Below the pieces are notes generated by a model. It made no database searches. It worked only from the letters and a program-made list of their open reading frames with translations, and had not been told where the DNA came from. A stretch of 64,000 nucleotides of DNA from Planctomycetota bacterium (GTDB lineage: Bacteria > Planctomycetota > Phycisphaerae > UBA1845), in the NCBI GenBank assembly GCA_029558835.1, contig JAKQDH010000069.1, positions 124,001 through 188,000 on the forward strand, in the 5' to 3' direction. Positions 1 to 64,000 of the stretch are shown one piece after another (the stretch's first letter is position 1; each line of letters starts with the position of its first letter). The translations under genes were made by a program, and so were the position numbers.

Positions 1-469
1 TGTCACGCACGGGATAGCCGACCATCGCGTAGGTTGGCACCGGGCCGGGGTCGCGCTGCTGGAGGAACTCACCAAGCATGGCCACGGACGAGGCGCCGTA
101 GTAGTCATCGGCGTTGGCGACGACGAAGGGGTCGGCGAGCGTATCGCCGGCCGCCAGCACGGCATGGCCGGTGCCCCAGGGCTTGGTCCGTCCGGCGGGG
201 GGCTGAAAGCCGGCGGGCAATGCCTCGAGGCGCTGGTGCACGTAGTTGACGGGCAGGTGGCGGCCGATGCGTGCTCCCAACGTCTCCCGGAAGGTCGGCT
301 CCATTTCCGCCCGGATCACGAACACGACCCGGCCGAAGCCGCTTCGCCAGGCATCGTAGACGGTGTAGTCGGTGACGGTTTCGCCGCCGGGTCCGACCGG
401 CTCCAATTGCTTGCAGCCGCCGTAGCGGCTGCTGATGCCGGCCGCCAGCATGACCAGACTGGGCTTCAT
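1..469 (-). CDS. Nucleotidyltransferase (sugar-nucleotide pyrophosphorylase-like), partial at the left edge
   Basis: The reading frame starts at an ATG (467-469) preceded by GGAGG and stays open to the window edge, so only the N-terminal ~156 residues are present. It opens with MLAAGISSRYGGCKQLEPVG, the glycine-rich nucleotide-binding loop of the NTP transferase fold (LAAG..SRYG..KQ). A later VVANADDYYG resembles the metal-binding Asp region of these enzymes. Family members transfer a nucleotidyl group to a sugar phosphate or similar phosphorylated substrate; the substrate here cannot be read. The gene diverges from the oxidoreductase at 593, with about 120 bp between the two starts for their promoters. 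Confidence 0.8.
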   Translation of the reverse strand, partial: MKPSLVMLAAGISSRYGGCKQLEPVGPGGETVTDYTVYDAWRSGFGRVVFVIRAEMEPTFRETLGARIGRHLPVNYVHQRLEALPAGFQPPAGRTKPWGTGHAVLAAGDTLADPFVVANADDYYGASSVAMLGEFLQQRDPGPVPTYAMVGYPVRD

Positions 470-592
470 GGGACCTCCGCTTGCAGAACCGCCCTTTGGT
501 CTGCACACTACGCGAGTCTTCGCCGTCGCCCCGGAGACGGCGATCCGACCGGTTACGCTCGCTGGACACGCCACGCACGAGGAGGCGCTACG

Positions 593-5904
<5,312 letters not shown>

Positions 5905-5926
5905 CGGGCTGCGTTGCCGCGGGGCA

Positions 5927-7423
5927 TCACGGCGCCGGCGGTGACGCGAGGGGCGCCGCCAGGCTCGTGATCGGGCGGCCGATGGCGCGCTCGAGGTCCA
6001 CCCGCGCTACCGCAGCCTCATAGAGCGCGGCGCTGTATCCGGCGCTGGCGGTCAGGGCGGAGCGTCGTGCCTCCAGCAGGGCCAGGAACGTGGCGGCGCC
6101 GGCCTGGTAAGCCGCGCGCGCCAGTTCCAGGTTCTCGTCTTGCACGGTGAGCAGGTCTTCCCGATACATCCGCACGCGCTCCGCCGTCGTGAGCAGACGC
6201 TGGACCGCTGCATGCACGTCCTGGGCCACCTCCACCTCCAGGGCCTGTTGCAGCCACAGCGCCTGTTCATACTGGCTGCGGGCTCGGGCAATCTGAGCCT
6301 GGTTCTGATCGAAGATCGGCAGTTCGAGAACTACGGTTGGTCCCAGGGTAACACCACTGGCCTCCCGTTCGCGGGGGCGCAACGAGGGCAGCGTGGGGGC
6401 ACCGGCGTCGGCCGAGGCCCAGAACGCGTCGGCCAGCAGGTCCCGGTCCCCACGGGACCGCCGCTCCTCGCGCTCCAGGGCCACACCCACGTCGACCGAA
6501 CGGAACAGACTGCGCTGCTCGGCCACCAAGTGGTCCGCGGCCGCCGCCACGACGTGCGCGGCAGCGCGCAAGTCCAGCCGACTTTCACGTGCGGCCGCCA
6601 GCGCCGCCTCGAACGTAACCGTCAGACCCTCCGGCGCACGCAGCGTCTCTGCCAGGACCACCGTCCCCGGCGGCAACGTCAACCCGAGCAGTCGCGCCAG
6701 CTCCGCGCGTCGGCGCCCGACTTCGAGATCAGCCTGACGGACCGCCAGCTCGGCCTCCACGTGCTGCCCGCGCGACAGATTCACGTCCAGCGCGCCGCCC
6801 GCCCCCGCCTGCTGCCGGGCCTGCGTCAGCTCGAGCAGCTCTTGCGTAAGGGCGACGTTCTGGCGGGCAAGCTCGGCATCGCGCTCCGCATGCAATACCG
6901 CGAAGTAGGCGGCCCGGGTGTCCAGCGCTATCGCGCCAGCCTGGCGGGCTACTTCGAGCACCGCCCGGTCCAGTTCCCGCTGGGCCGCTCTCCGCCGGGG
7001 CGGGAGCAACCAGATTTCGCTGATGCTCTGGGCGAGGCCGGCCTCGAAGTTCGCCAGCCCGCCGCCGTCGGGAAAGCGGAACCCCAGCGCCAGCGTCGGG
7101 TTCCGCCAGAGTTGCGACTGGACCACGTCGGCGCGGGCGACGCCGATCTCCTGGAAGGCGGCCTGCAAGCGCGGGTTGTTGAGCAGGGCGACCTGCACGG
7201 CCTCGTCCGCGGTGAGGCCACCCTCCAGCAACTCCGCCACGTGCGTGGCACAGGTCTGCCCGTCGGGCGGCGTGCGGAAGGTCGGGCGTTGCCCCGCGCC
7301 CGCCTCGACCTCCTGCGCCACGCGTTCCATGTCAGGGCGGACGTTGACCGTGGCACAACCCGCGGCAACACCAACGGCTGTCAGCGTCACTGCACGTAAG
7401 GACAATCGAGCTGCGCGGCTCAC
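5927..7423 (-). CDS. TolC-family outer-membrane efflux lipoprotein (CzcC-like)
   Basis: This is a 498-residue outer-membrane channel component of a tripartite RND pump. The N-terminus is a lipoprotein signal (GVAAGCATV, lipid Cys23). The body has the two long helical repeats of the TolC fold, seen as Ala/Glu/Arg-rich heptads (ALLNNPRLQAAFQEIGVARA near residue 80, and a second copy in the C-terminal half), separated by SQLWRNPTL-like beta segments. Its start codon overlaps the stop of the RND pump gene by 4 bp (ATGA), so the two are translationally coupled. It is the last gene of the efflux operon and converges with the beta-galactosidase gene, with only 22 bp between stops. Confidence 0.9.
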   Translation of the reverse strand: MSRAARLSLRAVTLTAVGVAAGCATVNVRPDMERVAQEVEAGAGQRPTFRTPPDGQTCATHVAELLEGGLTADEAVQVALLNNPRLQAAFQEIGVARADVVQSQLWRNPTLALGFRFPDGGGLANFEAGLAQSISEIWLLPPRRRAAQRELDRAVLEVARQAGAIALDTRAAYFAVLHAERDAELARQNVALTQELLELTQARQQAGAGGALDVNLSRGQHVEAELAVRQADLEVGRRRAELARLLGLTLPPGTVVLAETLRAPEGLTVTFEAALAAARESRLDLRAAAHVVAAAADHLVAEQRSLFRSVDVGVALEREERRSRGDRDLLADAFWASADAGAPTLPSLRPREREASGVTLGPTVVLELPIFDQNQAQIARARSQYEQALWLQQALEVEVAQDVHAAVQRLLTTAERVRMYREDLLTVQDENLELARAAYQAGAATFLALLEARRSALTASAGYSAALYEAAVARVDLERAIGRPITSLAAPLASPPAP

Positions 7424-10400
7424 GACTTGTTCTCCGCCAAGTTACCCACGACGCTTGTCCGACCGGCCGGTGTCCACTCCACCGGTACCGGCGCCGCCTG
7501 CCCCGGGCAGACCAACTCTGCCATCTGCCGCCGGGGTGCCGCCGGCACCGTCGTGGGTGCCGTCAGCTCAGCCCGGCGTGCGAACGCGACGTAGACGGCC
7601 GGCAACACCAGCAGGGTCAGCAGCGTGCTCGTGAACACCCCGCCGATCACGACCGTCGCCAGCGGCCGCTGCACCTCCGCGCCGACGCCCGTGCTGAGCG
7701 CCATCGGGACGAACCCCAACGCCGCCACCAGCGCGGTCATCAACACGGGGCGCAGCCGGGCCAGGGCCGCCGCCTCCACGGCCTCCGCCAAGCCCAGTCC
7801 CCGGTCCCGCCCCTGCCGGATCGAGGAGACCAGCACCATCTCTCCCAGCACGGCCACGCCCGACAGGGCGATGAACCCCACGGCTGCGGAAATGGAGAAC
7901 GGCATCCCGCGCACCCACAGTGCGAAGACCCCGCCGACCACGGCAAAGGGCACGCCCAGGAACACCCGCAGCGCATCGGCGAGCCGATGGTAGGTGACGT
8001 ACAGCAGCCCGAAAATGGTGAGCAGCACCAGCGGTACCACCAGCATGAGGCGCGTCCGTGCGCGTTCCAGATGCTCGAACTGGCCGCCCCATTCGAGCCG
8101 GTAGCGTCCCGGCGGTAGTTCCACCCTCTCGGCCACGCGCCGCTGCGCCTCCGCCACGAAGCTGCCCATGTCCCGCCCGCGTACGTTCACCTGGATGGGC
8201 AGTCGGCGTTGACCCCATTCGCGGGTGATCGTCGCCGGCCCCTCGACCTGCTCAAACGCGGCAAGCTGCCCCAGGGATACGTGCTCCCCGGCGGGGCCCG
8301 CCACCATCAGGCCCGCCAGCGCCGTGGGGTCCCGGCGTGCCTGTTCCGGCAGGCGTGCTACCAGCGGAAACCGCAGTTGCCCTTCGATCACGTCACCCAG
8401 CGGCGTGCCCCCGATGGCCTCGATGACGCCCATGACGACCCGTGCCGGAATACCGTAACGAGCCAGGGCCGCCCGGTTCACGCGGACCTGCAACACCGGC
8501 AGCCCGATGAGTTGCTCGATGGTCAAGTCGGCCGCGCCTTCGATCGACCCAAGCACGGCCGCCACTTCATTCGCCTTTTGCACCAGGACGTCGAAGTCGT
8601 CGCCGTACAGCTTGGCCACCACGTCGCCGCGGGCGCCGGCGATCATCTCATTCAAACGCATCTCCACCGGCTGACTGAGGGCGATTCGCTGGCCGGGCAG
8701 ATCGCGCAGTTCCCGGTGGATGAGCGCGGCCAGTTCCGTCTGGGTCCGGCATCGCTGCCAGCGGGCGCGGGGATGCAGCGCGATGAAGACGTCGGACAGT
8801 TCGACGCCCATCGGGTCGGTGGCGACCTCGGCCGTGCCGATGCGGCTCCACACGTGGCGAACCTCATGCGGGAACGCGGCCAGCAGCGCCTTTTCCATCT
8901 GCGTGTTGTAGCGGATCGACTCCGACAGGTCGGTGCCGGCCAGGCGTGCCACCGTGACCACCAACGCCTCCTCCGACAGACGGGGGATGAACTCCGAACC
9001 CAGGCCGCGGGCGACCAGCGCGGTCGCCCCCAGCCCCGCTAGCGCCAGCCCGATCATCGTCCAGCGAAATCGCATGACGCCGCGCAGGATGGGGCGGTAC
9101 GCCCAGCGTGCCGCCTGCACCAGCAGCGGCTCCCGCTCGCGCAGCGTGCGCGGCAGCACCAGCGACGCCAGGGCCGGCATCACCGTCAGCGACAGCAACA
9201 ACGAGCCCGTCAGGGCGAAGATCACCGTCAGCGCCATCGGCTTGAACAGCCTGCCCTCGATGCCCTCCAGCACCAGGATCGGCACGTACACCAGCACGAT
9301 GATGAGTTCGCCGAACAGGGTCGGCTTGCGGACCTCCAGCACGGCGTCGCGGACGACGGCCAGGCGATCCCCGTCGCCGCGCCGGTGCGACAGGTGCCGG
9401 GTGGCGTTCTCCACCTGGATGACCGCGCTGTCCACCACCAGTCCGAAGTCCAGGGCCCCCAGGCTCATCAGGCTGGCGGCGATGCCGAACCGCAGCATGC
9501 CCGAGAAGGCGAACAGCAGCGATAGCGGAATCGCCAAAGCCACGATCAGACCGGCCCGCAGGTTGCCGAGGAAGAGAAACAGCACCGCCACGACCAACAG
9601 CCCGCCCTCGAACAGGTTGTTGCGCACGGTCTCCAGGACGTGGTCGACCAGTTCGGTGCGGTCATAGACGACCTCCGCCCGCACCTCGGGCGGCAGGTGA
9701 TCCTTGATCTCGTCGAGTCGCGTCTTGAGGCGTGCGGTCACCTCGTGGGTGTTCTGGCCGATGAGCGTGAAGCCCAGCCCCAGCACCGCCTCCCCGTTCC
9801 CGCTGTAGGTGACCGCGCCGTGCCGCAGCTCGTGCCCCACGGCCACCTCGGCCACGTCACGCACGCAAACGGGCACGCCGTCGGTTGCCCTGATGACGAT
9901 GCCCCCGATGTGGTCGAGGGTAGCCACCCGCCCCAATCCCTGCACCAGCAGCATTCCGCCGGCGGCGGAGAGGCTGCCGCCACCGGCGTTGAGGTTGTTG
10001 GCACGGATGGCGTCGGTCACCTCGTCGAACGTCAGTCCGTAGGAGATGAGCCGGGCCGGGTCAATCCGCACTTCGTACTGCTTCTTGTATCCGCCCCAAC
10101 TATTAACTTCCGCCACGCCGGGGACCGTTCGCAGGGCCGGGGCGATGACCCAGTCCTGGAGCGTGCGCAGCTCAGTCAGGTCCCGGGTCGGCGAAGTCAC
10201 TACATAGTGAAACACCTCGCCGAGCCCGCTCGAGACCGGTCCCAGTTCGGGCCGACCGATTTCCGCCGGCAACGGTACCGTATCGAGTCGCTCGCTCACC
10301 AGCCGGCGGGCGAAGTACACGTCTACATGGTCGGCAAAGGTGGCCACCACCTGCGACAGACCGGCTTTCGAGATGGACCGCACGTTGAGGAGGTCAGGCA

Positions 10401-10629
10401 GACCGCCCAGTACCTGCTCGATCGGCAGCGTGATCTGACGTTCCACTTCTTCCGGTCCCAAGGCCGGGGCGGTCGTGTTGACCTGCACCTGCACGGGCGT
10501 CGTGTCGGGGAAGGCGTCGATGTTGAGGTGCCCCACCAGTATGCCCGCCGCCACGACCAGCGCCACCGCCAGACTTAACACGAGCCCGCGGTGATGCAGC
10601 ACCCAGTCGATAATCCAGTTGAGCAGCAT
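7420..10629 (-). CDS. Heavy-metal efflux RND pump (CzcA/CusA family)
   Basis: This is a proton-driven inner-membrane transporter of about 1069 residues, with 12 membrane segments and two large periplasmic loops. The fourth transmembrane segment reads DFGLVVDSAVIQVEN. Asp394, Asp400 and Glu407 have the same spacing as the proton-relay residues Asp402, Asp408 and Glu415 of CzcA. The usual VDGA is VDSA here. The ATG at 10629 was chosen because GGAAGGAG lies just upstream and the protein then begins MLLNWIIDWVLHHRG, typical of the family; an upstream in-frame start at 10683 lacks such support. The metal cannot be read with confidence: Cu/Ag (CusA) or Zn/Co/Cd (CzcA) are both possible. It is coupled to the TolC gene downstream and follows the adaptor gene by 183 bp. 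Confidence 0.93.
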   Translation of the reverse strand: MLLNWIIDWVLHHRGLVLSLAVALVVAAGILVGHLNIDAFPDTTPVQVQVNTTAPALGPEEVERQITLPIEQVLGGLPDLLNVRSISKAGLSQVVATFADHVDVYFARRLVSERLDTVPLPAEIGRPELGPVSSGLGEVFHYVVTSPTRDLTELRTLQDWVIAPALRTVPGVAEVNSWGGYKKQYEVRIDPARLISYGLTFDEVTDAIRANNLNAGGGSLSAAGGMLLVQGLGRVATLDHIGGIVIRATDGVPVCVRDVAEVAVGHELRHGAVTYSGNGEAVLGLGFTLIGQNTHEVTARLKTRLDEIKDHLPPEVRAEVVYDRTELVDHVLETVRNNLFEGGLLVVAVLFLFLGNLRAGLIVALAIPLSLLFAFSGMLRFGIAASLMSLGALDFGLVVDSAVIQVENATRHLSHRRGDGDRLAVVRDAVLEVRKPTLFGELIIVLVYVPILVLEGIEGRLFKPMALTVIFALTGSLLLSLTVMPALASLVLPRTLREREPLLVQAARWAYRPILRGVMRFRWTMIGLALAGLGATALVARGLGSEFIPRLSEEALVVTVARLAGTDLSESIRYNTQMEKALLAAFPHEVRHVWSRIGTAEVATDPMGVELSDVFIALHPRARWQRCRTQTELAALIHRELRDLPGQRIALSQPVEMRLNEMIAGARGDVVAKLYGDDFDVLVQKANEVAAVLGSIEGAADLTIEQLIGLPVLQVRVNRAALARYGIPARVVMGVIEAIGGTPLGDVIEGQLRFPLVARLPEQARRDPTALAGLMVAGPAGEHVSLGQLAAFEQVEGPATITREWGQRRLPIQVNVRGRDMGSFVAEAQRRVAERVELPPGRYRLEWGGQFEHLERARTRLMLVVPLVLLTIFGLLYVTYHRLADALRVFLGVPFAVVGGVFALWVRGMPFSISAAVGFIALSGVAVLGEMVLVSSIRQGRDRGLGLAEAVEAAALARLRPVLMTALVAALGFVPMALSTGVGAEVQRPLATVVIGGVFTSTLLTLLVLPAVYVAFARRAELTAPTTVPAAPRRQMAELVCPGQAAPVPVEWTPAGRTSVVGNLAENKS

Positions 10630-10812
10630 AAGCGCTCCTTCCCGAATGGCCGTGTATGACCGTGCGAGATTCGCCAACGCCATCGAGCCGCAGGCTTCGG
10701 CCCGCGCGGGGCCGCGCTACGTGACCGTGCGCGAATGTGCAACGGCGGCGTCGCGGGTCATCCGCTCCCTTGCGGTCGCGGTGCGGATCGGCGCCGCCGC
10801 GCGCACGGTTGG

Positions 10813-12489
10813 TCAGTCGCCGCCGCAGCCGGGCCCCAGGTTCCCCTTGAGCAACTCGGATTTCAGCACGTGACTGCCCGCGGTCGCCACGATCTCGTCC
10901 GGCAGCACGCCCACCAGCACCTCGGTGAAACCATCCCCCCGCGCGCCCGGCTGCACCTTCCGCGGGCGGAAGATATCCTCGCCGGCGCGCACGAAGACGA
11001 CGTGGCAGCAGCCCTCCCACTGCACCGCCTCGTCGGGAACCACGATCGCATCCGGTGACTCACCCACGGTGATGAGCGCCCGGCCGAACATCCCCGCCCG
11101 CAGCCGGCCGGCGGGGTTGTCCACGCGGGCACGTACCTTTACCGTCCGCGTCTGGCGGTCCACGGCCGTGCTGATCCAGGACACGGCGCCGCTTGCCTCC
11201 AGTTCGGCGGCGCCGTCGGGAACAAAGCGCACGGGTTGTCCCAGCGCCACGCGTGCCGCCTGGGCCTGTGGCAGGTCGATCATCAACCACATGCCGCTGA
11301 CGTCCGCGATCACAAACAGCGTGCGGGTGGGGTCCGCGAGTTCACCCGCAACGGCCTCCCGCCGGACGACCTCGCCGTCCAACGGAGCCTGGAGGGGCAG
11401 CAGGTTGGCGCTCGTCGCGCCCGCTGCCCACTCGGTGCGCAGTGTCTCGGGCAGCCCCAGGTACAGCAGCGTCTGCGGATCGAGAGCCCCGTCGGCCGGG
11501 TCCGGCGGCAGGATGAAGCCCAGGTTGACAAGCGCCTGGCGTGTGACGAACGCGTCGACTTCCGCCTCGCGCAGCGCGACCTCGGCCTCCTGCAAGTCCG
11601 CGTCCGTGCCGATCCTGCTGGCGTGCAGGCGTCGGGCACGTTCCAGGCTCTGCATGCGCATCTGGCGGCGGGCGGCTGACTGCAACAACTCCGCCTTCAG
11701 CTTCCCCACCTCCGCCGCGTCGATCAGCGCCAGCAACTCGCCCTGGCGCACCCGCTGTCCCACCTCCTTCTCCACCCGGTACACGACGCCCGCCGCTCGG
11801 GACGCGACCTGCGCGAGACGCGTGCGGTCGTAGTCAACCTCGGCATTGGCCTCCAGCACTTCGCGCATGGGCCGCCGGCTCACCGGGGCCAACCGCACGC
11901 CCGCCTTCTCCAGCGTCGCTACGGACGCCAACTGCACGTACTGCGCGTGCGTCTGGCAGGTGGCCGGGTCCTTCCCCACGGCAGACGACAGCGGTGACGT
12001 GGACCGAGAGGCATGCGCGTGGGCTTCGTGGTCGTGGTCCTCCCCGCCGCAGTCGCCGTCCGCCGCTTTCGTCGCCCGCCCTGCCGCCGCCGGCTCGCCT
12101 CCAGCGATCAACCCCGGCCGGCAGATCGTGCAGTTTGACTCGGGCACGCCGTGCTCGCTGCACCAGTCAGCCGGGTCCGCGCCCACAAGCGCGGGGCGGC
12201 AGCGAATGCACTTCGATTCGGGCACCCCATGTTCGGCACACCAGTCCTCGTCGTGCTCGGTGCCGGGGTGCCCGAAGAACTGCCCGAACGCCGGCAGCCG
12301 CCAGTTGTGGTGATGTCCCCAGTAACCCAGACCCACGAGTACGAGCAGCGTGAGCAGCCCGGGGATGCGCTCCAGCACTGCTCGCGTTCGGCTCGTCGCA
12401 TACGCCGACCGGTCGTCCTCTGCGGGTCGCGTTCCCTGCTCAACGCCCCCGGGGCCCACCCCCGGCGCGGAATCTGACAAGCTCTCCAT
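10813..12489 (-). CDS. RND periplasmic adaptor with tandem Cys/His metal-binding repeats
   Basis: This is a 558-residue membrane-fusion protein (CusB/CzcB type) linking the pump to the outer-membrane channel. Residues ~40-57 form one membrane anchor. Two copies of C-x2-H-x6-C-x2-C follow: C84/H87/C94/C97 (CAEHGVPESKCIRC) and C110/H113/C120/C123 (CSEHGVPESNCTIC). Next comes a His/Asp-rich stretch (DHDHEAHAHA, ~151-160). The rest has the barrel-sandwich, hairpin and beta-barrel order of adaptors, with VYRVEKEVGQRVRQGELLAL marking the lipoyl half-motif. The tail ends in a Cys (LGPGCGGD). The Cys repeats are likely to bind soft metal ions and hand them to the pump, as CusB does with Met residues; that role is inferred. 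Start ATG with GAGGGA upstream. Confidence 0.9.
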   Translation of the reverse strand: MESLSDSAPGVGPGGVEQGTRPAEDDRSAYATSRTRAVLERIPGLLTLLVLVGLGYWGHHHNWRLPAFGQFFGHPGTEHDEDWCAEHGVPESKCIRCRPALVGADPADWCSEHGVPESNCTICRPGLIAGGEPAAAGRATKAADGDCGGEDHDHEAHAHASRSTSPLSSAVGKDPATCQTHAQYVQLASVATLEKAGVRLAPVSRRPMREVLEANAEVDYDRTRLAQVASRAAGVVYRVEKEVGQRVRQGELLALIDAAEVGKLKAELLQSAARRQMRMQSLERARRLHASRIGTDADLQEAEVALREAEVDAFVTRQALVNLGFILPPDPADGALDPQTLLYLGLPETLRTEWAAGATSANLLPLQAPLDGEVVRREAVAGELADPTRTLFVIADVSGMWLMIDLPQAQAARVALGQPVRFVPDGAAELEASGAVSWISTAVDRQTRTVKVRARVDNPAGRLRAGMFGRALITVGESPDAIVVPDEAVQWEGCCHVVFVRAGEDIFRPRKVQPGARGDGFTEVLVGVLPDEIVATAGSHVLKSELLKGNLGPGCGGD

Positions 12490-12622
12490 GATGATGTCCC
12501 TCGTTGAAACTCACTTGACTGCCGGCCGGCTCCGCGCGGAGCGGCCAGGCCATGGTTCGGGCGCCAGAACGCAGGCTCACGACGCAAGGCGTGACCTGGC
12601 ACGTGCTGCTACGAGGGAACGA

Positions 12623-13030
12623 TCAGATGAGCAGAGGCAGACTGGTGGTTTCGTGCCCCGGCGCGCCCGCCGCCGACGGCTTGCCCGGCCGGATCGGAGT
12701 CACGCCATCGTCCCCAACCTCTCCGGGTTCCGACAAGGGGAGCGACAGCAGACTCAGGTCAGGCACGCGCGGCGCGGAGCGATCCAACGGCACCGGCACG
12801 GGACGTCCGCACACCAGAGGGCAGGTGTCCTCATTGTGCTGACGCCGGCGCTCGACGGGAGGGGTATGCCGGTCGTCGCAATCGTGGTCCCGGCACCCAG
12901 CCTCTGGGGGGCCGGCTTCTCCGGACACGATGAAACCCTCGCCGCAGCACACCCCACCCATGCCGCTGATGCACAGGGCCGGAGCACCCAGCAAGGTCCA
13001 CAACGTGATGACCACCGCGACTCGACACAT
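12623..13030 (-). CDS. Small secreted Cys/His-rich protein heading the metal efflux operon
   Basis: This is a 135-residue protein with a hydrophobic signal (VAVVITLWTLLGAPALCISG). A short Cys/His/Asp-rich segment follows (GVCCGEGF, CRDHDCDDRH, HNEDTCPLVC), then a Pro/Ser-rich tail without recognisable fold. It is the first gene of the operon, 133 bp before the adaptor. A small exported cysteine protein in this position suggests a periplasmic metal-binding or sensing role, but no known family is recognised. The coding call rests on the signal peptide, operon position and orientation. Confidence 0.6.
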   Translation of the reverse strand: MCRVAVVITLWTLLGAPALCISGMGGVCCGEGFIVSGEAGPPEAGCRDHDCDDRHTPPVERRRQHNEDTCPLVCGRPVPVPLDRSAPRVPDLSLLSLPLSEPGEVGDDGVTPIRPGKPSAAGAPGHETTSLPLLI

Positions 13031-13731
13031 AGCGGCTACATTCTAGCCTCCTCCCGCCTGCGCTTCAACCCGCGCAGTCCTCGCGCGTGCGGGCCTCCGT
13101 GGCCGGGACGTGCCGGTTATCGCCTCCACACATCGCTCCTCGATGGGCCGCCAACATGCTCAAAACCGACAAGAACACACACTGGGCGTCCCGCAGGCCG
13201 GTTCACTGTCCACGGTGTCCGATGTCGGCGTGCCATCACCTCCCGTCGTCACAAGTCAGTAACAACGAGGGCCCCGAAGCGTCTCAGGGGAGGCGACTGT
13301 TGGAGACGAACCCGTTCGGCGGGTACGTCCGCCTCGGGCGGGACGCTCGAGCCACGCGAGCGGACGCGTTCGGCATGTTCGCCGGTAAGAGTCCCATGCT
13401 CGCCCGCGACTGACGTCGCGTACGGGTCCGGCGTTTCGGGTGGGGTGGGTGCCATGTTTTCCCGCGACGGCGGTCGCGGGTGAGCATGCTCCTTCGGCCG
13501 CCGCGCATAACCGCTCTTACCCGTGGCAGGCTGGGGCCCGGCCGCCGGAGGAAGCGGGTGTCGGCGCGCGCTCGGGGACAGCTTCTCGAAGCGCGCCAAT
13601 GACGTTATCAGTCTGGGTGGACCGCGCGCGGGGCGCCGGGTATGATCCGCTCCCCGGCCGCGGAACGCGCGGGACGGTCTGCGCGCACGGAAGCGGCTAC
13701 CTGGAGCTTGCTGTTGGGTGACGCCTCGTAC
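13031..13731. other. Gap between efflux operon and ABC cluster, with repeat debris
   Basis: This 700-bp gap separates divergent units and must hold the promoters of both. It contains a degenerate GGGCGGGACGCTCGAGCCACG repeat (13337-13357) and a diverged copy of palindrome family B (13444-13489). No gene with a convincing start is seen on either strand. Confidence 0.5.
13444..13489. repeat. Palindromic repeat family B, copy 1 (diverged)
   Basis: GGTGGGTGCCATG is followed by TTTTCCCGCGACGGCGGTCGCGGG and GAGCATGC. It is the diverged counterpart of the perfect palindrome at 24661-24696, with several changes in the arms. A partial relative (CCCATGCTCGCCCGCGAC) lies just upstream near 13394. Confidence 0.65.
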
Positions 13732-14664
13732 ATGTTCACCTGTGACCGCCTGCGGAAGTGCTATGCCCGCGTCACCGCGTTGAAGGAGGTGACGGTGGCG
13801 ATCGAGCGCGGCACCGTCGGGCTGCTGGGCCCCAACGGCGCCGGCAAGAGCACGCTCATCAGCGTCCTGCTGGGGCAGACGCCGGCCACCGCCGGCCGGG
13901 CGACCGTGCTGGGGTTCGATGTCCGTCGCCGGCAACTCCGCATCCGCCAGCGCATCGGCTTCATGCCGGAGACCGACTGCTTCATCCCCGGCCTCAGCGG
14001 GACCGGGTACGTCTACTACGCCGGGCGACTGGCGGGCATGCGCCATGCCGATGCCATGCAGCGCGCCCACGAAGTGCTGGATTACGTCGAACTCGGCGAT
14101 GCCCGCTACCGCCCCGTGGAGGAGTACTCCACGGGCATGCGGCAACGTGTCAAGCTCGCCCAGGCCCTGGTTCATGATCCCGAGGTGCTCTTCCTCGACG
14201 AACCCACCAATGGCATGGACCCGCACGGGCGGGAGGTCATGCTGGGTTTGATCGCAGACCTGCACGCCGCGGGCATCAGCGTGCTACTCTCCAGCCATCT
14301 GCTGCCCGACGTCGAGCGGGTCTGCGCGAGCGTCATGATCATGGGGGCGGGTGAAGTGTTAACCACCGGGCGGCTCGCCGATCTGGGCCGCCCGCATCCG
14401 ACGTTGTACACACTGGAATACGCCGGCAACGGCGCTGACCTGCCCGGCGCACTCCAGACCGCCGGGGTGGGCGTGCTTGGTGCGCCGGTCAGTGACAACA
14501 GCGGCCGAGTCAGCATTGCCCTGGAGCTCCCCGCGGCCGGGCGGCAAAGCCTGGTCCTGGAAGCGGCCCAACTGGCGGGCGTCAGGGTCCGTGGGCTGCA
14601 TCCTCAACGCAGCAGCCTCGAAGAGACGTTCCTGGCCGCCATACGGAAGCAGCAACAGCCGTGA
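13732..14664 (+). CDS. ABC transporter ATP-binding protein 1
   Basis: This is a 310-residue ATPase of an ABC-2 type exporter. Motifs in order: Walker A GPNGAGKST, Q-loop region RQRIGFMPETDCF, signature YSTGMRQRVKLAQAL (here STGMR in place of LSGGQ), Walker B VLFLDEPTNGMD, switch His in LLSSHLLPDVERV. The ATG at 13732 begins MFTCDRLRKCYARVTALK, the standard N-terminus. A TTG at 13714, 7 nt after GGAGC, is an alternative start. The stop overlaps the GTG start of the permease by 4 bp, so the two proteins are made together. The substrate is unknown. Confidence 0.9.
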   Translation: MFTCDRLRKCYARVTALKEVTVAIERGTVGLLGPNGAGKSTLISVLLGQTPATAGRATVLGFDVRRRQLRIRQRIGFMPETDCFIPGLSGTGYVYYAGRLAGMRHADAMQRAHEVLDYVELGDARYRPVEEYSTGMRQRVKLAQALVHDPEVLFLDEPTNGMDPHGREVMLGLIADLHAAGISVLLSSHLLPDVERVCASVMIMGAGEVLTTGRLADLGRPHPTLYTLEYAGNGADLPGALQTAGVGVLGAPVSDNSGRVSIALELPAAGRQSLVLEAAQLAGVRVRGLHPQRSSLEETFLAAIRKQQQP

Positions 14665-15668
14665 ACACACTGTCCGCCAACTACCGCCCGCGCTACCATC
14701 GCTGGTCCGGCCACGTGGCGACCGGCTGGTGGACGTTCCTGCCCATCGCCACGGCCGGCATTCGCCACGTTCTCAAGCAGAACAAGACGCGCCTCGCGGT
14801 GACCAGCACTCTGCTGTTTGTCATCGGCAGCGGCGGTCTGTTCTATATGCTGGACTTCGTGGAGCAGCTTGTCGGCACGGAGGAGGCGGAGCCGTGGTAT
14901 GAGATGCTCCGCATGCTGCTGCGGGTCGACTTGAGCAGCTTGGCCCAGTTCCATGAGTACCGCGAAGTTCTCTGGCGGACCATCTTCGTTATCATGATCC
15001 GGTTCGAGTTGTTCTGGGTGCTGATCTTGGGCGGCGCCGTCGGGTCCGGGCTGATCGCCCAGGACCTCAAGGCCCGCGCCCTGCCGATCTACTTCTCCAA
15101 ACCGATTACGCCGATTACGTACCTGCTCGCCAAGTGGATGATCGTGGCGGCGTTTCTCGCTCTGGCGATGCTGGTTCCCAACCTGCTTTCTTTGCTGCTC
15201 GGCGTGCTGTTTGCGGGGGGATTGAGCTCCTGGACGCAGACGCTGGGACTGGCCTGGGACATCCTGCTTTCCGGATCTCTGACGATGGTGCTCGGCGGGA
15301 CGGTGGTGTTGGCGTTGTCCAGCCTGACGGCGGACCGGCGTTATGCGCTGGTGGCGTGGCTGGCGGTGTGTGTGCTGCCGATGACGGCCCAGGGCGTGTT
15401 GGGCCAGGTGTTGCCCCCTGAGGTGATGGGGGGTTGGCTCGGCAGCATATCGCTGAGCGGCGATTTCATGATGGTGACGGAGCGACTGTTCGACCTGCGG
15501 CAGGCGTGGCAGGCGACGGAGCTGCCTTCGGACGCGTTTGCCGCGGCGCTGGGCAGAGGCATCCCGGTGCGCTACCCGGCCCTCGTGCTGCTGGGGGTTA
15601 CCGTAGCCTCCATCTGGCTCTGTTATCGTCGCGTGGTTCGTTTCTCGCGGTCGGCCGCGAATCTGTGA
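14661..15668 (+). CDS. ABC-2 type permease 1
   Basis: This is a 335-residue inner-membrane protein with about six hydrophobic segments (near residues 40-60, 110-135, 155-185, 195-225, 230-250 and 300-325). The start is a GTG overlapping the upstream ATPase stop. KARALPIYFSKPITPITYL is the cytoplasmic segment typical of ABC-2 permeases that follow GldA-like ATPases. It forms the transmembrane half of the first ABC exporter; the transported molecule is not readable. Confidence 0.85.
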   Translation: MNTLSANYRPRYHRWSGHVATGWWTFLPIATAGIRHVLKQNKTRLAVTSTLLFVIGSGGLFYMLDFVEQLVGTEEAEPWYEMLRMLLRVDLSSLAQFHEYREVLWRTIFVIMIRFELFWVLILGGAVGSGLIAQDLKARALPIYFSKPITPITYLLAKWMIVAAFLALAMLVPNLLSLLLGVLFAGGLSSWTQTLGLAWDILLSGSLTMVLGGTVVLALSSLTADRRYALVAWLAVCVLPMTAQGVLGQVLPPEVMGGWLGSISLSGDFMMVTERLFDLRQAWQATELPSDAFAAALGRGIPVRYPALVLLGVTVASIWLCYRRVVRFSRSAANL

Positions 15669-15769
15669 GGCACGTGGGGCAGGTCATGGGCGTGGGCGCA
15701 TATACAGTATCAGGGCGGCGGCGGGGGCCCGCAGTGTGTTCTGCAGGGTATCACGCCCAGGAAAGACCA

Positions 15770-15872
15770 GGGTGGCATGCCCAAGCTCGCCGCCGGCGAG
15801 CGCCGGCATGCTGCCGCGACGTCCACACAACCCTGCGCGGGCGTGGCGGCGCTGCGCTTGGCCATGCCACCC
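15770..15872. repeat. Palindromic repeat family A, copy 1
   Basis: The element starts GGGTGGCATGCCCAAGC and ends GCTTGGCCATGCCACCC, so its ends are inverted repeats with one mismatch in 17. The inner arms (CGCCGGCATGC and GGCGGCGCTGC) continue the imperfect palindrome. It lies 100 bp after the permease 1 stop and before ATPase 2. Confidence 0.85.
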
Positions 15873-15922
15873 GTGTCCGAGTGTCGGTATTCGGTGTGTA
15901 TGGCGCTATGTAGCTGAGGTTC

Positions 15923-16849
15923 ATGAGCTTGGCTGCGATTGAGCTACAGGGAGTCTCCAAGTGGTATGGTGAGGTCATCGGCCTCAACAACGTCACTACT
16001 ACAATCGGATCGGGCATCACTGGCCTGGTGGGGCCCAACGGCGCCGGCAAGAGCACGTTGATGGGGCTGGTCACCGGCCAGCTTCACCTCAGTAAGGGTA
16101 CGCTCCGCGTCTACGGTGAGCGCGCCTGGGACAACCCGCGCGTTCTGCGCCGGCTCGGCTACTGTCCGGAAGGTGACACGTTCTGGGGGTACATGTCGGG
16201 GCGGCGGTTCGTTGGCCTGCTGGCTCGGCTGGGCGGGCTGACGGGGGCGGCGGTCCGGCAGGCCGTCGAGCACGCCCTCGAACTGACCGGCATGGCCGAG
16301 CATGCCCACCGGGCGATCCGCGGCTACTCCAAGGGCATGCGACAGCGAATCAAGCTGGCGCAGGCACTGGTTCACCGCCCCGACCTGCTCGTGCTCGATG
16401 AACCGTTCACCGGGACCGATCCGGTGGTGCGCCATGAGCTCTCCACCCTGCTGAGGCAACTGGCGAACGAGGGCGTGGACATCCTGATTTCCAGCCACAT
16501 TCTGCACGAGGTCGAGGCGCTGACGTCGAAGATCCTGATGATTCACCACGGACGCATCGTGGCCGAGGGTGACCTGCACACCGTCCGCCGGCAGATGCAG
16601 GACCGGCCGCACGCCATTCGCGTGCGTACCGACGCCCCGCGCCGCCTGGCCGCCCACCTCGCCGCCTGGGCGGAGGTGACGGGCGTGAGCGTCCCGGACG
16701 AGGACGTCCTCATCGTCAGCACGACGAAACCCGAGCAGGTATATGACCGGCTCCCCGAGCTGATCCTGAGGGAGGCCGTGCAGGTGCGCGAGATCGCGGC
16801 CGCTGACGAAAGCCTGGAGGCGGTATTCGGTTATCTGACGGCATCGTAA
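15923..16849 (+). CDS. ABC transporter ATP-binding protein 2
   Basis: This is a 308-residue ABC ATPase paralogous to the one at 13732. It has Walker A GPNGAGKST, signature YSKGMRQRIKLAQAL, Walker B LLVLDEPFTGTDP and switch His in LISSHILHEVEAL. The ATG starts MSLAAIELQGVSKWYGEVIG. Its partner is probably the permease at 17060, separated by a family A element. It may form one transport system with the first pair or a separate exporter. Confidence 0.9.
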   Translation: MSLAAIELQGVSKWYGEVIGLNNVTTTIGSGITGLVGPNGAGKSTLMGLVTGQLHLSKGTLRVYGERAWDNPRVLRRLGYCPEGDTFWGYMSGRRFVGLLARLGGLTGAAVRQAVEHALELTGMAEHAHRAIRGYSKGMRQRIKLAQALVHRPDLLVLDEPFTGTDPVVRHELSTLLRQLANEGVDILISSHILHEVEALTSKILMIHHGRIVAEGDLHTVRRQMQDRPHAIRVRTDAPRRLAAHLAAWAEVTGVSVPDEDVLIVSTTKPEQVYDRLPELILREAVQVREIAAADESLEAVFGYLTAS

Positions 16850-16877
16850 ATGGGACCGCGCAAATGGAAAACCGGCA

Positions 16878-16976
16878 GGGTGGCATGCCCAAGCCGAAGG
16901 CGCCGGCATGCGGATACGGGACCCGGGCCATCGCCCCCGGCGGAACATGGCGGCGCTGCGCTTGGCCCTGCCACCC
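16878..16976. repeat. Palindromic repeat family A, copy 2
   Basis: This 99-bp element has left end GGGTGGCATGCCCAAGCC, inner GAAGGCGCCGGCATGC, and right end GCTTGGCCCTGCCACCC. It begins 28 bp after the ATPase 2 stop and separates that gene from its likely permease partner. Confidence 0.87.
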
Positions 16977-17059
16977 TGTCCCGTCTGTCGGTCTCCCAAT
17001 TGTGTGGAGCTACTTAGGACGGTTCAGTCCGGCACCGCCCGTGCCCGAGAGACCCTGAC

Positions 17060-17896
17060 GTGGGACCGATCGCATCGCTATTCCTGTTCACCGTGCGGCA
17101 GACGCTGTGGCAGCGGAAGGTGGCCGTGGTGTACCTGCTGGCGGCCGTGCCCTGTGGTCTGGTGGCTGTCGTTCGTGTTTTCCACCCGCCGGCTGACTAC
17201 ATGCCGTGGGAACCGTTCCAGATCATGACCCAGTTCGTGCTGCTGATGGTGGTGTTGCCACTGGTATGCATCCTGCACGGTAGTGCTCTGATTACGTCGG
17301 AAGCCGAGAACCGTACCTTTGTGTACCTGACGACGCGTCGCCTGCACCGGGCGACGGTGCTGCTGGTTCGCTGGCTGGCGGTGGCGGTCGTGTTGACGAT
17401 CGTGCTGGGCGCAGGCGCCGTCGGCATCTGGCTGGCTTCGGTCTGGGGCGTCGAGCCGGCGCAACTCGTGGTGCCCGGCCGGTGGGCACGAATCGAAGGT
17501 CCGTGGAGTCCCGGGCATGATTTATGGTGTTACCTGTGTGCCATCCCGGTGGCCGTCGCGGGCTACCTGGCCCTGTTCACGTTGATCGGCCTGGCGTCGT
17601 CCCGGCCGTTGTCCCTATCGCTGAGCTACTTCATTCTCCTCGAACTGATTGTAGGCAACTTGCCCATCGCCGCGCGCGTCTACAGCCTGTCGCATCCGGT
17701 GCGGACGCTACTGGTGCGCGGCATGCCCGCGATCCAACGCCTGTACGAGTTGCCGCCGGAGTTGGCGAAGGCCGTGTATCCGCCGGATACGACCGCCCTG
17801 CCGGAACTGCTGGGCATCGTGGCCATCGCGCTGTTCCTGTCGGCCGTGTTGGTCACCGTGCGCGAGCTGCTTCCTACGCGGCTCGCCCGCGAGTAG
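17060..17896 (+). CDS. ABC-2 type permease 2
   Basis: This is a 278-residue integral membrane protein starting at a GTG. Hydrophobic segments occur near residues 20-38, 55-75, 100-125, 155-180, 185-205 and 245-265. GSALITSEAENRTFVYLTTR is the cytoplasmic segment seen in ABC-2 permeases that pair with GldA-like ATPases. It is the likely transmembrane partner of ATPase 2. A family A element lies on each side. Confidence 0.8.
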   Translation: MGPIASLFLFTVRQTLWQRKVAVVYLLAAVPCGLVAVVRVFHPPADYMPWEPFQIMTQFVLLMVVLPLVCILHGSALITSEAENRTFVYLTTRRLHRATVLLVRWLAVAVVLTIVLGAGAVGIWLASVWGVEPAQLVVPGRWARIEGPWSPGHDLWCYLCAIPVAVAGYLALFTLIGLASSRPLSLSLSYFILLELIVGNLPIAARVYSLSHPVRTLLVRGMPAIQRLYELPPELAKAVYPPDTTALPELLGIVAIALFLSAVLVTVRELLPTRLARE

Positions 17897-18239
17897 GAGC
17901 CGCCACGGGTGCAGGGCACGTACGGTACGGGTGCAGGGCACGTACGGCACGGGTGGCATGGCCAAGCGTAGCGCCGCCATGCCCTGCGGTGCGCTTGGGC
18001 CCGTCCTCTCCGACGGTATGCCGGCGCCCGCTGCTCGCGGGCTTGGGCATGCCACCCGCCGCCTCCACGCGAACAAACCGGTCGGAGCCGCAGGCGCCAG
18101 CCCGCGGGCACGGAAAAGTCAGGGCCACGTGCGTAAGCCCGTAGACACCGATGGCGCAAACCCCCAAGGTGTGTGCGTGATTGCCCGACGTGTCACCGGG
18201 CTCGCGCCCGGTGCTCTGATGTAAGGGAATCGCTCGTGG
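17897..18239. other. Convergent gap holding a family A element
   Basis: This gap lies between two converging genes (permease 2 and transketolase). It contains a short tandem duplication (GGGTGCAGGGCACGTACGG twice near 17908-17949), the reversed family A element at 17951-18057 and about 180 bp with nothing recognisable. Confidence 0.5.
17951..18057. repeat. Palindromic repeat family A, copy 3 (inverted)
   Basis: This copy is in the opposite orientation to copies 1 and 2: it starts GGGTGGCATGGCCAAGCG and ends GGCTTGGGCATGCCACCC. It lies between the 3' ends of two convergent genes. Confidence 0.87.
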
Positions 18240-20240
18240 TTAACCGCGCAGCGCCACGGCAGTCCGCGCGCGCTCCGCGATGTGTTCAGCCGTCAATCCG
18301 TAGGCGCGCAGCAACTCCCACGGGCCGCCGGAGCAACCGAAGGTGTCCGGAACGCCCAGGCGTTCGAAGGTCACGCCGGTTGATGCGCCGCCTTGCAGGA
18401 TGGCCGCCGCTACCAGATTTCCCAGCCCGCCGACCTGGTGTTCCTCGACCGTAAGCACGGCGCCGCACTCACGCGCGGCGCGGACCACGGCCGTCGCGTC
18501 GAGCGGTTTGAGGGTGTGGAGATTGAGCACCCGCGTTTCCAGCCCGAGCTCCTTCTGGAGAATCCAGGCCGCTCGCATTGCCTCCGCCACTTCCGGCCCG
18601 TTCGAGATGATGGCCAGGGCCTCGTCTTCGGAGGAGTACGTGTCCGCAACTACAGTATCGAAGGCATCGGCGAACTGCTCCCGTTCGCCACGGTAGCGGA
18701 TGACGTTGGCTTTGCCGAAGACCAGCGGCGTGTCGGGTCGGGTTACGATCGGCGTGGCCTCGCGGGCAAAACGCAGGTAGCACGGTCCCACTACTTCGAA
18801 GAGGCACATTTCCGTCAGGCGTTTCATCTCCGGGGCGTCCGCACCGGCCACGACGTGCATGTTCGGCAGGCCGCACATCTGGAAGAACTCTTCCAGCGCC
18901 TGGTGCGTCGCGCCGTCGGGCCCCACGGATACGCCGCCGTGCGCGCCGGCGATCTTAACATTGAGGTTGTTGTAACAAACGGTGGTGCGAAGCTGATCCA
19001 GCGCCCGCCCGGCCGCGAAGACGCCGTACGTGCCGAACACGGGAATCTTGCCCTCCTTCGCCAGCCCCGCGGCCACGCAGGTGCCCGATTGCTCGGCGAT
19101 GCCCATGGAGAGCCAGCGCGCGCGGCGTTCCGGATGCTCCTTATGAAACATGCTGATGGAAATCGAATCGGAGATGTCGGCGCCGAGGCAACAGAGGCGT
19201 GGATCGTCGCCGCGGTCGCGCAGCGCCGCCCCGAACCCCATCCGCGTTGCCTCCATGCGTACTTTCATGCGGGGGCCGGCGTTCCACCAGTAGTCAGGCG
19301 AGAACTGCGGGGTGGCCGCTACGAGTTTCCGCGTCACCTGGTGCTGGTGCTGCTGGGGAATCTGTAGTAGCGCGTCAATGTCCCACGCGAAGCCGAGCTC
19401 CTGGAGTGCCTGCTCAAGCTGCTCACGATTGGGCGCCTTGCCGTGCCAGCCTACCACGTTCTCCATGAACGAGACGCCCTTGCCCTTGACCGTTTCGGCG
19501 ATCATGACGGTGGGCTGGCCGGCCGGCTGCCGGGCCTGCTCGAACGCCGCACAGAGTTGGTGGACATCGTGGCCGTTCACCTCCAGCACGCGCCAGCCGA
19601 AGGCGCGGTACTTGTCGGCCAGCGGGAACACATTCATGACGGTTTCCACCTGCCCGTCGATCTGGAGGTGATTGGCGTCGATGATGCCGATGAGGTGATC
19701 GAGGCGGTAATGACCGGCCGCCATGGCGGCTTCCCAAATCTGGCCCTCCTGGTGCTCGCCGTCACCCATGAGGCAGAAGACGCGGTAGTCTTTGGCGTCG
19801 AGCTTTGCCCGCAGGGCGCAGCCGACGGCGATGCTGAGTCCCTGGCCGAGTGAGCCGGAGGAAACTTCCACGCCGGGCGTATCGAGGCGATTGGGATGGC
19901 CCTCGAAGCCGCCCTGGTACTTGCGGAGTCTCAGGCAGTCGTGCTTGTCGAGGTAACCCGCAAACGCGAGGGCGACGTACAGGGCGGGCGCCTTATGACC
20001 GGCGGACCAGAAGATGCGATCCCGGTCGTCCCAATTGGGATTCCGCGGATCATGTCGGGCCACGTGCAGGTACAGCACGGCCGCGATGTCCATTACGGAC
20101 AGCGTTCCCCCCGCATGTCCCGACCCGGCCGCGTGCAGGCAAAGCAGGTTCCACGCCCGCATCTGGCGCGCCGCGTCGTCAAGCTGGGGCGGCGTGTACG
20201 TCCGCGCGACCGCACCGGTTTGGGAATCCACAATTGGCAT
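18240..20240 (-). CDS. tkt: Transketolase
   Basis: This is a 666-residue thiamine-diphosphate enzyme that moves two-carbon ketol units between sugar phosphates in the pentose-phosphate pathway, in the cytosol. The N-terminal domain has GSGHAGGTLS, the ThDP/Mg site GDGEHQEGQIWEA with IIDANHLQIDG, and the His of HGKAPN. The pyrimidine-binding domain has MGIAEQSGTCVAAGLA (catalytic Glu) and FGTYGVFAAGRALDQ. A C-terminal domain starts near LETRVLNLHTLKPLD. The length matches single-chain transketolases, although the sequence style resembles the split N/C-subunit forms. It stands alone between a family A element and a convergent gap. Confidence 0.93.
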   Translation of the reverse strand: MPIVDSQTGAVARTYTPPQLDDAARQMRAWNLLCLHAAGSGHAGGTLSVMDIAAVLYLHVARHDPRNPNWDDRDRIFWSAGHKAPALYVALAFAGYLDKHDCLRLRKYQGGFEGHPNRLDTPGVEVSSGSLGQGLSIAVGCALRAKLDAKDYRVFCLMGDGEHQEGQIWEAAMAAGHYRLDHLIGIIDANHLQIDGQVETVMNVFPLADKYRAFGWRVLEVNGHDVHQLCAAFEQARQPAGQPTVMIAETVKGKGVSFMENVVGWHGKAPNREQLEQALQELGFAWDIDALLQIPQQHQHQVTRKLVAATPQFSPDYWWNAGPRMKVRMEATRMGFGAALRDRGDDPRLCCLGADISDSISISMFHKEHPERRARWLSMGIAEQSGTCVAAGLAKEGKIPVFGTYGVFAAGRALDQLRTTVCYNNLNVKIAGAHGGVSVGPDGATHQALEEFFQMCGLPNMHVVAGADAPEMKRLTEMCLFEVVGPCYLRFAREATPIVTRPDTPLVFGKANVIRYRGEREQFADAFDTVVADTYSSEDEALAIISNGPEVAEAMRAAWILQKELGLETRVLNLHTLKPLDATAVVRAARECGAVLTVEEHQVGGLGNLVAAAILQGGASTGVTFERLGVPDTFGCSGGPWELLRAYGLTAEHIAERARTAVALRG

Positions 20241-20295
20241 GATGAACCGTCAGCGGCGGACCAGTGCATCGGGCCGGCAAGCAGGGAAGCGCGTA

Positions 20296-20394
20296 GCGTT
20301 GCGTGCCCAAGCCGAAGGCGCCGGCATGCTGTCGTGACGGCCGGCCGTTGCGCCACGACGGGGCATGGCGGCGCTGCGCTTGGCCATGCCACCC
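20296..20394. repeat. Palindromic repeat family A, copy 4
   Basis: The left end is decayed (GCGTTGCGTGCCCAAGCC) while the rest is intact (GAAGGCGCCGGCATGC and GCTTGGCCATGCCACCC). It lies between the transketolase start and the fumarase beta-subunit stop. Confidence 0.82.
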
Positions 20395-20431
20395 GTTTCC
20401 GACGCTCAACTTCCTTATTGGACGGAGCCAC

Positions 20432-21049
20432 TCAACGGGCCAGCAACGCCTCCAGTTTGCGCTTCGACTCGGCCTCGACCCGGTCGTGCAGGCTCTGGCC
20501 GTGGGTGTCCATGGTGACGACGCACGGGAAATCCACGACCCGGATCTTCCAGAACGCCTCGGGCACGCCGAAGTCGAGCTTGTACACGTCGACGACTTCC
20601 TTGACCGTCTCGGCGATCAGCGTGGCCGCTCCGCCGATCGCGTGCAGGTACACGGCCCCGTGCCGGCGGCAGCCCTCCAGCGTCTTCTCGCGCATGCCGC
20701 CCTTGCCAATGACGCCGCGCACGCCGAAGTGACCGATGACGTCCGCCTGGTACGGTTCCTCGCGGATGCTGGTCGTGGGCCCGGCGGCCACGAAGTCGTA
20801 CTTGCCGTCGGGCCGCTTCTTCACCACGGGGCCGCAGTGATAAATGACCGAACCGGCGAGCTCCTTCTTCAGCATGTCATAGAGCTTCTTCTCGGAGTCA
20901 GGGCAGGGACCCTTAATGAAGCTCTCCACCATGTATTTGTGGGCCGCGTCGCGCCCGGTGAAGATGACCCCGGAAAGCAACACCTGGTCGCCCACCTTGA
21001 GCGCCCGAATCTGCTCTTCGCTGATGGGCACGGTAAGTTTCGTCGCCAT
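20432..21049 (-). CDS. Class I fumarate hydratase, beta (C-terminal) subunit
   Basis: This is a 205-residue subunit of the iron-sulfur fumarase/tartrate-dehydratase family. Features include GDQVLLSGVIFTGRDAAHK, GPTTSIREEPYQADVIGHFG and IGKGGMREKTLEG, typical of the C-terminal domain. The ATG at 21049 was chosen because AGGGGA lies 9 nt upstream and MATKLTVPIS is the usual start. It follows the alpha subunit by 161 bp in the same direction; together they would form the enzyme interconverting fumarate and malate. A split L(+)-tartrate dehydratase cannot be excluded by eye. Confidence 0.9.
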   Translation of the reverse strand: MATKLTVPISEEQIRALKVGDQVLLSGVIFTGRDAAHKYMVESFIKGPCPDSEKKLYDMLKKELAGSVIYHCGPVVKKRPDGKYDFVAAGPTTSIREEPYQADVIGHFGVRGVIGKGGMREKTLEGCRRHGAVYLHAIGGAATLIAETVKEVVDVYKLDFGVPEAFWKIRVVDFPCVVTMDTHGQSLHDRVEAESKRKLEALLAR

Positions 21050-21067
21050 ATTCGTCGTCCCCTGTAG

Positions 21068-21162
21068 GGTGGGCACCGCCCACCACGTCGTTTTGAAGGC
21101 TACAGTCTGTTGTCCGTTCCTGCGGGGCACGGTTGTTCATGCCCAGGTGGGCAGAGCCCACT
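21068..21162. repeat. Two GGTGGGC hairpins between fumarase subunits
   Basis: Two short palindromes lie in the gap: GGTGGGC-ACC-GCCCACC (21068-21084) and AGGTGGGCAGAGCCCACT (21145-21162). They look like scattered short repeats rather than a regulator, and neither is followed by a T tract. Confidence 0.55.
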
Positions 21163-21210
21163 CTACGTGCCGCCGCAATGGACAATCTACAATCGGCAAT
21201 CGCCAATCCC

Positions 21211-22086
21211 CTACGGGTTTTCGATCACGGCCTTGCCGTCCTTGAGGGTCATGATCTTGCGTCGGTCGGCCCAGCACATGTACGCGACCGACACGAAGAA
21301 CGACGCGGGCAGCCGGTGCAGCTCGGCCATTTGCACGCCCAGCACGGTGGTCTTGCCGCCGAAGCCCATCGGCCCGATGCCCAGCTCGTTGATCTCGCGG
21401 AGCAGTTGCTTCTCGAGGGCGTCGAGCTGGGGATCGGGGTTGGTGTCGCCGAGCCGGCGGAAGAGCTGCTCCTTGGCCTTGATGACGCTGGTGGCCCGGT
21501 CGCCGCCGATACCGACGCCGAGGATGCCGGGTGCGCAGCCGAGGCCCTGGGCCTTGAACGCGGCGTTGAGCACCGCCTTGCGGACGCCCTTGAGGTCGCG
21601 CGACCAGGGGGACTCCGGGGCGGGCAGGCTGTACTGGCAGCCGCAGTTCTCGCACCCGCCGCCCTTGAGCAGCAGCCCGACCTTGAGGTAGTCGTGCTCC
21701 CACTCCTCGAAGTGGATGGTGGGGAAATCCAAGCCGGTATTGTCGCCGGAGTTCTTGCCGGCGAGCGCCGCCACAGCATTGGGTCGGAGGTACGCCCGCT
21801 CCGTGGCGATCCGCACCGCCTGCATGATCTGCTCCCGCAACTGCCGCTGCGACAAACCCTGCGGGTACCACACGTGGAAGATGGGCGTCCCGGTATCCTG
21901 GCAGATGGGCCGGCCCGTCTCTCGCGACATGCGCACGTTCACCAGGATGGTCTCGAGCGCCCCCTGGGCGGCCGAGCCAGCCTCTTCCCGCTTGCAGGCC
22001 GCCGCCAACGCCTGCTCGATGTCCGGCGCTAAGTCCGTGGACGTGGCCTTGATGAGTTCGACCAACTGTTCGGTGATGTCTGGCAT
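21211..22086 (-). CDS. Class I fumarate hydratase, alpha (N-terminal) subunit
   Basis: This is a 291-residue catalytic subunit carrying the oxygen-sensitive [4Fe-4S] cluster. Likely cluster cysteines are in PICQDTG, in the CENCGC segment near residue 150, and in GLGCAPG. AGKNSGDNTG and MGFGGKTTVLGV are also typical. The start MPDITEQLVELIK is an ATG. It diverges from the class II fumarase at 22332 with 245 bp between starts. Confidence 0.9.
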   Translation of the reverse strand: MPDITEQLVELIKATSTDLAPDIEQALAAACKREEAGSAAQGALETILVNVRMSRETGRPICQDTGTPIFHVWYPQGLSQRQLREQIMQAVRIATERAYLRPNAVAALAGKNSGDNTGLDFPTIHFEEWEHDYLKVGLLLKGGGCENCGCQYSLPAPESPWSRDLKGVRKAVLNAAFKAQGLGCAPGILGVGIGGDRATSVIKAKEQLFRRLGDTNPDPQLDALEKQLLREINELGIGPMGFGGKTTVLGVQMAELHRLPASFFVSVAYMCWADRRKIMTLKDGKAVIENP

Positions 22087-22331
22087 ACGCTAACTTCCTG
22101 TCCTAGCGAAGGTTACGCTTGCGTTCCCCTGCCGGTCCTCCCGAGCCGCGGCTACCGCATCACGCCTCGGTGCACCAGCCTCACGCCACCCGACAGCCCG
22201 GTATAGCAATTCCGGGGCCGCGCCGCCCGGCTGCCTGCGCTGATCTGCCCCCTTCGCGTGCGGCTCGCTAGAATCCTCTGTCGCCGAGGTCGGAACCTGT
22301 TCGCATCAGCAAGCGCCAGGGAGGCACGGTC

Positions 22332-23744
22332 ATGGCAGGCCAGACGCGTATCGAAAGGGACAGCATGGGTGAGGTTGCGGTCCCCGCTGGTGCGTATTGG
22401 GGCGCCCAAACGCAGCGGGCCATCGAGAACTTCCCCATCAGCGGCCACCGCTTCGGCCGGCGGTTCATCCGTGCCCTGGGGCTCATCAAGCGGTCGGCGG
22501 CGGCCGTCAACCGCGACCTGGGCAGGCTGGACGCCCGCCGGGCTGACCTGATCGAGCAGGCGGCCCAGGAGGTCATCGACGGCAAGCTCGATGACCACTT
22601 CCCGCTCGACGTCTTCCAGACCGGCTCGGGCACCAGCACCAACATGAACGCCAACGAGGTAATTGCCAACCGCGCCATTGAGTTGGCCGGGGGGATGATC
22701 GGCTCGCGCGACCCGATTCACCCCAACGACCACGTCAACCTTGGTCAGTCTTCCAATGACGTGATTCCGACCGCGATTCACGTGGCGGCCGGCGAGGGGT
22801 TCAAGGCCGATCTCGTCCCGGCGCTTCAGCACCTGGCGGGGGTGTTGCGAAAGAAGGCCCGCGAGTTTGATGCGATCGTCAAGATCGGTCGCACGCACCT
22901 GCAAGACGCCACGCCGGTGCGCCTTGGCCAGGAGTTTGCCGGTTACGCCCGCCAGGCGGAACTGAGCGCGTTGCGGGCGGCCCAGGCGGTGGTCGCCCTG
23001 CGTGAGTTGCCGATCGGCGGGACGGCCGTGGGTACGGGCATCAACACCCATCCGGAGTTTGGAAGGCGTATGGCGGCCGCCTTGAGCCGGGCGACGGGTA
23101 TCGACTTCGTGGAAGCAGCGGACCACTTCGAGGCCCAGGGGGCGAAGGACGCGGTCTGCGAGGCGAGCGGCCTGGCACGCGCGGTGGCCGTCGCCCTCAG
23201 CAAGATCGCCGGCGACATTCGTCTGCTGGCCTGCGGACCGCGGTGCGGGATCGCGGAGATCAAGCTGCCGGCCACGCAACCGGGTTCCAGCATCATGCCG
23301 GGCAAGGTCAATCCCGTGATGTGCGAGACGGTCATCCAGGTGGCGGCCCAGGTGATGGGCAACGATCAGGCCGTCGCTCTGGGATGTCGAGACGGGCTGC
23401 TGGAACTCAACGTCATGATGCCGCTGCTTGCCTACAATCTACTGGAGTCGGTGCGTCTGCTGACCAATGCGGCCCGCGTGTTCGCGGATCGGTGCGTGGC
23501 CGGTATCGAGGCTGACGCGCAACGCTGTGCCGACCTCATCGAAGGATCGCTGGCGATGTGCACGCGGCTGGCGTCGAAGATCGGGTATGATCGGGCGGAC
23601 GCCTTGGCCAAGGAGGCGTATGAGACGGGCAAGACCATCCGGGAGGTCGCCCGGGCGTGTCGGGTCCTTGGCGATGCCGAACTCGAAGCACTCCTTGACC
23701 CGATGTCCATGACGCAACCGGATGCCGCGCATAAGATCGTGTGA
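22332..23744 (+). CDS. fumC: Class II fumarate hydratase
   Basis: This is a 470-residue iron-independent fumarase of the aspartase/fumarase superfamily, a homotetramer in its family, catalysing fumarate to malate in the TCA cycle. It has GSGTSTNMNANEV, HPNDHVNLGQSSNDVIPTA, IGRTHLQDATP and the signature GSSIMPGKVNPV. PGKVNPVMCE favours fumarase over aspartase (usually PAKVNPVIPE). The start is an ATG after GGGAGGCACGGTC. It lies back to back with the unrelated class I enzyme. Confidence 0.94.
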   Translation: MAGQTRIERDSMGEVAVPAGAYWGAQTQRAIENFPISGHRFGRRFIRALGLIKRSAAAVNRDLGRLDARRADLIEQAAQEVIDGKLDDHFPLDVFQTGSGTSTNMNANEVIANRAIELAGGMIGSRDPIHPNDHVNLGQSSNDVIPTAIHVAAGEGFKADLVPALQHLAGVLRKKAREFDAIVKIGRTHLQDATPVRLGQEFAGYARQAELSALRAAQAVVALRELPIGGTAVGTGINTHPEFGRRMAAALSRATGIDFVEAADHFEAQGAKDAVCEASGLARAVAVALSKIAGDIRLLACGPRCGIAEIKLPATQPGSSIMPGKVNPVMCETVIQVAAQVMGNDQAVALGCRDGLLELNVMMPLLAYNLLESVRLLTNAARVFADRCVAGIEADAQRCADLIEGSLAMCTRLASKIGYDRADALAKEAYETGKTIREVARACRVLGDAELEALLDPMSMTQPDAAHKIV

Positions 23745-23778
23745 ATCGCAGGCCGAATAAGGAGACGGCAGGCCAGCC

Positions 23779-23861
23779 GGGTGGCATGCCCAAGCCGAAG
23801 GCGCCGGCATGCTGGTGCGTGGGGTGACGGCGTGGCGGCGCTGCGCTTGGCCATGCCACCC
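23779..23861. repeat. Palindromic repeat family A, copy 5
   Basis: The shortest complete copy, 83 bp: left GGGTGGCATGCCCAAGCC with GAAGGCGCCGGCATGC, right GGCGGCGCTGCGCTTGG then CCATGCCACCC. It begins 34 bp after the fumC stop, so it could also act as a transcription terminator hairpin there. Confidence 0.88.
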
Positions 23862-23959
23862 GTTCGGCTGTGCGCGTAGTTTCCAGCAGCGGCCGGGGCG
23901 GTGCATGTGGCCCGGTGCTTCATGCGATGGGCGTGTCGCTCTGCGGCGGAGGACAGCAG

Positions 23960-24529
23960 TTGTTCACCTATGTTCTGTTCGAGAGTCCCTGCTGGCTGGT
24001 GGCGGTCTGGGCGGGGTTCGAGTTGGGCGCGTTGCTGTTCTGGGCGCGCCAGGCGACGCGCCGGCGAGCGCGGGTGGTGTGGATGGGTCTGTTGGTGCTG
24101 CCGGCGCTGCTCGGCCTGCAGATGGTGGTCGTGACCCCGAGGGAGCAGGTGATGTCGCTGTGTCGGCAGCTTGCCCGTCTGGTGGAGGAGGGCAACGTGC
24201 GGGCGATCGGAGCGCATCTCAGCAGCGCTCTGGATGCAGAGGGCATGGGGCGCGACGAGCTGCTGGCCGTGATGGAGCGCACGCTGACGCGCTACCATGT
24301 TCGCCAGCCGCGGCTGTTCCAGTTCGAGGTTACCTTCCCCGAACCCGGGGTCGGCATCGCGCGCTTCGGCGCCGCCTGCGACGCCGTGTCGGAGGAGGCG
24401 TATGCGAACCGCGTGCAATCGCGGTGGCAGCTTGAGCTGCGCCGCGTCGGAGACAAGTGGGAGGTCACGCGCATCAAGGTGGTCGAGACGCCGCTGAGTC
24501 CGATCCGCAGCCTGAAACAGTTTCGCTGA
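23960..24529 (+). CDS. Membrane-anchored hypothetical protein
   Basis: This is a 189-residue protein with two membrane segments (residues ~5-27 and ~45-60) and a soluble C-terminal domain (~65-189) of mixed alpha/beta character, containing LARLVEEGNVRAIGAHLS and WQLELRRVGDKWEVTRIKVV. The soluble part resembles NTF2/SnoaL-like or DUF4440-style domains in layout; that is a guess. The TTG at 23960 was chosen because GGAGGA ends 6 nt before it and the protein then starts directly with the first membrane helix. An in-frame ATG at 23927 is the alternative. Function unknown. Confidence 0.65.
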   Translation: MFTYVLFESPCWLVAVWAGFELGALLFWARQATRRRARVVWMGLLVLPALLGLQMVVVTPREQVMSLCRQLARLVEEGNVRAIGAHLSSALDAEGMGRDELLAVMERTLTRYHVRQPRLFQFEVTFPEPGVGIARFGAACDAVSEEAYANRVQSRWQLELRRVGDKWEVTRIKVVETPLSPIRSLKQFR

Positions 24530-24626
24530 GCGGCTCCATGCTTCCGAGCGTCGGGCATGAGCCCGGCGACACCGAACGCGACGACCGTTGCGCAGGCGTG
24601 CCAGCGGTGGCCGTCCCCACGGGTTT

Positions 24627-24771
24627 GGTATGTGTTTGGAGTCTTTAGCGTTGTGGGTGCCATGCTTTCCCGCGACCGCGGTCGCGGGAAAGCATGCCTC
24701 TGCCTGCCGCAGCACATGCCCACCCCCGCCTGCGGCGGGTGAGGGCGTGGCACCCACGCTAAACACGTACC
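24627..24771. repeat. Palindromic repeat family B, copy 2 (intact)
   Basis: The outer arms are GGTATGTGTTT...GTGGGTGCCA and TGGCACCCACGCTAAACACG. Inside is a perfect 36-bp palindrome at 24661-24696 with half-site CATGCTTTCCCGCGACCG. A second small hairpin (CCCGCCTGCGGCGGG) lies near 24725. It sits between two converging genes. Confidence 0.85.
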
Positions 24772-24816
24772 GGGCTTGCGCCCGCGGCTGCGATGGAGGC
24801 GTTTGGGATGCGCTGG

Positions 24817-25647
24817 TCATGCCCGCGGCAGCCGGGACGCCAGCCAAAGCAGCAGCCAGCCGTACAGCGACTGGAGCACGAACGCTCCGAGCATCACGGC
24901 CGGTGAGCTTTGGGCATCGGTCAGGGCCCCGGTCGCTCCGCCGAGGTACAGCGCGACGACGGTGCCGGCGGCCGAGCAGATCAACACGATGGCGGCGATG
25001 CGGCTCAGCGCGCGACCGCCGCGCCCGAGGCCCAGCCCCAGCAGCACGACGCTCAGCAGGGCCAGACCGACACCCAAGCGCGCAGCCCCGATCGGCCAGC
25101 CGGCGCCGTACTGACGCCAAACCGAGACCACTCCGCTGACGATCGCCACGCCGACCAGCACGACCGCGAGCAGGGCGGCCGAGCGAGCCGGCCTGGTCAG
25201 ACGCGGGGCCAGAGTCGCGCCGCCGGCGAGTACGAGGACCGCGGCGGCCGCACTCAGCACGCCCTGCCACACGTAGGCGGTGGCGACCATGATGTTGCCG
25301 GCCTTGAGGCCCTGGATGCGGCGGCCACTCGGACTACCGAGTTCGGACTCCGGTCGCCGCGGGAGGGGGTGCGGCGCGGACGGGTCCGGTGAGCGGACGC
25401 CGAAGGCGCCGGCAACGGTCTGGGCCTGGTCCGGAGTCAACGGGAGGGGCGTTCTCCAGATCAGCGTGGGAGTGATGAAGTGCTCGGCCGGCCACCACGT
25501 GACGTAATACAAGCCGGCACCCATGACGGTGCTCAGCACTCCGACGATCAACGCGATGGTCCGGGGTGCCGCCCGCCGCTCACGACGGTGTGCACCCCCG
25601 GCACAGTAGATCACCCTGATTTCCGGAGTCGAAGCGGTCGTGTTCAT
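24817..25647 (-). CDS. Multi-pass membrane protein of unknown function
   Basis: This is a 276-residue protein with about six hydrophobic segments: ~28-48, a pair near 125-165, and three between ~175 and 270. The ~50-110 region is an extracytoplasmic loop with TPTLIWRTPLPLTPDQAQ. The ATG at 25647 (MNTTASTPEIRVIYCAGG) was chosen because upstream in-frame sequence runs into repeat DNA; the ribosome-binding site is weak. No family is recognised. Confidence 0.6.
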   Translation of the reverse strand: MNTTASTPEIRVIYCAGGAHRRERRAAPRTIALIVGVLSTVMGAGLYYVTWWPAEHFITPTLIWRTPLPLTPDQAQTVAGAFGVRSPDPSAPHPLPRRPESELGSPSGRRIQGLKAGNIMVATAYVWQGVLSAAAAVLVLAGGATLAPRLTRPARSAALLAVVLVGVAIVSGVVSVWRQYGAGWPIGAARLGVGLALLSVVLLGLGLGRGGRALSRIAAIVLICSAAGTVVALYLGGATGALTDAQSSPAVMLGAFVLQSLYGWLLLWLASRLPRA

Positions 25648-25728
25648 CGTATCGTCGTTGCCAACGTTGTCGCGATCGACACCACCGGTGCCCAACATGG
25701 TCGGTGGGTGCGACGCGGCAACGCAGGT

Positions 25729-25803
25729 AGCGTCGGCCCCCCGTGGCCGACGCTGGAATCTCGGACCGTCATTGCTAACCACGTCGCCCGCGGGGGGGCG
25801 ACG
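25729..25803. repeat. Two GC-rich hairpins (GTCGGCC and GTCGCCC types)
   Basis: AGCGTCGGCC and GGCCGACGCT form a stem at 25729-25754, and CGTCGCCC and GGGCGACG form another at 25782-25803. They lie between the stop of the M16 peptidase gene and the start of the membrane-protein gene, both on the minus strand. They look like members of scattered short repeat families. Confidence 0.55.
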
Positions 25804-25829
25804 CTACAAGCCTCCCGATTGGGCGTGCA

Positions 25830-27080
25830 TCAGCAATTGCTCGCTGCCGGCCAGGCCCGTGGGCCGACGCTTACTAGGTGCCCGCCCCGGTCGATCGGGC
25901 AGCGGGCGAGGTATTGCTGGATGGTGTCGGCGGACACGGCGTCCACGTCGGCCAGCATCTGGTTCACGGTGCGTGGATGGCCTCGGCATTCCATATCTTC
26001 AACAATCTGTCCGAATCGGTGGTAGGGGGCTTCCGCCTCGATGGCGAGCCCCGTCCGCCTGATATTTTTCACACGTTGGACCTCGTGGGTTGCCACTTTT
26101 TCCGTCGAGATCTTCGCGGCCTCGGCCCGCATCGCGTCCAGCAGGCGTTCGGCGTTTTCCGGCTGGCAGGCTCCCCACAGCACCAGCAGCCCACAGTCCC
26201 TGTAATCCAGGTGAAAGACGCCGGCGCGGGGGCTGATGCCGGTCTGGATGATGTTCCAGTAAAAGCGGGAGTTCTCGCCGCCCAGGATGGTCGCCAGGGC
26301 CCCGGCCGTCTCTGCGAGGGGGTCAGCGGAACCTACCGAGGGGCACGCCAGGGCCACGATCTGCTGCTTGAACCGCTCGACCTGCTGCACGCTGGTGCCC
26401 TGCCGCAGGGCGGGCAGCCGGCGCTCGGCCGGGGCGCCGGCGGGCTGCCAGGCGCCGCAGTACTTGTCCGCCAGGTCGATCACGACGGTCGGGTTGAGGT
26501 TGCCCGTCACGATGAGCGTCAGGTTGTCCGCGGCGTAGCGTTGCCGGAAGTAGCCGTCCATGCCGTCGCGCGAGAGCGGCCCGACGGTGTGGTCGTAACC
26601 CAGGATGGGCCAGGCCAGGGGATGCCCGGCGAAGACCTGCTCCTGGAGGAAGTCCATCGCCACGTGTTCGAGCTGGTCCTTCGACATGGCGATTTCCTCG
26701 AGGACCACGTTCTTCTCGGTGTCGAACTCCTCCGGCGGCAGCCGCGACTGCATCATGTCCGCCAGCAGTTCGAGTTGCGGTTCGAGAAGGTCGTGGGGCA
26801 CCCAACCGTAGTAGATGGTGCGTTCGGCGCTGGTGTAGGCGTTGTAGGTGCTGCCCAGCCTGTCGAAATCGACGGTGATCTGTCGCCACGTGCGCCGGGC
26901 GGTTCCCTTGAACATCATGTGTTCGAGGAAGTGCGAGACGCCCGCGACCTCGGGGGTTTCGTCGCGCGAGCCGGTGCGTACCAGGAAGCCGACGGCCACG
27001 CTGCGGACATCGGGCATGCACTCGATGACGATCTGAAGCCCGTTGGCCAGCCGGTGCAACGTGTAGGGATTGTCGGCCAT
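25830..27080 (-). CDS. M16 family zinc metallopeptidase, catalytic subunit
   Basis: This is a 416-residue insulinase/pitrilysin-like peptidase. The inverted zinc motif HxxEH is intact (HFLEH, H50, E53, H54), followed by the downstream Glu region EKNVVLEEIAMSKDQLE. GSTYNAYTSAERTIYY is also typical. The ATG at 27080 and a GTG just before it both fit the GAGGGG ribosome site. It lies 16 bp after the second M16 gene, so the two are cotranscribed; by analogy with M16B enzymes they would form a heterodimer in which only this subunit carries zinc. No signal peptide is seen. Confidence 0.9.
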   Translation of the reverse strand: MADNPYTLHRLANGLQIVIECMPDVRSVAVGFLVRTGSRDETPEVAGVSHFLEHMMFKGTARRTWRQITVDFDRLGSTYNAYTSAERTIYYGWVPHDLLEPQLELLADMMQSRLPPEEFDTEKNVVLEEIAMSKDQLEHVAMDFLQEQVFAGHPLAWPILGYDHTVGPLSRDGMDGYFRQRYAADNLTLIVTGNLNPTVVIDLADKYCGAWQPAGAPAERRLPALRQGTSVQQVERFKQQIVALACPSVGSADPLAETAGALATILGGENSRFYWNIIQTGISPRAGVFHLDYRDCGLLVLWGACQPENAERLLDAMRAEAAKISTEKVATHEVQRVKNIRRTGLAIEAEAPYHRFGQIVEDMECRGHPRTVNQMLADVDAVSADTIQQYLARCPIDRGGHLVSVGPRAWPAASNC

Positions 27081-27096
27081 CACGCGGTGCCCCTCT

Positions 27097-28332
27097 TCAA
27101 TCCGCCCCCAGCGCCCGCGGCCCCAGCGTCACGACGGACAGTCGGTCGCGCGGGTGCCCAGCCAGGTAGCGTTCGACGTCGGCACGGGTGACCACCCGGA
27201 CCCACGCCAGCTTCTTTTCGCGGGAGACAGGGTGCCCGTAGTAGAACAGGTCACTGCCCAGCTCCGCACAACGGGCGCGGGTGGTATCGCCGCGCGTGTC
27301 CTGGGCGGCCACGAGCCCGGTAATGGCCCGCTGCAACTCCTCTTCGGTCAGGTCCTTGCCGAGCCGATCCACCTCAGCGAGCAACGTGGCGTAGGTCCGG
27401 TCGCAACGTTCGGGCCGCGTGGAGGCACCCAGGAAGATCAGCCCGGCACCGCGCGGTGTTTCCTGCCACGCGCCCACCCAGTACACCAGCCCCTGCTTCT
27501 CCCGCACTTCCGTAAACAGCCGCGCGCTCATGCCCCCGGACAGAACGCCGAGCGTGACCTGCTGGACGGGGAAATCGGGGTCGGTCACGGCCACCCCCGG
27601 CCAGCAGAGACCGAGTTGCTCCTGCTCGAGGTCCTTGGGGTAATGGCGCGTTTCGGCGCCGAAGCCGAAGGCGACGGGCAGGCGGGCGTCCTGTTGCGCC
27701 GTTCCGAAGCCGGCGAAGTGCTCTTCCAGCAAGGCCAGGGCATGCTGCGGCTCGATGGCGCCGGCGACGGCCACCAGCATGCGCCCCGCCTGGAAGTGCG
27801 TCTGCCAGAACTCCACCACGTCGTCGCGCGTGAGCCGATCCAGCGTGTCGCGCTCGCCGAGGGCGTGCCGACCGAGCACGGGACCGAATGCCTGGGCGTT
27901 CAGATACTTGTCCACGAGGCCCTGCGGGTCGTCCTGGAGGGCGAGCAACTCCTGCCGCGCCAGCTCCACGTTGACCTCGAAGGCGTCGGCGGGGAACGTT
28001 GGGGTGCGGAGCATCTCGGCGTGCAGGGCGACGGCCGGCTCGAAGTGCTCGGGCAGCACGGTGCAGGTGAACGTGGCCGTCTCGCGCCCGGTGCCCGCCC
28101 GATGGTGGGCGCCGAGGGAATCGAAGGCATCGAGCAATTCGGGCCCGGTGTGGCGGGCGGTACCTTTGTCCAGGGTTTCGGTGACGATCCGGGCGAGGCC
28201 CAGCTTGGCCTCCGGCTCACCGCAGGTGCCGCCCAGCACGCGGATTTGAAAGGCAACCACGTGCCGGTCGGGCAGCGGCTGTACCGCGCACTCCAGACCA
28301 CAACTCAACTTCGTGTGCAGCGTGTCCGTCAC
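27097..28332 (-). CDS. M16 family peptidase, non-catalytic partner subunit
   Basis: This is a 411-residue M16-fold protein starting at GTG. The position of HxxEH is occupied by RIVTE (GLARIVTETLDKGT), so it cannot bind zinc. The C-terminal half keeps SARLFTEVREKQGLVYWVGA, which carries the Arg and Tyr conserved in inactive M16B subunits for substrate binding. It is the first gene of the pair. Confidence 0.88.
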   Translation of the reverse strand: MTDTLHTKLSCGLECAVQPLPDRHVVAFQIRVLGGTCGEPEAKLGLARIVTETLDKGTARHTGPELLDAFDSLGAHHRAGTGRETATFTCTVLPEHFEPAVALHAEMLRTPTFPADAFEVNVELARQELLALQDDPQGLVDKYLNAQAFGPVLGRHALGERDTLDRLTRDDVVEFWQTHFQAGRMLVAVAGAIEPQHALALLEEHFAGFGTAQQDARLPVAFGFGAETRHYPKDLEQEQLGLCWPGVAVTDPDFPVQQVTLGVLSGGMSARLFTEVREKQGLVYWVGAWQETPRGAGLIFLGASTRPERCDRTYATLLAEVDRLGKDLTEEELQRAITGLVAAQDTRGDTTRARCAELGSDLFYYGHPVSREKKLAWVRVVTRADVERYLAGHPRDRLSVVTLGPRALGAD

Positions 28333-28463
28333 CCCGGTTCTCTCAGTTCAACGCGCCGCGCCTCCGCCCTCCCGGAGCTGCTCCCCACGGAGGGTCGCGT
28401 AGCCTACGCGGATTCGGCACTGGACGCAACGGGGTCACCGGTGCGCGACTGTGCCTGCCGCCC

Positions 28464-28490
28464 GCCGCCTTCGGCTTGGGTATGGCACTC
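28464..28490. repeat. Family A remnant
   Basis: GCCGCCTTCGGCTTGGGTATGGCACTC matches part of one arm of family A in inverted orientation (CGCCTTCGGCTTGGGCATGCCACCC) with several changes. The other arm is missing. It lies between the M16 pair and the next minus-strand gene. Confidence 0.5.
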
Positions 28491-28562
28491 TGCGGGCTTC
28501 CTCTTCGGGTGGGCGCGCCGGGTCGGTTTTCCCGTTGGGTCGAACGGTTCGCCGCGAGGACG

Positions 28563-31500
28563 TCAGGGCAACGGAACGCCTGCCGACGGGGAATCGCTGC
28601 CCTTGTCTCCGGGTCGAGCGGCAGCATCCGCTTCCGGAGGTGGCGCCGGCGCGGGCTCACCCTCGGGAAGGGAGGTGTCCGGTGCCGTCGGCGCATCGCC
28701 AGCGTCCCAACCGGGTACTGCCGATGGCTTTGGAGCCTCGCCGGGCGCGCCTGCCGTCAACTTCTCCGCCAGGGCGGCCAACGGCGCGCAGTCGGGCAGC
28801 TTGGCACCGGCAACGTCCAGGAACGCGGCGGCATCCTGTGGGGGCAGTCCATAGCGCAGGGCCTGCTCAAGGTGGTCGGCGGCCGCGGTGCAATCCGCGC
28901 GACCTACGGCCAGGTCCGCGGCCAGGAAGTGCCCCAGGGGATCCTGGGGGGCGAGTTCCAATCCGCGCGCGACCCACTGCGGGAAGCGTTCCGGCAGCGT
29001 GCTGGGTGGAACGCGCAGCCCTTCCTTTCGTCGCTGCAGGAGCTGGTAGCACATCCGCGCGTAGCTGACGCCCAGCTCACGCTGAACCTGCTCCGCCGGG
29101 CGGGACGCGCCCAGCAGTTCGTGCAGTTGTCGGCGGGCTTCGGCTTCGTTGTCGGCGGCCAGCTCGTAAGTGACCACGCGCTGCTGCACGGCGCGGCGCA
29201 GGCGACGTCCATCCTGCGAACTGGGTGTCAACTCCAGAGCGCGATGGGCCGCGGTCAGGGCGCGCTGCGGGTCCGTCGGGTCGGCATGGAAGCGGCAGTC
29301 GGCCAACTCGAACCAGGCCGCGGCCGCTCCGTAGGGAGCCGTGGCGGCCAAACGATCATAGACGGGGGCGGTCTGTTCAAGCACCTCCGCGGCCCCGGCG
29401 TAATCGCCCTGCCAGAAGCGCAGGGTGGCCGCCAGCCTGAGCTTCTCCGGCGCCCAGCGATCAGGCCCGGCGGTGTCCGGTCGGGGTGGGGAAACGGCTC
29501 GGTCAGCGGGGACAGCCGGGGACTCGAGCTCCGGCGCCGGTGGCGCCGACGTTCCCTCGGGCGGGGCGGCGATGAACATGTTCCCCAAGGCCGCTTGTGC
29601 CTGCGCCACCAGCCCTTCAAACTCATCCTCAAACGTGGGCTCGCTCGCCAGCGCCAGCAGGGTCTGCACGACCGGCAAGGTGATGCTGTGGTGGCGCAGT
29701 GGGCGCGCCATGATGTCCAGCACGAGCGCCGGTTCAACTTCGGCAAAAGCCAACTGCACGTAGGCGAGCGACAGCTCGGGATTGTAGGGCTGCCGCTGCA
29801 ACTCGCGGTCGAGTGCCAGCCGGGCGCCGGCGAGCAGGAGCTCACGTTCACCCGGCGCGTTGCGGGCGGTGGGGTTGTCCGCCTGGGTGACCAGCAGGAG
29901 ATACTCGAGGTAGCCCTGGTTCAAGTACGTGGGCGCGCGGGATACCACTTCCTTGAGCACCTTGCTGCCTTCCTTGCAGTGTTCCTCGCTGGCGGAATAG
30001 TCCTGAGCGGCGAGCAGGAGCAGCTTCTCGTCGGGGGGGTCGGTCTGCTGCGCGCGCTGTCGACGGTCGGAGGCGCGTGCCTGAAGCTGCCGGGCGCTGC
30101 GGGCGTGGGCCTCGCCTAAGCGGAAGAGGTTGCTCAAAGCCCGTTGGGGGTTGAGTTGGTGCCGCGCGGTTTCCGCCAGCTTGATCGCCTGCTCATACTT
30201 GTCGTTCTGGAGGGCATCCTCGACCGAGTAGGTGGCCCGAGCGGCGGCGAAGTCCTGCTGCGCCAGCCACAGCGCGGCGAGGGCGGCCGTCACGGCGACC
30301 ACGCCGCCCCCGGCGCGCCCGCCGGGGTGTCTCACCAGCCAGGCTACCAGCCCCCCGCGCTCCGGTCGGGAGAACGCCCAGATCAGACCCAGCACGGTGT
30401 AGAACATGGGCGGCACGTCGGAGACGCGCAGGCCGACGTCGAACATTTCTTCCACGACCATTCCGACCAAAGCGGCCAGAAGTGCCACCAGCAGCCAGCG
30501 CCCCTCCCTGCCATCCGGCAAGCCCGGCGGTGGGCGTCGATCTTGCAGAGCGGCCATCCCCGCCCGAAGGGTCAGCAGGATCACGCCGGCCACCAGCACG
30601 AGCCCGACCGCTCCCAAGTCCGCGAGCACTTCGAGCCACTCGTTATGGGCGTGGGCCAGACGGGCCACGAAGGGCAGCGGGTCCTCGAGCACGTCGTCGA
30701 TGACGAAGCCGTCGCCCGCCAGTACGAAGCCGCCCTGCCCGTGTCCCTTCAGCGGTGCCTGCTCGAACATCCGCCACGCATACGACCAGGCATAGAGGCG
30801 GAGGCGCGCGGTAGCATCTCGTCCCGTGGGGGAGGCCACGTCGGTCTGAGCGCTGAGCAGGGCCGCTCCCGCCACGCCCGCCACGACCGCCAGCCCCACC
30901 GGTACCGCCCGCCACCATCCCCGCAAAGCAAAGAATGCCGCCGCCAACAAGGCGAACACCAGTCCTGCCTGGGCCCCGCGTGAGTCCGCGAGGATGAAGG
31001 CCCAGATGCCCAGCACCAGTGTCGCAGCGCTGACGACCAGTGCCGTCCCCTCGCGCGCGGGGTGCAGCCGCAGGGCCGTGCGGAACCTTACCCACCAGGT
31101 GTGACCGTCCCCGATGAGCAGGACGGTTTCGTTTCCCTCGACGCGTCCGCGGACCGTCTCCACGAACCATGCCCCGGCCACCAGGAGGCCCGGAAGCAGG
31201 GCGGCCGCCAGGAACAGAGGGTTCCCGAACGGGAACTTCGCCCGCAGCACTGGGTTGCGTTCATAGTAGTACCAGAGCGCGACCGCCGACGTGACGGCCG
31301 TGATGATGACGACGGCGCGGGCGGCCACGCGTGCACCGCGGGGGTTGAGACCCAGCCCCAGTGCCAGCGCCCAAGCGTATTGCAGGGCGAGCAGGATGGT
31401 TCCGCCGCGGGCAAGCTCGGGGGCCGCAGACCAGCGGCTGCTGGCCAGCGACCACAGCAGGTAGAGGACCACCAGTACCTGCGCGGCGTACAGCGGGGCG

Positions 31501-31916
31501 ATGTGCCGTTTTCGGTCGAGGGTAAGGGGGTCGGTTGGTTCGCCGTCGCCGGCTTCCACGGCGGTCTCGCCGACCGGTTTGCCGGTGGCCAGCGCGATGG
31601 CCAGCACCGCCAGAGCCAGGGCGGTTCCGAGGTTGAGGACGAGCACCTTGACTTCGCCCGCGTACAGGGTCGGCGCCCGGTAGTTGAGGCAGAGCACGGC
31701 GACGACGGCCTCCAGGGTGGAGCCGGGCGACCACTCCCGAGCTCCGTCGACGAGTTGCTCGGAGCGGGGCGCGCTGAGCAACAGGCAACAGCCGGCCAGC
31801 GTGAGGGCGACGATGGCCAGGAGCACGACCTGATAGGGCTGCAAGCCCTCCGACTCACGGATGCGTACGACACCGGGCATAGCAGACGACCGCGGGAAAG
31901 CGTGGCAGCGCCGCAT
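28563..31916 (-). CDS. O-antigen ligase-like membrane protein with TPR domain
   Basis: This is a 1117-residue protein. The N-terminal half (~20-560) has about 12-14 membrane segments and the O-antigen ligase/Wzy_C-type region ending AHNEWLEVLADLGAVGLVLV. Proteins of this family ligate or polymerise polysaccharide units on the periplasmic side. The C-terminal half (~570-1060) is helical with TPR-like pairs (EKLRLAATLRFWQGDYAGAA; AADHLEQALRYGLPPQDAAA). It ends in a Pro/Ala/Glu-rich low-complexity tail. The start at 31916 is 3 nt after the adenosyltransferase stop; an ATG at 31880 (MPGVVRIRESEGLQ) is a plausible alternative. The exact substrate cannot be read. Confidence 0.82.
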   Translation of the reverse strand: MRRCHAFPRSSAMPGVVRIRESEGLQPYQVVLLAIVALTLAGCCLLLSAPRSEQLVDGAREWSPGSTLEAVVAVLCLNYRAPTLYAGEVKVLVLNLGTALALAVLAIALATGKPVGETAVEAGDGEPTDPLTLDRKRHIAPLYAAQVLVVLYLLWSLASSRWSAAPELARGGTILLALQYAWALALGLGLNPRGARVAARAVVIITAVTSAVALWYYYERNPVLRAKFPFGNPLFLAAALLPGLLVAGAWFVETVRGRVEGNETVLLIGDGHTWWVRFRTALRLHPAREGTALVVSAATLVLGIWAFILADSRGAQAGLVFALLAAAFFALRGWWRAVPVGLAVVAGVAGAALLSAQTDVASPTGRDATARLRLYAWSYAWRMFEQAPLKGHGQGGFVLAGDGFVIDDVLEDPLPFVARLAHAHNEWLEVLADLGAVGLVLVAGVILLTLRAGMAALQDRRPPPGLPDGREGRWLLVALLAALVGMVVEEMFDVGLRVSDVPPMFYTVLGLIWAFSRPERGGLVAWLVRHPGGRAGGGVVAVTAALAALWLAQQDFAAARATYSVEDALQNDKYEQAIKLAETARHQLNPQRALSNLFRLGEAHARSARQLQARASDRRQRAQQTDPPDEKLLLLAAQDYSASEEHCKEGSKVLKEVVSRAPTYLNQGYLEYLLLVTQADNPTARNAPGERELLLAGARLALDRELQRQPYNPELSLAYVQLAFAEVEPALVLDIMARPLRHHSITLPVVQTLLALASEPTFEDEFEGLVAQAQAALGNMFIAAPPEGTSAPPAPELESPAVPADRAVSPPRPDTAGPDRWAPEKLRLAATLRFWQGDYAGAAEVLEQTAPVYDRLAATAPYGAAAAWFELADCRFHADPTDPQRALTAAHRALELTPSSQDGRRLRRAVQQRVVTYELAADNEAEARRQLHELLGASRPAEQVQRELGVSYARMCYQLLQRRKEGLRVPPSTLPERFPQWVARGLELAPQDPLGHFLAADLAVGRADCTAAADHLEQALRYGLPPQDAAAFLDVAGAKLPDCAPLAALAEKLTAGAPGEAPKPSAVPGWDAGDAPTAPDTSLPEGEPAPAPPPEADAAARPGDKGSDSPSAGVPLP

Positions 31917-31919
31917 CGG

Positions 31920-32516
31920 TCAGCGCGTCTGATTGTCCTGGGACCCAGCGGGTCCGCTCCACAGGATATCCGGGGTGCCTGCCCGATGGTTTGCCCGCCG
32001 AGCGAGGGCGAACAGCAGGTCACTCAAACGGTTCAGGTAGGCGAGTATACCCCGGGCGACGGGTTCCTGCTGGGCGAGCGCGACGACGCTACGTTCAGCC
32101 CGCCGGCAGACGGTGCGTGCGGCGTGCAGGGCGGCGGCGGCGGCTGTCCCGCCCGGCAACACGAAGTGCCGCAAGGGACCGGCTTCAGCGCAGGCGGCGT
32201 CGATCCACTGTTCCAGCCGGGCCACCTGATCCTCGAGCCGCACGGGGACTGAACCCCGCGCCTGCGGCCGGGTCGGGCGGGCTCCGCCCGCCGGGATGTC
32301 GGCCAGTTCCGCGCCGGCCGAGAACAAGTCCCGTTGGATGAGCCGGATGGTCTCGCCGGTCTCAGCATCACATCCGGCCGCCAGCACCAGGCCGAGCGCG
32401 GCGTTGGTTTCGTCCACGTCGCCACAAGCGGCGATGCGGAGGTGGCACTTAAGGACCCGGGCCCCGCCGTAGAGGCCGGTTTCGCCCCCATCGCCGCTGC
32501 GCGTGTACAGCTTCAT
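31920..32516 (-). CDS. pduO: PduO-type cob(I)alamin adenosyltransferase
   Basis: This is a 198-residue cytosolic enzyme that transfers the adenosyl group of ATP to cob(I)alamin, making coenzyme B12. The N-terminus KLYTRSGDGGETGLYGG is the ATP-binding segment; DVDETNAALGL and CRRAERSVVALAQ are the other conserved blocks. Length is normal for the family. No other cobalamin gene is nearby; it shares a transcription unit with the downstream O-antigen-ligase-like gene only by proximity. Confidence 0.9.
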   Translation of the reverse strand: MKLYTRSGDGGETGLYGGARVLKCHLRIAACGDVDETNAALGLVLAAGCDAETGETIRLIQRDLFSAGAELADIPAGGARPTRPQARGSVPVRLEDQVARLEQWIDAACAEAGPLRHFVLPGGTAAAAALHAARTVCRRAERSVVALAQQEPVARGILAYLNRLSDLLFALARRANHRAGTPDILWSGPAGSQDNQTR

Positions 32517-32613
32517 CAGCGTCGCTCCCGTTGCCGGGCGTATTATAGGTGGGCGCGACGACCTGTCATAGGGTCAGGCGGGCACGACACGGGGGGAGGG
32601 AAGTGCGCAGAAG

Positions 32614-32656
32614 ACCGGTGCTGGAACGGGTTGGAGCAACCCGTCCCAGCACCGGT
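32614..32656 (-). terminator. Long hairpin after the giant repeat-protein gene
   Basis: Arms of 20 nt, ACCGGTGCTGGGACGGGTTG and CAACCCGTTCCAGCACCGGT as read on the minus strand, enclose a 3-nt loop. The single imperfect pair is G-U on that strand, so the stem is complete in RNA of the upstream gene. It starts 60 nt after that gene's stop. No T tract follows, so it may be an mRNA 3'-end stabiliser or a non-canonical terminator. Confidence 0.6.
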
Positions 32657-32716
32657 ATGGGTCAGTACCTCATGGTCAGGCGGCGACCCCGGGTAGGGGC
32701 TCCGCCGCCAGGTGGA

Positions 32717-35700
32717 TTACCGCCGCCACTTCCGGCAGCGCGTCCCGACCAGCATCAGGAACGTCAGCGGCCAGATGATCATCCCGGTAGCGCCGCAGAA
32801 CCTGGTGTTCGGCGTACCGGCGATCCGCTGGAACCGGGCGATGACGGTCGTGTCATCGTAGACGGTCACGGTAATGGGGTTGTCGGTACCGTCGACGTCG
32901 CCGTCCCAGCCGACGAACTCGTAGCCGTCCTCGGGCACGGCGGTCAGGGTGGTGGTCCCGCCCGGCTCGAACTCATTGGTAAGTTCGGCCGGCATGACGA
33001 CGCGCCCGCCGCGTACCGGCTCGACGACGATCGAGAGTTGGTACAGCAGCGTCTGGGCGGGTGCCATCATCGCGGTGATCTGCATGTCACTGTTGACAGT
33101 CACCGTCAGGGTCGAGCGGGTGCTGGAAGCACTGCCGACCCAGCGCTCGAAGCTGTAGCCCGTCTTCGGCACGACGGTGAGGGTCACCCGCGTGCCCGCG
33201 TCGTAGTAGTCGCGGTTCGGCGACATCACGACATCCGCCGCACCGATCGGGTCGACGGCCACGACGAGCCGGTACTGATTGACCGTCTGCACGAACCGGG
33301 CCGCGAGGGACTTGGACTCGTCCATGGTCACGGTGATGCGGGTCGTGGTGGCGGTGACGTCGCCGGACCAGCCGGCGAACTCATAACCGTTGGCCGGCAC
33401 GGCCGTCAGGGTCACGACCGTTCCCTCCAGGTACTCGTCCTGGTCAGGAGAGACGGTCACGGTGCCACCGTTCTCGCCGTCGATGGTCAGCGCGAGCGAG
33501 TAGTAGTATTGCACTTCGCCGAACTCGGCGACGAGGCTGCGGGCAGCGTCCATGGTGACGGTCAGTTGCGGGTCGCCGGCGTCGGCCTGCGCCACATCTC
33601 CCGACCAACCGAGGAACTCATAGCCACTGGCCGGCGTTGCGGTCAGGCTAACCGTCATTCCCTCTGAGTAAACACTGAGGGACGGTGCCGTCGTGACCGA
33701 GCCGCCCGCCTCCGGGGATGCGGAGGTGTCCAAGGTGTAGGCGTTCACCTCTCCGGCGGCGAAGATGGAGAAGTGGTCCACGGTCGCCCAGACGACGGTC
33801 CGGCCGGCGGAATCAGTGTAAACGCCGTAGTCACCGACGGTACCGGTGGGCGTGCTCTGCCCGCGGTTGTTCCAGCCCGCCAGGGTCCAGGTTTGGGTGG
33901 GCTGGTCGTAGACGTACAGGCCGACTTGCTCACCCGACACGTCCGCGGTGGCGAGGTCGGAGGCGGTGAGGATGAGCCGTACCACGGCCTCGAACGTCCC
34001 GTCCTCAGCCGAACTGGTGAGGGTGAGCGTGCGCGGGACGGCGTTGCCTGCGCCGTTGCCGCCGACCATGCCTGCGGTGGTGCCGACGGAGTTGCCGTCC
34101 TCGAGCGTCGCCGAGACTTCGGCGCCGGCGGTCAATCCGCTGACGGAGACCCGGGCCGAGGTGCCGGAGGGCGTCTCCATCGAGACGGTCGCGGTGCCGC
34201 TGCTGCTGGCGACGGCGTTCGCAGCGTCGGTGGCGAACTGGTCGTCCTGTTCCGGCTCGTTGTCGTTCTCATTGGCATTGTCGTTGGCGGGCGGAGTGTA
34301 GCCGCCGCCACCGGCAGGGCCTGGGCACCCGTTCATCCAGTTGTTGGTGCCGGTGCCGAGGTCCACGTTCGTCAGCGTGATGCTGTCGCCCGTGGCACCG
34401 CAACCGCTGTTGCTGGCGTAGGTGCAGCGGGAGACGCTGGTGTGATCGAAGGTGAGGTTGTCCGAGGCACCCCGGTTGATGGTGAAGGTGCCGGTGTCGC
34501 CGACGGTGTCGAGGATGACCTCCTGCCCGTCGGTGTTGCTGCCCAGCGTCAGCGTGGCGTTGCCCGTCAGGGTCACCGTCGAGCCGGGTTGGAAGTCGAT
34601 CTTGCCTTCGGTCACCGTATAGATCAGCGAGCCGGTGGTGTTGATGTTGACGCTGCCCATCTGATAGATGAACGCGCCGGCCAGCGTGTAGTCGCTGTTC
34701 GTGCCGGCGATGTTGATGGTCCCGTCCCACTCAAAGTCGTTGTTCTGCGCGATGGTCAGAGTCTTGCCGGCGCTGGCATTGAGATTGAGCGTACCGGTGG
34801 CGCCCACGCTGAAGTTGGTGTTGCCGCCGGCGACGCCGGTGATCGCGCCGAAGGTGGTCAGGGTGGCGCCGTTGGCGACGTCGACGGAGTTGGCGTCATC
34901 CCCGAAGGTCAGGTTCACGGCGGCGTCGCCACCGCCGGCCACGCCGACGACCACCGTGCCGGTGTCGATGTCCAGGTCCACGTTGGCGTTGTCCAGCCCG
35001 AAGCCGCCCGTGAGCGTCAGGGTACCCGCGCCGGTCTTCTGCACCGTGTTACCGGCGTCCGGCGTCAGCTTACTCGTGACGGCCAGGTTGCCGGTGGTGG
35101 TGAAGAGCAGGGTGCCGGACCCCGCCCAGGTGGGCGTGAAGGTGGTGATGGTAGGAGTGACCCCCGTGGACACGGTGATTGTCCGCGTGGCGCTGTCGGG
35201 GACGGTGATGGTGAGCGTGTCGAGCGTCCCCCCGCCACTCAGGGTCAGGTTGTTGGTGTCGGCGGCAAAGGTATGGCTCCAGGTCTGCCCGGTGGCGATG
35301 TCCAGGGTCCCGGCCGCGCTGACGTTGAGCGACGAGACGGTAATGTCACCGTCGTCCACGTCGAGCGTGAAGGCGGCCGTGTCGAGTGTCACCTCGTCGA
35401 TGGTGCCGTCGCCGGAGACGGTGAGCGTGTTGGCGCCCACGTCGAACCCGTCATCGGTGCCGTTGTTGTTGGTGAAGCTGAGGGTCTTGGTGGCGGCCAC
35501 GTCCACCGCCAGGGTGGCTCCGACCGTCATGTCATTCGTGATCGTGAAATCGTCGTCGATATTGAGGCTGCCGCTGGCAGTCTGCGTCAGCGTGGTGATG
35601 ACGCCGTTGGCGGTGGTGTTCACCGCGCCACCCGCGCCGTCGATGTCCACCTTGCTCACCGTACCCGTGCCGCTGAGGGTCAGGGTGCTGGTGTTTGTGT

Positions 35701-38700
35701 CGACACCGTTGGCTATGGTCATCGTTTCGCCGTTGGCGACGTCGACCGTGAGGGCGGCGTTGGCGTCCACCGTGCCGCTGAAGGTCGTCGTGTTGTCGAT
35801 GTCGATGATGCCGCCGGCGGTATCGCCGGTGACGGCGCCACCGACCACCATGGCGGTCGTGGCGTCGCCGCTGACCTCGAGCTCCGCGGCCGCCCCGTTG
35901 AGGCTCAGGCCGCCGGTGAAGGTCAGGGTGTCGGCGTTGGCGTCGTCGGTGCCGGTGAACTTGAGCACGGCGCCGGCGTCGACGTTCACGGCGCTGGCGA
36001 TCGTCAGCGTACAGGTGTCGGCGCTGGAGTCGCACTCGATCGTGCAACTGTCGTCAAGTTCCAGGTCGGTGAGGGTGTTGGTCTTGGTGTTGAGGTCGAT
36101 GATGGTCGCTGACGTGTTCGATGCGGAAGTGATCGTGCCGGCGATGGCCATCGTCCCGCTCACGTCGGTGGTCAGCGCCAGCTCGGAGGCATTGCCGGCG
36201 AGGCTCAAGCCTCCGGTCAGCGTCAGGGTCTTGGTGTTGGCGGCGTTCTCACCCTTGTAGGTGAGGATTACCCCCGCGGGCACGGAGACGGCGTTGGTGA
36301 TGGTCAGGTTCTTGGTGCCGGCCACGTCGAGCGTGAAGCCTTCGGTCGCGGCCAGACTGCTCAGCGTGAGCGTGCCGACCGTGCAACTCTCGTTCACGTC
36401 GAGCGTGCCGCCGGTGGTGCCGGTGGTCACCGTCGAGACGGTCCCGGTGCCGTCGAGGGTGAGGGTATTGTCGTGAATGTTGACGGTCGTGGTGCACGTC
36501 TTGACGCCGGCGACCGTCATGGTCAGCGTGGAGGCGGCGGTGGCCGTCTGGGTGATCGAGGCCGGGCTGCACGTCTCGTTGATGTCGATGTTGGGCGACA
36601 CCGCGCCGCTGACGGTGACCTTGAAACCGGTCAGGTCGTCGGCGGCCGCCGTCTCGGCGACGGTGAGATTCGAGCCGTTGTTGTTCAGCACGATGCCGTT
36701 GGCGCCACTGGTGGTGAAGGTCTCCTGGGCACCCCCACCCGAGCCGGTCAGCGTCAGGGTGTTGGCGCCGACGTTGAAGTTGTTGGTCACCGTCAGGTTG
36801 ACGCCGTTGCCGAACGTGATGCCCAGGTTGCCGCCGAGGCTCAGCGTGGTGATCGTGGCGTTGGCATTGGCGGTGATGGTGCCGAGGGCCGTGGTGGTCA
36901 GGGTCGTCACCGTACCGGCCGCGCTGAAGGCCACGCTGCCGGCCGCGCCGTCGAGGTCCACCGCGCTCACCGTGCCGGTGCCGGGTAGGGTCAGGGTGTT
37001 GGTCTGCGTATCGATGCCGTCGCTCGCGGTGAGCGTCTTGGTGGGCGCCACGTCCACGATGGCGCTGGCGGTCAGATCAAACGTGCCGCTGACCGTGCAC
37101 GTCGCATTCACGTCGAGCGTGGCGCCGGCGCCCGAGATGACCACATTGGTGAGCTGGCCGGTTTCATCGACCAGCAGCGTGCCGCCCGCCCCACTGAGGG
37201 TGATGGTGCCGCCCAGGGTGGCCCCGTTGTGCAGGGTGGCCGAGCCGGTGGTCAGCGTCGCGTTCAGGGCAGTGATCGTTTTTGCGGTGTTGAGGTCGAC
37301 CACGCCGCTGGCCGAGTTCAGCGTGACCGACGACAGAGTGCCGGCCCCCGCCTCGGCGATCAACAACGTGTTGTTGTTGACGGTAATGGGGCCCGCAAAG
37401 GTCTTGGCGCCGACTTGCAGGGTCAGGTCGCCGGTGTCGGCGGTCATGGCCACGGCCGTGAAGTTGGTGTTGATGTCCGTGTCGATGGTGGCGTTGTCCG
37501 CGCTGACGTTGACGGTCAGGCCGCCGATGTTGTCGGCGTCCGCGCCGGTGACCGCGATGCTCGACGAGCCGCTCGTCATGTTCACGGTGGCGGTGAGAGT
37601 CTCCGCTCCGCCGGCACCGGAACCGACGATCGACATCGTGTACGCGCCCAGCGTGATCGGGTTGGTCACGGTGAGGGCCTTGGTGTCAACGTCGAGGTCG
37701 ATCGTGCTGTTGGACGTGAAGGTCAGCGTCGTGATCGTGCCACTGGCGTTCACGTCGAGCGTGCCGCCGGCGGTGTCCATGGTGACGGCGCTGACCGTCC
37801 CCACGTCGTTGAGCGTGAGCATGTTGGCGTCGATGTCGAAGGTCCCGGTAATCGTCGTACCGACGGCCGGCTCCAGGGTCAGGTTGCCGGCGATGGTGCC
37901 CATGGTTACCGTGCAGCTTGCGTCGGCGTCAATGATGCCGCCGTTGCTGTCCACCTCGATGCCGGTGCCCTGCACGGCCGCCGTGACGAAGTTGATCTCC
38001 CCGCCGCTGAGCACGATCTCCGCGTCGAAGGTCTCCGTGCCGCCGCCCGCGTTGCCCGTTACGGTGAGCACGTCGCCGGTGCTCATCGTGATGGCGTTGT
38101 TGTTGTCGACGGTGACGGTGACATCCTGTCCGATCGTGACGCCGAAGTCACCCTGGGGGACGATCTGCGTCAGTGCCGTCGTCATGCCGAAGGTCAGCTT
38201 GGTGTTGGCGCTATTGCCACCGATGTAAATGGTGTCCAGCGTGCAGGAGGTGATGTTGGCGCTGGACACGGTCAGCCCGTGGTCGGCGAGGAACCAGTTG
38301 TTGGCCAGCACGCCGGCGCCATAGTCGGCCACGTTGACCGGAGTGCTACCGGCGGTGGCGGTGATGGTGATGGCCGTGTTGGTGTTGGCGGTCGCCTGGA
38401 AGCCGGCCGAGGCGTTGGTGCCTGCCACACGCAGCACCGACGTGGCCGAGCCGTAGGTGATGGTGCCGGCCGTGGCGCCGTCACCGATCTTGAACTTGTT
38501 GCCAAAGGCAAGGAAGTCAATGGTGACGGTCGAGCCCGCCCCGATGGTGAAGTTGGCGATCTTGGGCGAGTTGGCGTCCATCTGAATGGTGATGCTGATG
38601 CTGGGGTCGACGGTCAGGTCATCACTGTCGGTGAAGCCGCCGTCCACCCAGTTCTGCATCGAGTAGGTGCCGCTGGAGGCTGGGTTCGGGTCGGCTGCCC

Positions 38701-38833
38701 AGGCCGTCGGTGCCCCCAGCACCAGGACCAGCCCCGCCAGAAGCAGCGGCAGCAACTGCACAGTATCCCCACGGTTCGGGATCCGGAAACTACGCCCGCA
38801 AAGCAGGCGAGACGGCATCGGGTGCGACCTCAT
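32717..38833 (-). CDS. Giant secreted beta-repeat protein with InlB-type repeats and C-terminal anchor
   Basis: This is a protein of about 2038 residues. The ATG at 38833 was chosen because AGGAG lies 8 nt upstream. A signal peptide spans ~1-46 (LLPLLLAGLVLVLGAPTAWA). Residues ~50-1500 are Thr/Asp/Gly/Val-rich irregular repeats (units like TLTLSGTGTVSKVDIDGAGG) with hardly any charged or aromatic residues, likely a long beta-helix or beta-solenoid as in adhesins. An Asn/Asp/Glu linker (NDNANENDNEPEQDD) follows, then a ~150-residue domain with SVSGLTAGAEVSATL, then four InlB-like repeats (GYEFLGWSGDV, GYEFAGWSGDV, GYSFERWVGSA, GYEFVGWDGDV). The C-terminus has FCGATGM, a hydrophobic stretch and RCRKWRR. 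This resembles PEP-CTERM/MYXO-CTERM-style sorting tails with a Cys-Gly motif. It is probably displayed on the cell surface; binding partner unknown. Confidence 0.85.
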   Translation of the reverse strand: MRSHPMPSRLLCGRSFRIPNRGDTVQLLPLLLAGLVLVLGAPTAWAADPNPASSGTYSMQNWVDGGFTDSDDLTVDPSISITIQMDANSPKIANFTIGAGSTVTIDFLAFGNKFKIGDGATAGTITYGSATSVLRVAGTNASAGFQATANTNTAITITATAGSTPVNVADYGAGVLANNWFLADHGLTVSSANITSCTLDTIYIGGNSANTKLTFGMTTALTQIVPQGDFGVTIGQDVTVTVDNNNAITMSTGDVLTVTGNAGGGTETFDAEIVLSGGEINFVTAAVQGTGIEVDSNGGIIDADASCTVTMGTIAGNLTLEPAVGTTITGTFDIDANMLTLNDVGTVSAVTMDTAGGTLDVNASGTITTLTFTSNSTIDLDVDTKALTVTNPITLGAYTMSIVGSGAGGAETLTATVNMTSGSSSIAVTGADADNIGGLTVNVSADNATIDTDINTNFTAVAMTADTGDLTLQVGAKTFAGPITVNNNTLLIAEAGAGTLSSVTLNSASGVVDLNTAKTITALNATLTTGSATLHNGATLGGTITLSGAGGTLLVDETGQLTNVVISGAGATLDVNATCTVSGTFDLTASAIVDVAPTKTLTASDGIDTQTNTLTLPGTGTVSAVDLDGAAGSVAFSAAGTVTTLTTTALGTITANANATITTLSLGGNLGITFGNGVNLTVTNNFNVGANTLTLTGSGGGAQETFTTSGANGIVLNNNGSNLTVAETAAADDLTGFKVTVSGAVSPNIDINETCSPASITQTATAASTLTMTVAGVKTCTTTVNIHDNTLTLDGTGTVSTVTTGTTGGTLDVNESCTVGTLTLSSLAATEGFTLDVAGTKNLTITNAVSVPAGVILTYKGENAANTKTLTLTGGLSLAGNASELALTTDVSGTMAIAGTITSASNTSATIIDLNTKTNTLTDLELDDSCTIECDSSADTCTLTIASAVNVDAGAVLKFTGTDDANADTLTFTGGLSLNGAAAELEVSGDATTAMVVGGAVTGDTAGGIIDIDNTTTFSGTVDANAALTVDVANGETMTIANGVDTNTSTLTLSGTGTVSKVDIDGAGGAVNTTANGVITTLTQTASGSLNIDDDFTITNDMTVGATLAVDVAATKTLSFTNNNGTDDGFDVGANTLTVSGDGTIDEVTLDTAAFTLDVDDGDITVSSLNVSAAGTLDIATGQTWSHTFAADTNNLTLSGGGTLDTLTITVPDSATRTITVSTGVTPTITTFTPTWAGSGTLLFTTTGNLAVTSKLTPDAGNTVQKTGAGTLTLTGGFGLDNANVDLDIDTGTVVVGVAGGGDAAVNLTFGDDANSVDVANGATLTTFGAITGVAGGNTNFSVGATGTLNLNASAGKTLTIAQNNDFEWDGTINIAGTNSDYTLAGAFIYQMGSVNINTTGSLIYTVTEGKIDFQPGSTVTLTGNATLTLGSNTDGQEVILDTVGDTGTFTINRGASDNLTFDHTSVSRCTYASNSGCGATGDSITLTNVDLGTGTNNWMNGCPGPAGGGGYTPPANDNANENDNEPEQDDQFATDAANAVASSSGTATVSMETPSGTSARVSVSGLTAGAEVSATLEDGNSVGTTAGMVGGNGAGNAVPRTLTLTSSAEDGTFEAVVRLILTASDLATADVSGEQVGLYVYDQPTQTWTLAGWNNRGQSTPTGTVGDYGVYTDSAGRTVVWATVDHFSIFAAGEVNAYTLDTSASPEAGGSVTTAPSLSVYSEGMTVSLTATPASGYEFLGWSGDVAQADAGDPQLTVTMDAARSLVAEFGEVQYYYSLALTIDGENGGTVTVSPDQDEYLEGTVVTLTAVPANGYEFAGWSGDVTATTTRITVTMDESKSLAARFVQTVNQYRLVVAVDPIGAADVVMSPNRDYYDAGTRVTLTVVPKTGYSFERWVGSASSTRSTLTVTVNSDMQITAMMAPAQTLLYQLSIVVEPVRGGRVVMPAELTNEFEPGGTTTLTAVPEDGYEFVGWDGDVDGTDNPITVTVYDDTTVIARFQRIAGTPNTRFCGATGMIIWPLTFLMLVGTRCRKWRR

Positions 38834-39288
38834 CGTCGTATCTCCTGTAGACTCCTGGGTCATCAACATCAGTTCAATCCGGCAGCGCGCGTGCGCGCGA
38901 CGCCGGGTAGCAAGTCCCAGACAAAGCGAGCGCAACCTGGCAAACCGACCGGTGCCTCAACGGATTTGCGTCGCCTACATGTCAGGCCGCCGGTCCCACG
39001 GGAACGGTGGTGACGCGGACGGCATTCTCACGCCGCTCCGGAACGGTTACTGCCCGGCGGGCAAGCACCGGCCCGGGTCGTCGCTGTGGACCGCGGCCCT
39101 CCCGGCCCGAGAAAAGGGAGCCTGAGCCGCGGACAACCCACGTCCGAACATGTCCGGATGCAATATCGGATGGGTATTGGAGAGGCTGAATCTTCGGACG
39201 TTCCCTTTTTGTGGTCCCAGCGGGGGCGGATCGGGAAAGGGGGACGCACTTGCGCTAGCGGCACGGCTGGTAACGCCTGGGCCGCTGC
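38834..39288. other. Leader region of the giant gene with a 9-bp inverted repeat
   Basis: This gap holds the promoter and leader of the giant gene. ACGTCCGAA (39140-39148) and TTCGGACGT (39193-39201) form perfect arms around 44 nt. On the plus strand the right arm is followed by TCCCTTTTT. No riboswitch class or gene is recognised here. Confidence 0.45.
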
Positions 39289-42159
39289 TCAGGGATGCGG
39301 GGGTGCCTGGGGTACGGGCTCGCGGTACGGCTGCCGGGTCCGGTAATGTTCTGCGCGCTCGCGGATGAGGAGCGCCAGGTCCTGTAATCCGTCCTGCTCG
39401 GCACGCGTCGCGGCCTGCCGGGCTACCGCGGCGGCCTGCTCCCACTCCCCGGTGGCGGCCAGGGCGGCCGCCTGCACATCGAGCGTCTGGGGACTCGGAC
39501 TCGGTTGGTTCGCCAGAACGTCCACCAGGCGCCAAGCGGCGGCACCGTCGCGCACCGTATCGTCCGCAGTGGTCGCCAGCAGCCACGCGAGTTCCAGCCT
39601 GGCCGTGCCGTCATTGTTCGCGTTCTGTACCGCCTGACGCAACACGGCCACGGCGGCCGGGACGTCGCCCAGCGCGTAGAGGATGCCCGCCAGCTCGCTG
39701 TACCGGTCGGCCGGACGCGGATCTTGAGCAATGAGGTGGTTCAGAGCGACGGCCCGACGATAAGGGCCGCGCAGTAGCTCCTGAAGCCGGTTCAGCTCCT
39801 GTTGGGCCTTTGTGTAGTTGGGATCGAGATACAGCGCCTGCTCAAAGCAGGCAGCCGCGTCGTCTCCGCGTCCCAGACGCCGCAGGATGAGGCCCAGGTT
39901 GTAGTGAGCCTGGGGAAGACCGGGGGCATTGCGGACGGTACGCGTGAGCCAATCGAGGGCGGCATCGAGCCGGCCTTGCTCCGCCTGGCGGATGGCGTAA
40001 TCACCGCTGGCGATCGGGTTGTCGGGGTCGAGGGTGACGGCCTGCGTAAGATGCGGCTCTCCCTCGTTGGCCCTGCCTTGGTTCGACAAGGCCAGCCACA
40101 GGCCCAGGTGGGCGGGGGCGCTCGTCGGGTCGAGGGTGACCGCTTGCCGAAAGGCCGTCTCCGCCGACGCCCAGTTGCGGCGGGCGACCTCCAGCTTGCC
40201 GAGGCTCCGCCATGCCTCCGGTGCCTCGGGGAAGAGCTCCACGAACTGGGCGCAGACAACGTCGGCCTCGTCGAACCGTCGCAGTTGTACGAGGGTCTCG
40301 ACCACCGCGGCCCGCACGTCCGCTCGCTGAGGCGCCAGCATGCTCGCCTGCGTGAAGCGCGCCAGGGCTTCCTCGTACTGTCCGACTTGCTGATAGACCT
40401 TTCCTATGTTCTGCTCGTGCCAGACGCGGTAGTCCTCCAGCAGGTCGAAGCCCAGGGCCCTGTTAACCGGACCGCCCGCCGGCCCGGCGACAGTCAGGGC
40501 CAGCACGAGACCCACGGCCCACGCCTGGCGGCCGGCGCCTGCATGCGATGCTCCGCTTTCCGGTGTGGCCTGGTAGGAAGCGCAGGCCTGCGCCGCGCGG
40601 ATCGCGGCCGCGGCGACCGCCACGGTCAGCAGCGGGATGACCGGCAGGCGATACCGCGGCGAATACCAGAACGCGGCGACGATCACCAGCGGCAGCACCA
40701 GCGATGCCACGTCCATCAGGTTGAACACCCGCCGCCGACAGGTGAGCAGCAATCCCGCGACGGCCGGGCCGAACAACCAGGCCGTGGGTATCGGCGTCAG
40801 TCCCAGCCACGGCAGCAGGCCGTCGCGGCGCTCCCAGGTCAGATGATCGTAGTCGTAGTAGTTGCGTCCGGTGAGGCACCAGTACGCCTTGCGGCAGGTG
40901 AGCCAGGCGGCGCGGCGCCAGTCCGAAGCCAGGTAGTCAACCCCGCGGTCGAAGAAGAAGCGATCGATCCGGCGGTACGAGCCCGCGTGGCCGGTGGCCT
41001 GGGCGTACACGCGGGCGGCGTCGGCGTGCATGCGACCGCGCAGGTTGCTGACGCCCTCGATCGGCGTGTAGCCGCCGTCCGCTCCGGGCGCGTTGCCCTG
41101 ATTGAAAGTAATGCCGGCGTGGGCCGTGATGGGGATGAGTTCACCGCAGGCGAGGTAGTTGTGCAGCGTGGCGAGCAGGACCGGCGCCAAGCCGGCCCCC
41201 AGTGTGATCAGTCCGTACAGCAGCCCCTTCGAGCTGCTCCCGTGACCCCCCTCCCTTCCAGGGAGGGGGCGGGGGAGAGTCGAGTCATCGCCGGCCACCC
41301 CCTCACCCTGCCCTCTCCCCCAAGGGGGAGAGGGATTCTGTCCGGCCGAGCCGGCGGGAAGCGCTGATGCGGCGGGCGACGCTGTGCCCGTGGGCGGCGC
41401 AGATGCGGCGGGTGGCGCGGAGCCGATCGGCAGTGCAGAGCCGTGGGGCAACGCCGCTGCGGTTGGCGGTGCGGCAGCGCGGGCACGGCTTCTCTCCTGC
41501 CGCAACGCCTGCCGCCGGCACCACAGCGGCAGCAGCAGCACCAGCAGCAGCGCCGGCGGGTAGACCAGCGTCAGCAGTCCGGCGAGCAACCCCAGCAGCG
41601 CCGCCCGTCCGCGGCGGGCCTCCTGGGCAACGTGGTCCGCCGCCAGCAGCAGCAGCGCGACCAGCAGCAGTTGCACGGTGCTGGGCATCACGCGCAGGGT
41701 GAAGAAGGCCGGCTCCTCCAGCAACAGGAAGACGATCAGTGCCACTATCCCGGCACTTCGTCCGAGCTTGCGTGCCGCCAGATACGCCAGCAACGCGGCC
41801 GTCAACAAGTGCAGCGCGATCTGCACCCCGTACACCGCCCGCAACCCGCCTCCCCAGAGCCGGATTACTCCCAACAGGTACGGGTAGAGCGGCACGGACA
41901 GAAACGGCTCGTCGCCCACCCACCGGCCGTCGGCGATCCGCTCGGCCTGTTCCCAGTAGACGCGGGCATCGTTCTGCGGGGCGAGCGCGATCGGATGACG
42001 GTGCAGGTAGTCAACCAGCAGCAGTATGCGTGCTCCCAGAGCGACGGCGATGAGGCCGCCAGCCAGCAGCAGATAGCGCCGTCGCGCGCGGAGCCCATCC
42101 TTTGGATCAGACCCGCCATTCGGCCGGGCGGCGGTCCGAGTGGGCTCCTGGTGCTCCAT
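39289..42159 (-). CDS. GT-C family glycosyltransferase-like membrane protein with TPR domain
   Basis: This is a protein of about 956 residues. The N-terminal ~560 residues have about 10 membrane segments. The first extracytoplasmic loop is typical of GT-C (PMT/ArnT, GT39-like) enzymes: DARVYWEQAERIADGRWVGD and PLYPYLLGVIRLWGG. These use lipid-linked sugars. The C-terminal ~380 residues form TPR-like helix pairs (YNLGLILRRLGRGDDAAACF). Between two membrane helices lies an Ala/Pro-rich cytoplasmic segment plus a translated palindromic repeat (41247-41334). The ATG at 42159 was preferred; a GTG at 42264 with GAGGG upstream adds 35 residues of poorer codon usage. It lies downstream of the adaptor gene at 42292. 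Confidence 0.78.
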   Translation of the reverse strand: MEHQEPTRTAARPNGGSDPKDGLRARRRYLLLAGGLIAVALGARILLLVDYLHRHPIALAPQNDARVYWEQAERIADGRWVGDEPFLSVPLYPYLLGVIRLWGGGLRAVYGVQIALHLLTAALLAYLAARKLGRSAGIVALIVFLLLEEPAFFTLRVMPSTVQLLLVALLLLAADHVAQEARRGRAALLGLLAGLLTLVYPPALLLVLLLPLWCRRQALRQERSRARAAAPPTAAALPHGSALPIGSAPPAASAPPTGTASPAASALPAGSAGQNPSPPWGRGQGEGVAGDDSTLPRPLPGREGGHGSSSKGLLYGLITLGAGLAPVLLATLHNYLACGELIPITAHAGITFNQGNAPGADGGYTPIEGVSNLRGRMHADAARVYAQATGHAGSYRRIDRFFFDRGVDYLASDWRRAAWLTCRKAYWCLTGRNYYDYDHLTWERRDGLLPWLGLTPIPTAWLFGPAVAGLLLTCRRRVFNLMDVASLVLPLVIVAAFWYSPRYRLPVIPLLTVAVAAAAIRAAQACASYQATPESGASHAGAGRQAWAVGLVLALTVAGPAGGPVNRALGFDLLEDYRVWHEQNIGKVYQQVGQYEEALARFTQASMLAPQRADVRAAVVETLVQLRRFDEADVVCAQFVELFPEAPEAWRSLGKLEVARRNWASAETAFRQAVTLDPTSAPAHLGLWLALSNQGRANEGEPHLTQAVTLDPDNPIASGDYAIRQAEQGRLDAALDWLTRTVRNAPGLPQAHYNLGLILRRLGRGDDAAACFEQALYLDPNYTKAQQELNRLQELLRGPYRRAVALNHLIAQDPRPADRYSELAGILYALGDVPAAVAVLRQAVQNANNDGTARLELAWLLATTADDTVRDGAAAWRLVDVLANQPSPSPQTLDVQAAALAATGEWEQAAAVARQAATRAEQDGLQDLALLIRERAEHYRTRQPYREPVPQAPPHP
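41247..41334. repeat. Palindromic repeat translated inside the glycosyltransferase gene
   Basis: Two perfect hairpins lie inside the coding sequence: CCCCCTCCC-TTCCA-GGGAGGGGG (41247-41269) and CCCTCTCCCCC-AA-GGGGGAGAGGG (41311-41334). They encode SPPWGRGQGEG and LPRPLPGREGG in frame. This type of PLPGREG/SPPWGRG-coding repeat is known mostly from intergenic DNA of many bacteria. It follows a degenerate Ala/Pro/Ser tandem repeat (SAPPAASAPPTGTASPAASA). Confidence 0.8.
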
Positions 42160-42291
42160 GGTCGAGAAGCTTACCGCAGAACCACGCGCGTGGGCAGGGG
42201 AACGACCGACGGTCCTTCGGAGTAGCCATTCGAGGTTGCGGCGCAGATTCAGGTACGGTTGCACCCTGAGGCGCCCTCGACGCTGCGGAGC

Positions 42292-43398
42292 CTATCCCCC
42301 CTGCGGATGGACGGCGACTTCCTCTCCGGGCCGGAGACCGGAGAGGATTTCCACGTCGTCGCCGAAACTGCGACCAAGTTGCACGGCGCGCCGGCGGGCG
42401 GCCTGGCCGTCGCGCACCTCCACCACGCTGAGCTGGCCGACCTGGCGGACCGCCTGCCGCGGTACCACCAGCACCTCCTCCGTGCCCAGCGGGATGAGCA
42501 GCCGACCAAACATGCCCGAGTAGATTCCCGGCGGGCAGGGGCCGGTGACCTTCACTTCAAACGAGCGACTGGCGGTCTGTGCTTCGGGGACGATCTCGCT
42601 GATGCGGCCCATGCAGGTCTTGTTGAGTGCGTCCACGTGCACGCCGATGTCCTGACCCGCGGCAAGCTGGCGGGCCAGCGACTCGCGGACGCTCGCCACG
42701 AGCTGCATTCGCTGCGGGTTGTACAGGGTGGCCACCACCTGCCCCGGCGTGACGGTGTCACCGACGTCCACGCGCTTGTCCACGACGATCCCGGTGAGTG
42801 GCGCGCGGATGGTGGCGTAATCGAGGATGGTGGCGGCTTCGTTACGCATCTCCTCGGCGCGTTGCACCTCGGCGTCGGCGGTTTTGAGCGTGCTGGCCGC
42901 GCGGTCGAACTCGATCGGACTGGCGGCGTTCTGCTGCCGCAGCCGTTCGACGCGCTCCAGTTCGATGCGGGCCTGATCGCGGATGGCCGTGGCCGCCGAC
43001 ACGGCCGCTTCCGCCTGTTGTGCCCGGGCACGCAGATCGGCATCGTCCAGCTCGACCAGCGTCTCGCCTTCCTGCACTTCCCGCCCGGCGGTTACGCGCA
43101 CGGTGCGCACTTTCGCCAGCAGCTTCGAAGCGACGGAAGTCTCGTGCACCGCCCGAATCGTCCCCACGGCGGACTCGGTAGCCGGCAGCGGTACGCTCCG
43201 TGCCGCCTGCCACGTCAGCTCCGCCGCGGGCCGAACCGCCGGCTGTGTCGGACCGCGGGCGGCGATCTTGCGGTGGAAGGCGCCGGCCAGCGCCGCCAGC
43301 AGGCCGACCACCACGACGAGGAAGACGACTCCCAATACGACGTACAGGACCGTCCGGCCGCGCGGCGAAGGCGGCTGTGGGTTCTCGTTGCGGCTCAT
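42292..43398 (-). CDS. HlyD/RND-type periplasmic adaptor, without a pump nearby
   Basis: This is a 368-residue membrane-fusion protein. It has a cytoplasmic N-terminus with a Pro-rich patch, one membrane segment (~16-42), a barrel-sandwich half-motif (VRVTAGREVQEGETLVELDD), a coiled-coil hairpin (~120-195, DLRARAQQAEAAVSAATAIR), the second half-motif (YATIRAPLTGIVVDKRVDVG) and a beta-barrel region with IYSGMFGRLLIPLG. Such proteins couple RND or ABC pumps to TolC. No pump gene adjoins it: the next gene downstream is a glycosyltransferase, so its partner must be encoded elsewhere. Confidence 0.88.
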   Translation of the reverse strand: MSRNENPQPPSPRGRTVLYVVLGVVFLVVVVGLLAALAGAFHRKIAARGPTQPAVRPAAELTWQAARSVPLPATESAVGTIRAVHETSVASKLLAKVRTVRVTAGREVQEGETLVELDDADLRARAQQAEAAVSAATAIRDQARIELERVERLRQQNAASPIEFDRAASTLKTADAEVQRAEEMRNEAATILDYATIRAPLTGIVVDKRVDVGDTVTPGQVVATLYNPQRMQLVASVRESLARQLAAGQDIGVHVDALNKTCMGRISEIVPEAQTASRSFEVKVTGPCPPGIYSGMFGRLLIPLGTEEVLVVPRQAVRQVGQLSVVEVRDGQAARRRAVQLGRSFGDDVEILSGLRPGEEVAVHPQGG

Positions 43399-43706
43399 CG
43401 TCTCAACTCCCGGGCGCTGCCCGTGACCATAAGCGGGTGGTGCAGGTTATCGGCTGCGGTAAGGGTACCCTCCGCCGCCGCGGCTGTGAACCATCCCTGG
43501 GGTGGGGTACGGAGGGGAGGATGGAGCGCCGAGGGCGCGGGGGGTTGCCACCGCCCGGAGGCGGCCGGCGCCGGGATGCCCCACGGAAAGCGCGGGGCGA
43601 TGATGGTCGATAAGCCCGGCGGGGGCCGGCGGATGCCGCCGCGGGCGTTCCGCTCTGCGCGTGCGGGTTATCGGAACCGACGGCTGCTTCCGGTGGGGTC
43701 GTGGTC
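43399..43706. other. Divergent intergenic region
   Basis: This gap is about 300 bp of GC-rich sequence between the adaptor gene and the HD-GYP gene, which diverge. It presumably carries both promoters. No gene, terminator or clear regulatory site was recognised. Confidence 0.4.
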
Positions 43707-44948
43707 ATGCCTCTTCTCCTGCGCTGTGACGAGCTGCAGCCACGCATGCGTCTGCGGGACGCCATCGTGGCCCAGGGGCACACGATCCTGCCGGCGGGCA
43801 AGGAGCTGACGCAGGCGGACGTGGACGCCCTGCGGCAGCGGTTCGCGGGCCTGGTGGTGCGCGTCCACGACCCGGTGCTGGACGACGCCTTCGAGTTTGA
43901 GGACGACACCCACGACCGCACCGTGGCCCAACACGCGCAGCAGCGGGTCGTGCAGGTGATGACGAACGTGAGTGAACGCTTTCTCTCGCGGTCCTCCCTG
44001 GCGGAAGTCAATTTCGCCGCGATGCAGGCGTCGCTGAGCGAAGTGATTGACTACCTGCGCGCGAACCCCGTCTCCACGGCCCTACTGGCCCGCGGCTTCA
44101 GCAGCAAGACCTACCTGACCGACCGGGCGGGCAATCTCTTCTACCTGAGCATGTTGTTGGGGTCGGCCATCCGCGACCGCGTGAGGGCCGAGCGCGAGCG
44201 CATGCGCCAACCGTGCGCAAGCACCCCGGCGACGGACATCAATCTGTTGCCGTTGGGGCTGGGGGCGATGTTCATCGACGTGGGGATGTATGCGTTGCAG
44301 GAGCTGTTCCGCGGCGACCGGCCGCTCTCCCGCCCCGAGCGCCAGACGTTGCGGGAACACCCACGGACGGGGGCCAAGATGCTCCCCGATGACCTGCCCC
44401 CGCTGGTGCGCATGGTGGTACAGACGCACCACGAGAACCTGGACGGCAGCGGCTACCCCGAGAAGCTCTCAGGAGAGGCGGTGCACCTGTTTGCCCGCAT
44501 CGTGCGGATCGCGGACGCCTTCGACGCCGCCACCGCGCAGCGCGTGTACCGGGAGGCCGTCTCCCCCGTCCGAGCCCTGTGGCAGATGACTAAGGGCATC
44601 TACCGCCGGCACTATGACCCCGTGCTGATGAAGGTGTTCGCCCGGTTGATCCAGCCGTTCCCCATTGGCGCCCGGCTGCGCTTGCAGGACGGGCGCTACG
44701 TCATCGTCGTGAAATACAACCGCCGCAACCCGTTCCTACCCACGGTGGTGGTGGCCTTCGGCGCGGATGGCGAGCGGTTGCCCAGCCACCAGCTCATCGG
44801 TCCGCTCGAGCTTGACCAGCACTGCGACCTACGTCTGGCGTCGTACGCCGGGGAAGACCTTTCCTATCTCTATGACACGAGTTTCTTCGAGGCGCTGGCG
44901 CCGGTGCGCGGCGACTTCGCGACCCTCTACGAAGCGGCATTTCCGTAA
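43707..44948 (+). CDS. Degenerate HD-GYP domain protein
   Basis: This is a 413-residue cytosolic protein. The middle region (~180-300) matches HD-GYP cyclic-di-GMP phosphodiesterases: HPRTGAKML, VVQTHHENLDGSGYPEKLSG and ARIVRIADAFDAATAQRVYR. The first motif, normally HD(I/V)GK, is FIDVGM at 189-194, so the His is replaced by Ile190 and the Lys by Met194. Loss of a metal ligand suggests altered or no phosphodiesterase activity. The N-terminal ~75 residues (CDELQPRMRLRDAIVAQGHTI) are the small beta-rich domain usual in planctomycete and proteobacterial HD-GYP proteins. The C-terminal ~110 residues (LQDGRYVIVVKYNRRNPF) are a second all-beta segment. The ATG at 43707 was chosen over the GTG two codons earlier. 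Confidence 0.85.
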   Translation: MPLLLRCDELQPRMRLRDAIVAQGHTILPAGKELTQADVDALRQRFAGLVVRVHDPVLDDAFEFEDDTHDRTVAQHAQQRVVQVMTNVSERFLSRSSLAEVNFAAMQASLSEVIDYLRANPVSTALLARGFSSKTYLTDRAGNLFYLSMLLGSAIRDRVRAERERMRQPCASTPATDINLLPLGLGAMFIDVGMYALQELFRGDRPLSRPERQTLREHPRTGAKMLPDDLPPLVRMVVQTHHENLDGSGYPEKLSGEAVHLFARIVRIADAFDAATAQRVYREAVSPVRALWQMTKGIYRRHYDPVLMKVFARLIQPFPIGARLRLQDGRYVIVVKYNRRNPFLPTVVVAFGADGERLPSHQLIGPLELDQHCDLRLASYAGEDLSYLYDTSFFEALAPVRGDFATLYEAAFP

Positions 44949-44991
44949 GCTCGTGGGCCGCGCTGACTCCCGTCCTGCCTCCCACCTCCTC

Positions 44992-45010
44992 CCTCTTGCC
45001 TCTTGCCTTC
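44992..45010 (-). repeat. 19-nt purine-rich repeat, copy 2
   Basis: This is the reverse complement of the 19-mer GAAGGCAAGAGGCAAGAGG at 1990-2008. It lies in the 73-bp gap between the HD-GYP gene and the prolyl oligopeptidase gene. Confidence 0.6.
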
Positions 45011-45021
45011 CTCTTCCTTCC

Positions 45022-47232
45022 CTATTCGACCTTCGCCATTCCCAATTGCCCCATGAGGAATACCCACTCCTCGGCCTCGTTGTCGATCCGCATGCGGAGC
45101 GGCTTGCCGGCCCCGTGCCCGGCCTTGCGCTCGACGCGCAGCAGGATCGGCCGGGTGCCCGAGGTAGCCGCCTGGAGGCGCGCGGTCATCTTGAAGGCAT
45201 GCGCGGTATCGACGCGATTGTCGGACTCGGCAGTGACCAGCAGCGTGGCCGGATAGTCCGTCCCGTCCTTGATGTTGTGATAGGGCGAGTAGGCGCGCAA
45301 CCACTGGAACTCGGTCGGGTTGCCCGGGTCGCCGTACTCGTGTACCCACTGGGCCCCCATTCCCCACTGGTTGAAGTGCAGCATGTCCATCAGCGGCACC
45401 TGGGCGAGGGCCGCCTGGAAAAGGTCCGGCCGCTGCACGACGGCCGCCCCGATCGTGAGCCCGCCGTTGCTGCCGCCTTTGCACGCCAGCCGCTTCGGAT
45501 TCGTGTACCTCAGCCGGATCAGTTCCTCCGCCGCGGCGTAGAAGTCGTCAAAACAGTTCTGTTTGTGCTCGCGGCGCCCACCGTCGTGCCACGGCTGGCC
45601 GAACTCGCCCCCGCCGCGAATGTTAGCCAGCACCCACACGCCCCCGCGCTCGAGAAACGGGATGATACGCGGACGATAATACGGGAAGAAACTGCTGTTG
45701 AAACCACCGTACCCGTACAACAGGGTAGGGTTGTTGCCGTCCAGCGTGACGTCGCGCCGGGCCACCACGAACATCGGCACGCGCGTGCCGTCCTTCGACG
45801 TGCACCACAGTTGTTTCGTCTCGTACTTACTTAAGTCCACGGGGCACTGGGTCTGGTGCAGCTTCTCAGTTTGCTGTGCGCGCAGGTCGTAGTGATACGA
45901 TGCGGTGGGGACCACCCAGGAGGAGAATGTAAAGAACAAGCCCGGGTCGTCGAGGGCGCCGCCGAACGCCGTCACCGTGCCGACGCCGGACATGTAGTTC
46001 GTCACGCTCCCTATGCCGGGCAGCGCCACCTCTTCCAGGAGCTTGCCGTCCAAACTGTAAACAAACAGGCGTGAGTGCACGTCCTCGCTGACGTGTACGA
46101 CGAGCTTGCGGTCGACGATGGCGAAGCCCTCGATCACACCCTTGCCCTGCGGCACCAGTTCCTGCCAGTACGTGGGCCCGGGCTTGTCCACGGTGGTCGT
46201 GCAGATCCGGTAGCGCGGCGCCTGGTGATTGGTGCGCAAGTACAGCCGCCCGTCCACCACGTCGCCGGTGGTGATGGCCCCGATCCCGGCGGCCACGGGT
46301 TGCAGCGGGTCCGTGCCGTCGAGCCGGCCGAAGTACAGGTCGGTGGTCGACGGATCACGGTAAAAATTAAGCAGCACGTACTGCTGGTCGCTGGACGCGT
46401 AGGGGTTGGGCTCCTCGTCCTTCGGGCGGCCCTCGCCCCAGACGTAGCGGTCTTCCTGGTACGGCGTCCCGACGCGGTGATAGTACACGCGCATGTGGAA
46501 GTTCTCTTCGCCGGCGGGCACGGTGGCGGGGTCGGGGCAGCGGTTGTAATAGAAACCCTTGCCGGGGGTGTCCCAGGCAATCGTACAGTATTGTGTAAAC
46601 GGGATCGTATCGGCCAGGTCCTTACCGGTAGCCACGTCGCGGATGTACAGAGTGCTCTTCTCCGATCCGCTGGCCGACTTGCCGTACGCGATCAGCGCCC
46701 CGTCCGGCGAAGGGTACCACCAGTCCAGCGCCACGGTGCCGTCGGCACTGAACGTGTTGGGGTCGATGACGACCCGCGGCTCGGCGCGGTAGTCGCCCTC
46801 GCGGACAAGCACCTTGGCGTGGTTCTCGAGGCCGCCGCGCTGGGTGGAGAAGTAACGAGTCTTGCGGGGTATGACGTTGGACACGTAGTCCACGGCATAC
46901 ACGGCCTCCAGCTCCCGGGCGACCTGCGCGCGCAGCGGCGCCAGCGGCGCCAGCGTGCGGTCAAGCAGTTCATTCTGCGCCGTCACCCACGCCTGCGTCT
47001 GGGGGCTCTGCTCGTCCTCGAGCCAGCGGTAGCAGTCCGCGACCTGCTGACCGTGCCACTCCTCGGTGGTCTCGACGCGCTTGGCGGCCGGGTAGTCCTG
47101 CGGATTGACACTCTGCCCGACCGCGAGAGGGACAACTGCATAAGCAGCGATCAGCGCCAGCAGGACGCCGCTGGGTGTCACTACCGAGGCGATCCTTCGT
47201 GCAGCAGCACGCTTGTGCAACGGTTCAAGCAC
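45022..47232 (-). CDS. S9A prolyl oligopeptidase, exported
   Basis: This is a 736-residue serine peptidase that cleaves after proline in short peptides. An N-terminal signal (~1-39) ends AVVPLAVGQS, so it acts outside the cytoplasm. Residues ~75-440 form the seven-bladed propeller. The catalytic alpha/beta-hydrolase domain carries Ser588 in GGSNGG, the Asp in SDNRV (usually HDDRV) and the His in KAGHGAGKP. EEWHGQQVADCYRWLED near the N-terminus is also typical of family S9A. It lies 44 bp after the HAD hydrolase gene in the same direction, as the probable last gene of a three-gene unit. Confidence 0.93.
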   Translation of the reverse strand: MLEPLHKRAAARRIASVVTPSGVLLALIAAYAVVPLAVGQSVNPQDYPAAKRVETTEEWHGQQVADCYRWLEDEQSPQTQAWVTAQNELLDRTLAPLAPLRAQVARELEAVYAVDYVSNVIPRKTRYFSTQRGGLENHAKVLVREGDYRAEPRVVIDPNTFSADGTVALDWWYPSPDGALIAYGKSASGSEKSTLYIRDVATGKDLADTIPFTQYCTIAWDTPGKGFYYNRCPDPATVPAGEENFHMRVYYHRVGTPYQEDRYVWGEGRPKDEEPNPYASSDQQYVLLNFYRDPSTTDLYFGRLDGTDPLQPVAAGIGAITTGDVVDGRLYLRTNHQAPRYRICTTTVDKPGPTYWQELVPQGKGVIEGFAIVDRKLVVHVSEDVHSRLFVYSLDGKLLEEVALPGIGSVTNYMSGVGTVTAFGGALDDPGLFFTFSSWVVPTASYHYDLRAQQTEKLHQTQCPVDLSKYETKQLWCTSKDGTRVPMFVVARRDVTLDGNNPTLLYGYGGFNSSFFPYYRPRIIPFLERGGVWVLANIRGGGEFGQPWHDGGRREHKQNCFDDFYAAAEELIRLRYTNPKRLACKGGSNGGLTIGAAVVQRPDLFQAALAQVPLMDMLHFNQWGMGAQWVHEYGDPGNPTEFQWLRAYSPYHNIKDGTDYPATLLVTAESDNRVDTAHAFKMTARLQAATSGTRPILLRVERKAGHGAGKPLRMRIDNEAEEWVFLMGQLGMAKVE

Positions 47233-47276
47233 GGCCAGTCTCCTTTCCGAAGCTGAGCAAACCCGGCCGGCTCCTC

Positions 47277-48026
47277 CTATGGCAGCATGGCCGGCAACTC
47301 ATCTACAGAGTCCAGAAACAAATCAGGCGTACAGGTCGACCCGGCAATCGAGTTATCCGGGCGACCGGTGCGCAAGAGCACGGTTTGGAATCCGTGCCGT
47401 TGCGGCCCAACCACGTCCGCGAGGGGTGTATCCCCTACAAAGAGAACCTGGCCGGGTTGGAGCCTGGCGGCAAGAGCCCGCGCCTGTGTGAGCGCATCAG
47501 CATAGATGCGCTCGTGCGGCTTGCGGTGGCCGACGGCGCTCGAGAACACGGCAAAGGCAAACATCCCGGCAAGACCCTGACGTTGCAGTTCCATCCGGGC
47601 AACCGCGGGTGGGGCAGCGCAATTGCTTACGAGGCCCAACACGTAGCCGCGGTCGGCCAGCTCGGCCAGCATCTCAGGCACACCCTCCAGTGCGTCCAGG
47701 CAGCCGATCCACGGACGCCACAAGGCTCCCGCCAACTCGACGAGAGAAGAGTCACCGGGCACGCGAACGCCATTCTCCCCACACCAGACGCGCAGGAACT
47801 CCGTAGTCTCCAGTTCGCGCAGCTCGGTGTCGGCCTCCAGCCGGTGGAGGGCGTCCACGAACTGACCCCTGAGGTCCGCCGCCGCGTCCGGGGGCGGTTG
47901 CAGGCCGTGGGCACGCAGGAAGTCGAACCCCGCGGCCGCACATGCCTCCCAGACGGCATCCTGGCGCGCGACGCGGACCAGCGTCCCGCCCCAGTCGAAC
48001 ATCACCACGCGAATCCCCTCGAGCAC
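47277..48026 (-). CDS. HAD family hydrolase
   Basis: This is a 249-residue haloacid dehalogenase-superfamily enzyme. Motif I is FDWGGTL with nucleophile Asp11; the usual second Asp is Gly13, a variant found in some HAD subfamilies. Motif II is LVSNCA, motif III Lys lies in GHRKPHERIY, and motif IV is VLFVGDTPLADV. A helical cap lies between motifs I and II (~20-105). The substrate, probably a small phosphorylated metabolite, is not readable. It starts 12 bp after the exporter gene. Confidence 0.88.
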   Translation of the reverse strand: MLEGIRVVMFDWGGTLVRVARQDAVWEACAAAGFDFLRAHGLQPPPDAAADLRGQFVDALHRLEADTELRELETTEFLRVWCGENGVRVPGDSSLVELAGALWRPWIGCLDALEGVPEMLAELADRGYVLGLVSNCAAPPAVARMELQRQGLAGMFAFAVFSSAVGHRKPHERIYADALTQARALAARLQPGQVLFVGDTPLADVVGPQRHGFQTVLLRTGRPDNSIAGSTCTPDLFLDSVDELPAMLP

Positions 48027-48037
48027 GGAAACCTCCT

Positions 48038-50821
48038 CTACCGTGCCGCCGCATCGTGGGCCGCCCTACGACCCAGACGCAACAACACCGGCAGCAGCAA
48101 CAGCGTCGCCAGCAGCGACACGCCCACGCTGAGCGCCAGCAGCATGCCCAGTCGGGCGTTCACCGGCACCTGCGAAAGCACCAGCACGGCAAACCCGGCC
48201 ACCACGCCCAGCGCATCGATCACGATGGCCGGGCCCATGACCGCCAACGCCTCCAGCACGGCGGGAGCGACGGCCATCCCCCGGTCACGCACCAGCCGGT
48301 ACCGTTCGAGCAGGTGGATGGCGAAGTCCACGCTGATCCCCAGCGTCATGCCCGCGAACATGGACGTGGCCACCCCCAGCGGGATTTGCGCCAGACCCAT
48401 CACCGCGAAGTTGATGAGCACCGCCAGTGCCGAGGGCAGCACGCTGAGCAACCCCCAGCGCAGCGAGTGTCCCAGGCAGGTCGTCACCAGGGTAATGCCC
48501 AATAGCGAGCCGAGCAACGACCGCACCTGCGTGGTCACAATGGCGTCGATCACCGTCTGGCTGACGGCCACGTCGCCCGCATAACCCAGGGCGATGCGCT
48601 CCGGGCGCAGATGCTGCTCCTCGTATGCCTGGAGGGACCTCAGCAACTCCCCGACGGCCACGTAGTTGGCGTTCTTCAGAAACACCATGACCAGCGCCTC
48701 GCCGTAGTCGGCGGTGACCAATTGCCGCAGGCGCTGCGGGCCGCGGATGCGCTCGTACTGCCTCCACACCCACTCGACGCGGTCGGGATCGTCGGGGATC
48801 ACGCGCGTCCCCTCGCGCAGGCCCATGACCATGTGGTTCGCGGTAGCGAGGTAGGACGCCGGACCGATGACGCCGCCGACGGTGCACTGCCGTTGGTCCC
48901 GGATGAACGCCTCCAGGGCCTCGATGGTGCGCAGCACCTGAGGTTCCCGCAGGGGTTGCGAACTCAACTCGCAGACCAGCGTCTCGTCCGGCGCCGGGCG
49001 CAAGGTGGCCAGTGGCGATCCGCCGCGCCGCTGGGGCGTCAGCAGCAGACGATAGCCGTCCACGGCGACTTCCTCGATCCAGGCCGACCACGTGTCCCGG
49101 CGGCGCGCGCCGGGACGCTCGGAGCGGCTGTCCGCGGCCGCGCCGGGAGTCGCACGGGTTACGGTTACGCGCTTTCCGGCCAGCTTCCGCGGGTCGCCGT
49201 CCAGCGGCGCCGGCAACGTCAACCCCTCGGTCGGAAGTACGATGCGGTTGGGCTCCAGCCCGGCTGCCGGTACCCCAACGCGGCAGGTCCAGGCCGGTGC
49301 CTGCACGTGTACCAGCAACATGTGTGTACCCAGAAAATGCTCGTTGAAGTACCGGGTGGCCTCGTAGAAGTCGCTGCTCGGCGCGAAGCCGTCGATCCAG
49401 CTATCCTGCACCGTCAGTCTACGCACGCCGAACGGGGCGCCGGCCAGCACCGCGAGCACTCCTACCCAGACCGCGTAGCGCCCGCGACCGGCCAGCCCCG
49501 CGCCCACGCGCGTGAACCAGCGCCCCGCCAACGTGGCTGCCGGTGCCACCGACCCCACGTGGGGTGAGACTTGCCCCCTGGCCCTGCCCGCCCACCGCCC
49601 ACCCAGCAGCGCCAGCGAAGCCGGAATCACACTCAGCGACCAGAACATGCAGAAGATCACCCCGACGGCCGTGAACATGCCAAACGCCCGTACCGGGTTC
49701 AGCGGTGACAGCGCGAAGGACAGGAACCCTACGGCCGTGGTCACCGACGTCTTCACCACCGGCGCCTGCATCTCCTGCATCGTCCGCAGCAGGACCTCGC
49801 GTGCGGACGCACCCTCCTGTTCGCGCAGGAGTTGCTGGTAGCGCATGAAGATGTGGATCTCATCCGTCACGCCGACGACCGTCAGAATCACCGGCAGGAC
49901 CGCGATGGTCAGGTAGACCGGCACCTGCATCCAGCCCATCAGGCCGAACACGAACACCAGACAGGCACCGACCTCCAGCAGGGGCAGCCCGGCCGCCAGC
50001 AGACTGCGGAAGCTCACCGCGAAGACGAGGGCCATTACCGCCAGCGCCACCGGCACCAGCCCGATCCTCCGCGCGATCAGCACGCGCAGCTCGTCGAGTG
50101 AACGCGGCCAACGCCCCTGCCCGGCACGCAAGTCAGCCGGCGCATGGGTGGGCAGCGTTCCCATGACCCACGCGGGGAGGCCGAGGTCCTCAAGGATGTG
50201 GATGCCCAGCAGGGACTCCGCGACGGGGGCACCGATGACGTGCACGGTTTCCGACCGCGGTCCGTGCGCCGCGATCAACTCCCGGACCCGCCCGTACAGG
50301 GCGGTGCGGTCCCGACCCGGCGGTACGCCGACCAGGATCGCAGCCGACCGGCCGTCGTCGGACACGACTGTGCCGACCGGCAGAGCAATGCGCTGCAAGT
50401 CATCGCGCAGCCGGGCGAGTTCCTCCGGCGTCCGCGGCACCGGTTCCAGGAAGCGCCGGAAGTCGAGCGTTCCCTCCCGGACGCGGTGGCTATGCTCCGT
50501 TTGCAGGCTGGTTACCTGCTGCCGGTCGATGCCTTCGAGCTGCTGCAGCGCCTCCGTAAGTCCCTGGATGAGCCGCAGAGCGTCGGCGTTGAACACGCCG
50601 TCGGGATGGGGGGAACGAATCAGGACGACGAGCAGGTCCTGAGCATCGAAGCGGGCGCGGATGGCCGCGTCCGCGATGATGGCGGGCGAGTCCTCCGGCA
50701 CCAGGGCGTGGCCATCGGTGCGCAACCTGAGACGCACAATCCCCGGCCCGGCCGCCAGAACGATCACGCTCGCCAGCAGCAGGACCGGCCACGGATGGCG
50801 AATGGAGAATCGGTGGAGCAA
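48038..50821 (-). CDS. MMPL/RND-superfamily exporter
   Basis: This is a membrane transporter of about 927 residues with two halves. Each half has one membrane helix, a periplasmic domain and a bundle of five helices. GVTDEIHIFMRYQQLLREQ and GMTLGISVDFAIHLLERYRL are the paired TM4-type motifs. Related proteins export lipids or hopanoids. The second periplasmic loop carries an extra ~130 residues between TRYFNEHFLGTHMLLVHVQA and EPQVLRTIEALEAFI, with GLEPNRIVLPTEGLTLP. The start is uncertain: no ATG or GTG lies in the right place; the TTG at 50821 gives a natural N-terminus (LLHRFSIRHPWPVLLLA), and a TTG at 50920 is the longest option. It is followed closely by the HAD and prolyl oligopeptidase genes. 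Confidence 0.83.
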   Translation of the reverse strand: MLHRFSIRHPWPVLLLASVIVLAAGPGIVRLRLRTDGHALVPEDSPAIIADAAIRARFDAQDLLVVLIRSPHPDGVFNADALRLIQGLTEALQQLEGIDRQQVTSLQTEHSHRVREGTLDFRRFLEPVPRTPEELARLRDDLQRIALPVGTVVSDDGRSAAILVGVPPGRDRTALYGRVRELIAAHGPRSETVHVIGAPVAESLLGIHILEDLGLPAWVMGTLPTHAPADLRAGQGRWPRSLDELRVLIARRIGLVPVALAVMALVFAVSFRSLLAAGLPLLEVGACLVFVFGLMGWMQVPVYLTIAVLPVILTVVGVTDEIHIFMRYQQLLREQEGASAREVLLRTMQEMQAPVVKTSVTTAVGFLSFALSPLNPVRAFGMFTAVGVIFCMFWSLSVIPASLALLGGRWAGRARGQVSPHVGSVAPAATLAGRWFTRVGAGLAGRGRYAVWVGVLAVLAGAPFGVRRLTVQDSWIDGFAPSSDFYEATRYFNEHFLGTHMLLVHVQAPAWTCRVGVPAAGLEPNRIVLPTEGLTLPAPLDGDPRKLAGKRVTVTRATPGAAADSRSERPGARRRDTWSAWIEEVAVDGYRLLLTPQRRGGSPLATLRPAPDETLVCELSSQPLREPQVLRTIEALEAFIRDQRQCTVGGVIGPASYLATANHMVMGLREGTRVIPDDPDRVEWVWRQYERIRGPQRLRQLVTADYGEALVMVFLKNANYVAVGELLRSLQAYEEQHLRPERIALGYAGDVAVSQTVIDAIVTTQVRSLLGSLLGITLVTTCLGHSLRWGLLSVLPSALAVLINFAVMGLAQIPLGVATSMFAGMTLGISVDFAIHLLERYRLVRDRGMAVAPAVLEALAVMGPAIVIDALGVVAGFAVLVLSQVPVNARLGMLLALSVGVSLLATLLLLPVLLRLGRRAAHDAAAR

Positions 50822-51208
50822 GGCTGTGGTTACCTGCTGGCGTTCTGCCTCTCTCGGCCCTGTGCACCTGATGCAGCCGGCGAAAGCATGGATGGTAGTG
50901 GTCCCCCGCGCGCCCCGCAACCGCAGACGCTGTCGGCCGGCCGAGTTGCGCTCGTTATCCTGCGGATCGACGGTCCACGTTTTGTGACTTCGGCACCTGC
51001 CTCGCCGCGACGCCTTGAGTTTCGGTTACCGGCCGGTGCGCACTCGCCCAGGCAGGGCTTCCCTTGCCGGAGTCGAGTACCCCGGCAGGTGCACCAGCGC
51101 CGCCCCTCGTGACCGACGCGGGCGGCGTCAGGTGGATCGGGCTTCAGGACATCTCCTGCGGTTCCGTGGTTCTTCGGCGCGGAGTCCACCCGGTGGGGAA
51201 GGCGATAG
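50822..51208. other. Intergenic region upstream of the exporter unit
   Basis: This gap is about 390 bp between the exporter start and the stop of the HD phosphohydrolase gene, both on the minus strand. It should hold the promoter of the three-gene exporter unit. No gene or clear repeat is seen. Confidence 0.4.
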
Positions 51209-51763
51209 TCAGGTCGGTGTCTGGGTGGTCAGCAATAGGAAGCGATCGAGGACGCGCTGTTCCGCCTCCGGCGACCGGAGGTAGAGCAAGGGGCGGGCGG
51301 TCTTGGCGTCGATGGTGGGGGTTTCCTCGGCGAGGTCCTTCCAGCCACGGGTGTTGCCCATCAGCGCACCGGCCTCAAAGCGCAGGGCGCTGGTATCGAG
51401 CTGCTTGATGATGTCCGGCATCGGCCAGTAGAGACCGAAACGCGTCGCAATTGCCCGCAGGACCTTGTCCTCCACGTCCAGGAAGCCGGGCAGGCGACGC
51501 TTGATGGGACGGGGGATGTCGCCGAGGTACGCCTCCGCGGCGTCATGCAGCAACCCCCAGAGCTGATACTCGTTCGGGGCGCAAACGGAAACGATCAGAC
51601 TGTGTTGGGCCACGCTGTAGAACCGGGCGCAGTGACCGCCAAACCGGGCAATGAGCGACAGGGCATGGGCAATGTCCTCGATGACCACGTCCTGCGGTTG
51701 CAGGTTGAACGGGTCCACCCGGCGCCCGGTGTACGTTTGAATCCACTCGCCGGTGACGGACAT
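51209..51763 (-). CDS. HD-domain phosphohydrolase (YfbR-like)
   Basis: This is a 184-residue cytosolic hydrolase of the HD superfamily. Metal ligands are seen in FYSVAQHSLIVS and LLHDAAEAYLGDIPRPIK. WIQTYTGRRVDPFNLQP at the N-terminus is shared with phage and bacterial YfbR-type proteins that dephosphorylate deoxynucleotides. The nucleotidase role is inferred from the family. ATG start; the gene is flanked by long gaps and appears to be single. Confidence 0.85.
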   Translation of the reverse strand: MSVTGEWIQTYTGRRVDPFNLQPQDVVIEDIAHALSLIARFGGHCARFYSVAQHSLIVSVCAPNEYQLWGLLHDAAEAYLGDIPRPIKRRLPGFLDVEDKVLRAIATRFGLYWPMPDIIKQLDTSALRFEAGALMGNTRGWKDLAEETPTIDAKTARPLLYLRSPEAEQRVLDRFLLLTTQTPT

Positions 51764-52331
51764 AGGCTGGCCTCAGCGCACGGGTCGAGTGTCGGACGGA
51801 CCGCAACCGGCAGCGTTGGCACGCCTGCCCTGGCCAGTCCGAAGCGCGGGCCGCCACTGACCCGCAGGTCGGGCGTCCCGATGTCCCCAAGTTACGGTGG
51901 AACGGCTCGGGCGTCGAGGGGGGCACCCAGTCGGAGGCCTCGGGACCCGATGCGAGCTGGAATCTGGGGGGAGCATCGCTCCACGCAGTCCTGGGGAAGG
52001 CGCGGGCTGCCCAGGGCGAGATGCGGGTCGTGGCCGGGGTCGTGGCACGGGCGTCTCGCCCGTGGCCCCCATCGGCGGGACGCCGCTGCCACGGTGCTCG
52101 GAGAAACCGTGAAAAGCACTGGAAGCGCCTTCCGATAAAGACCGACAGCCGCAGTGGTGGGCGGGGCGGCAGGCCCCGGCAGGGCGTGGTGTCCGGCCGA
52201 CCCGACAACCCAGGCCGGCCGTGGGCGGCGGGTGATGTGGCCCCCACGGTGGACGAAACGAACGGGGCCGGTGGTTCCGAACCGGGGAACGTGAAATCAC
52301 GGGGCGCGTCCACGCGGCGCGGTGAGGGCCT
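51764..52331. other. 568-bp gap with a GGGCGTCTCGCCC-type repeat
   Basis: This gap separates the divergent HD hydrolase and porin genes. It contains the palindromic element at 52042-52094 and otherwise GC-rich sequence without a convincing gene. It should hold both promoters. Confidence 0.45.
52042..52094. repeat. Palindromic repeat family C (GGGCGTCTCGCCC type)
   Basis: CACGGGCG-TCT-CGCCCGTG forms a perfect hairpin, followed by GGGACGCC and a closing GCCAC that complements the opening GTGGC. In frame on the opposite strand it reads HGRDARAT, a peptide that turns up in spurious proteins of many planctomycetes (recollection, not searched). A degenerate relative lies at 13337-13357. Confidence 0.7.
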
Positions 52332-53708
52332 ATGCCGACGATCTTGCTGCTGGTGGCGCTGTTGACTGCGGTGGAGTCGGTGCAGGGGCAGGACACCCCG
52401 GGCGTGGCCGCGAGCGGACCCGCCGCGACCGCAGTCCAGCCGGAGGTCTCCGCGGAAAGGGCCGGGCCGGGCGCGGATACCGAGGGGCCCGGTTCAGCCC
52501 CGCCCGAGAAGACCAACGAGCGGTTCTTCGATCTGAGGCACCATGAGCGGGTGACGGGAGAATGGCGGGGGGTGCGTCCCTGGCTCGAAGAGCAGGGGGT
52601 CGAGATCGCGCTGTCGCTGACGGCCGTCTACCTTCATAACGCCCGCGGCGGTTTGGAGACCCATCACGGGCATCGCATCACCGGCAGCGCGGACCTCGAG
52701 TTGACGTTCAATCTCGAACAGTTACTCGGCTGGAGCGGCGCGGTCGTGTACCTCGACGCGGAGAGCACCTGGGGCGATGACATCGGCGGGGACCTGGTGG
52801 GCAACTGGTTCGGCGTGAACGGCGACGCCGGTGGCGATGAGGCGATACTCGTCCGCGAGTTGTGGCTCGAACAGACCTTCTGGGACGGCAAGGCCCGCGG
52901 CCGGGTCGGCAAGATCGACCTGACCGTCGACTTCGACACCAATGCGTACGCCAACGACGAAACCGCGCAGTTCCTCAACCCTGCGCTCATCAACACCGGC
53001 AATCTGCCCGTGCCGGATCCCGGGCTGGGTGTCCAGTTCGTCGTGCAGCCGGTGGACTGGTGGTACCTCGGTGCCGGGGCCGGCGACGCGGAGGCGGACG
53101 TGCGGGAAACCGGGCTGCGCACGGCCCTGCACGGCAATGACTACTTCTTCTTCGTCCTGGAACAGGGGTTCATGCCGGTCTTCGACGCCCCGTGGGGTAA
53201 ACTGCCGGGCGGCTACCGGCTTGGCCTGTGGTATGATCCACAGCCGAAGTGGAAGTTCGTCAGCGACTGGGGCGGGCAGCGGCGCTCGTTCCCTTACGAG
53301 CGTGACGACCTGGGCTTCTACGTGAGCGTTGACCAGGTGTTGTGGCGGGAGCACGCGACCGACGACGGTGACACGCAAGGGCTGGGGGTGTTCTGCCGCT
53401 ACGGGCACGCCGCCGAGCGCGTCAACGAAATGGAGCACTTCCTCAGCTTTGGGGCGCAGTACGAGGGGCTGTTGCCGACGCGCGACGAGGATGTGTTGGG
53501 CTTCGGGTTTGCCCAGGGGATCGTCAGCGACCGGTTGCGCTGGTTGGAGCGGCTGGACCGCGAGTACGTCTACGAATGCTACTATAACATCAAGCTGCTG
53601 CCGGCGGTGAATCTCACGCCGGACTTTCAGTACATCGTGAATCCCGGTGCGGACGATGCCGGCCGGGATGCGTTCGTTGCGGGTCTGCGCGTGCAGATAT
53701 CGTTCTGA
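52332..53708 (+). CDS. OprB-family carbohydrate porin
   Basis: This is a 458-residue outer-membrane beta-barrel for sugar uptake. It has a short signal (residues ~1-19, ending ESVQGQ), then a ~45-residue Ala/Pro/Glu-rich linker. The OprB region starts VTGEWRGVRPWLEEQGVEIA and carries alternating polar/hydrophobic strands, with NAYANDETAQFLNPALINTG and PDPGLGVQFVVQPVDWWYLG, both typical of the family. The chain ends in Phe (LRVQISF), as outer-membrane porins do. The ATG start begins directly at the hydrophobic signal. Together with the secreted beta-galactosidase it fits sugar scavenging, though the two are far apart. Confidence 0.88.
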   Translation: MPTILLLVALLTAVESVQGQDTPGVAASGPAATAVQPEVSAERAGPGADTEGPGSAPPEKTNERFFDLRHHERVTGEWRGVRPWLEEQGVEIALSLTAVYLHNARGGLETHHGHRITGSADLELTFNLEQLLGWSGAVVYLDAESTWGDDIGGDLVGNWFGVNGDAGGDEAILVRELWLEQTFWDGKARGRVGKIDLTVDFDTNAYANDETAQFLNPALINTGNLPVPDPGLGVQFVVQPVDWWYLGAGAGDAEADVRETGLRTALHGNDYFFFVLEQGFMPVFDAPWGKLPGGYRLGLWYDPQPKWKFVSDWGGQRRSFPYERDDLGFYVSVDQVLWREHATDDGDTQGLGVFCRYGHAAERVNEMEHFLSFGAQYEGLLPTRDEDVLGFGFAQGIVSDRLRWLERLDREYVYECYYNIKLLPAVNLTPDFQYIVNPGADDAGRDAFVAGLRVQISF

Positions 53709-53835
53709 ACGACTGTGTGCGATTGGGCGCCAATGATCTGCGTCGCGACCGCTGGGTAACGGCCGAATCCTACCGCCGCTGGCGCGTGTTCGCGCACGCC
53801 TGCTTAGACGGGGCCATGCAATTGGGAGACCGGGA

Positions 53836-53934
53836 GGGTGGCATGCCCAAGCCGAAGGCGCCGGCATGCTGTGGCGATAACCAGCCCCTCGCCCAGGTGA
53901 GAGCATGGCGGCGCTACGCTTGGCCATGCGACCC
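53836..53934. repeat. Palindromic repeat family A, copy 6
   Basis: This 99-bp copy has left end GGGTGGCATGCCCAAGCC with GAAGGCGCCGGCATGC intact. The right end is slightly worn (GCTTGGCCATGCGACCCC). It lies 128 bp after the porin stop and before a small lipoprotein gene. Confidence 0.85.
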
Positions 53935-53984
53935 CGGAGCGGCAGCGCAGAGGGGCGCAGGGTGACGTAGCGGGAGTACCCAGC

Positions 53985-54470
53985 ATGCAAGTGGTGAGAG
54001 CGGGTCGGCGGAGTTTGAGTGTGGGCAGGGCAGTTGCGGTGCTCGGCGTGGTGCTGGTGGGGGCGGCGGTGCTGACGGCGTGCCGAACCCCGGGGGCGCG
54101 GACGGACGCGGACCGGCTGGTTCGCATTGAACGTCTGGCCGCGCAGGTCAGCACGCCTCCGCCGGTGCACTGGTCCCGCAAGCCGATCCGCGACGAGCGC
54201 GCGCGGCTGCTGCGGGAATTGGCGGACGAGTGCGAGCAGTACAGTGCCGAGCTGGGCTCGGGAAACCCGGGCGCGCCGGCGCTCACCGGCACGGACGGCG
54301 CGCCGAACGCCGCCGCTCGCCCGTGCACGCTACGGTTATCGGGGGCATTGGACCGGCTCGCGGAGGCCGCCCGCCGCGGCGACGTGCAGGCCGTCAAGGC
54401 GGCGCGGAGCGATCTGCTTGACGTCCGGAATGCCACGGGCGTTGGGGATGAGCCCGCTTCCCCCCCGTGA
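53985..54470 (+). CDS. Small lipoprotein of unknown function
   Basis: This is a 161-residue protein with an N-terminal signal and lipobox LTAC, so it is probably membrane-anchored. The mature part has a helical region (RIERLAAQV; RARLLRELADECEQYSAEL), a Gly/Ala/Pro-rich linker and a second helix (LAEAARRGDVQAVKAARSDL). GGGAG precedes the ATG. No family is recognised. Confidence 0.62.
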   Translation: MQVVRAGRRSLSVGRAVAVLGVVLVGAAVLTACRTPGARTDADRLVRIERLAAQVSTPPPVHWSRKPIRDERARLLRELADECEQYSAELGSGNPGAPALTGTDGAPNAAARPCTLRLSGALDRLAEAARRGDVQAVKAARSDLLDVRNATGVGDEPASPP

Positions 54471-54788
54471 CGTAGTGCGGAACGTCGGCAACGCCGAACA
54501 CGTTACGCCGCGCAACGCGGACGTAACATGCCCCGTACCCCATCCGTCTTCGACGACCACACCCGGCGACAGAGTAAGCACGAACGACACTATCGGACAT
54601 GCACTCGAGGGCGTGCGGCGTGCGTCGGTCGTGGAAGTTCCGGGAAGACCTTGCCTATGATTTACTGAACGAACGCAGCGGATTGCCGGCGAGCGGTTGG
54701 AGCCGCCGGCGGTGATCGGCGCGCCGCGACCACACCCGTGCCGCGGTTCAGCAGGGCAGCCGTCGGGAAGCGAAGGGGGGAGGAAGTC
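54471..54788. other. Gap with a near-palindrome
   Basis: GTTACGCCGCG and CGCGGACGTAAC (about 54504-54529) form an imperfect hairpin soon after the lipoprotein stop and may end its transcript. The rest of this 318-bp stretch shows no gene; the promoter of the next small gene must lie here. Confidence 0.4.
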
Positions 54789-54977
54789 ATGTTGAAGAAA
54801 GTCAGTGCGTTCCTGGTGCCGGCGCTGCTGGCGCTGGCTGCGCTGATGATGCCGCTGTCCTCGGGCTGTGCCCGCAGTGAGGGTCGGTACTTCGAGAACA
54901 GCCGACAGGGTCAGCCGCACCACTTCCGCAATCGCATCTACAACCCCGCCGACGAGCGCTACGTGCACGCGGAGTGA
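54789..54977 (+). CDS. Very small lipoprotein
   Basis: This is a 62-residue protein starting at an ATG with a strong GGGGAGGA site. It has a signal helix (LKKVSAFLVPALLALAALMM) and lipobox LSSGC, then a short His/Tyr/Asn-rich mature part (ENSRQGQPHHFRNRIYNPAD). Too short to assign; the ribosome site and lipobox support it as real. It converges with the histidine kinase gene. Confidence 0.65.
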   Translation: MLKKVSAFLVPALLALAALMMPLSSGCARSEGRYFENSRQGQPHHFRNRIYNPADERYVHAE

Positions 54978-55034
54978 GCGCTGGGTCGCGCGGGTCCCGG
55001 AGTCGCACAGCGCAGTGGGAAGGCGGGGCATCCG

Positions 55035-57602
55035 TCAGGACGCGGGTTGTGCCACGCCGGCCGTGGCCGGAGCGGACTGGATGTGCCGGCGCAGGAGGGC
55101 GAGCAGGTCCGCGCGGTCGATCGGCTTGGTGGCGTAGTCGTCGCAACCGGCGGAAAGGCAGCGGTCGCGGTCCGCGGACATGGCGTGGGCCGTCAAGGCA
55201 ATGATGGGATGGCGGTAGCCCTCGGCCCGCAGGCGGGCGGTGGCCTGGTAGCCGTCCACCTCCGGCATCTGCATGTCCATCAGAATGACGTCGAATGGGC
55301 GACCGGCGGCCACGGCCGCCAACGCCTCCTCGCACGCGAAACGCCCGTTGACGGCAAGGGTCACTTCCAACCCCGCCTTGCCCAGCACGAACGAGAGCAG
55401 CCGGCGGTTGTCTTCCCCATCCTCGGCGACGAGTACGCGGCCGGTCAAACGCGTACCGTCGGTGGGAGCCCGAGACTCGGCGCGCGCGGCGCCCGGTGAG
55501 GTGGCCGACGCCGACGAAGCGTCCTGGGGCTGCTCGATCATCGGTACGTCCTGCAACGACCCGGCCGCGACGGTGACGCGGAAGCAACTGCCCTCCCCGG
55601 GAGTAGTCCGCACGACTTCAATGTCGCCACCGAGCATCCCTGCCAGGCGCTTGCTGATGGTCAGGCCCAGTCCGGTGCCGCCGAACTGACGGGTGGTGGA
55701 GGTGTCGGCCTGGGTGAACGGCCGGAACAGCCTGCCGATCTGTTCCTCGCTCAGACCGATGCCCGTGTCGGTGACGTCGAACTGCATCAGGGGACCGGCG
55801 GTGGCCCGCGGGATGAAGCAGACCGCTATGTCGACGCGGCCGCGCTCCGTGAACTTGATGGCGTTGCCGATCAGGTTGAGCAGCACCTGGCGCAGGCGAA
55901 CGGGGTCGGACTGGATGGCGGCGGGCAACGGATACTCGTAGTGGGCATCGAGGGTGAGTCCCTTGTGCACCGCGCGCACCCGTAGCAGGGAGATGAGGTC
56001 CTCGACCAGGCTCAGGATCGGGACGGGGACGCATTCCACGGTCAGCCGACCGGCCTCGATCTTCGACAAGTCGAGGATGTCGTTGATGACGGTGAGCAGG
56101 TGCTGGCCGTTGCGGCGGATGGTCTCCACGTGTCCCTTCAGCCCGGTGCGCTCGGCTCGCCGCTCGCCGTGGGGGCAAGTGGGGCACCAGGTGAAATCCT
56201 CCTCGAGCAGGTCGGCGAAGCCGAGGATGGCTGTGATCGGTGTGCGGATTTCGTGGCTCATGTTGGCGAGGAACTCGCTCTTGGTATGGTTGGCCGCCTC
56301 GGCGGAGGCCCGCGCTAGCTCCAGCTCCCGGTTGGTGCGGACAAGTTCCTCCTGCTGGGACTGAAGCTGACCCCACTGGGCCTCCAGCTCGATGTTGGCT
56401 GCCTTGAGCGCCTTGGCCTGCGCGCGCAGCCTCTCCTCTGCCTGCTTGCGGTCAGTGACATCGGTGCAAACACCCACCATGCGGAGCGGACGACCCTGAG
56501 AGTCGAATTGGGCTATGCCGCGGTCGGTCCAGACTCGCCACGTGTTGTCCCGGTGCCGCACCCGGTACTGCTCATCGTAGGGCGTGTGCTCCTTGAGGTG
56601 GCGGTCCAGGCTGGCCATCACCCGATCATGATCCTCGGGGTGAATGATGGCTTCCCAAGCCGCCAGGGTCCGCGGGAACTCGCCCGCCGCGTAGCCCAGC
56701 ATTTCGTCGATCCGTCCGTTCCATTCGAGCGAGCTGTCCTCGAAACCCCACATCCAGATCAGGTCGGTCGCGCATTCCGCCGCGATGCGGAACTTCTCCT
56801 CACTCTCCTGTACCGCCTTCGTCCACTTGCGCTCATCGAGCGCTCGGCGCAGGGCACTGCGGCGGACGCGGAACACCCCGCACGCCGCCAGCACGCTCAT
56901 CAGCAAGCCCGGCGTTGCCCCCCACCAAGCCGCGCGCCGCATGGACGCCAAGCGACTCTCGTACTCGGTGGCCGTGATGTCCACGGCGGCCACGCCCACC
57001 TGCCGCCCCGCCGAGTCGAAGAACGGGGCATAGGCACTCATCAGCGTGCCCCAGGCGTCGGTGTAAGGCTCGGCCGTGGCCACCGGGCGACCTTCCCGCA
57101 GGGCGACCAGCATGGCGGGGTCGGCGTCCTCGTAGGCGTCCATGATCTGCGAGTGGTCTTCCACGCCGTCGTCGTCCGCGTCCCCCCACGGCGTGGCGTC
57201 AAGCACGAAGTGGACCTGCCCGTCCTTCAGGACGCAGGTGTATATGAAGCGCAACTCCGGCACGCGATCCAGAATGCGGCGTAGCGGATCAACCGCCTGC
57301 TCGTACTCAGCGGTCCACTCCTGCTCGGGGCGGGTGAACGTCCGATGCAGGTCGCCGTTGACCAAGGCGGCCACGCTCTGTGCCTGCTGCGTCATCGCCT
57401 CCCGCACCTGGGCGACGAAGGCGTCGCGGGTGTGGTGGTAGATAGCGTGGAGGCAGAGCGAGGCGGTCAGCAGGATCATGGTGGCGGTCGCGAACGCCTC
57501 GCGCAGCGGGCGAGGACGCGTGGTGAGCACGGTGGCGGTCGGTTGGGTGGTTGGTTCCGGTGGTGGCATCCGGACGGCCTTGCCAGCCTCGTGGCGGAAC
57601 AT
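55035..57602 (-). CDS. Hybrid sensor histidine kinase with receiver domain
   Basis: This is an 855-residue inner-membrane sensor. Order: TM1 (~34-54); extracytoplasmic Cache-like sensor (~55-218, with [20 protein letters not shown]); TM2 (~220-246); PAS domain with PAC motif (~266-387, [27 protein letters not shown]); coiled coil; HisKA with phospho-acceptor His450 ([19 protein letters not shown]); ATPase domain with N box GNAIKFT and G boxes [12 protein letters not shown] and GGTGLGL; C-terminal receiver (~720-841) with Asp776 ([11 protein letters not shown]) and Lys in DDYATKPID. Between the two DHp helices lies a short insert [11 protein letters not shown] (C473, C476, H478). The ATG at 57602 follows GGAG; 57569 is the alternative. 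The frame is open far upstream, but that part crosses the tRNA and is not coding. Confidence 0.9.
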
Positions 57603-58045
57603 CGCGGCTCCGCATCCGCCCGACGTTGAACCCGCATCGGCACGGCGCCCGCCCCGGTGGGCGCGGGGGCTTACTCCCCGTGCGCGAATCGGGACCCGCG
57701 CTCCCAACCCCCCGGCACCGCTCGCGCTGGGCGAACGGACGCGGACTGCACTCATGGCACGTCTCCGTTCGCCCTCATCTAGTTCATCGGGCAGGCATCC
57801 GTGCGGCTGCATGCCACAACGCTGCAAGCCGGGCGGCAGGTCCGAGAGCCGGTGCAAACGGGCGTTCTGATAGGACGTTGGGTGCGGGCCCGCACCACGC
57901 AAAGGTCGGGTCAACCATGCCGGCTTGAGGCTTGTCAGTGTCACGGCAGCGGCGGCGAAAGGTGGGGGGTCCACGTACCGGCGGGGGCGGGGAGTAGCCA
58001 CGAGGCGAAGTGAAGCGTACGAGTTCGCCCAGCATCCTCCTGAAT
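57603..58045. other. Gap between kinase start and tRNA
   Basis: This GC-rich stretch of about 440 bp presumably holds the kinase promoter. No gene, RNA or repeat family was recognised in it. Confidence 0.4.
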
Positions 58046-58119
58046 CGTCCCCGGCAGGGTTCGAACCTGCAACCTTCGGCTCCGGAGGCCGACGCGCTGT
58101 CCAATTGTGCCACGGGGAC
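58046..58119 (-). tRNA. tRNA-Arg (anticodon CCG)
   Basis: The 74-nt sequence folds into a complete cloverleaf. The acceptor stem is GTCCCCG/CGGGGAC with discriminator G. The anticodon stem TCGGC/GCCGA encloses loop CTCCGGA, so the anticodon is CCG at 58084-58086, reading CGG. The T arm is GCAGG-TTCGAAC-CCTGC. The D stem GCAC/GCGC has one A-C mismatch. CCA is not encoded. Confidence 0.95.
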
Positions 58120-58334
58120 CCGTGTACTCGCCTGTACGAGTGTAGTGGGGGGGGCGGGCCTGTCAAGGCAGCGCCCACGGCCCCGCCGCAGGGCTGGTAC
58201 CGGCGGGGGCCCACCCGGCACGGGGCTTGCTGGCCTGTCGGCGGGGGGGCGGCTAGAATCCCCCTTTTCGCAGAGGTAACGAGGACGGCGGTCGGGTCGC
58301 CGGCACGCGAATCCGTTTTGCGAGGTAAACGAAC

Positions 58335-59480
58335 ATGAAGAAGCTCCGCCTGTTTACGCCCGGGCCGGTCATGGTACCGGAAGACGTCATGCTCGAAATG
58401 GCCCAGCCCATGCTGCACCACCGCACCGAGTGGTACCGCGGCGTGCAGAAGGAAGTCACCGAACTGCTCCGCTACGTATTCCAGACCAAGTCGCTCGTCC
58501 TGATCTTCACGGGCAGCGGCACCAGCGCCATGGAGGGGGCGATCGTCGGTTGCCTGCCCGCAGGCCACAAGGCGCTCGTCATCAACAACGGCAAGTTTGG
58601 CGAGCGGTGGGTGAAGGTCTGTGCGGCCTTCGGCATCGACCACACGCCCGTCAAGCTCGAATGGGGCCAGGGCGCCAAGCCGGACACCGTTAAGAAAGCC
58701 ATGGACGCCGATCCCAAGATCGACACCGTCATCATGGTCCACAGCGAGACCTCGGCCAGTGCCGTCAGCGACGTCGAAGGCATCGCCAAGGTCACCCGCG
58801 AGCGCAATGCGCTGCTGCTGGTGGACGGGATTACGGCCGTCGGCGCCATCCCCTTCAAGATGGACGACTGGGGCGTGGACGTGTGCGTCACCGGCTCGCA
58901 GAAAGCGCTGATGCTGCCGCCGGGGCTGGGCTTTGCGGCCATCAACGACCGCGCCTGGCAGCGCATCGACTCGGGCAAGACCCACTGCTTCTACAACGAC
59001 GTGAAGGCGTATCGCAAGTCGGCCGACAACAACGAGACGCCGTACACTCCGGCCGTCACGCTCATCCGCGGCGCCCTGGTCAGCCTGCGCAAGATCAAGA
59101 CGCGCGGCCTCGAGAACGTCTGGGCGGAGACGAAGCTGCTCGGCACGGCCACGCGGGCCGCGGTAAAGGCGCTGGGCCTCAAGCTCTTCGCGGCCGACCC
59201 TGTCGACTCGGTCACCGGCTTCTGGCTGCCCCAGGGGATGGACGAGGGCGCCCTGCGCAAGACCCTCCGTGAGAAACACGGCATGCAGATCGCCGGGGCC
59301 CAGGACCAGATCAAGGGCAAGGTCTGCCGCATCACCCACATGGGCTACGTGGACCAGTATGACACCCTCGGCTGCATCGCGGCCCTGGAGATGACGCTGG
59401 CCGCCATGGGCCACAAGGTGACCCTCGGCAGCGCAGTGACGGCCGCCTTGCAGGTGATGGCCGAGCACAACCCAAAGTAA
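58335..59480 (+). CDS. Class V aminotransferase (serine/alanine-glyoxylate type)
   Basis: This is a 381-residue pyridoxal-phosphate enzyme transferring an amino group between serine or alanine and a 2-oxo acid such as glyoxylate, in the cytosol. It opens RLFTPGPVMVPEDVMLEMAQ and keeps HHRTEWY, FTGSGTSAMEGAI, HSETSASAVSDVEGIAKV, LLVDGITAVGAIPF and TGSQKALMLPPGLG, with Lys190 as the Schiff-base residue. The ATG is preceded by GAGGTAA. The exact substrate pair is inferred from the family. It starts 215 bp beyond the tRNA. Confidence 0.92.
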   Translation: MKKLRLFTPGPVMVPEDVMLEMAQPMLHHRTEWYRGVQKEVTELLRYVFQTKSLVLIFTGSGTSAMEGAIVGCLPAGHKALVINNGKFGERWVKVCAAFGIDHTPVKLEWGQGAKPDTVKKAMDADPKIDTVIMVHSETSASAVSDVEGIAKVTRERNALLLVDGITAVGAIPFKMDDWGVDVCVTGSQKALMLPPGLGFAAINDRAWQRIDSGKTHCFYNDVKAYRKSADNNETPYTPAVTLIRGALVSLRKIKTRGLENVWAETKLLGTATRAAVKALGLKLFAADPVDSVTGFWLPQGMDEGALRKTLREKHGMQIAGAQDQIKGKVCRITHMGYVDQYDTLGCIAALEMTLAAMGHKVTLGSAVTAALQVMAEHNPK

Positions 59481-59629
59481 CGCGGGACGATCGCTGCAAG
59501 AAGCGGGACGGGGTCGTTTTTCGGGTATGTGTTTAGCGTCCCCGCGCGCGGCGGAGGGTCCGTAGTTCCCTGCGCCAGGCAGGCGTGTGTTGCTTCCGCT
59601 GAGGAAGTGCGGACGGTCCCGGCGGGCTC

Positions 59630-59947
59630 GTCCGCCCTCCGGGCGGACTCAAGAGGATAGGAAAAGCAAGAAGGTAGCGTGGGACCTCCCAGGGACTCGA
59701 AGTCCCCGGCAACCATCGTCCGCCCTCCGGGCGGAGGAGGACGTCGGTTGCTCACCCGGGAGGCCTTGGTTCTTCGCCCGCAGCGCGTTGGTTCCAGGCG
59801 GCTGGGGCGATCGCGTCTTCGCCTGGTGGCCGTGGGGGCACTCGCGTCTTCGCCCGGAGGGCGCACGAACGTTGCCAGGGCCTTGCAGGCCCTGGACGCG
59901 GGCTACTCGCCTCTTCTCCCCTCTCGCCCGGAGGGCGCACGCGCCGT
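59630..59947. repeat. Four copies of a CGCCCTCCGGGCG palindrome
   Basis: GTCCGCCC-TCC-GGGCGGAC occurs at 59630-59648 and, nearly whole, at 59718-59735. The inverted core CGCCCGGAGGGCG occurs at 59851-59863 and 59935-59947. Copies 1-2 and 3-4 are in opposite orientation. Confidence 0.7.
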
Positions 59948-59997
59948 CGGAACCGCGACACCGATTGCAGCCCCCGCTGAACCCGTACTTCTTCGGA

Positions 59998-60027
59998 GAA
60001 GAACCAACCCGGCCCGTCCTTCTTTTT
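59998..60027 (+). terminator. Possible intrinsic terminator
   Basis: GAAGAAC and GTCCTTC form a seven-position stem with one mismatch around CAACCCGGCCC, followed by TTTTT. It lies 520 bp after the aminotransferase stop, so it would end a long 3' region or an unrecognised transcript. Confidence 0.3.
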
Positions 60028-60415
60028 GCGCGTGGCCCGGCGCCCCAGCGTATCTTAGACTCCTAACGCAGCCGGTTCACGGCCACGCTCCGAGCGGTTG
60101 GCGGTCAAACGGGGGGACCGTGCCGCGCCGACGGGCCCGCTAACCGGCGACGACATATCCCGGCCCGCACGCCGAGGGCCGGACTTGCGACCAGCCTGCT
60201 GAGCGCGCGACGGCACCCGTCAGCGGCTCAGCCGGCTGGTCCGTTTCTGCGCGGATGCCCCGTGCCCAGCCGGCCGGCCCGCGCAGCAACACGGGGCTCC
60301 GAGATCGGTAACCTCGCAGCCCCGTGGGTAAGTTCATCCCGCCAGGTATCCGGACGTCTCCACGGGTGGTCCACCCGCGGCGCGGCCCGGCCCGGCCACC
60401 AGGCAACGTCTCTCG

Positions 60416-62887
60416 TCACGGCCCGACGAGGGCCGCCTCGAACAGCGCCACGTCGTCCACGTTGATCAGCCCGCTGGCGTTCATGTCCAGGCATTCGCAG
60501 GTCGAAGCCCCGCCGTACGGCGCCAGGCCGAAGCAGTTCTGGAAGTACGCGAAATCCTGCAAGTCCACGTCACCGTCGTTATCGCCGTCACCGGTCGTGC
60601 AGGGCCCCAGGCACGGGTCATAGGGGAACGAGTCGCACTGATACCCGTCCAGCGGTACGCCCTCCTGCATGAAGCAGGTCCAGGGCGTCAGCTCGACGCA
60701 CGGTGCCCCGCCCGGCAGGCAGCACGCGAAGACGTTGCACGGATCGGGCGTGCAGGTCGCCTCCGGCACGAACGACCCGCCCGCCACGTCGCATTCGTAG
60801 CCGGTCTCCTCGGCGCACTCGCCGCCCTCGCAGCACGCGCCGGCGACGCAGGTGAACGGCTCGCAATTGGTAATCGGAAGCTGCGTGCCCTGCTGTGCCA
60901 GGCACGACAGCGTCGAGACCTCGACGCACGACTCGTCGTTCAGGCAGCAGGCGAATTCATCGCACGGGTTGGGCGTGCACGGCGTACCCGCCAGGAACAC
61001 GCTCGGGGTTGCGCACTCGAACTCCACCGTCTGCTGGCAACTTCCGCTGCCGGAGCAGCAGGCGCCCCGCACGCACAGCCCCACCTCGCAGGTTTCTCCC
61101 ACTCCTGCGAACACGCCTCCCTGGCCGTCGCACGAATCGGAGCTGGTTATCGCGCAGGAACCGTTGGTCAGGCAGCACGCCCCCAGCGGCGGCGGCTGAG
61201 TGCAGTCGACACCCTGGCACGTCGGGTCACCCCGGTAACTGCCGCCGTACGAGACGCACACCTCGTCGGTCAGCAACTCGCAGTCTCCGTTCGGCAAACA
61301 GCACGCCCCGAGGACGTAGCTGCTGCACGGATCACCGGCGCAGGTGCCGTACCCGATGAACTGCCCGTTAGGAAGCACCTCGCAGTCGCCCGGCTTCACC
61401 CCCGCGTTGCAGGTGCCCCCCCAGCAGCAGACGCCCGGACACTGTGACGAACTCGTGTCACACTCCGTGCCCTCGCCCTGCCAGGTGCCCAGGACGGTCT
61501 GACACAGCGATTGGCTCATGTCCGACACACAGCCCACGGTCGGCGTGCAGCACGCACCAAGGTAGCACGGCACCTCCAGCAGGGCACAGGCTGTGTCGTT
61601 GCCGCGATACTGCCCACCCGCGGCGCTGCACTGGGCGGCCGTGTAGCCGTCTGCGCACGAACTGGCGCTCAAGCAGCAGGCCCCGCGCGCCGTGCACGGG
61701 CTCTGGTTGCAGCGGGTGCCCGGACCTGCGAAGCTTCCTTCGGACTGCTCGCACTCCTCCTCGGTGTCCTCGAAGGCGCAGTAGGTACCGAGGCAGCAGG
61801 CCCCAGCGCTGCACGGCAGCGCCAGACCCACGCAGTTCGAGTCGTCGCCCTGGTACACGCCGGAGTACGTGTTCGTGCATTCCGCCTGCGTCACCTCGTC
61901 GAGGCACATCTCTCCCACGCAGCAGGCGCCCTTGGGGATGCACGCCCGCGGACAGCTCTCGGCCGCGTGCCAGACGCCTCCCTGCACCGCGCACCAGTAT
62001 TCGTTCCGGTTGCCCACGCACTGCACGTCCGGGTACGTCCCGATGCAGCATGCCCCCTGGGTCAGCGGGCACGTCACTTCCGTGCAGTCGATGCCGCTGG
62101 CCGTGAACTCCACCCGCACCGCGGGCGGATTGCTCAGCGCCAGGCACTCGCCTTCGATCTTCATCTCGCAGCGGTAGATGCCGTGGTCATTGATGCAGCA
62201 GGCCCCCGGCCTCGGCAGGAAGCACACCTCCAGCGAATATGCCCCGCCGCTGTAGGGTGCCATGTAGGTGATCGTATCCGGCGCGGGCGGGGCCGTGCTC
62301 AGCGACACGCCGCCCCGCACCAACCCGCCGTCGAACGCCCGTGGATACGACAGCGAGTTCCGTCCGTAGATCATCTGTGGCGTGCCGCCGTCCCACGTGA
62401 CCCCCAGGGCGTAATAGTATCCGTCCTCCAGCGTCACCGGCGTGTCGTACTCGCCCGAGCTGTAGAACGTCCGCCCGATCCCCTGCGTGTCCACCACCCG
62501 GTCCGGCAACAGCCGTTCGTACGGCCCGTTGGGGGCCGAGGCGCGGTGGATCGAGAAGTACAGGTTCCGCCGGTCAGTGAATTGCAGTTGGATCTTGAAC
62601 TCCGTCAGCTCCCGCGTCTCGGTCATCTGGAAGCTGTCGCCGCGGTAGCGGTCGTTGGTCTGGAAAGTCGACGTGAATCCGCCAACCTGCTCGCATTCCG
62701 AGACGTACCGCGACTCCCGCGGCCCGATCGGGTCCACGAACGGCCCGGCCACCGCCGGGACCGCGTCCGCGTCCGGATCGGGCATCGCTGCCGGCGTGTC
62801 CGCCGGCGCTTGTGCCCAAACCAGGCACGGCCAGGCCGCCACTACCGCCGCCACGCACAGTCCCCGCCAGAATCTGCTTGCGTGCAT
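60416..62887 (-). CDS. Secreted GACC cysteine-repeat protein with dockerin-like C-terminus
   Basis: This is a protein of about 823 residues. The ATG at 62887 starts MHASRFWRG, and a signal peptide ends PCLVWAQA (~26). Residues ~55-215 are a non-repetitive beta-rich domain (GDSFQMTETRELTEFKIQLQ; FTDRRNLYFSIHRASAPNGP). From about 230 to 750 there are 13 units of ~40 residues beginning (G)ACC and carrying about six Cys each, of the form ACCL..G.C......C....G.Y.G....C....C (for example GACCLPNGDCELLTDEVC). The cysteines imply several disulfides per unit. The last ~60 residues hold two calcium-binding-like loops, GDGDNDGDVDLQDFAYF and CLDMNASGLINVDDVALF, as in type I dockerins. It is likely extracellular and disulfide-stabilised; ligand unknown. 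Confidence 0.85.
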   Translation of the reverse strand: MHASRFWRGLCVAAVVAAWPCLVWAQAPADTPAAMPDPDADAVPAVAGPFVDPIGPRESRYVSECEQVGGFTSTFQTNDRYRGDSFQMTETRELTEFKIQLQFTDRRNLYFSIHRASAPNGPYERLLPDRVVDTQGIGRTFYSSGEYDTPVTLEDGYYYALGVTWDGGTPQMIYGRNSLSYPRAFDGGLVRGGVSLSTAPPAPDTITYMAPYSGGAYSLEVCFLPRPGACCINDHGIYRCEMKIEGECLALSNPPAVRVEFTASGIDCTEVTCPLTQGACCIGTYPDVQCVGNRNEYWCAVQGGVWHAAESCPRACIPKGACCVGEMCLDEVTQAECTNTYSGVYQGDDSNCVGLALPCSAGACCLGTYCAFEDTEEECEQSEGSFAGPGTRCNQSPCTARGACCLSASSCADGYTAAQCSAAGGQYRGNDTACALLEVPCYLGACCTPTVGCVSDMSQSLCQTVLGTWQGEGTECDTSSSQCPGVCCWGGTCNAGVKPGDCEVLPNGQFIGYGTCAGDPCSSYVLGACCLPNGDCELLTDEVCVSYGGSYRGDPTCQGVDCTQPPPLGACCLTNGSCAITSSDSCDGQGGVFAGVGETCEVGLCVRGACCSGSGSCQQTVEFECATPSVFLAGTPCTPNPCDEFACCLNDESCVEVSTLSCLAQQGTQLPITNCEPFTCVAGACCEGGECAEETGYECDVAGGSFVPEATCTPDPCNVFACCLPGGAPCVELTPWTCFMQEGVPLDGYQCDSFPYDPCLGPCTTGDGDNDGDVDLQDFAYFQNCFGLAPYGGASTCECLDMNASGLINVDDVALFEAALVGP

Positions 62888-63219
62888 TGCTTGTATCCGC
62901 TCCAAAGCCGCCCCCCTGTGACCGGTCGGCGTGCAGTAGCCGGCCGGTGTGCTTCTTCCCTCCATCCCCATGGCTGGTGGGCACCCGCCTGCGAGGGCAA
63001 TCCCCTGCCGCTGCCCTCATCACCTGGGACGGTGACGCCCATTATAGCCTGCGGAACGCTCCCGACCAACGCCGCGGCCGCTTATTCCACCGGGCGCCGA
63101 CCCATAATCCTCTGTTTACTCGGACCCGCGCGCCTGCGCCAGGACATCCTTCCTAGCCCAAGCGGTAGCGAGGGGCTGCCTCGCAGGTCCAGAAAAGCAA
63201 AGAAACAGCCCTCGACCGT

Positions 63220-63364
63220 GGGTGGCATGGCCATGCGCAGCGCCGCCCTGCCGGCTTCGGGTGGCATGGCCAAGCGCAGCGCCGCCATGCCTCTCGTCGT
63301 GCGCCCGGGTGTCAGCGTCGCCGCATGCCGGCGCCCGCCACCGGCGGGCTTGGGCATGCCACCC
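63220..63364. repeat. Palindromic repeat family A, copy 7 (inverted, doubled end)
   Basis: The end GGGTGGCATGGCCA occurs twice in tandem (63220 and 63259), each followed by a GCGCAGCGCCGCC arm. The element then runs to GGCTTGGGCATGCCACCC at 63364. It is the longest copy and in the same orientation as copy 3. Confidence 0.85.
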
Positions 63365-63438
63365 TCTTCCACGTGAATCCGAGCACCGTCGGTCGGTGCG
63401 ACGGGGCATTATCACGCTGCCCGCGCGTCCCGCCCCTC

Positions 63439-63559
63439 GCTTCCACTCGGGCGCGGATGTGGCCCCCCCGTTTCCACTCGGGCTCGGACGGGGCCCTGCT
63501 TCATTCGCTATTCGCACTTCGCTATTCCCTGCCCGCTCGCTTCCGCTCGGGCGCGGACG
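63439..63559. repeat. Three direct repeats of CTTCCACTCGGGCGCGGA
   Basis: Units near 63439-63459, 63470-63491 and 63539-63559 share TTCC(A/G)CTCGGGC(G/T)CGGA. Between the second and third lies TTCGCTATTC twice. Spacing is irregular (about 31 and 69 nt), so this is not a CRISPR array. Confidence 0.7.
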
Positions 63560-63564
63560 GTGCG

Positions 63565-64000
63565 TCAATCATCGCGCGTGTCGATGGTTCGGCACACCGT
63601 CCGGGTTCCGATGCGCATGGGCGTCGGCTGACCCAGTAGCGTCGGCAGTCGGTCCAGCGTCTCCTGGAACCGCACCGCGCGACGGTTGATGTCGGTCTTC
63701 TCCCCTTCGGTGGCGTCCTCCCGAACATGCCCGCGCAATGTCCCATACACCGTGTAGACGTCGGACCGCACCGTCGCCCAGTCACCCATCATCACCAGCA
63801 CGGCCACCGCGGCGACGAAATCCTGGCGGCCCGCGTCCGCGTCCACCATGCCTACATCCGCGCGGTAGAACGAGAAGTCCGTGTAGTCCGGGACCAGCGG
63901 GTTCGATGCGACGTCGGCGGCAACGTGCCGCACGTTGGCTATTTCACCAACAGACAGGAACCCCGTCCCCCGGCGGAACTGCGGGTTCGCCACGTCCCAA
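63565..64000 (-). CDS. Hypothetical protein, C-terminal part, cut by the right edge
   Basis: Only the last ~145 residues are in the window; the frame continues past the edge (WDVANPQFRRGTGFLSVGEI), so the start is unknown. GFLSVGEIANVRHV and MGDWATVRSDVYTVYGTLRG resemble the C-terminal region of secretion-related or pilin-like cassette proteins of Planctomycetes and Verrucomicrobia; this is a weak impression. It ends RTVCRTIDTRDD. No catalytic motif is visible. Confidence 0.65.
   Translation of the reverse strand, partial: WDVANPQFRRGTGFLSVGEIANVRHVAADVASNPLVPDYTDFSFYRADVGMVDADAGRQDFVAAVAVLVMMGDWATVRSDVYTVYGTLRGHVREDATEGEKTDINRRAVRFQETLDRLPTLLGQPTPMRIGTRTVCRTIDTRDD

Follow-up and report, generated by a model that had tools for sequence, protein, structure and literature searches.

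C-terminal sorting signals reveal the surface proteins of unculturable bacteria. Those built around an invariant cysteine (MYXO-, JDVT-, Synerg- and CGP-CTERM) pair with proteases of the CPBP/Rce1 family, and CGP-CTERM is served by archaeomyxosortase MrtA. Models for MrtA and for MrtS (Synerg-CTERM) are held in NCBIfam. In Myxococcus, cleavage of MYXO-CTERM by the CPBP protease MrtX and the need for conserved Cys residues have been shown experimentally, and the CPBP enzymes MrtX, MrtC and MrtJ serve MYXO- and JDVT-CTERM (PMC11980579). Here we describe a Cys-Gly C-terminal tail of planctomycetes, carried by a giant protein that is encoded in a 64,000-nucleotide stretch of DNA (the whole stretch analyzed, hereafter the window). 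An order-wide tag without an NCBIfam model would let the planctomycete surface proteome be read from genomes, and it would extend the cysteine/CPBP sorting principle of MYXO-CTERM and its relatives into Planctomycetota, beside exosortases. It would also supply natural pairs for asking whether Cys lipidation precedes cleavage, the open step of the myxosortase model (PMC11980579).

Architecture of the giant protein

The features of the giant gene are listed in Table 1. An AGGAG motif lies about 8 nt upstream of the ATG, and an alternative in-frame TTG start would yield a protein of 2072 aa. We interpret the large plus-strand ORFs that overlap this high-GC gene as its shadows. The signal peptide (MRSHP...LLLAGLVLVLGAPTAWA/ADPN) terminates in AWA/ADPN and has a hydrophobic core of 2.9 on the Kyte-Doolittle scale over 12 residues.

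Table 1. Features of the giant-protein gene, in window positions
Feature	Position	Strand	Basis or remarks
Giant-protein ORF	38833-32717	minus	ATG at 38833, stop at 32717, 2038 aa
Sec signal peptide, residues 1-46 (MRSHPMPSRLLCGRSFRIPNRGDTVQLLPLLLAGLVLVLGAPTAWA)	38696..38833	minus	Translation, hydrophobic core, A-x-A at end
Thr/Gly/Asp-rich repeats, residues 47-1480, predicted parallel beta-helix/solenoid	34394..38695	minus	Composition, model of residues 47-646, Foldseek, VIA-align
Low-complexity Asn/Asp/Glu linker (YTPPANDNANENDNEPEQDDQ), residues ~1502-1545	34200..34330	minus	Translation
Four divergent InlB B-repeats (Flg_new_2, PF18998), residues ~1703-2001	32831..33727	minus	Pfam, 1.6e-44
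C-terminal sorting-type tail (FCGATGMIIWPLTFLMLVGTRCRKWRR): Cys-Gly motif, hydrophobic helix, basic end	32720..32800	minus	Residues 2012-2038; other-genome profile

Per 100 aa, the repeat region (residues ~47 to 1480) contains 15 to 27 Thr, 8 to 17 Gly, 4 to 15 Asp/Glu and 0 to 3 Lys/Arg, and it is also rich in Asn. An AlphaFold2 model, run from a single sequence for residues 47 to 646 only, was regular and all-beta at moderate confidence (mean pLDDT, 63.6; pTM, 0.63). When this model was submitted to Foldseek, nothing was retrieved at an E value of ≤0.001 (best E ≥ 0.0096); nearly all of the leading chains were parallel beta-helices. VIA-align placed the model on parallel beta-helices with Z scores of 13 to 18 (maximum, 17.9) over 250 to 320 residues, its partners being TibA, Ag43b (antigen 43b), PL6 lyases and tailspikes. 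A search of the full giant protein against the sequences of solved structures gave no match. The InlB B-repeats were recognized by PF18998 in four stretches, at 150.2 bits against a gathering score of 23.6, and by the NCBIfam model List_Bact_rpt (2.2e-7), while Pfam and NCBIfam scans did not recognize the tail.

Most of what the preliminary description had claimed for this locus was borne out. The ORF encodes a giant protein with a predicted Sec signal peptide, four InlB-like repeats and, at residues 2012 to 2038, exactly the tail that had been read (FCGATGM, a hydrophobic stretch and RCRKWRR). The suggested beta-solenoid-like fold agrees with the model of residues 47 to 646, and no cognate enzyme was found among the window proteins scanned, as had been stated. 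The repeats had been called charge-poor Thr/Asp/Gly repeats; their Thr/Gly/Asp composition and scarcity of Lys and Arg uphold this, but the region is moderately acidic rather than charge-free.

O-antigen ligase-like and PMT-like plus TPR genes lie near the giant gene (window positions 28563 to 31916 and 39289 to 42264, minus strand). Their products are glycosyl-polymer enzymes of the membrane whose C-terminal regions are long, and they point to surface polysaccharide or glycoprotein work.

The Cys-Gly tail family and its distribution

When the last 68 residues of the giant protein were compared with 40 related genomes by tblastn, the C-termini of other, unrelated proteins were matched, among them GICGAVGAVCFPLTMLTLLGMRRREWRER and FCGSAPLLAVLVGVVSLIRGRRRRIR, and profiles built from those tails pulled in dozens more. 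The consensus is xCG[A/S]xG, followed by about 15 hydrophobic residues (often LPLTxLGL) and then an Arg cluster. Across the alignments the Cys was invariant and the Gly nearly so, with a few members of family f6 keeping the Cys and not the Gly; a doubled CGxCG occurred in at least nine tails. Some of the tail collections had been filtered for Cys by script, and the in-order matches removed in this way, printed later, also carry the Cys. At the DNA level, a degenerate pattern for the tail motif was far too unspecific and matched fewer sites than its reversed control. The Cys-Gly sequence pattern is real and common to many proteins, and its cargo consists of large extracellular proteins bearing signal peptides.

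Two loci in other genomes showed unusual arrangements. At one (L309; G029:C1:218001-237000), five consecutive secreted-type ORFs at 6567 to 11980 on the plus strand form a tandem cluster in which all carry Cys-Gly tails, four of the five being the variant CGCGA. At the other (L342; G232:C7), a second hydrophobic stretch, MPMTMPLALLGLVTFRRRRTS, continues in frame after the tail CGACGAGVPLMMPLALFALYATTRRR, as would result from duplication of the tail or loss of a stop.

We then scored tails in the giant protein's own genome (G000). Because circularity was to be avoided, the profile was rebuilt without own-genome sequences, from 37 tails that all came from other genomes, and applied to the last 45 residues of 2,960 ORFs in 584 kb of the 5.69-Mb genome. 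This sample comprised sequence on the window contig and regions chosen around matches, and the result is therefore a test of membership and not a census. The top eight of the 2,960 ORF tails were eight tail carriers, namely, the giant protein and seven others, and rank nine was taken by a PEP-CTERM protein. No shuffled tail out of 59,200 reached the scores of six carriers, and one and three, respectively, reached those of the remaining two. The tail of the giant protein scored 27.0 bits (tail alone, without composition correction), a value attained by 0 of the 59,200 shuffled tails; in a default full-length HMMER search with the other-genome profile, the giant protein did not reach an E value of 1. 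These scores bear on the proposal that the tail has the three-part form of a sorting signal with a Cys-Gly motif, which had been staked on other proteins of the genome sharing it: at least seven further carriers were found (at least eight in all), and the proposal stands.

The seven comprise a GDSL lipase with TSP3 (C121), a papain-family protease with TSP3 (C99), a protein with RHS repeats, InlB repeats and DUF7619 whose N-terminus is cut by the contig end (C146), a DUF7619 protein (C54), and proteins of 1446 aa (C120), 395 aa (C87) and 209 aa (C187). The own-genome carriers whose N-terminus was read, namely, the giant protein and those on C121, C54, C87 and C187, all start with a signal peptide. 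The RHS protein (L296, positions 9489 to 14906, minus strand) ends in a CGACGSG tail; to our knowledge, a C-terminal sorting tail on RHS proteins is unusual. On C187 (L297; G000:C187:22001-42000, positions 9080 to 10830, minus strand), a PEP-CTERM gene adjoins a Cys-Gly-tail gene, placing two sorting signals side by side. At least six contigs of this assembly (C25, C31, C50, C58, C59 and C60) carry the same 14-mer at bases 87 to 100, and its constant position at contig starts suggests a shared repeat at contig ends.

To delimit the tail, genomes were drawn at two taxonomic ranks. Of 149 genomes drawn across the phylum, the own genome and two genomes of family f22 (G152 and G168) had clear tails, and all other positives were single weak matches. 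The f22 tails read CGAG, and Gly is abundant ahead of the Cys (GGGGGCGAGG). When 160 genomes were drawn across the class, 25 genomes of the own order were positive; among the approximately 135 class genomes outside it there were two positives, both single weak matches that were not tails when read. Apparently, every in-order genome drawn is tail-positive, since the negatives, when sorted by kinship, begin with genomes of other orders. The tail is a probable order-specific signal within Phycisphaerae-type Planctomycetota. Our literature search found no paper linking such tags with planctomycetes that names this tag, although one in a subscription journal could have been missed.

Candidate proteases and rival explanations

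The Cys-Gly tail very probably acts as a C-terminal sorting signal. The known invariant-Cys signals are linked to CPBP proteins, which makes CPBP/Rce1 the best-supported enzyme class here, and on this analogy we lean towards processing of the tail by a CPBP protease. We also favor, if slightly, the whole explanation, in which the tail would be an invariant-Cys, MYXO-CTERM-like surface-sorting signal with CPBP/Rce1-type cleavage and a lipid anchor. The giant protein would be exported by Sec via its predicted N-terminal signal peptide, and its C-terminal hydrophobic helix would, judging from the tripartite form, stall it in the inner membrane with the Arg cluster inside. The invariant Cys would probably receive a lipid, and the helix would be removed by a glutamic intramembrane protease of the CPBP/Rce1 type, acting like MrtX. 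By the same analogy, the beta-helix/InlB protein would be left lipid-anchored at the cell surface, likely as an adhesin or scaffold.

The own genome encodes six CPBP proteins. For a CPBP tree, we took the genes of 13 genomes of the order, two of f22 and six class genomes without tails; two groups in this tree were class-wide. The groups of the CPBP loci L056 and L054 were rejected as cognate, and are not specific, because tail-less class genomes have them too. The clade of a 294-aa CPBP protein (G000:C139:75732-76613), our candidate protease, had a single member in 12 of the 13 order genomes and in none of the six tail-less ones (support, 99/92), and the family's Glu-Glu, Arg and His motif residues are retained in it. 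When GTDB species genomes were scanned, every match at E ≤ 1e-30 fell in MAGs of Planctomycetota/Phycisphaerae. The clade is absent from one order genome with tails (G001) and from both f22 genomes with their CGAG tails. Its own-genome member reached 26 of 100 bits with Mrt_core, below another own CPBP protein from a class-wide group, and did no better than other CPBPs with the myxosortase models. No linkage was found between genes of this clade and tail genes; in family f1, the conserved neighbors of the clade gene include a helicase-like gene. The shared distribution of clade and tail reflects essentially one evolutionary event. We put the clade forward only tentatively as the best candidate protease for the Cys-Gly tail.

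Another own-genome protein (G000:C18:143584-144492; L057, P0003) is CPBP-like, with AEHFLYQG replacing EExxxR, and resembles archaeal MrtA (6e-11). Part of the family has homologues of it, and some genomes have two. Because only 15 of 64 genomes carry a homologue and many genomes with tails have none, it was rejected as the cognate enzyme.

The preliminary description had suggested an exosortase- or rhombosortase-like system and a search for its protease; that search returned the six candidate CPBP proteins and three exosortase-type proteins and no rhomboid, and the class named was probably the wrong one. An exosortase might still read the tail as a divergent relative of PEP-CTERM: beside its three exosortase-type proteins, the own genome has ordinary PEP-CTERM proteins, its tail gene on C99 lies about 4 kb from an exosortase, the pair on C187 joins both tags, and genome G004 has a tail gene about 5 kb away from a CAAX protease of the PEP-CTERM type. 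However, exosortases were present in the tail-less class genomes (one to three each) and were not detected at E ≤ 1e-4 in tail-bearing G031 (94% complete) and G168 (91% complete). They were rejected as cognate on this count, and because of these two genomes, and given the CPBP link of the known invariant-Cys signals, we regard an exosortase as unlikely. Processing by a rhomboid serine protease of the rhombosortase type is far less probable, despite the resemblance of the Gly-rich f22 variant to GlyGly-CTERM. A PF01694 search of the own genome (91.35% complete) gave no rhomboid match at E ≤ 1e-4, which disfavors such an enzyme, and nearly all other genomes tested have rhomboids with or without tails, so that rhomboids, too, were rejected. 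The GlyGly-CTERM model matched one of 25 tails, at an E value of 1.6.

The tail could instead be a plain membrane anchor, with a stop-transfer helix, a positive-inside Arg cluster and a Cys-Gly motif that serves packing or a disulfide, and no proteolysis would follow. By sequence, which is how the tail is known, a tripartite signal is hard to tell from a plain anchor. Against this stands an unvarying Cys whose spacing from the helix is the same across dozens of otherwise unrelated proteins of one order only, a pattern expected of a recognized signal and unlike that of generic anchors; we therefore consider a plain anchor improbable. As for the preferred reading of a processed sorting signal, it is possible, though we hold this with less than even confidence, that the CG[A/S]xG tag and the CPBP clade typified by the C139 protein make up a sorting system of their own, order-wide and parallel to PEP-CTERM/exosortase. 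The f22 lineage would then stand apart, pairing its GGCGAGG variant with another protease.

Comparison with known C-terminal signals

GlyGly-CTERM, the rhombosortase signal, resembles the Cys-Gly tail in the Gly of its motif, its helix and its Arg end, but the Cys-Gly tail has an invariant Cys and its own genome lacks a detectable rhomboid. PEP-CTERM is alike in overall architecture and coexists with the Cys-Gly tail in the own genome; unlike PEP-CTERM, the Cys-Gly tail has an invariant Cys and no Pro-Glu-Pro, and it is found in genomes without a detectable exosortase. CGP-CTERM of Thermococci likewise places a Cys-Gly motif where the helix starts, yet it and MrtA belong to another domain of life, and the MrtA-like CPBP protein of the own genome reached 42.9 of 200 bits.

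The known kind of signal closest to the Cys-Gly tail is MYXO-CTERM. Both are tripartite C-termini with an invariant Cys, a hydrophobic helix and an Arg-rich end on signal-peptide proteins, both have several secreted carriers in each genome, hydrolases and TSP3/adhesin-type proteins among them, and both occur where CPBP proteins are present. The doubled CGxCG also recalls the GCGC motif of MYXO-CTERM (PMC11980579). They differ in the motif, CG[A/S]xG, and in the carriers, which here are Planctomycetota. The giant protein's tail matched none of the CTERM models, including TIGR03901, TIGR03382 and TIGR02595. When 10 tails were run against the MYXO-CTERM models, one exceeded the TIGR03382 cutoff (19.5 versus 15.85), another reached 15.8 and none exceeded that of TIGR03901; most tails score below the curated cutoffs. 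Likewise, none of the six own CPBP proteins reached a myxosortase cutoff, the best scores being 32.2 of 100 bits for Mrt_core, 23.8 of 250 for MrtP and 22.3 of 195 for MrtC. The Cys-Gly tail is thus most like MYXO-CTERM, yet it lies outside the MYXO-CTERM models and in another phylum.
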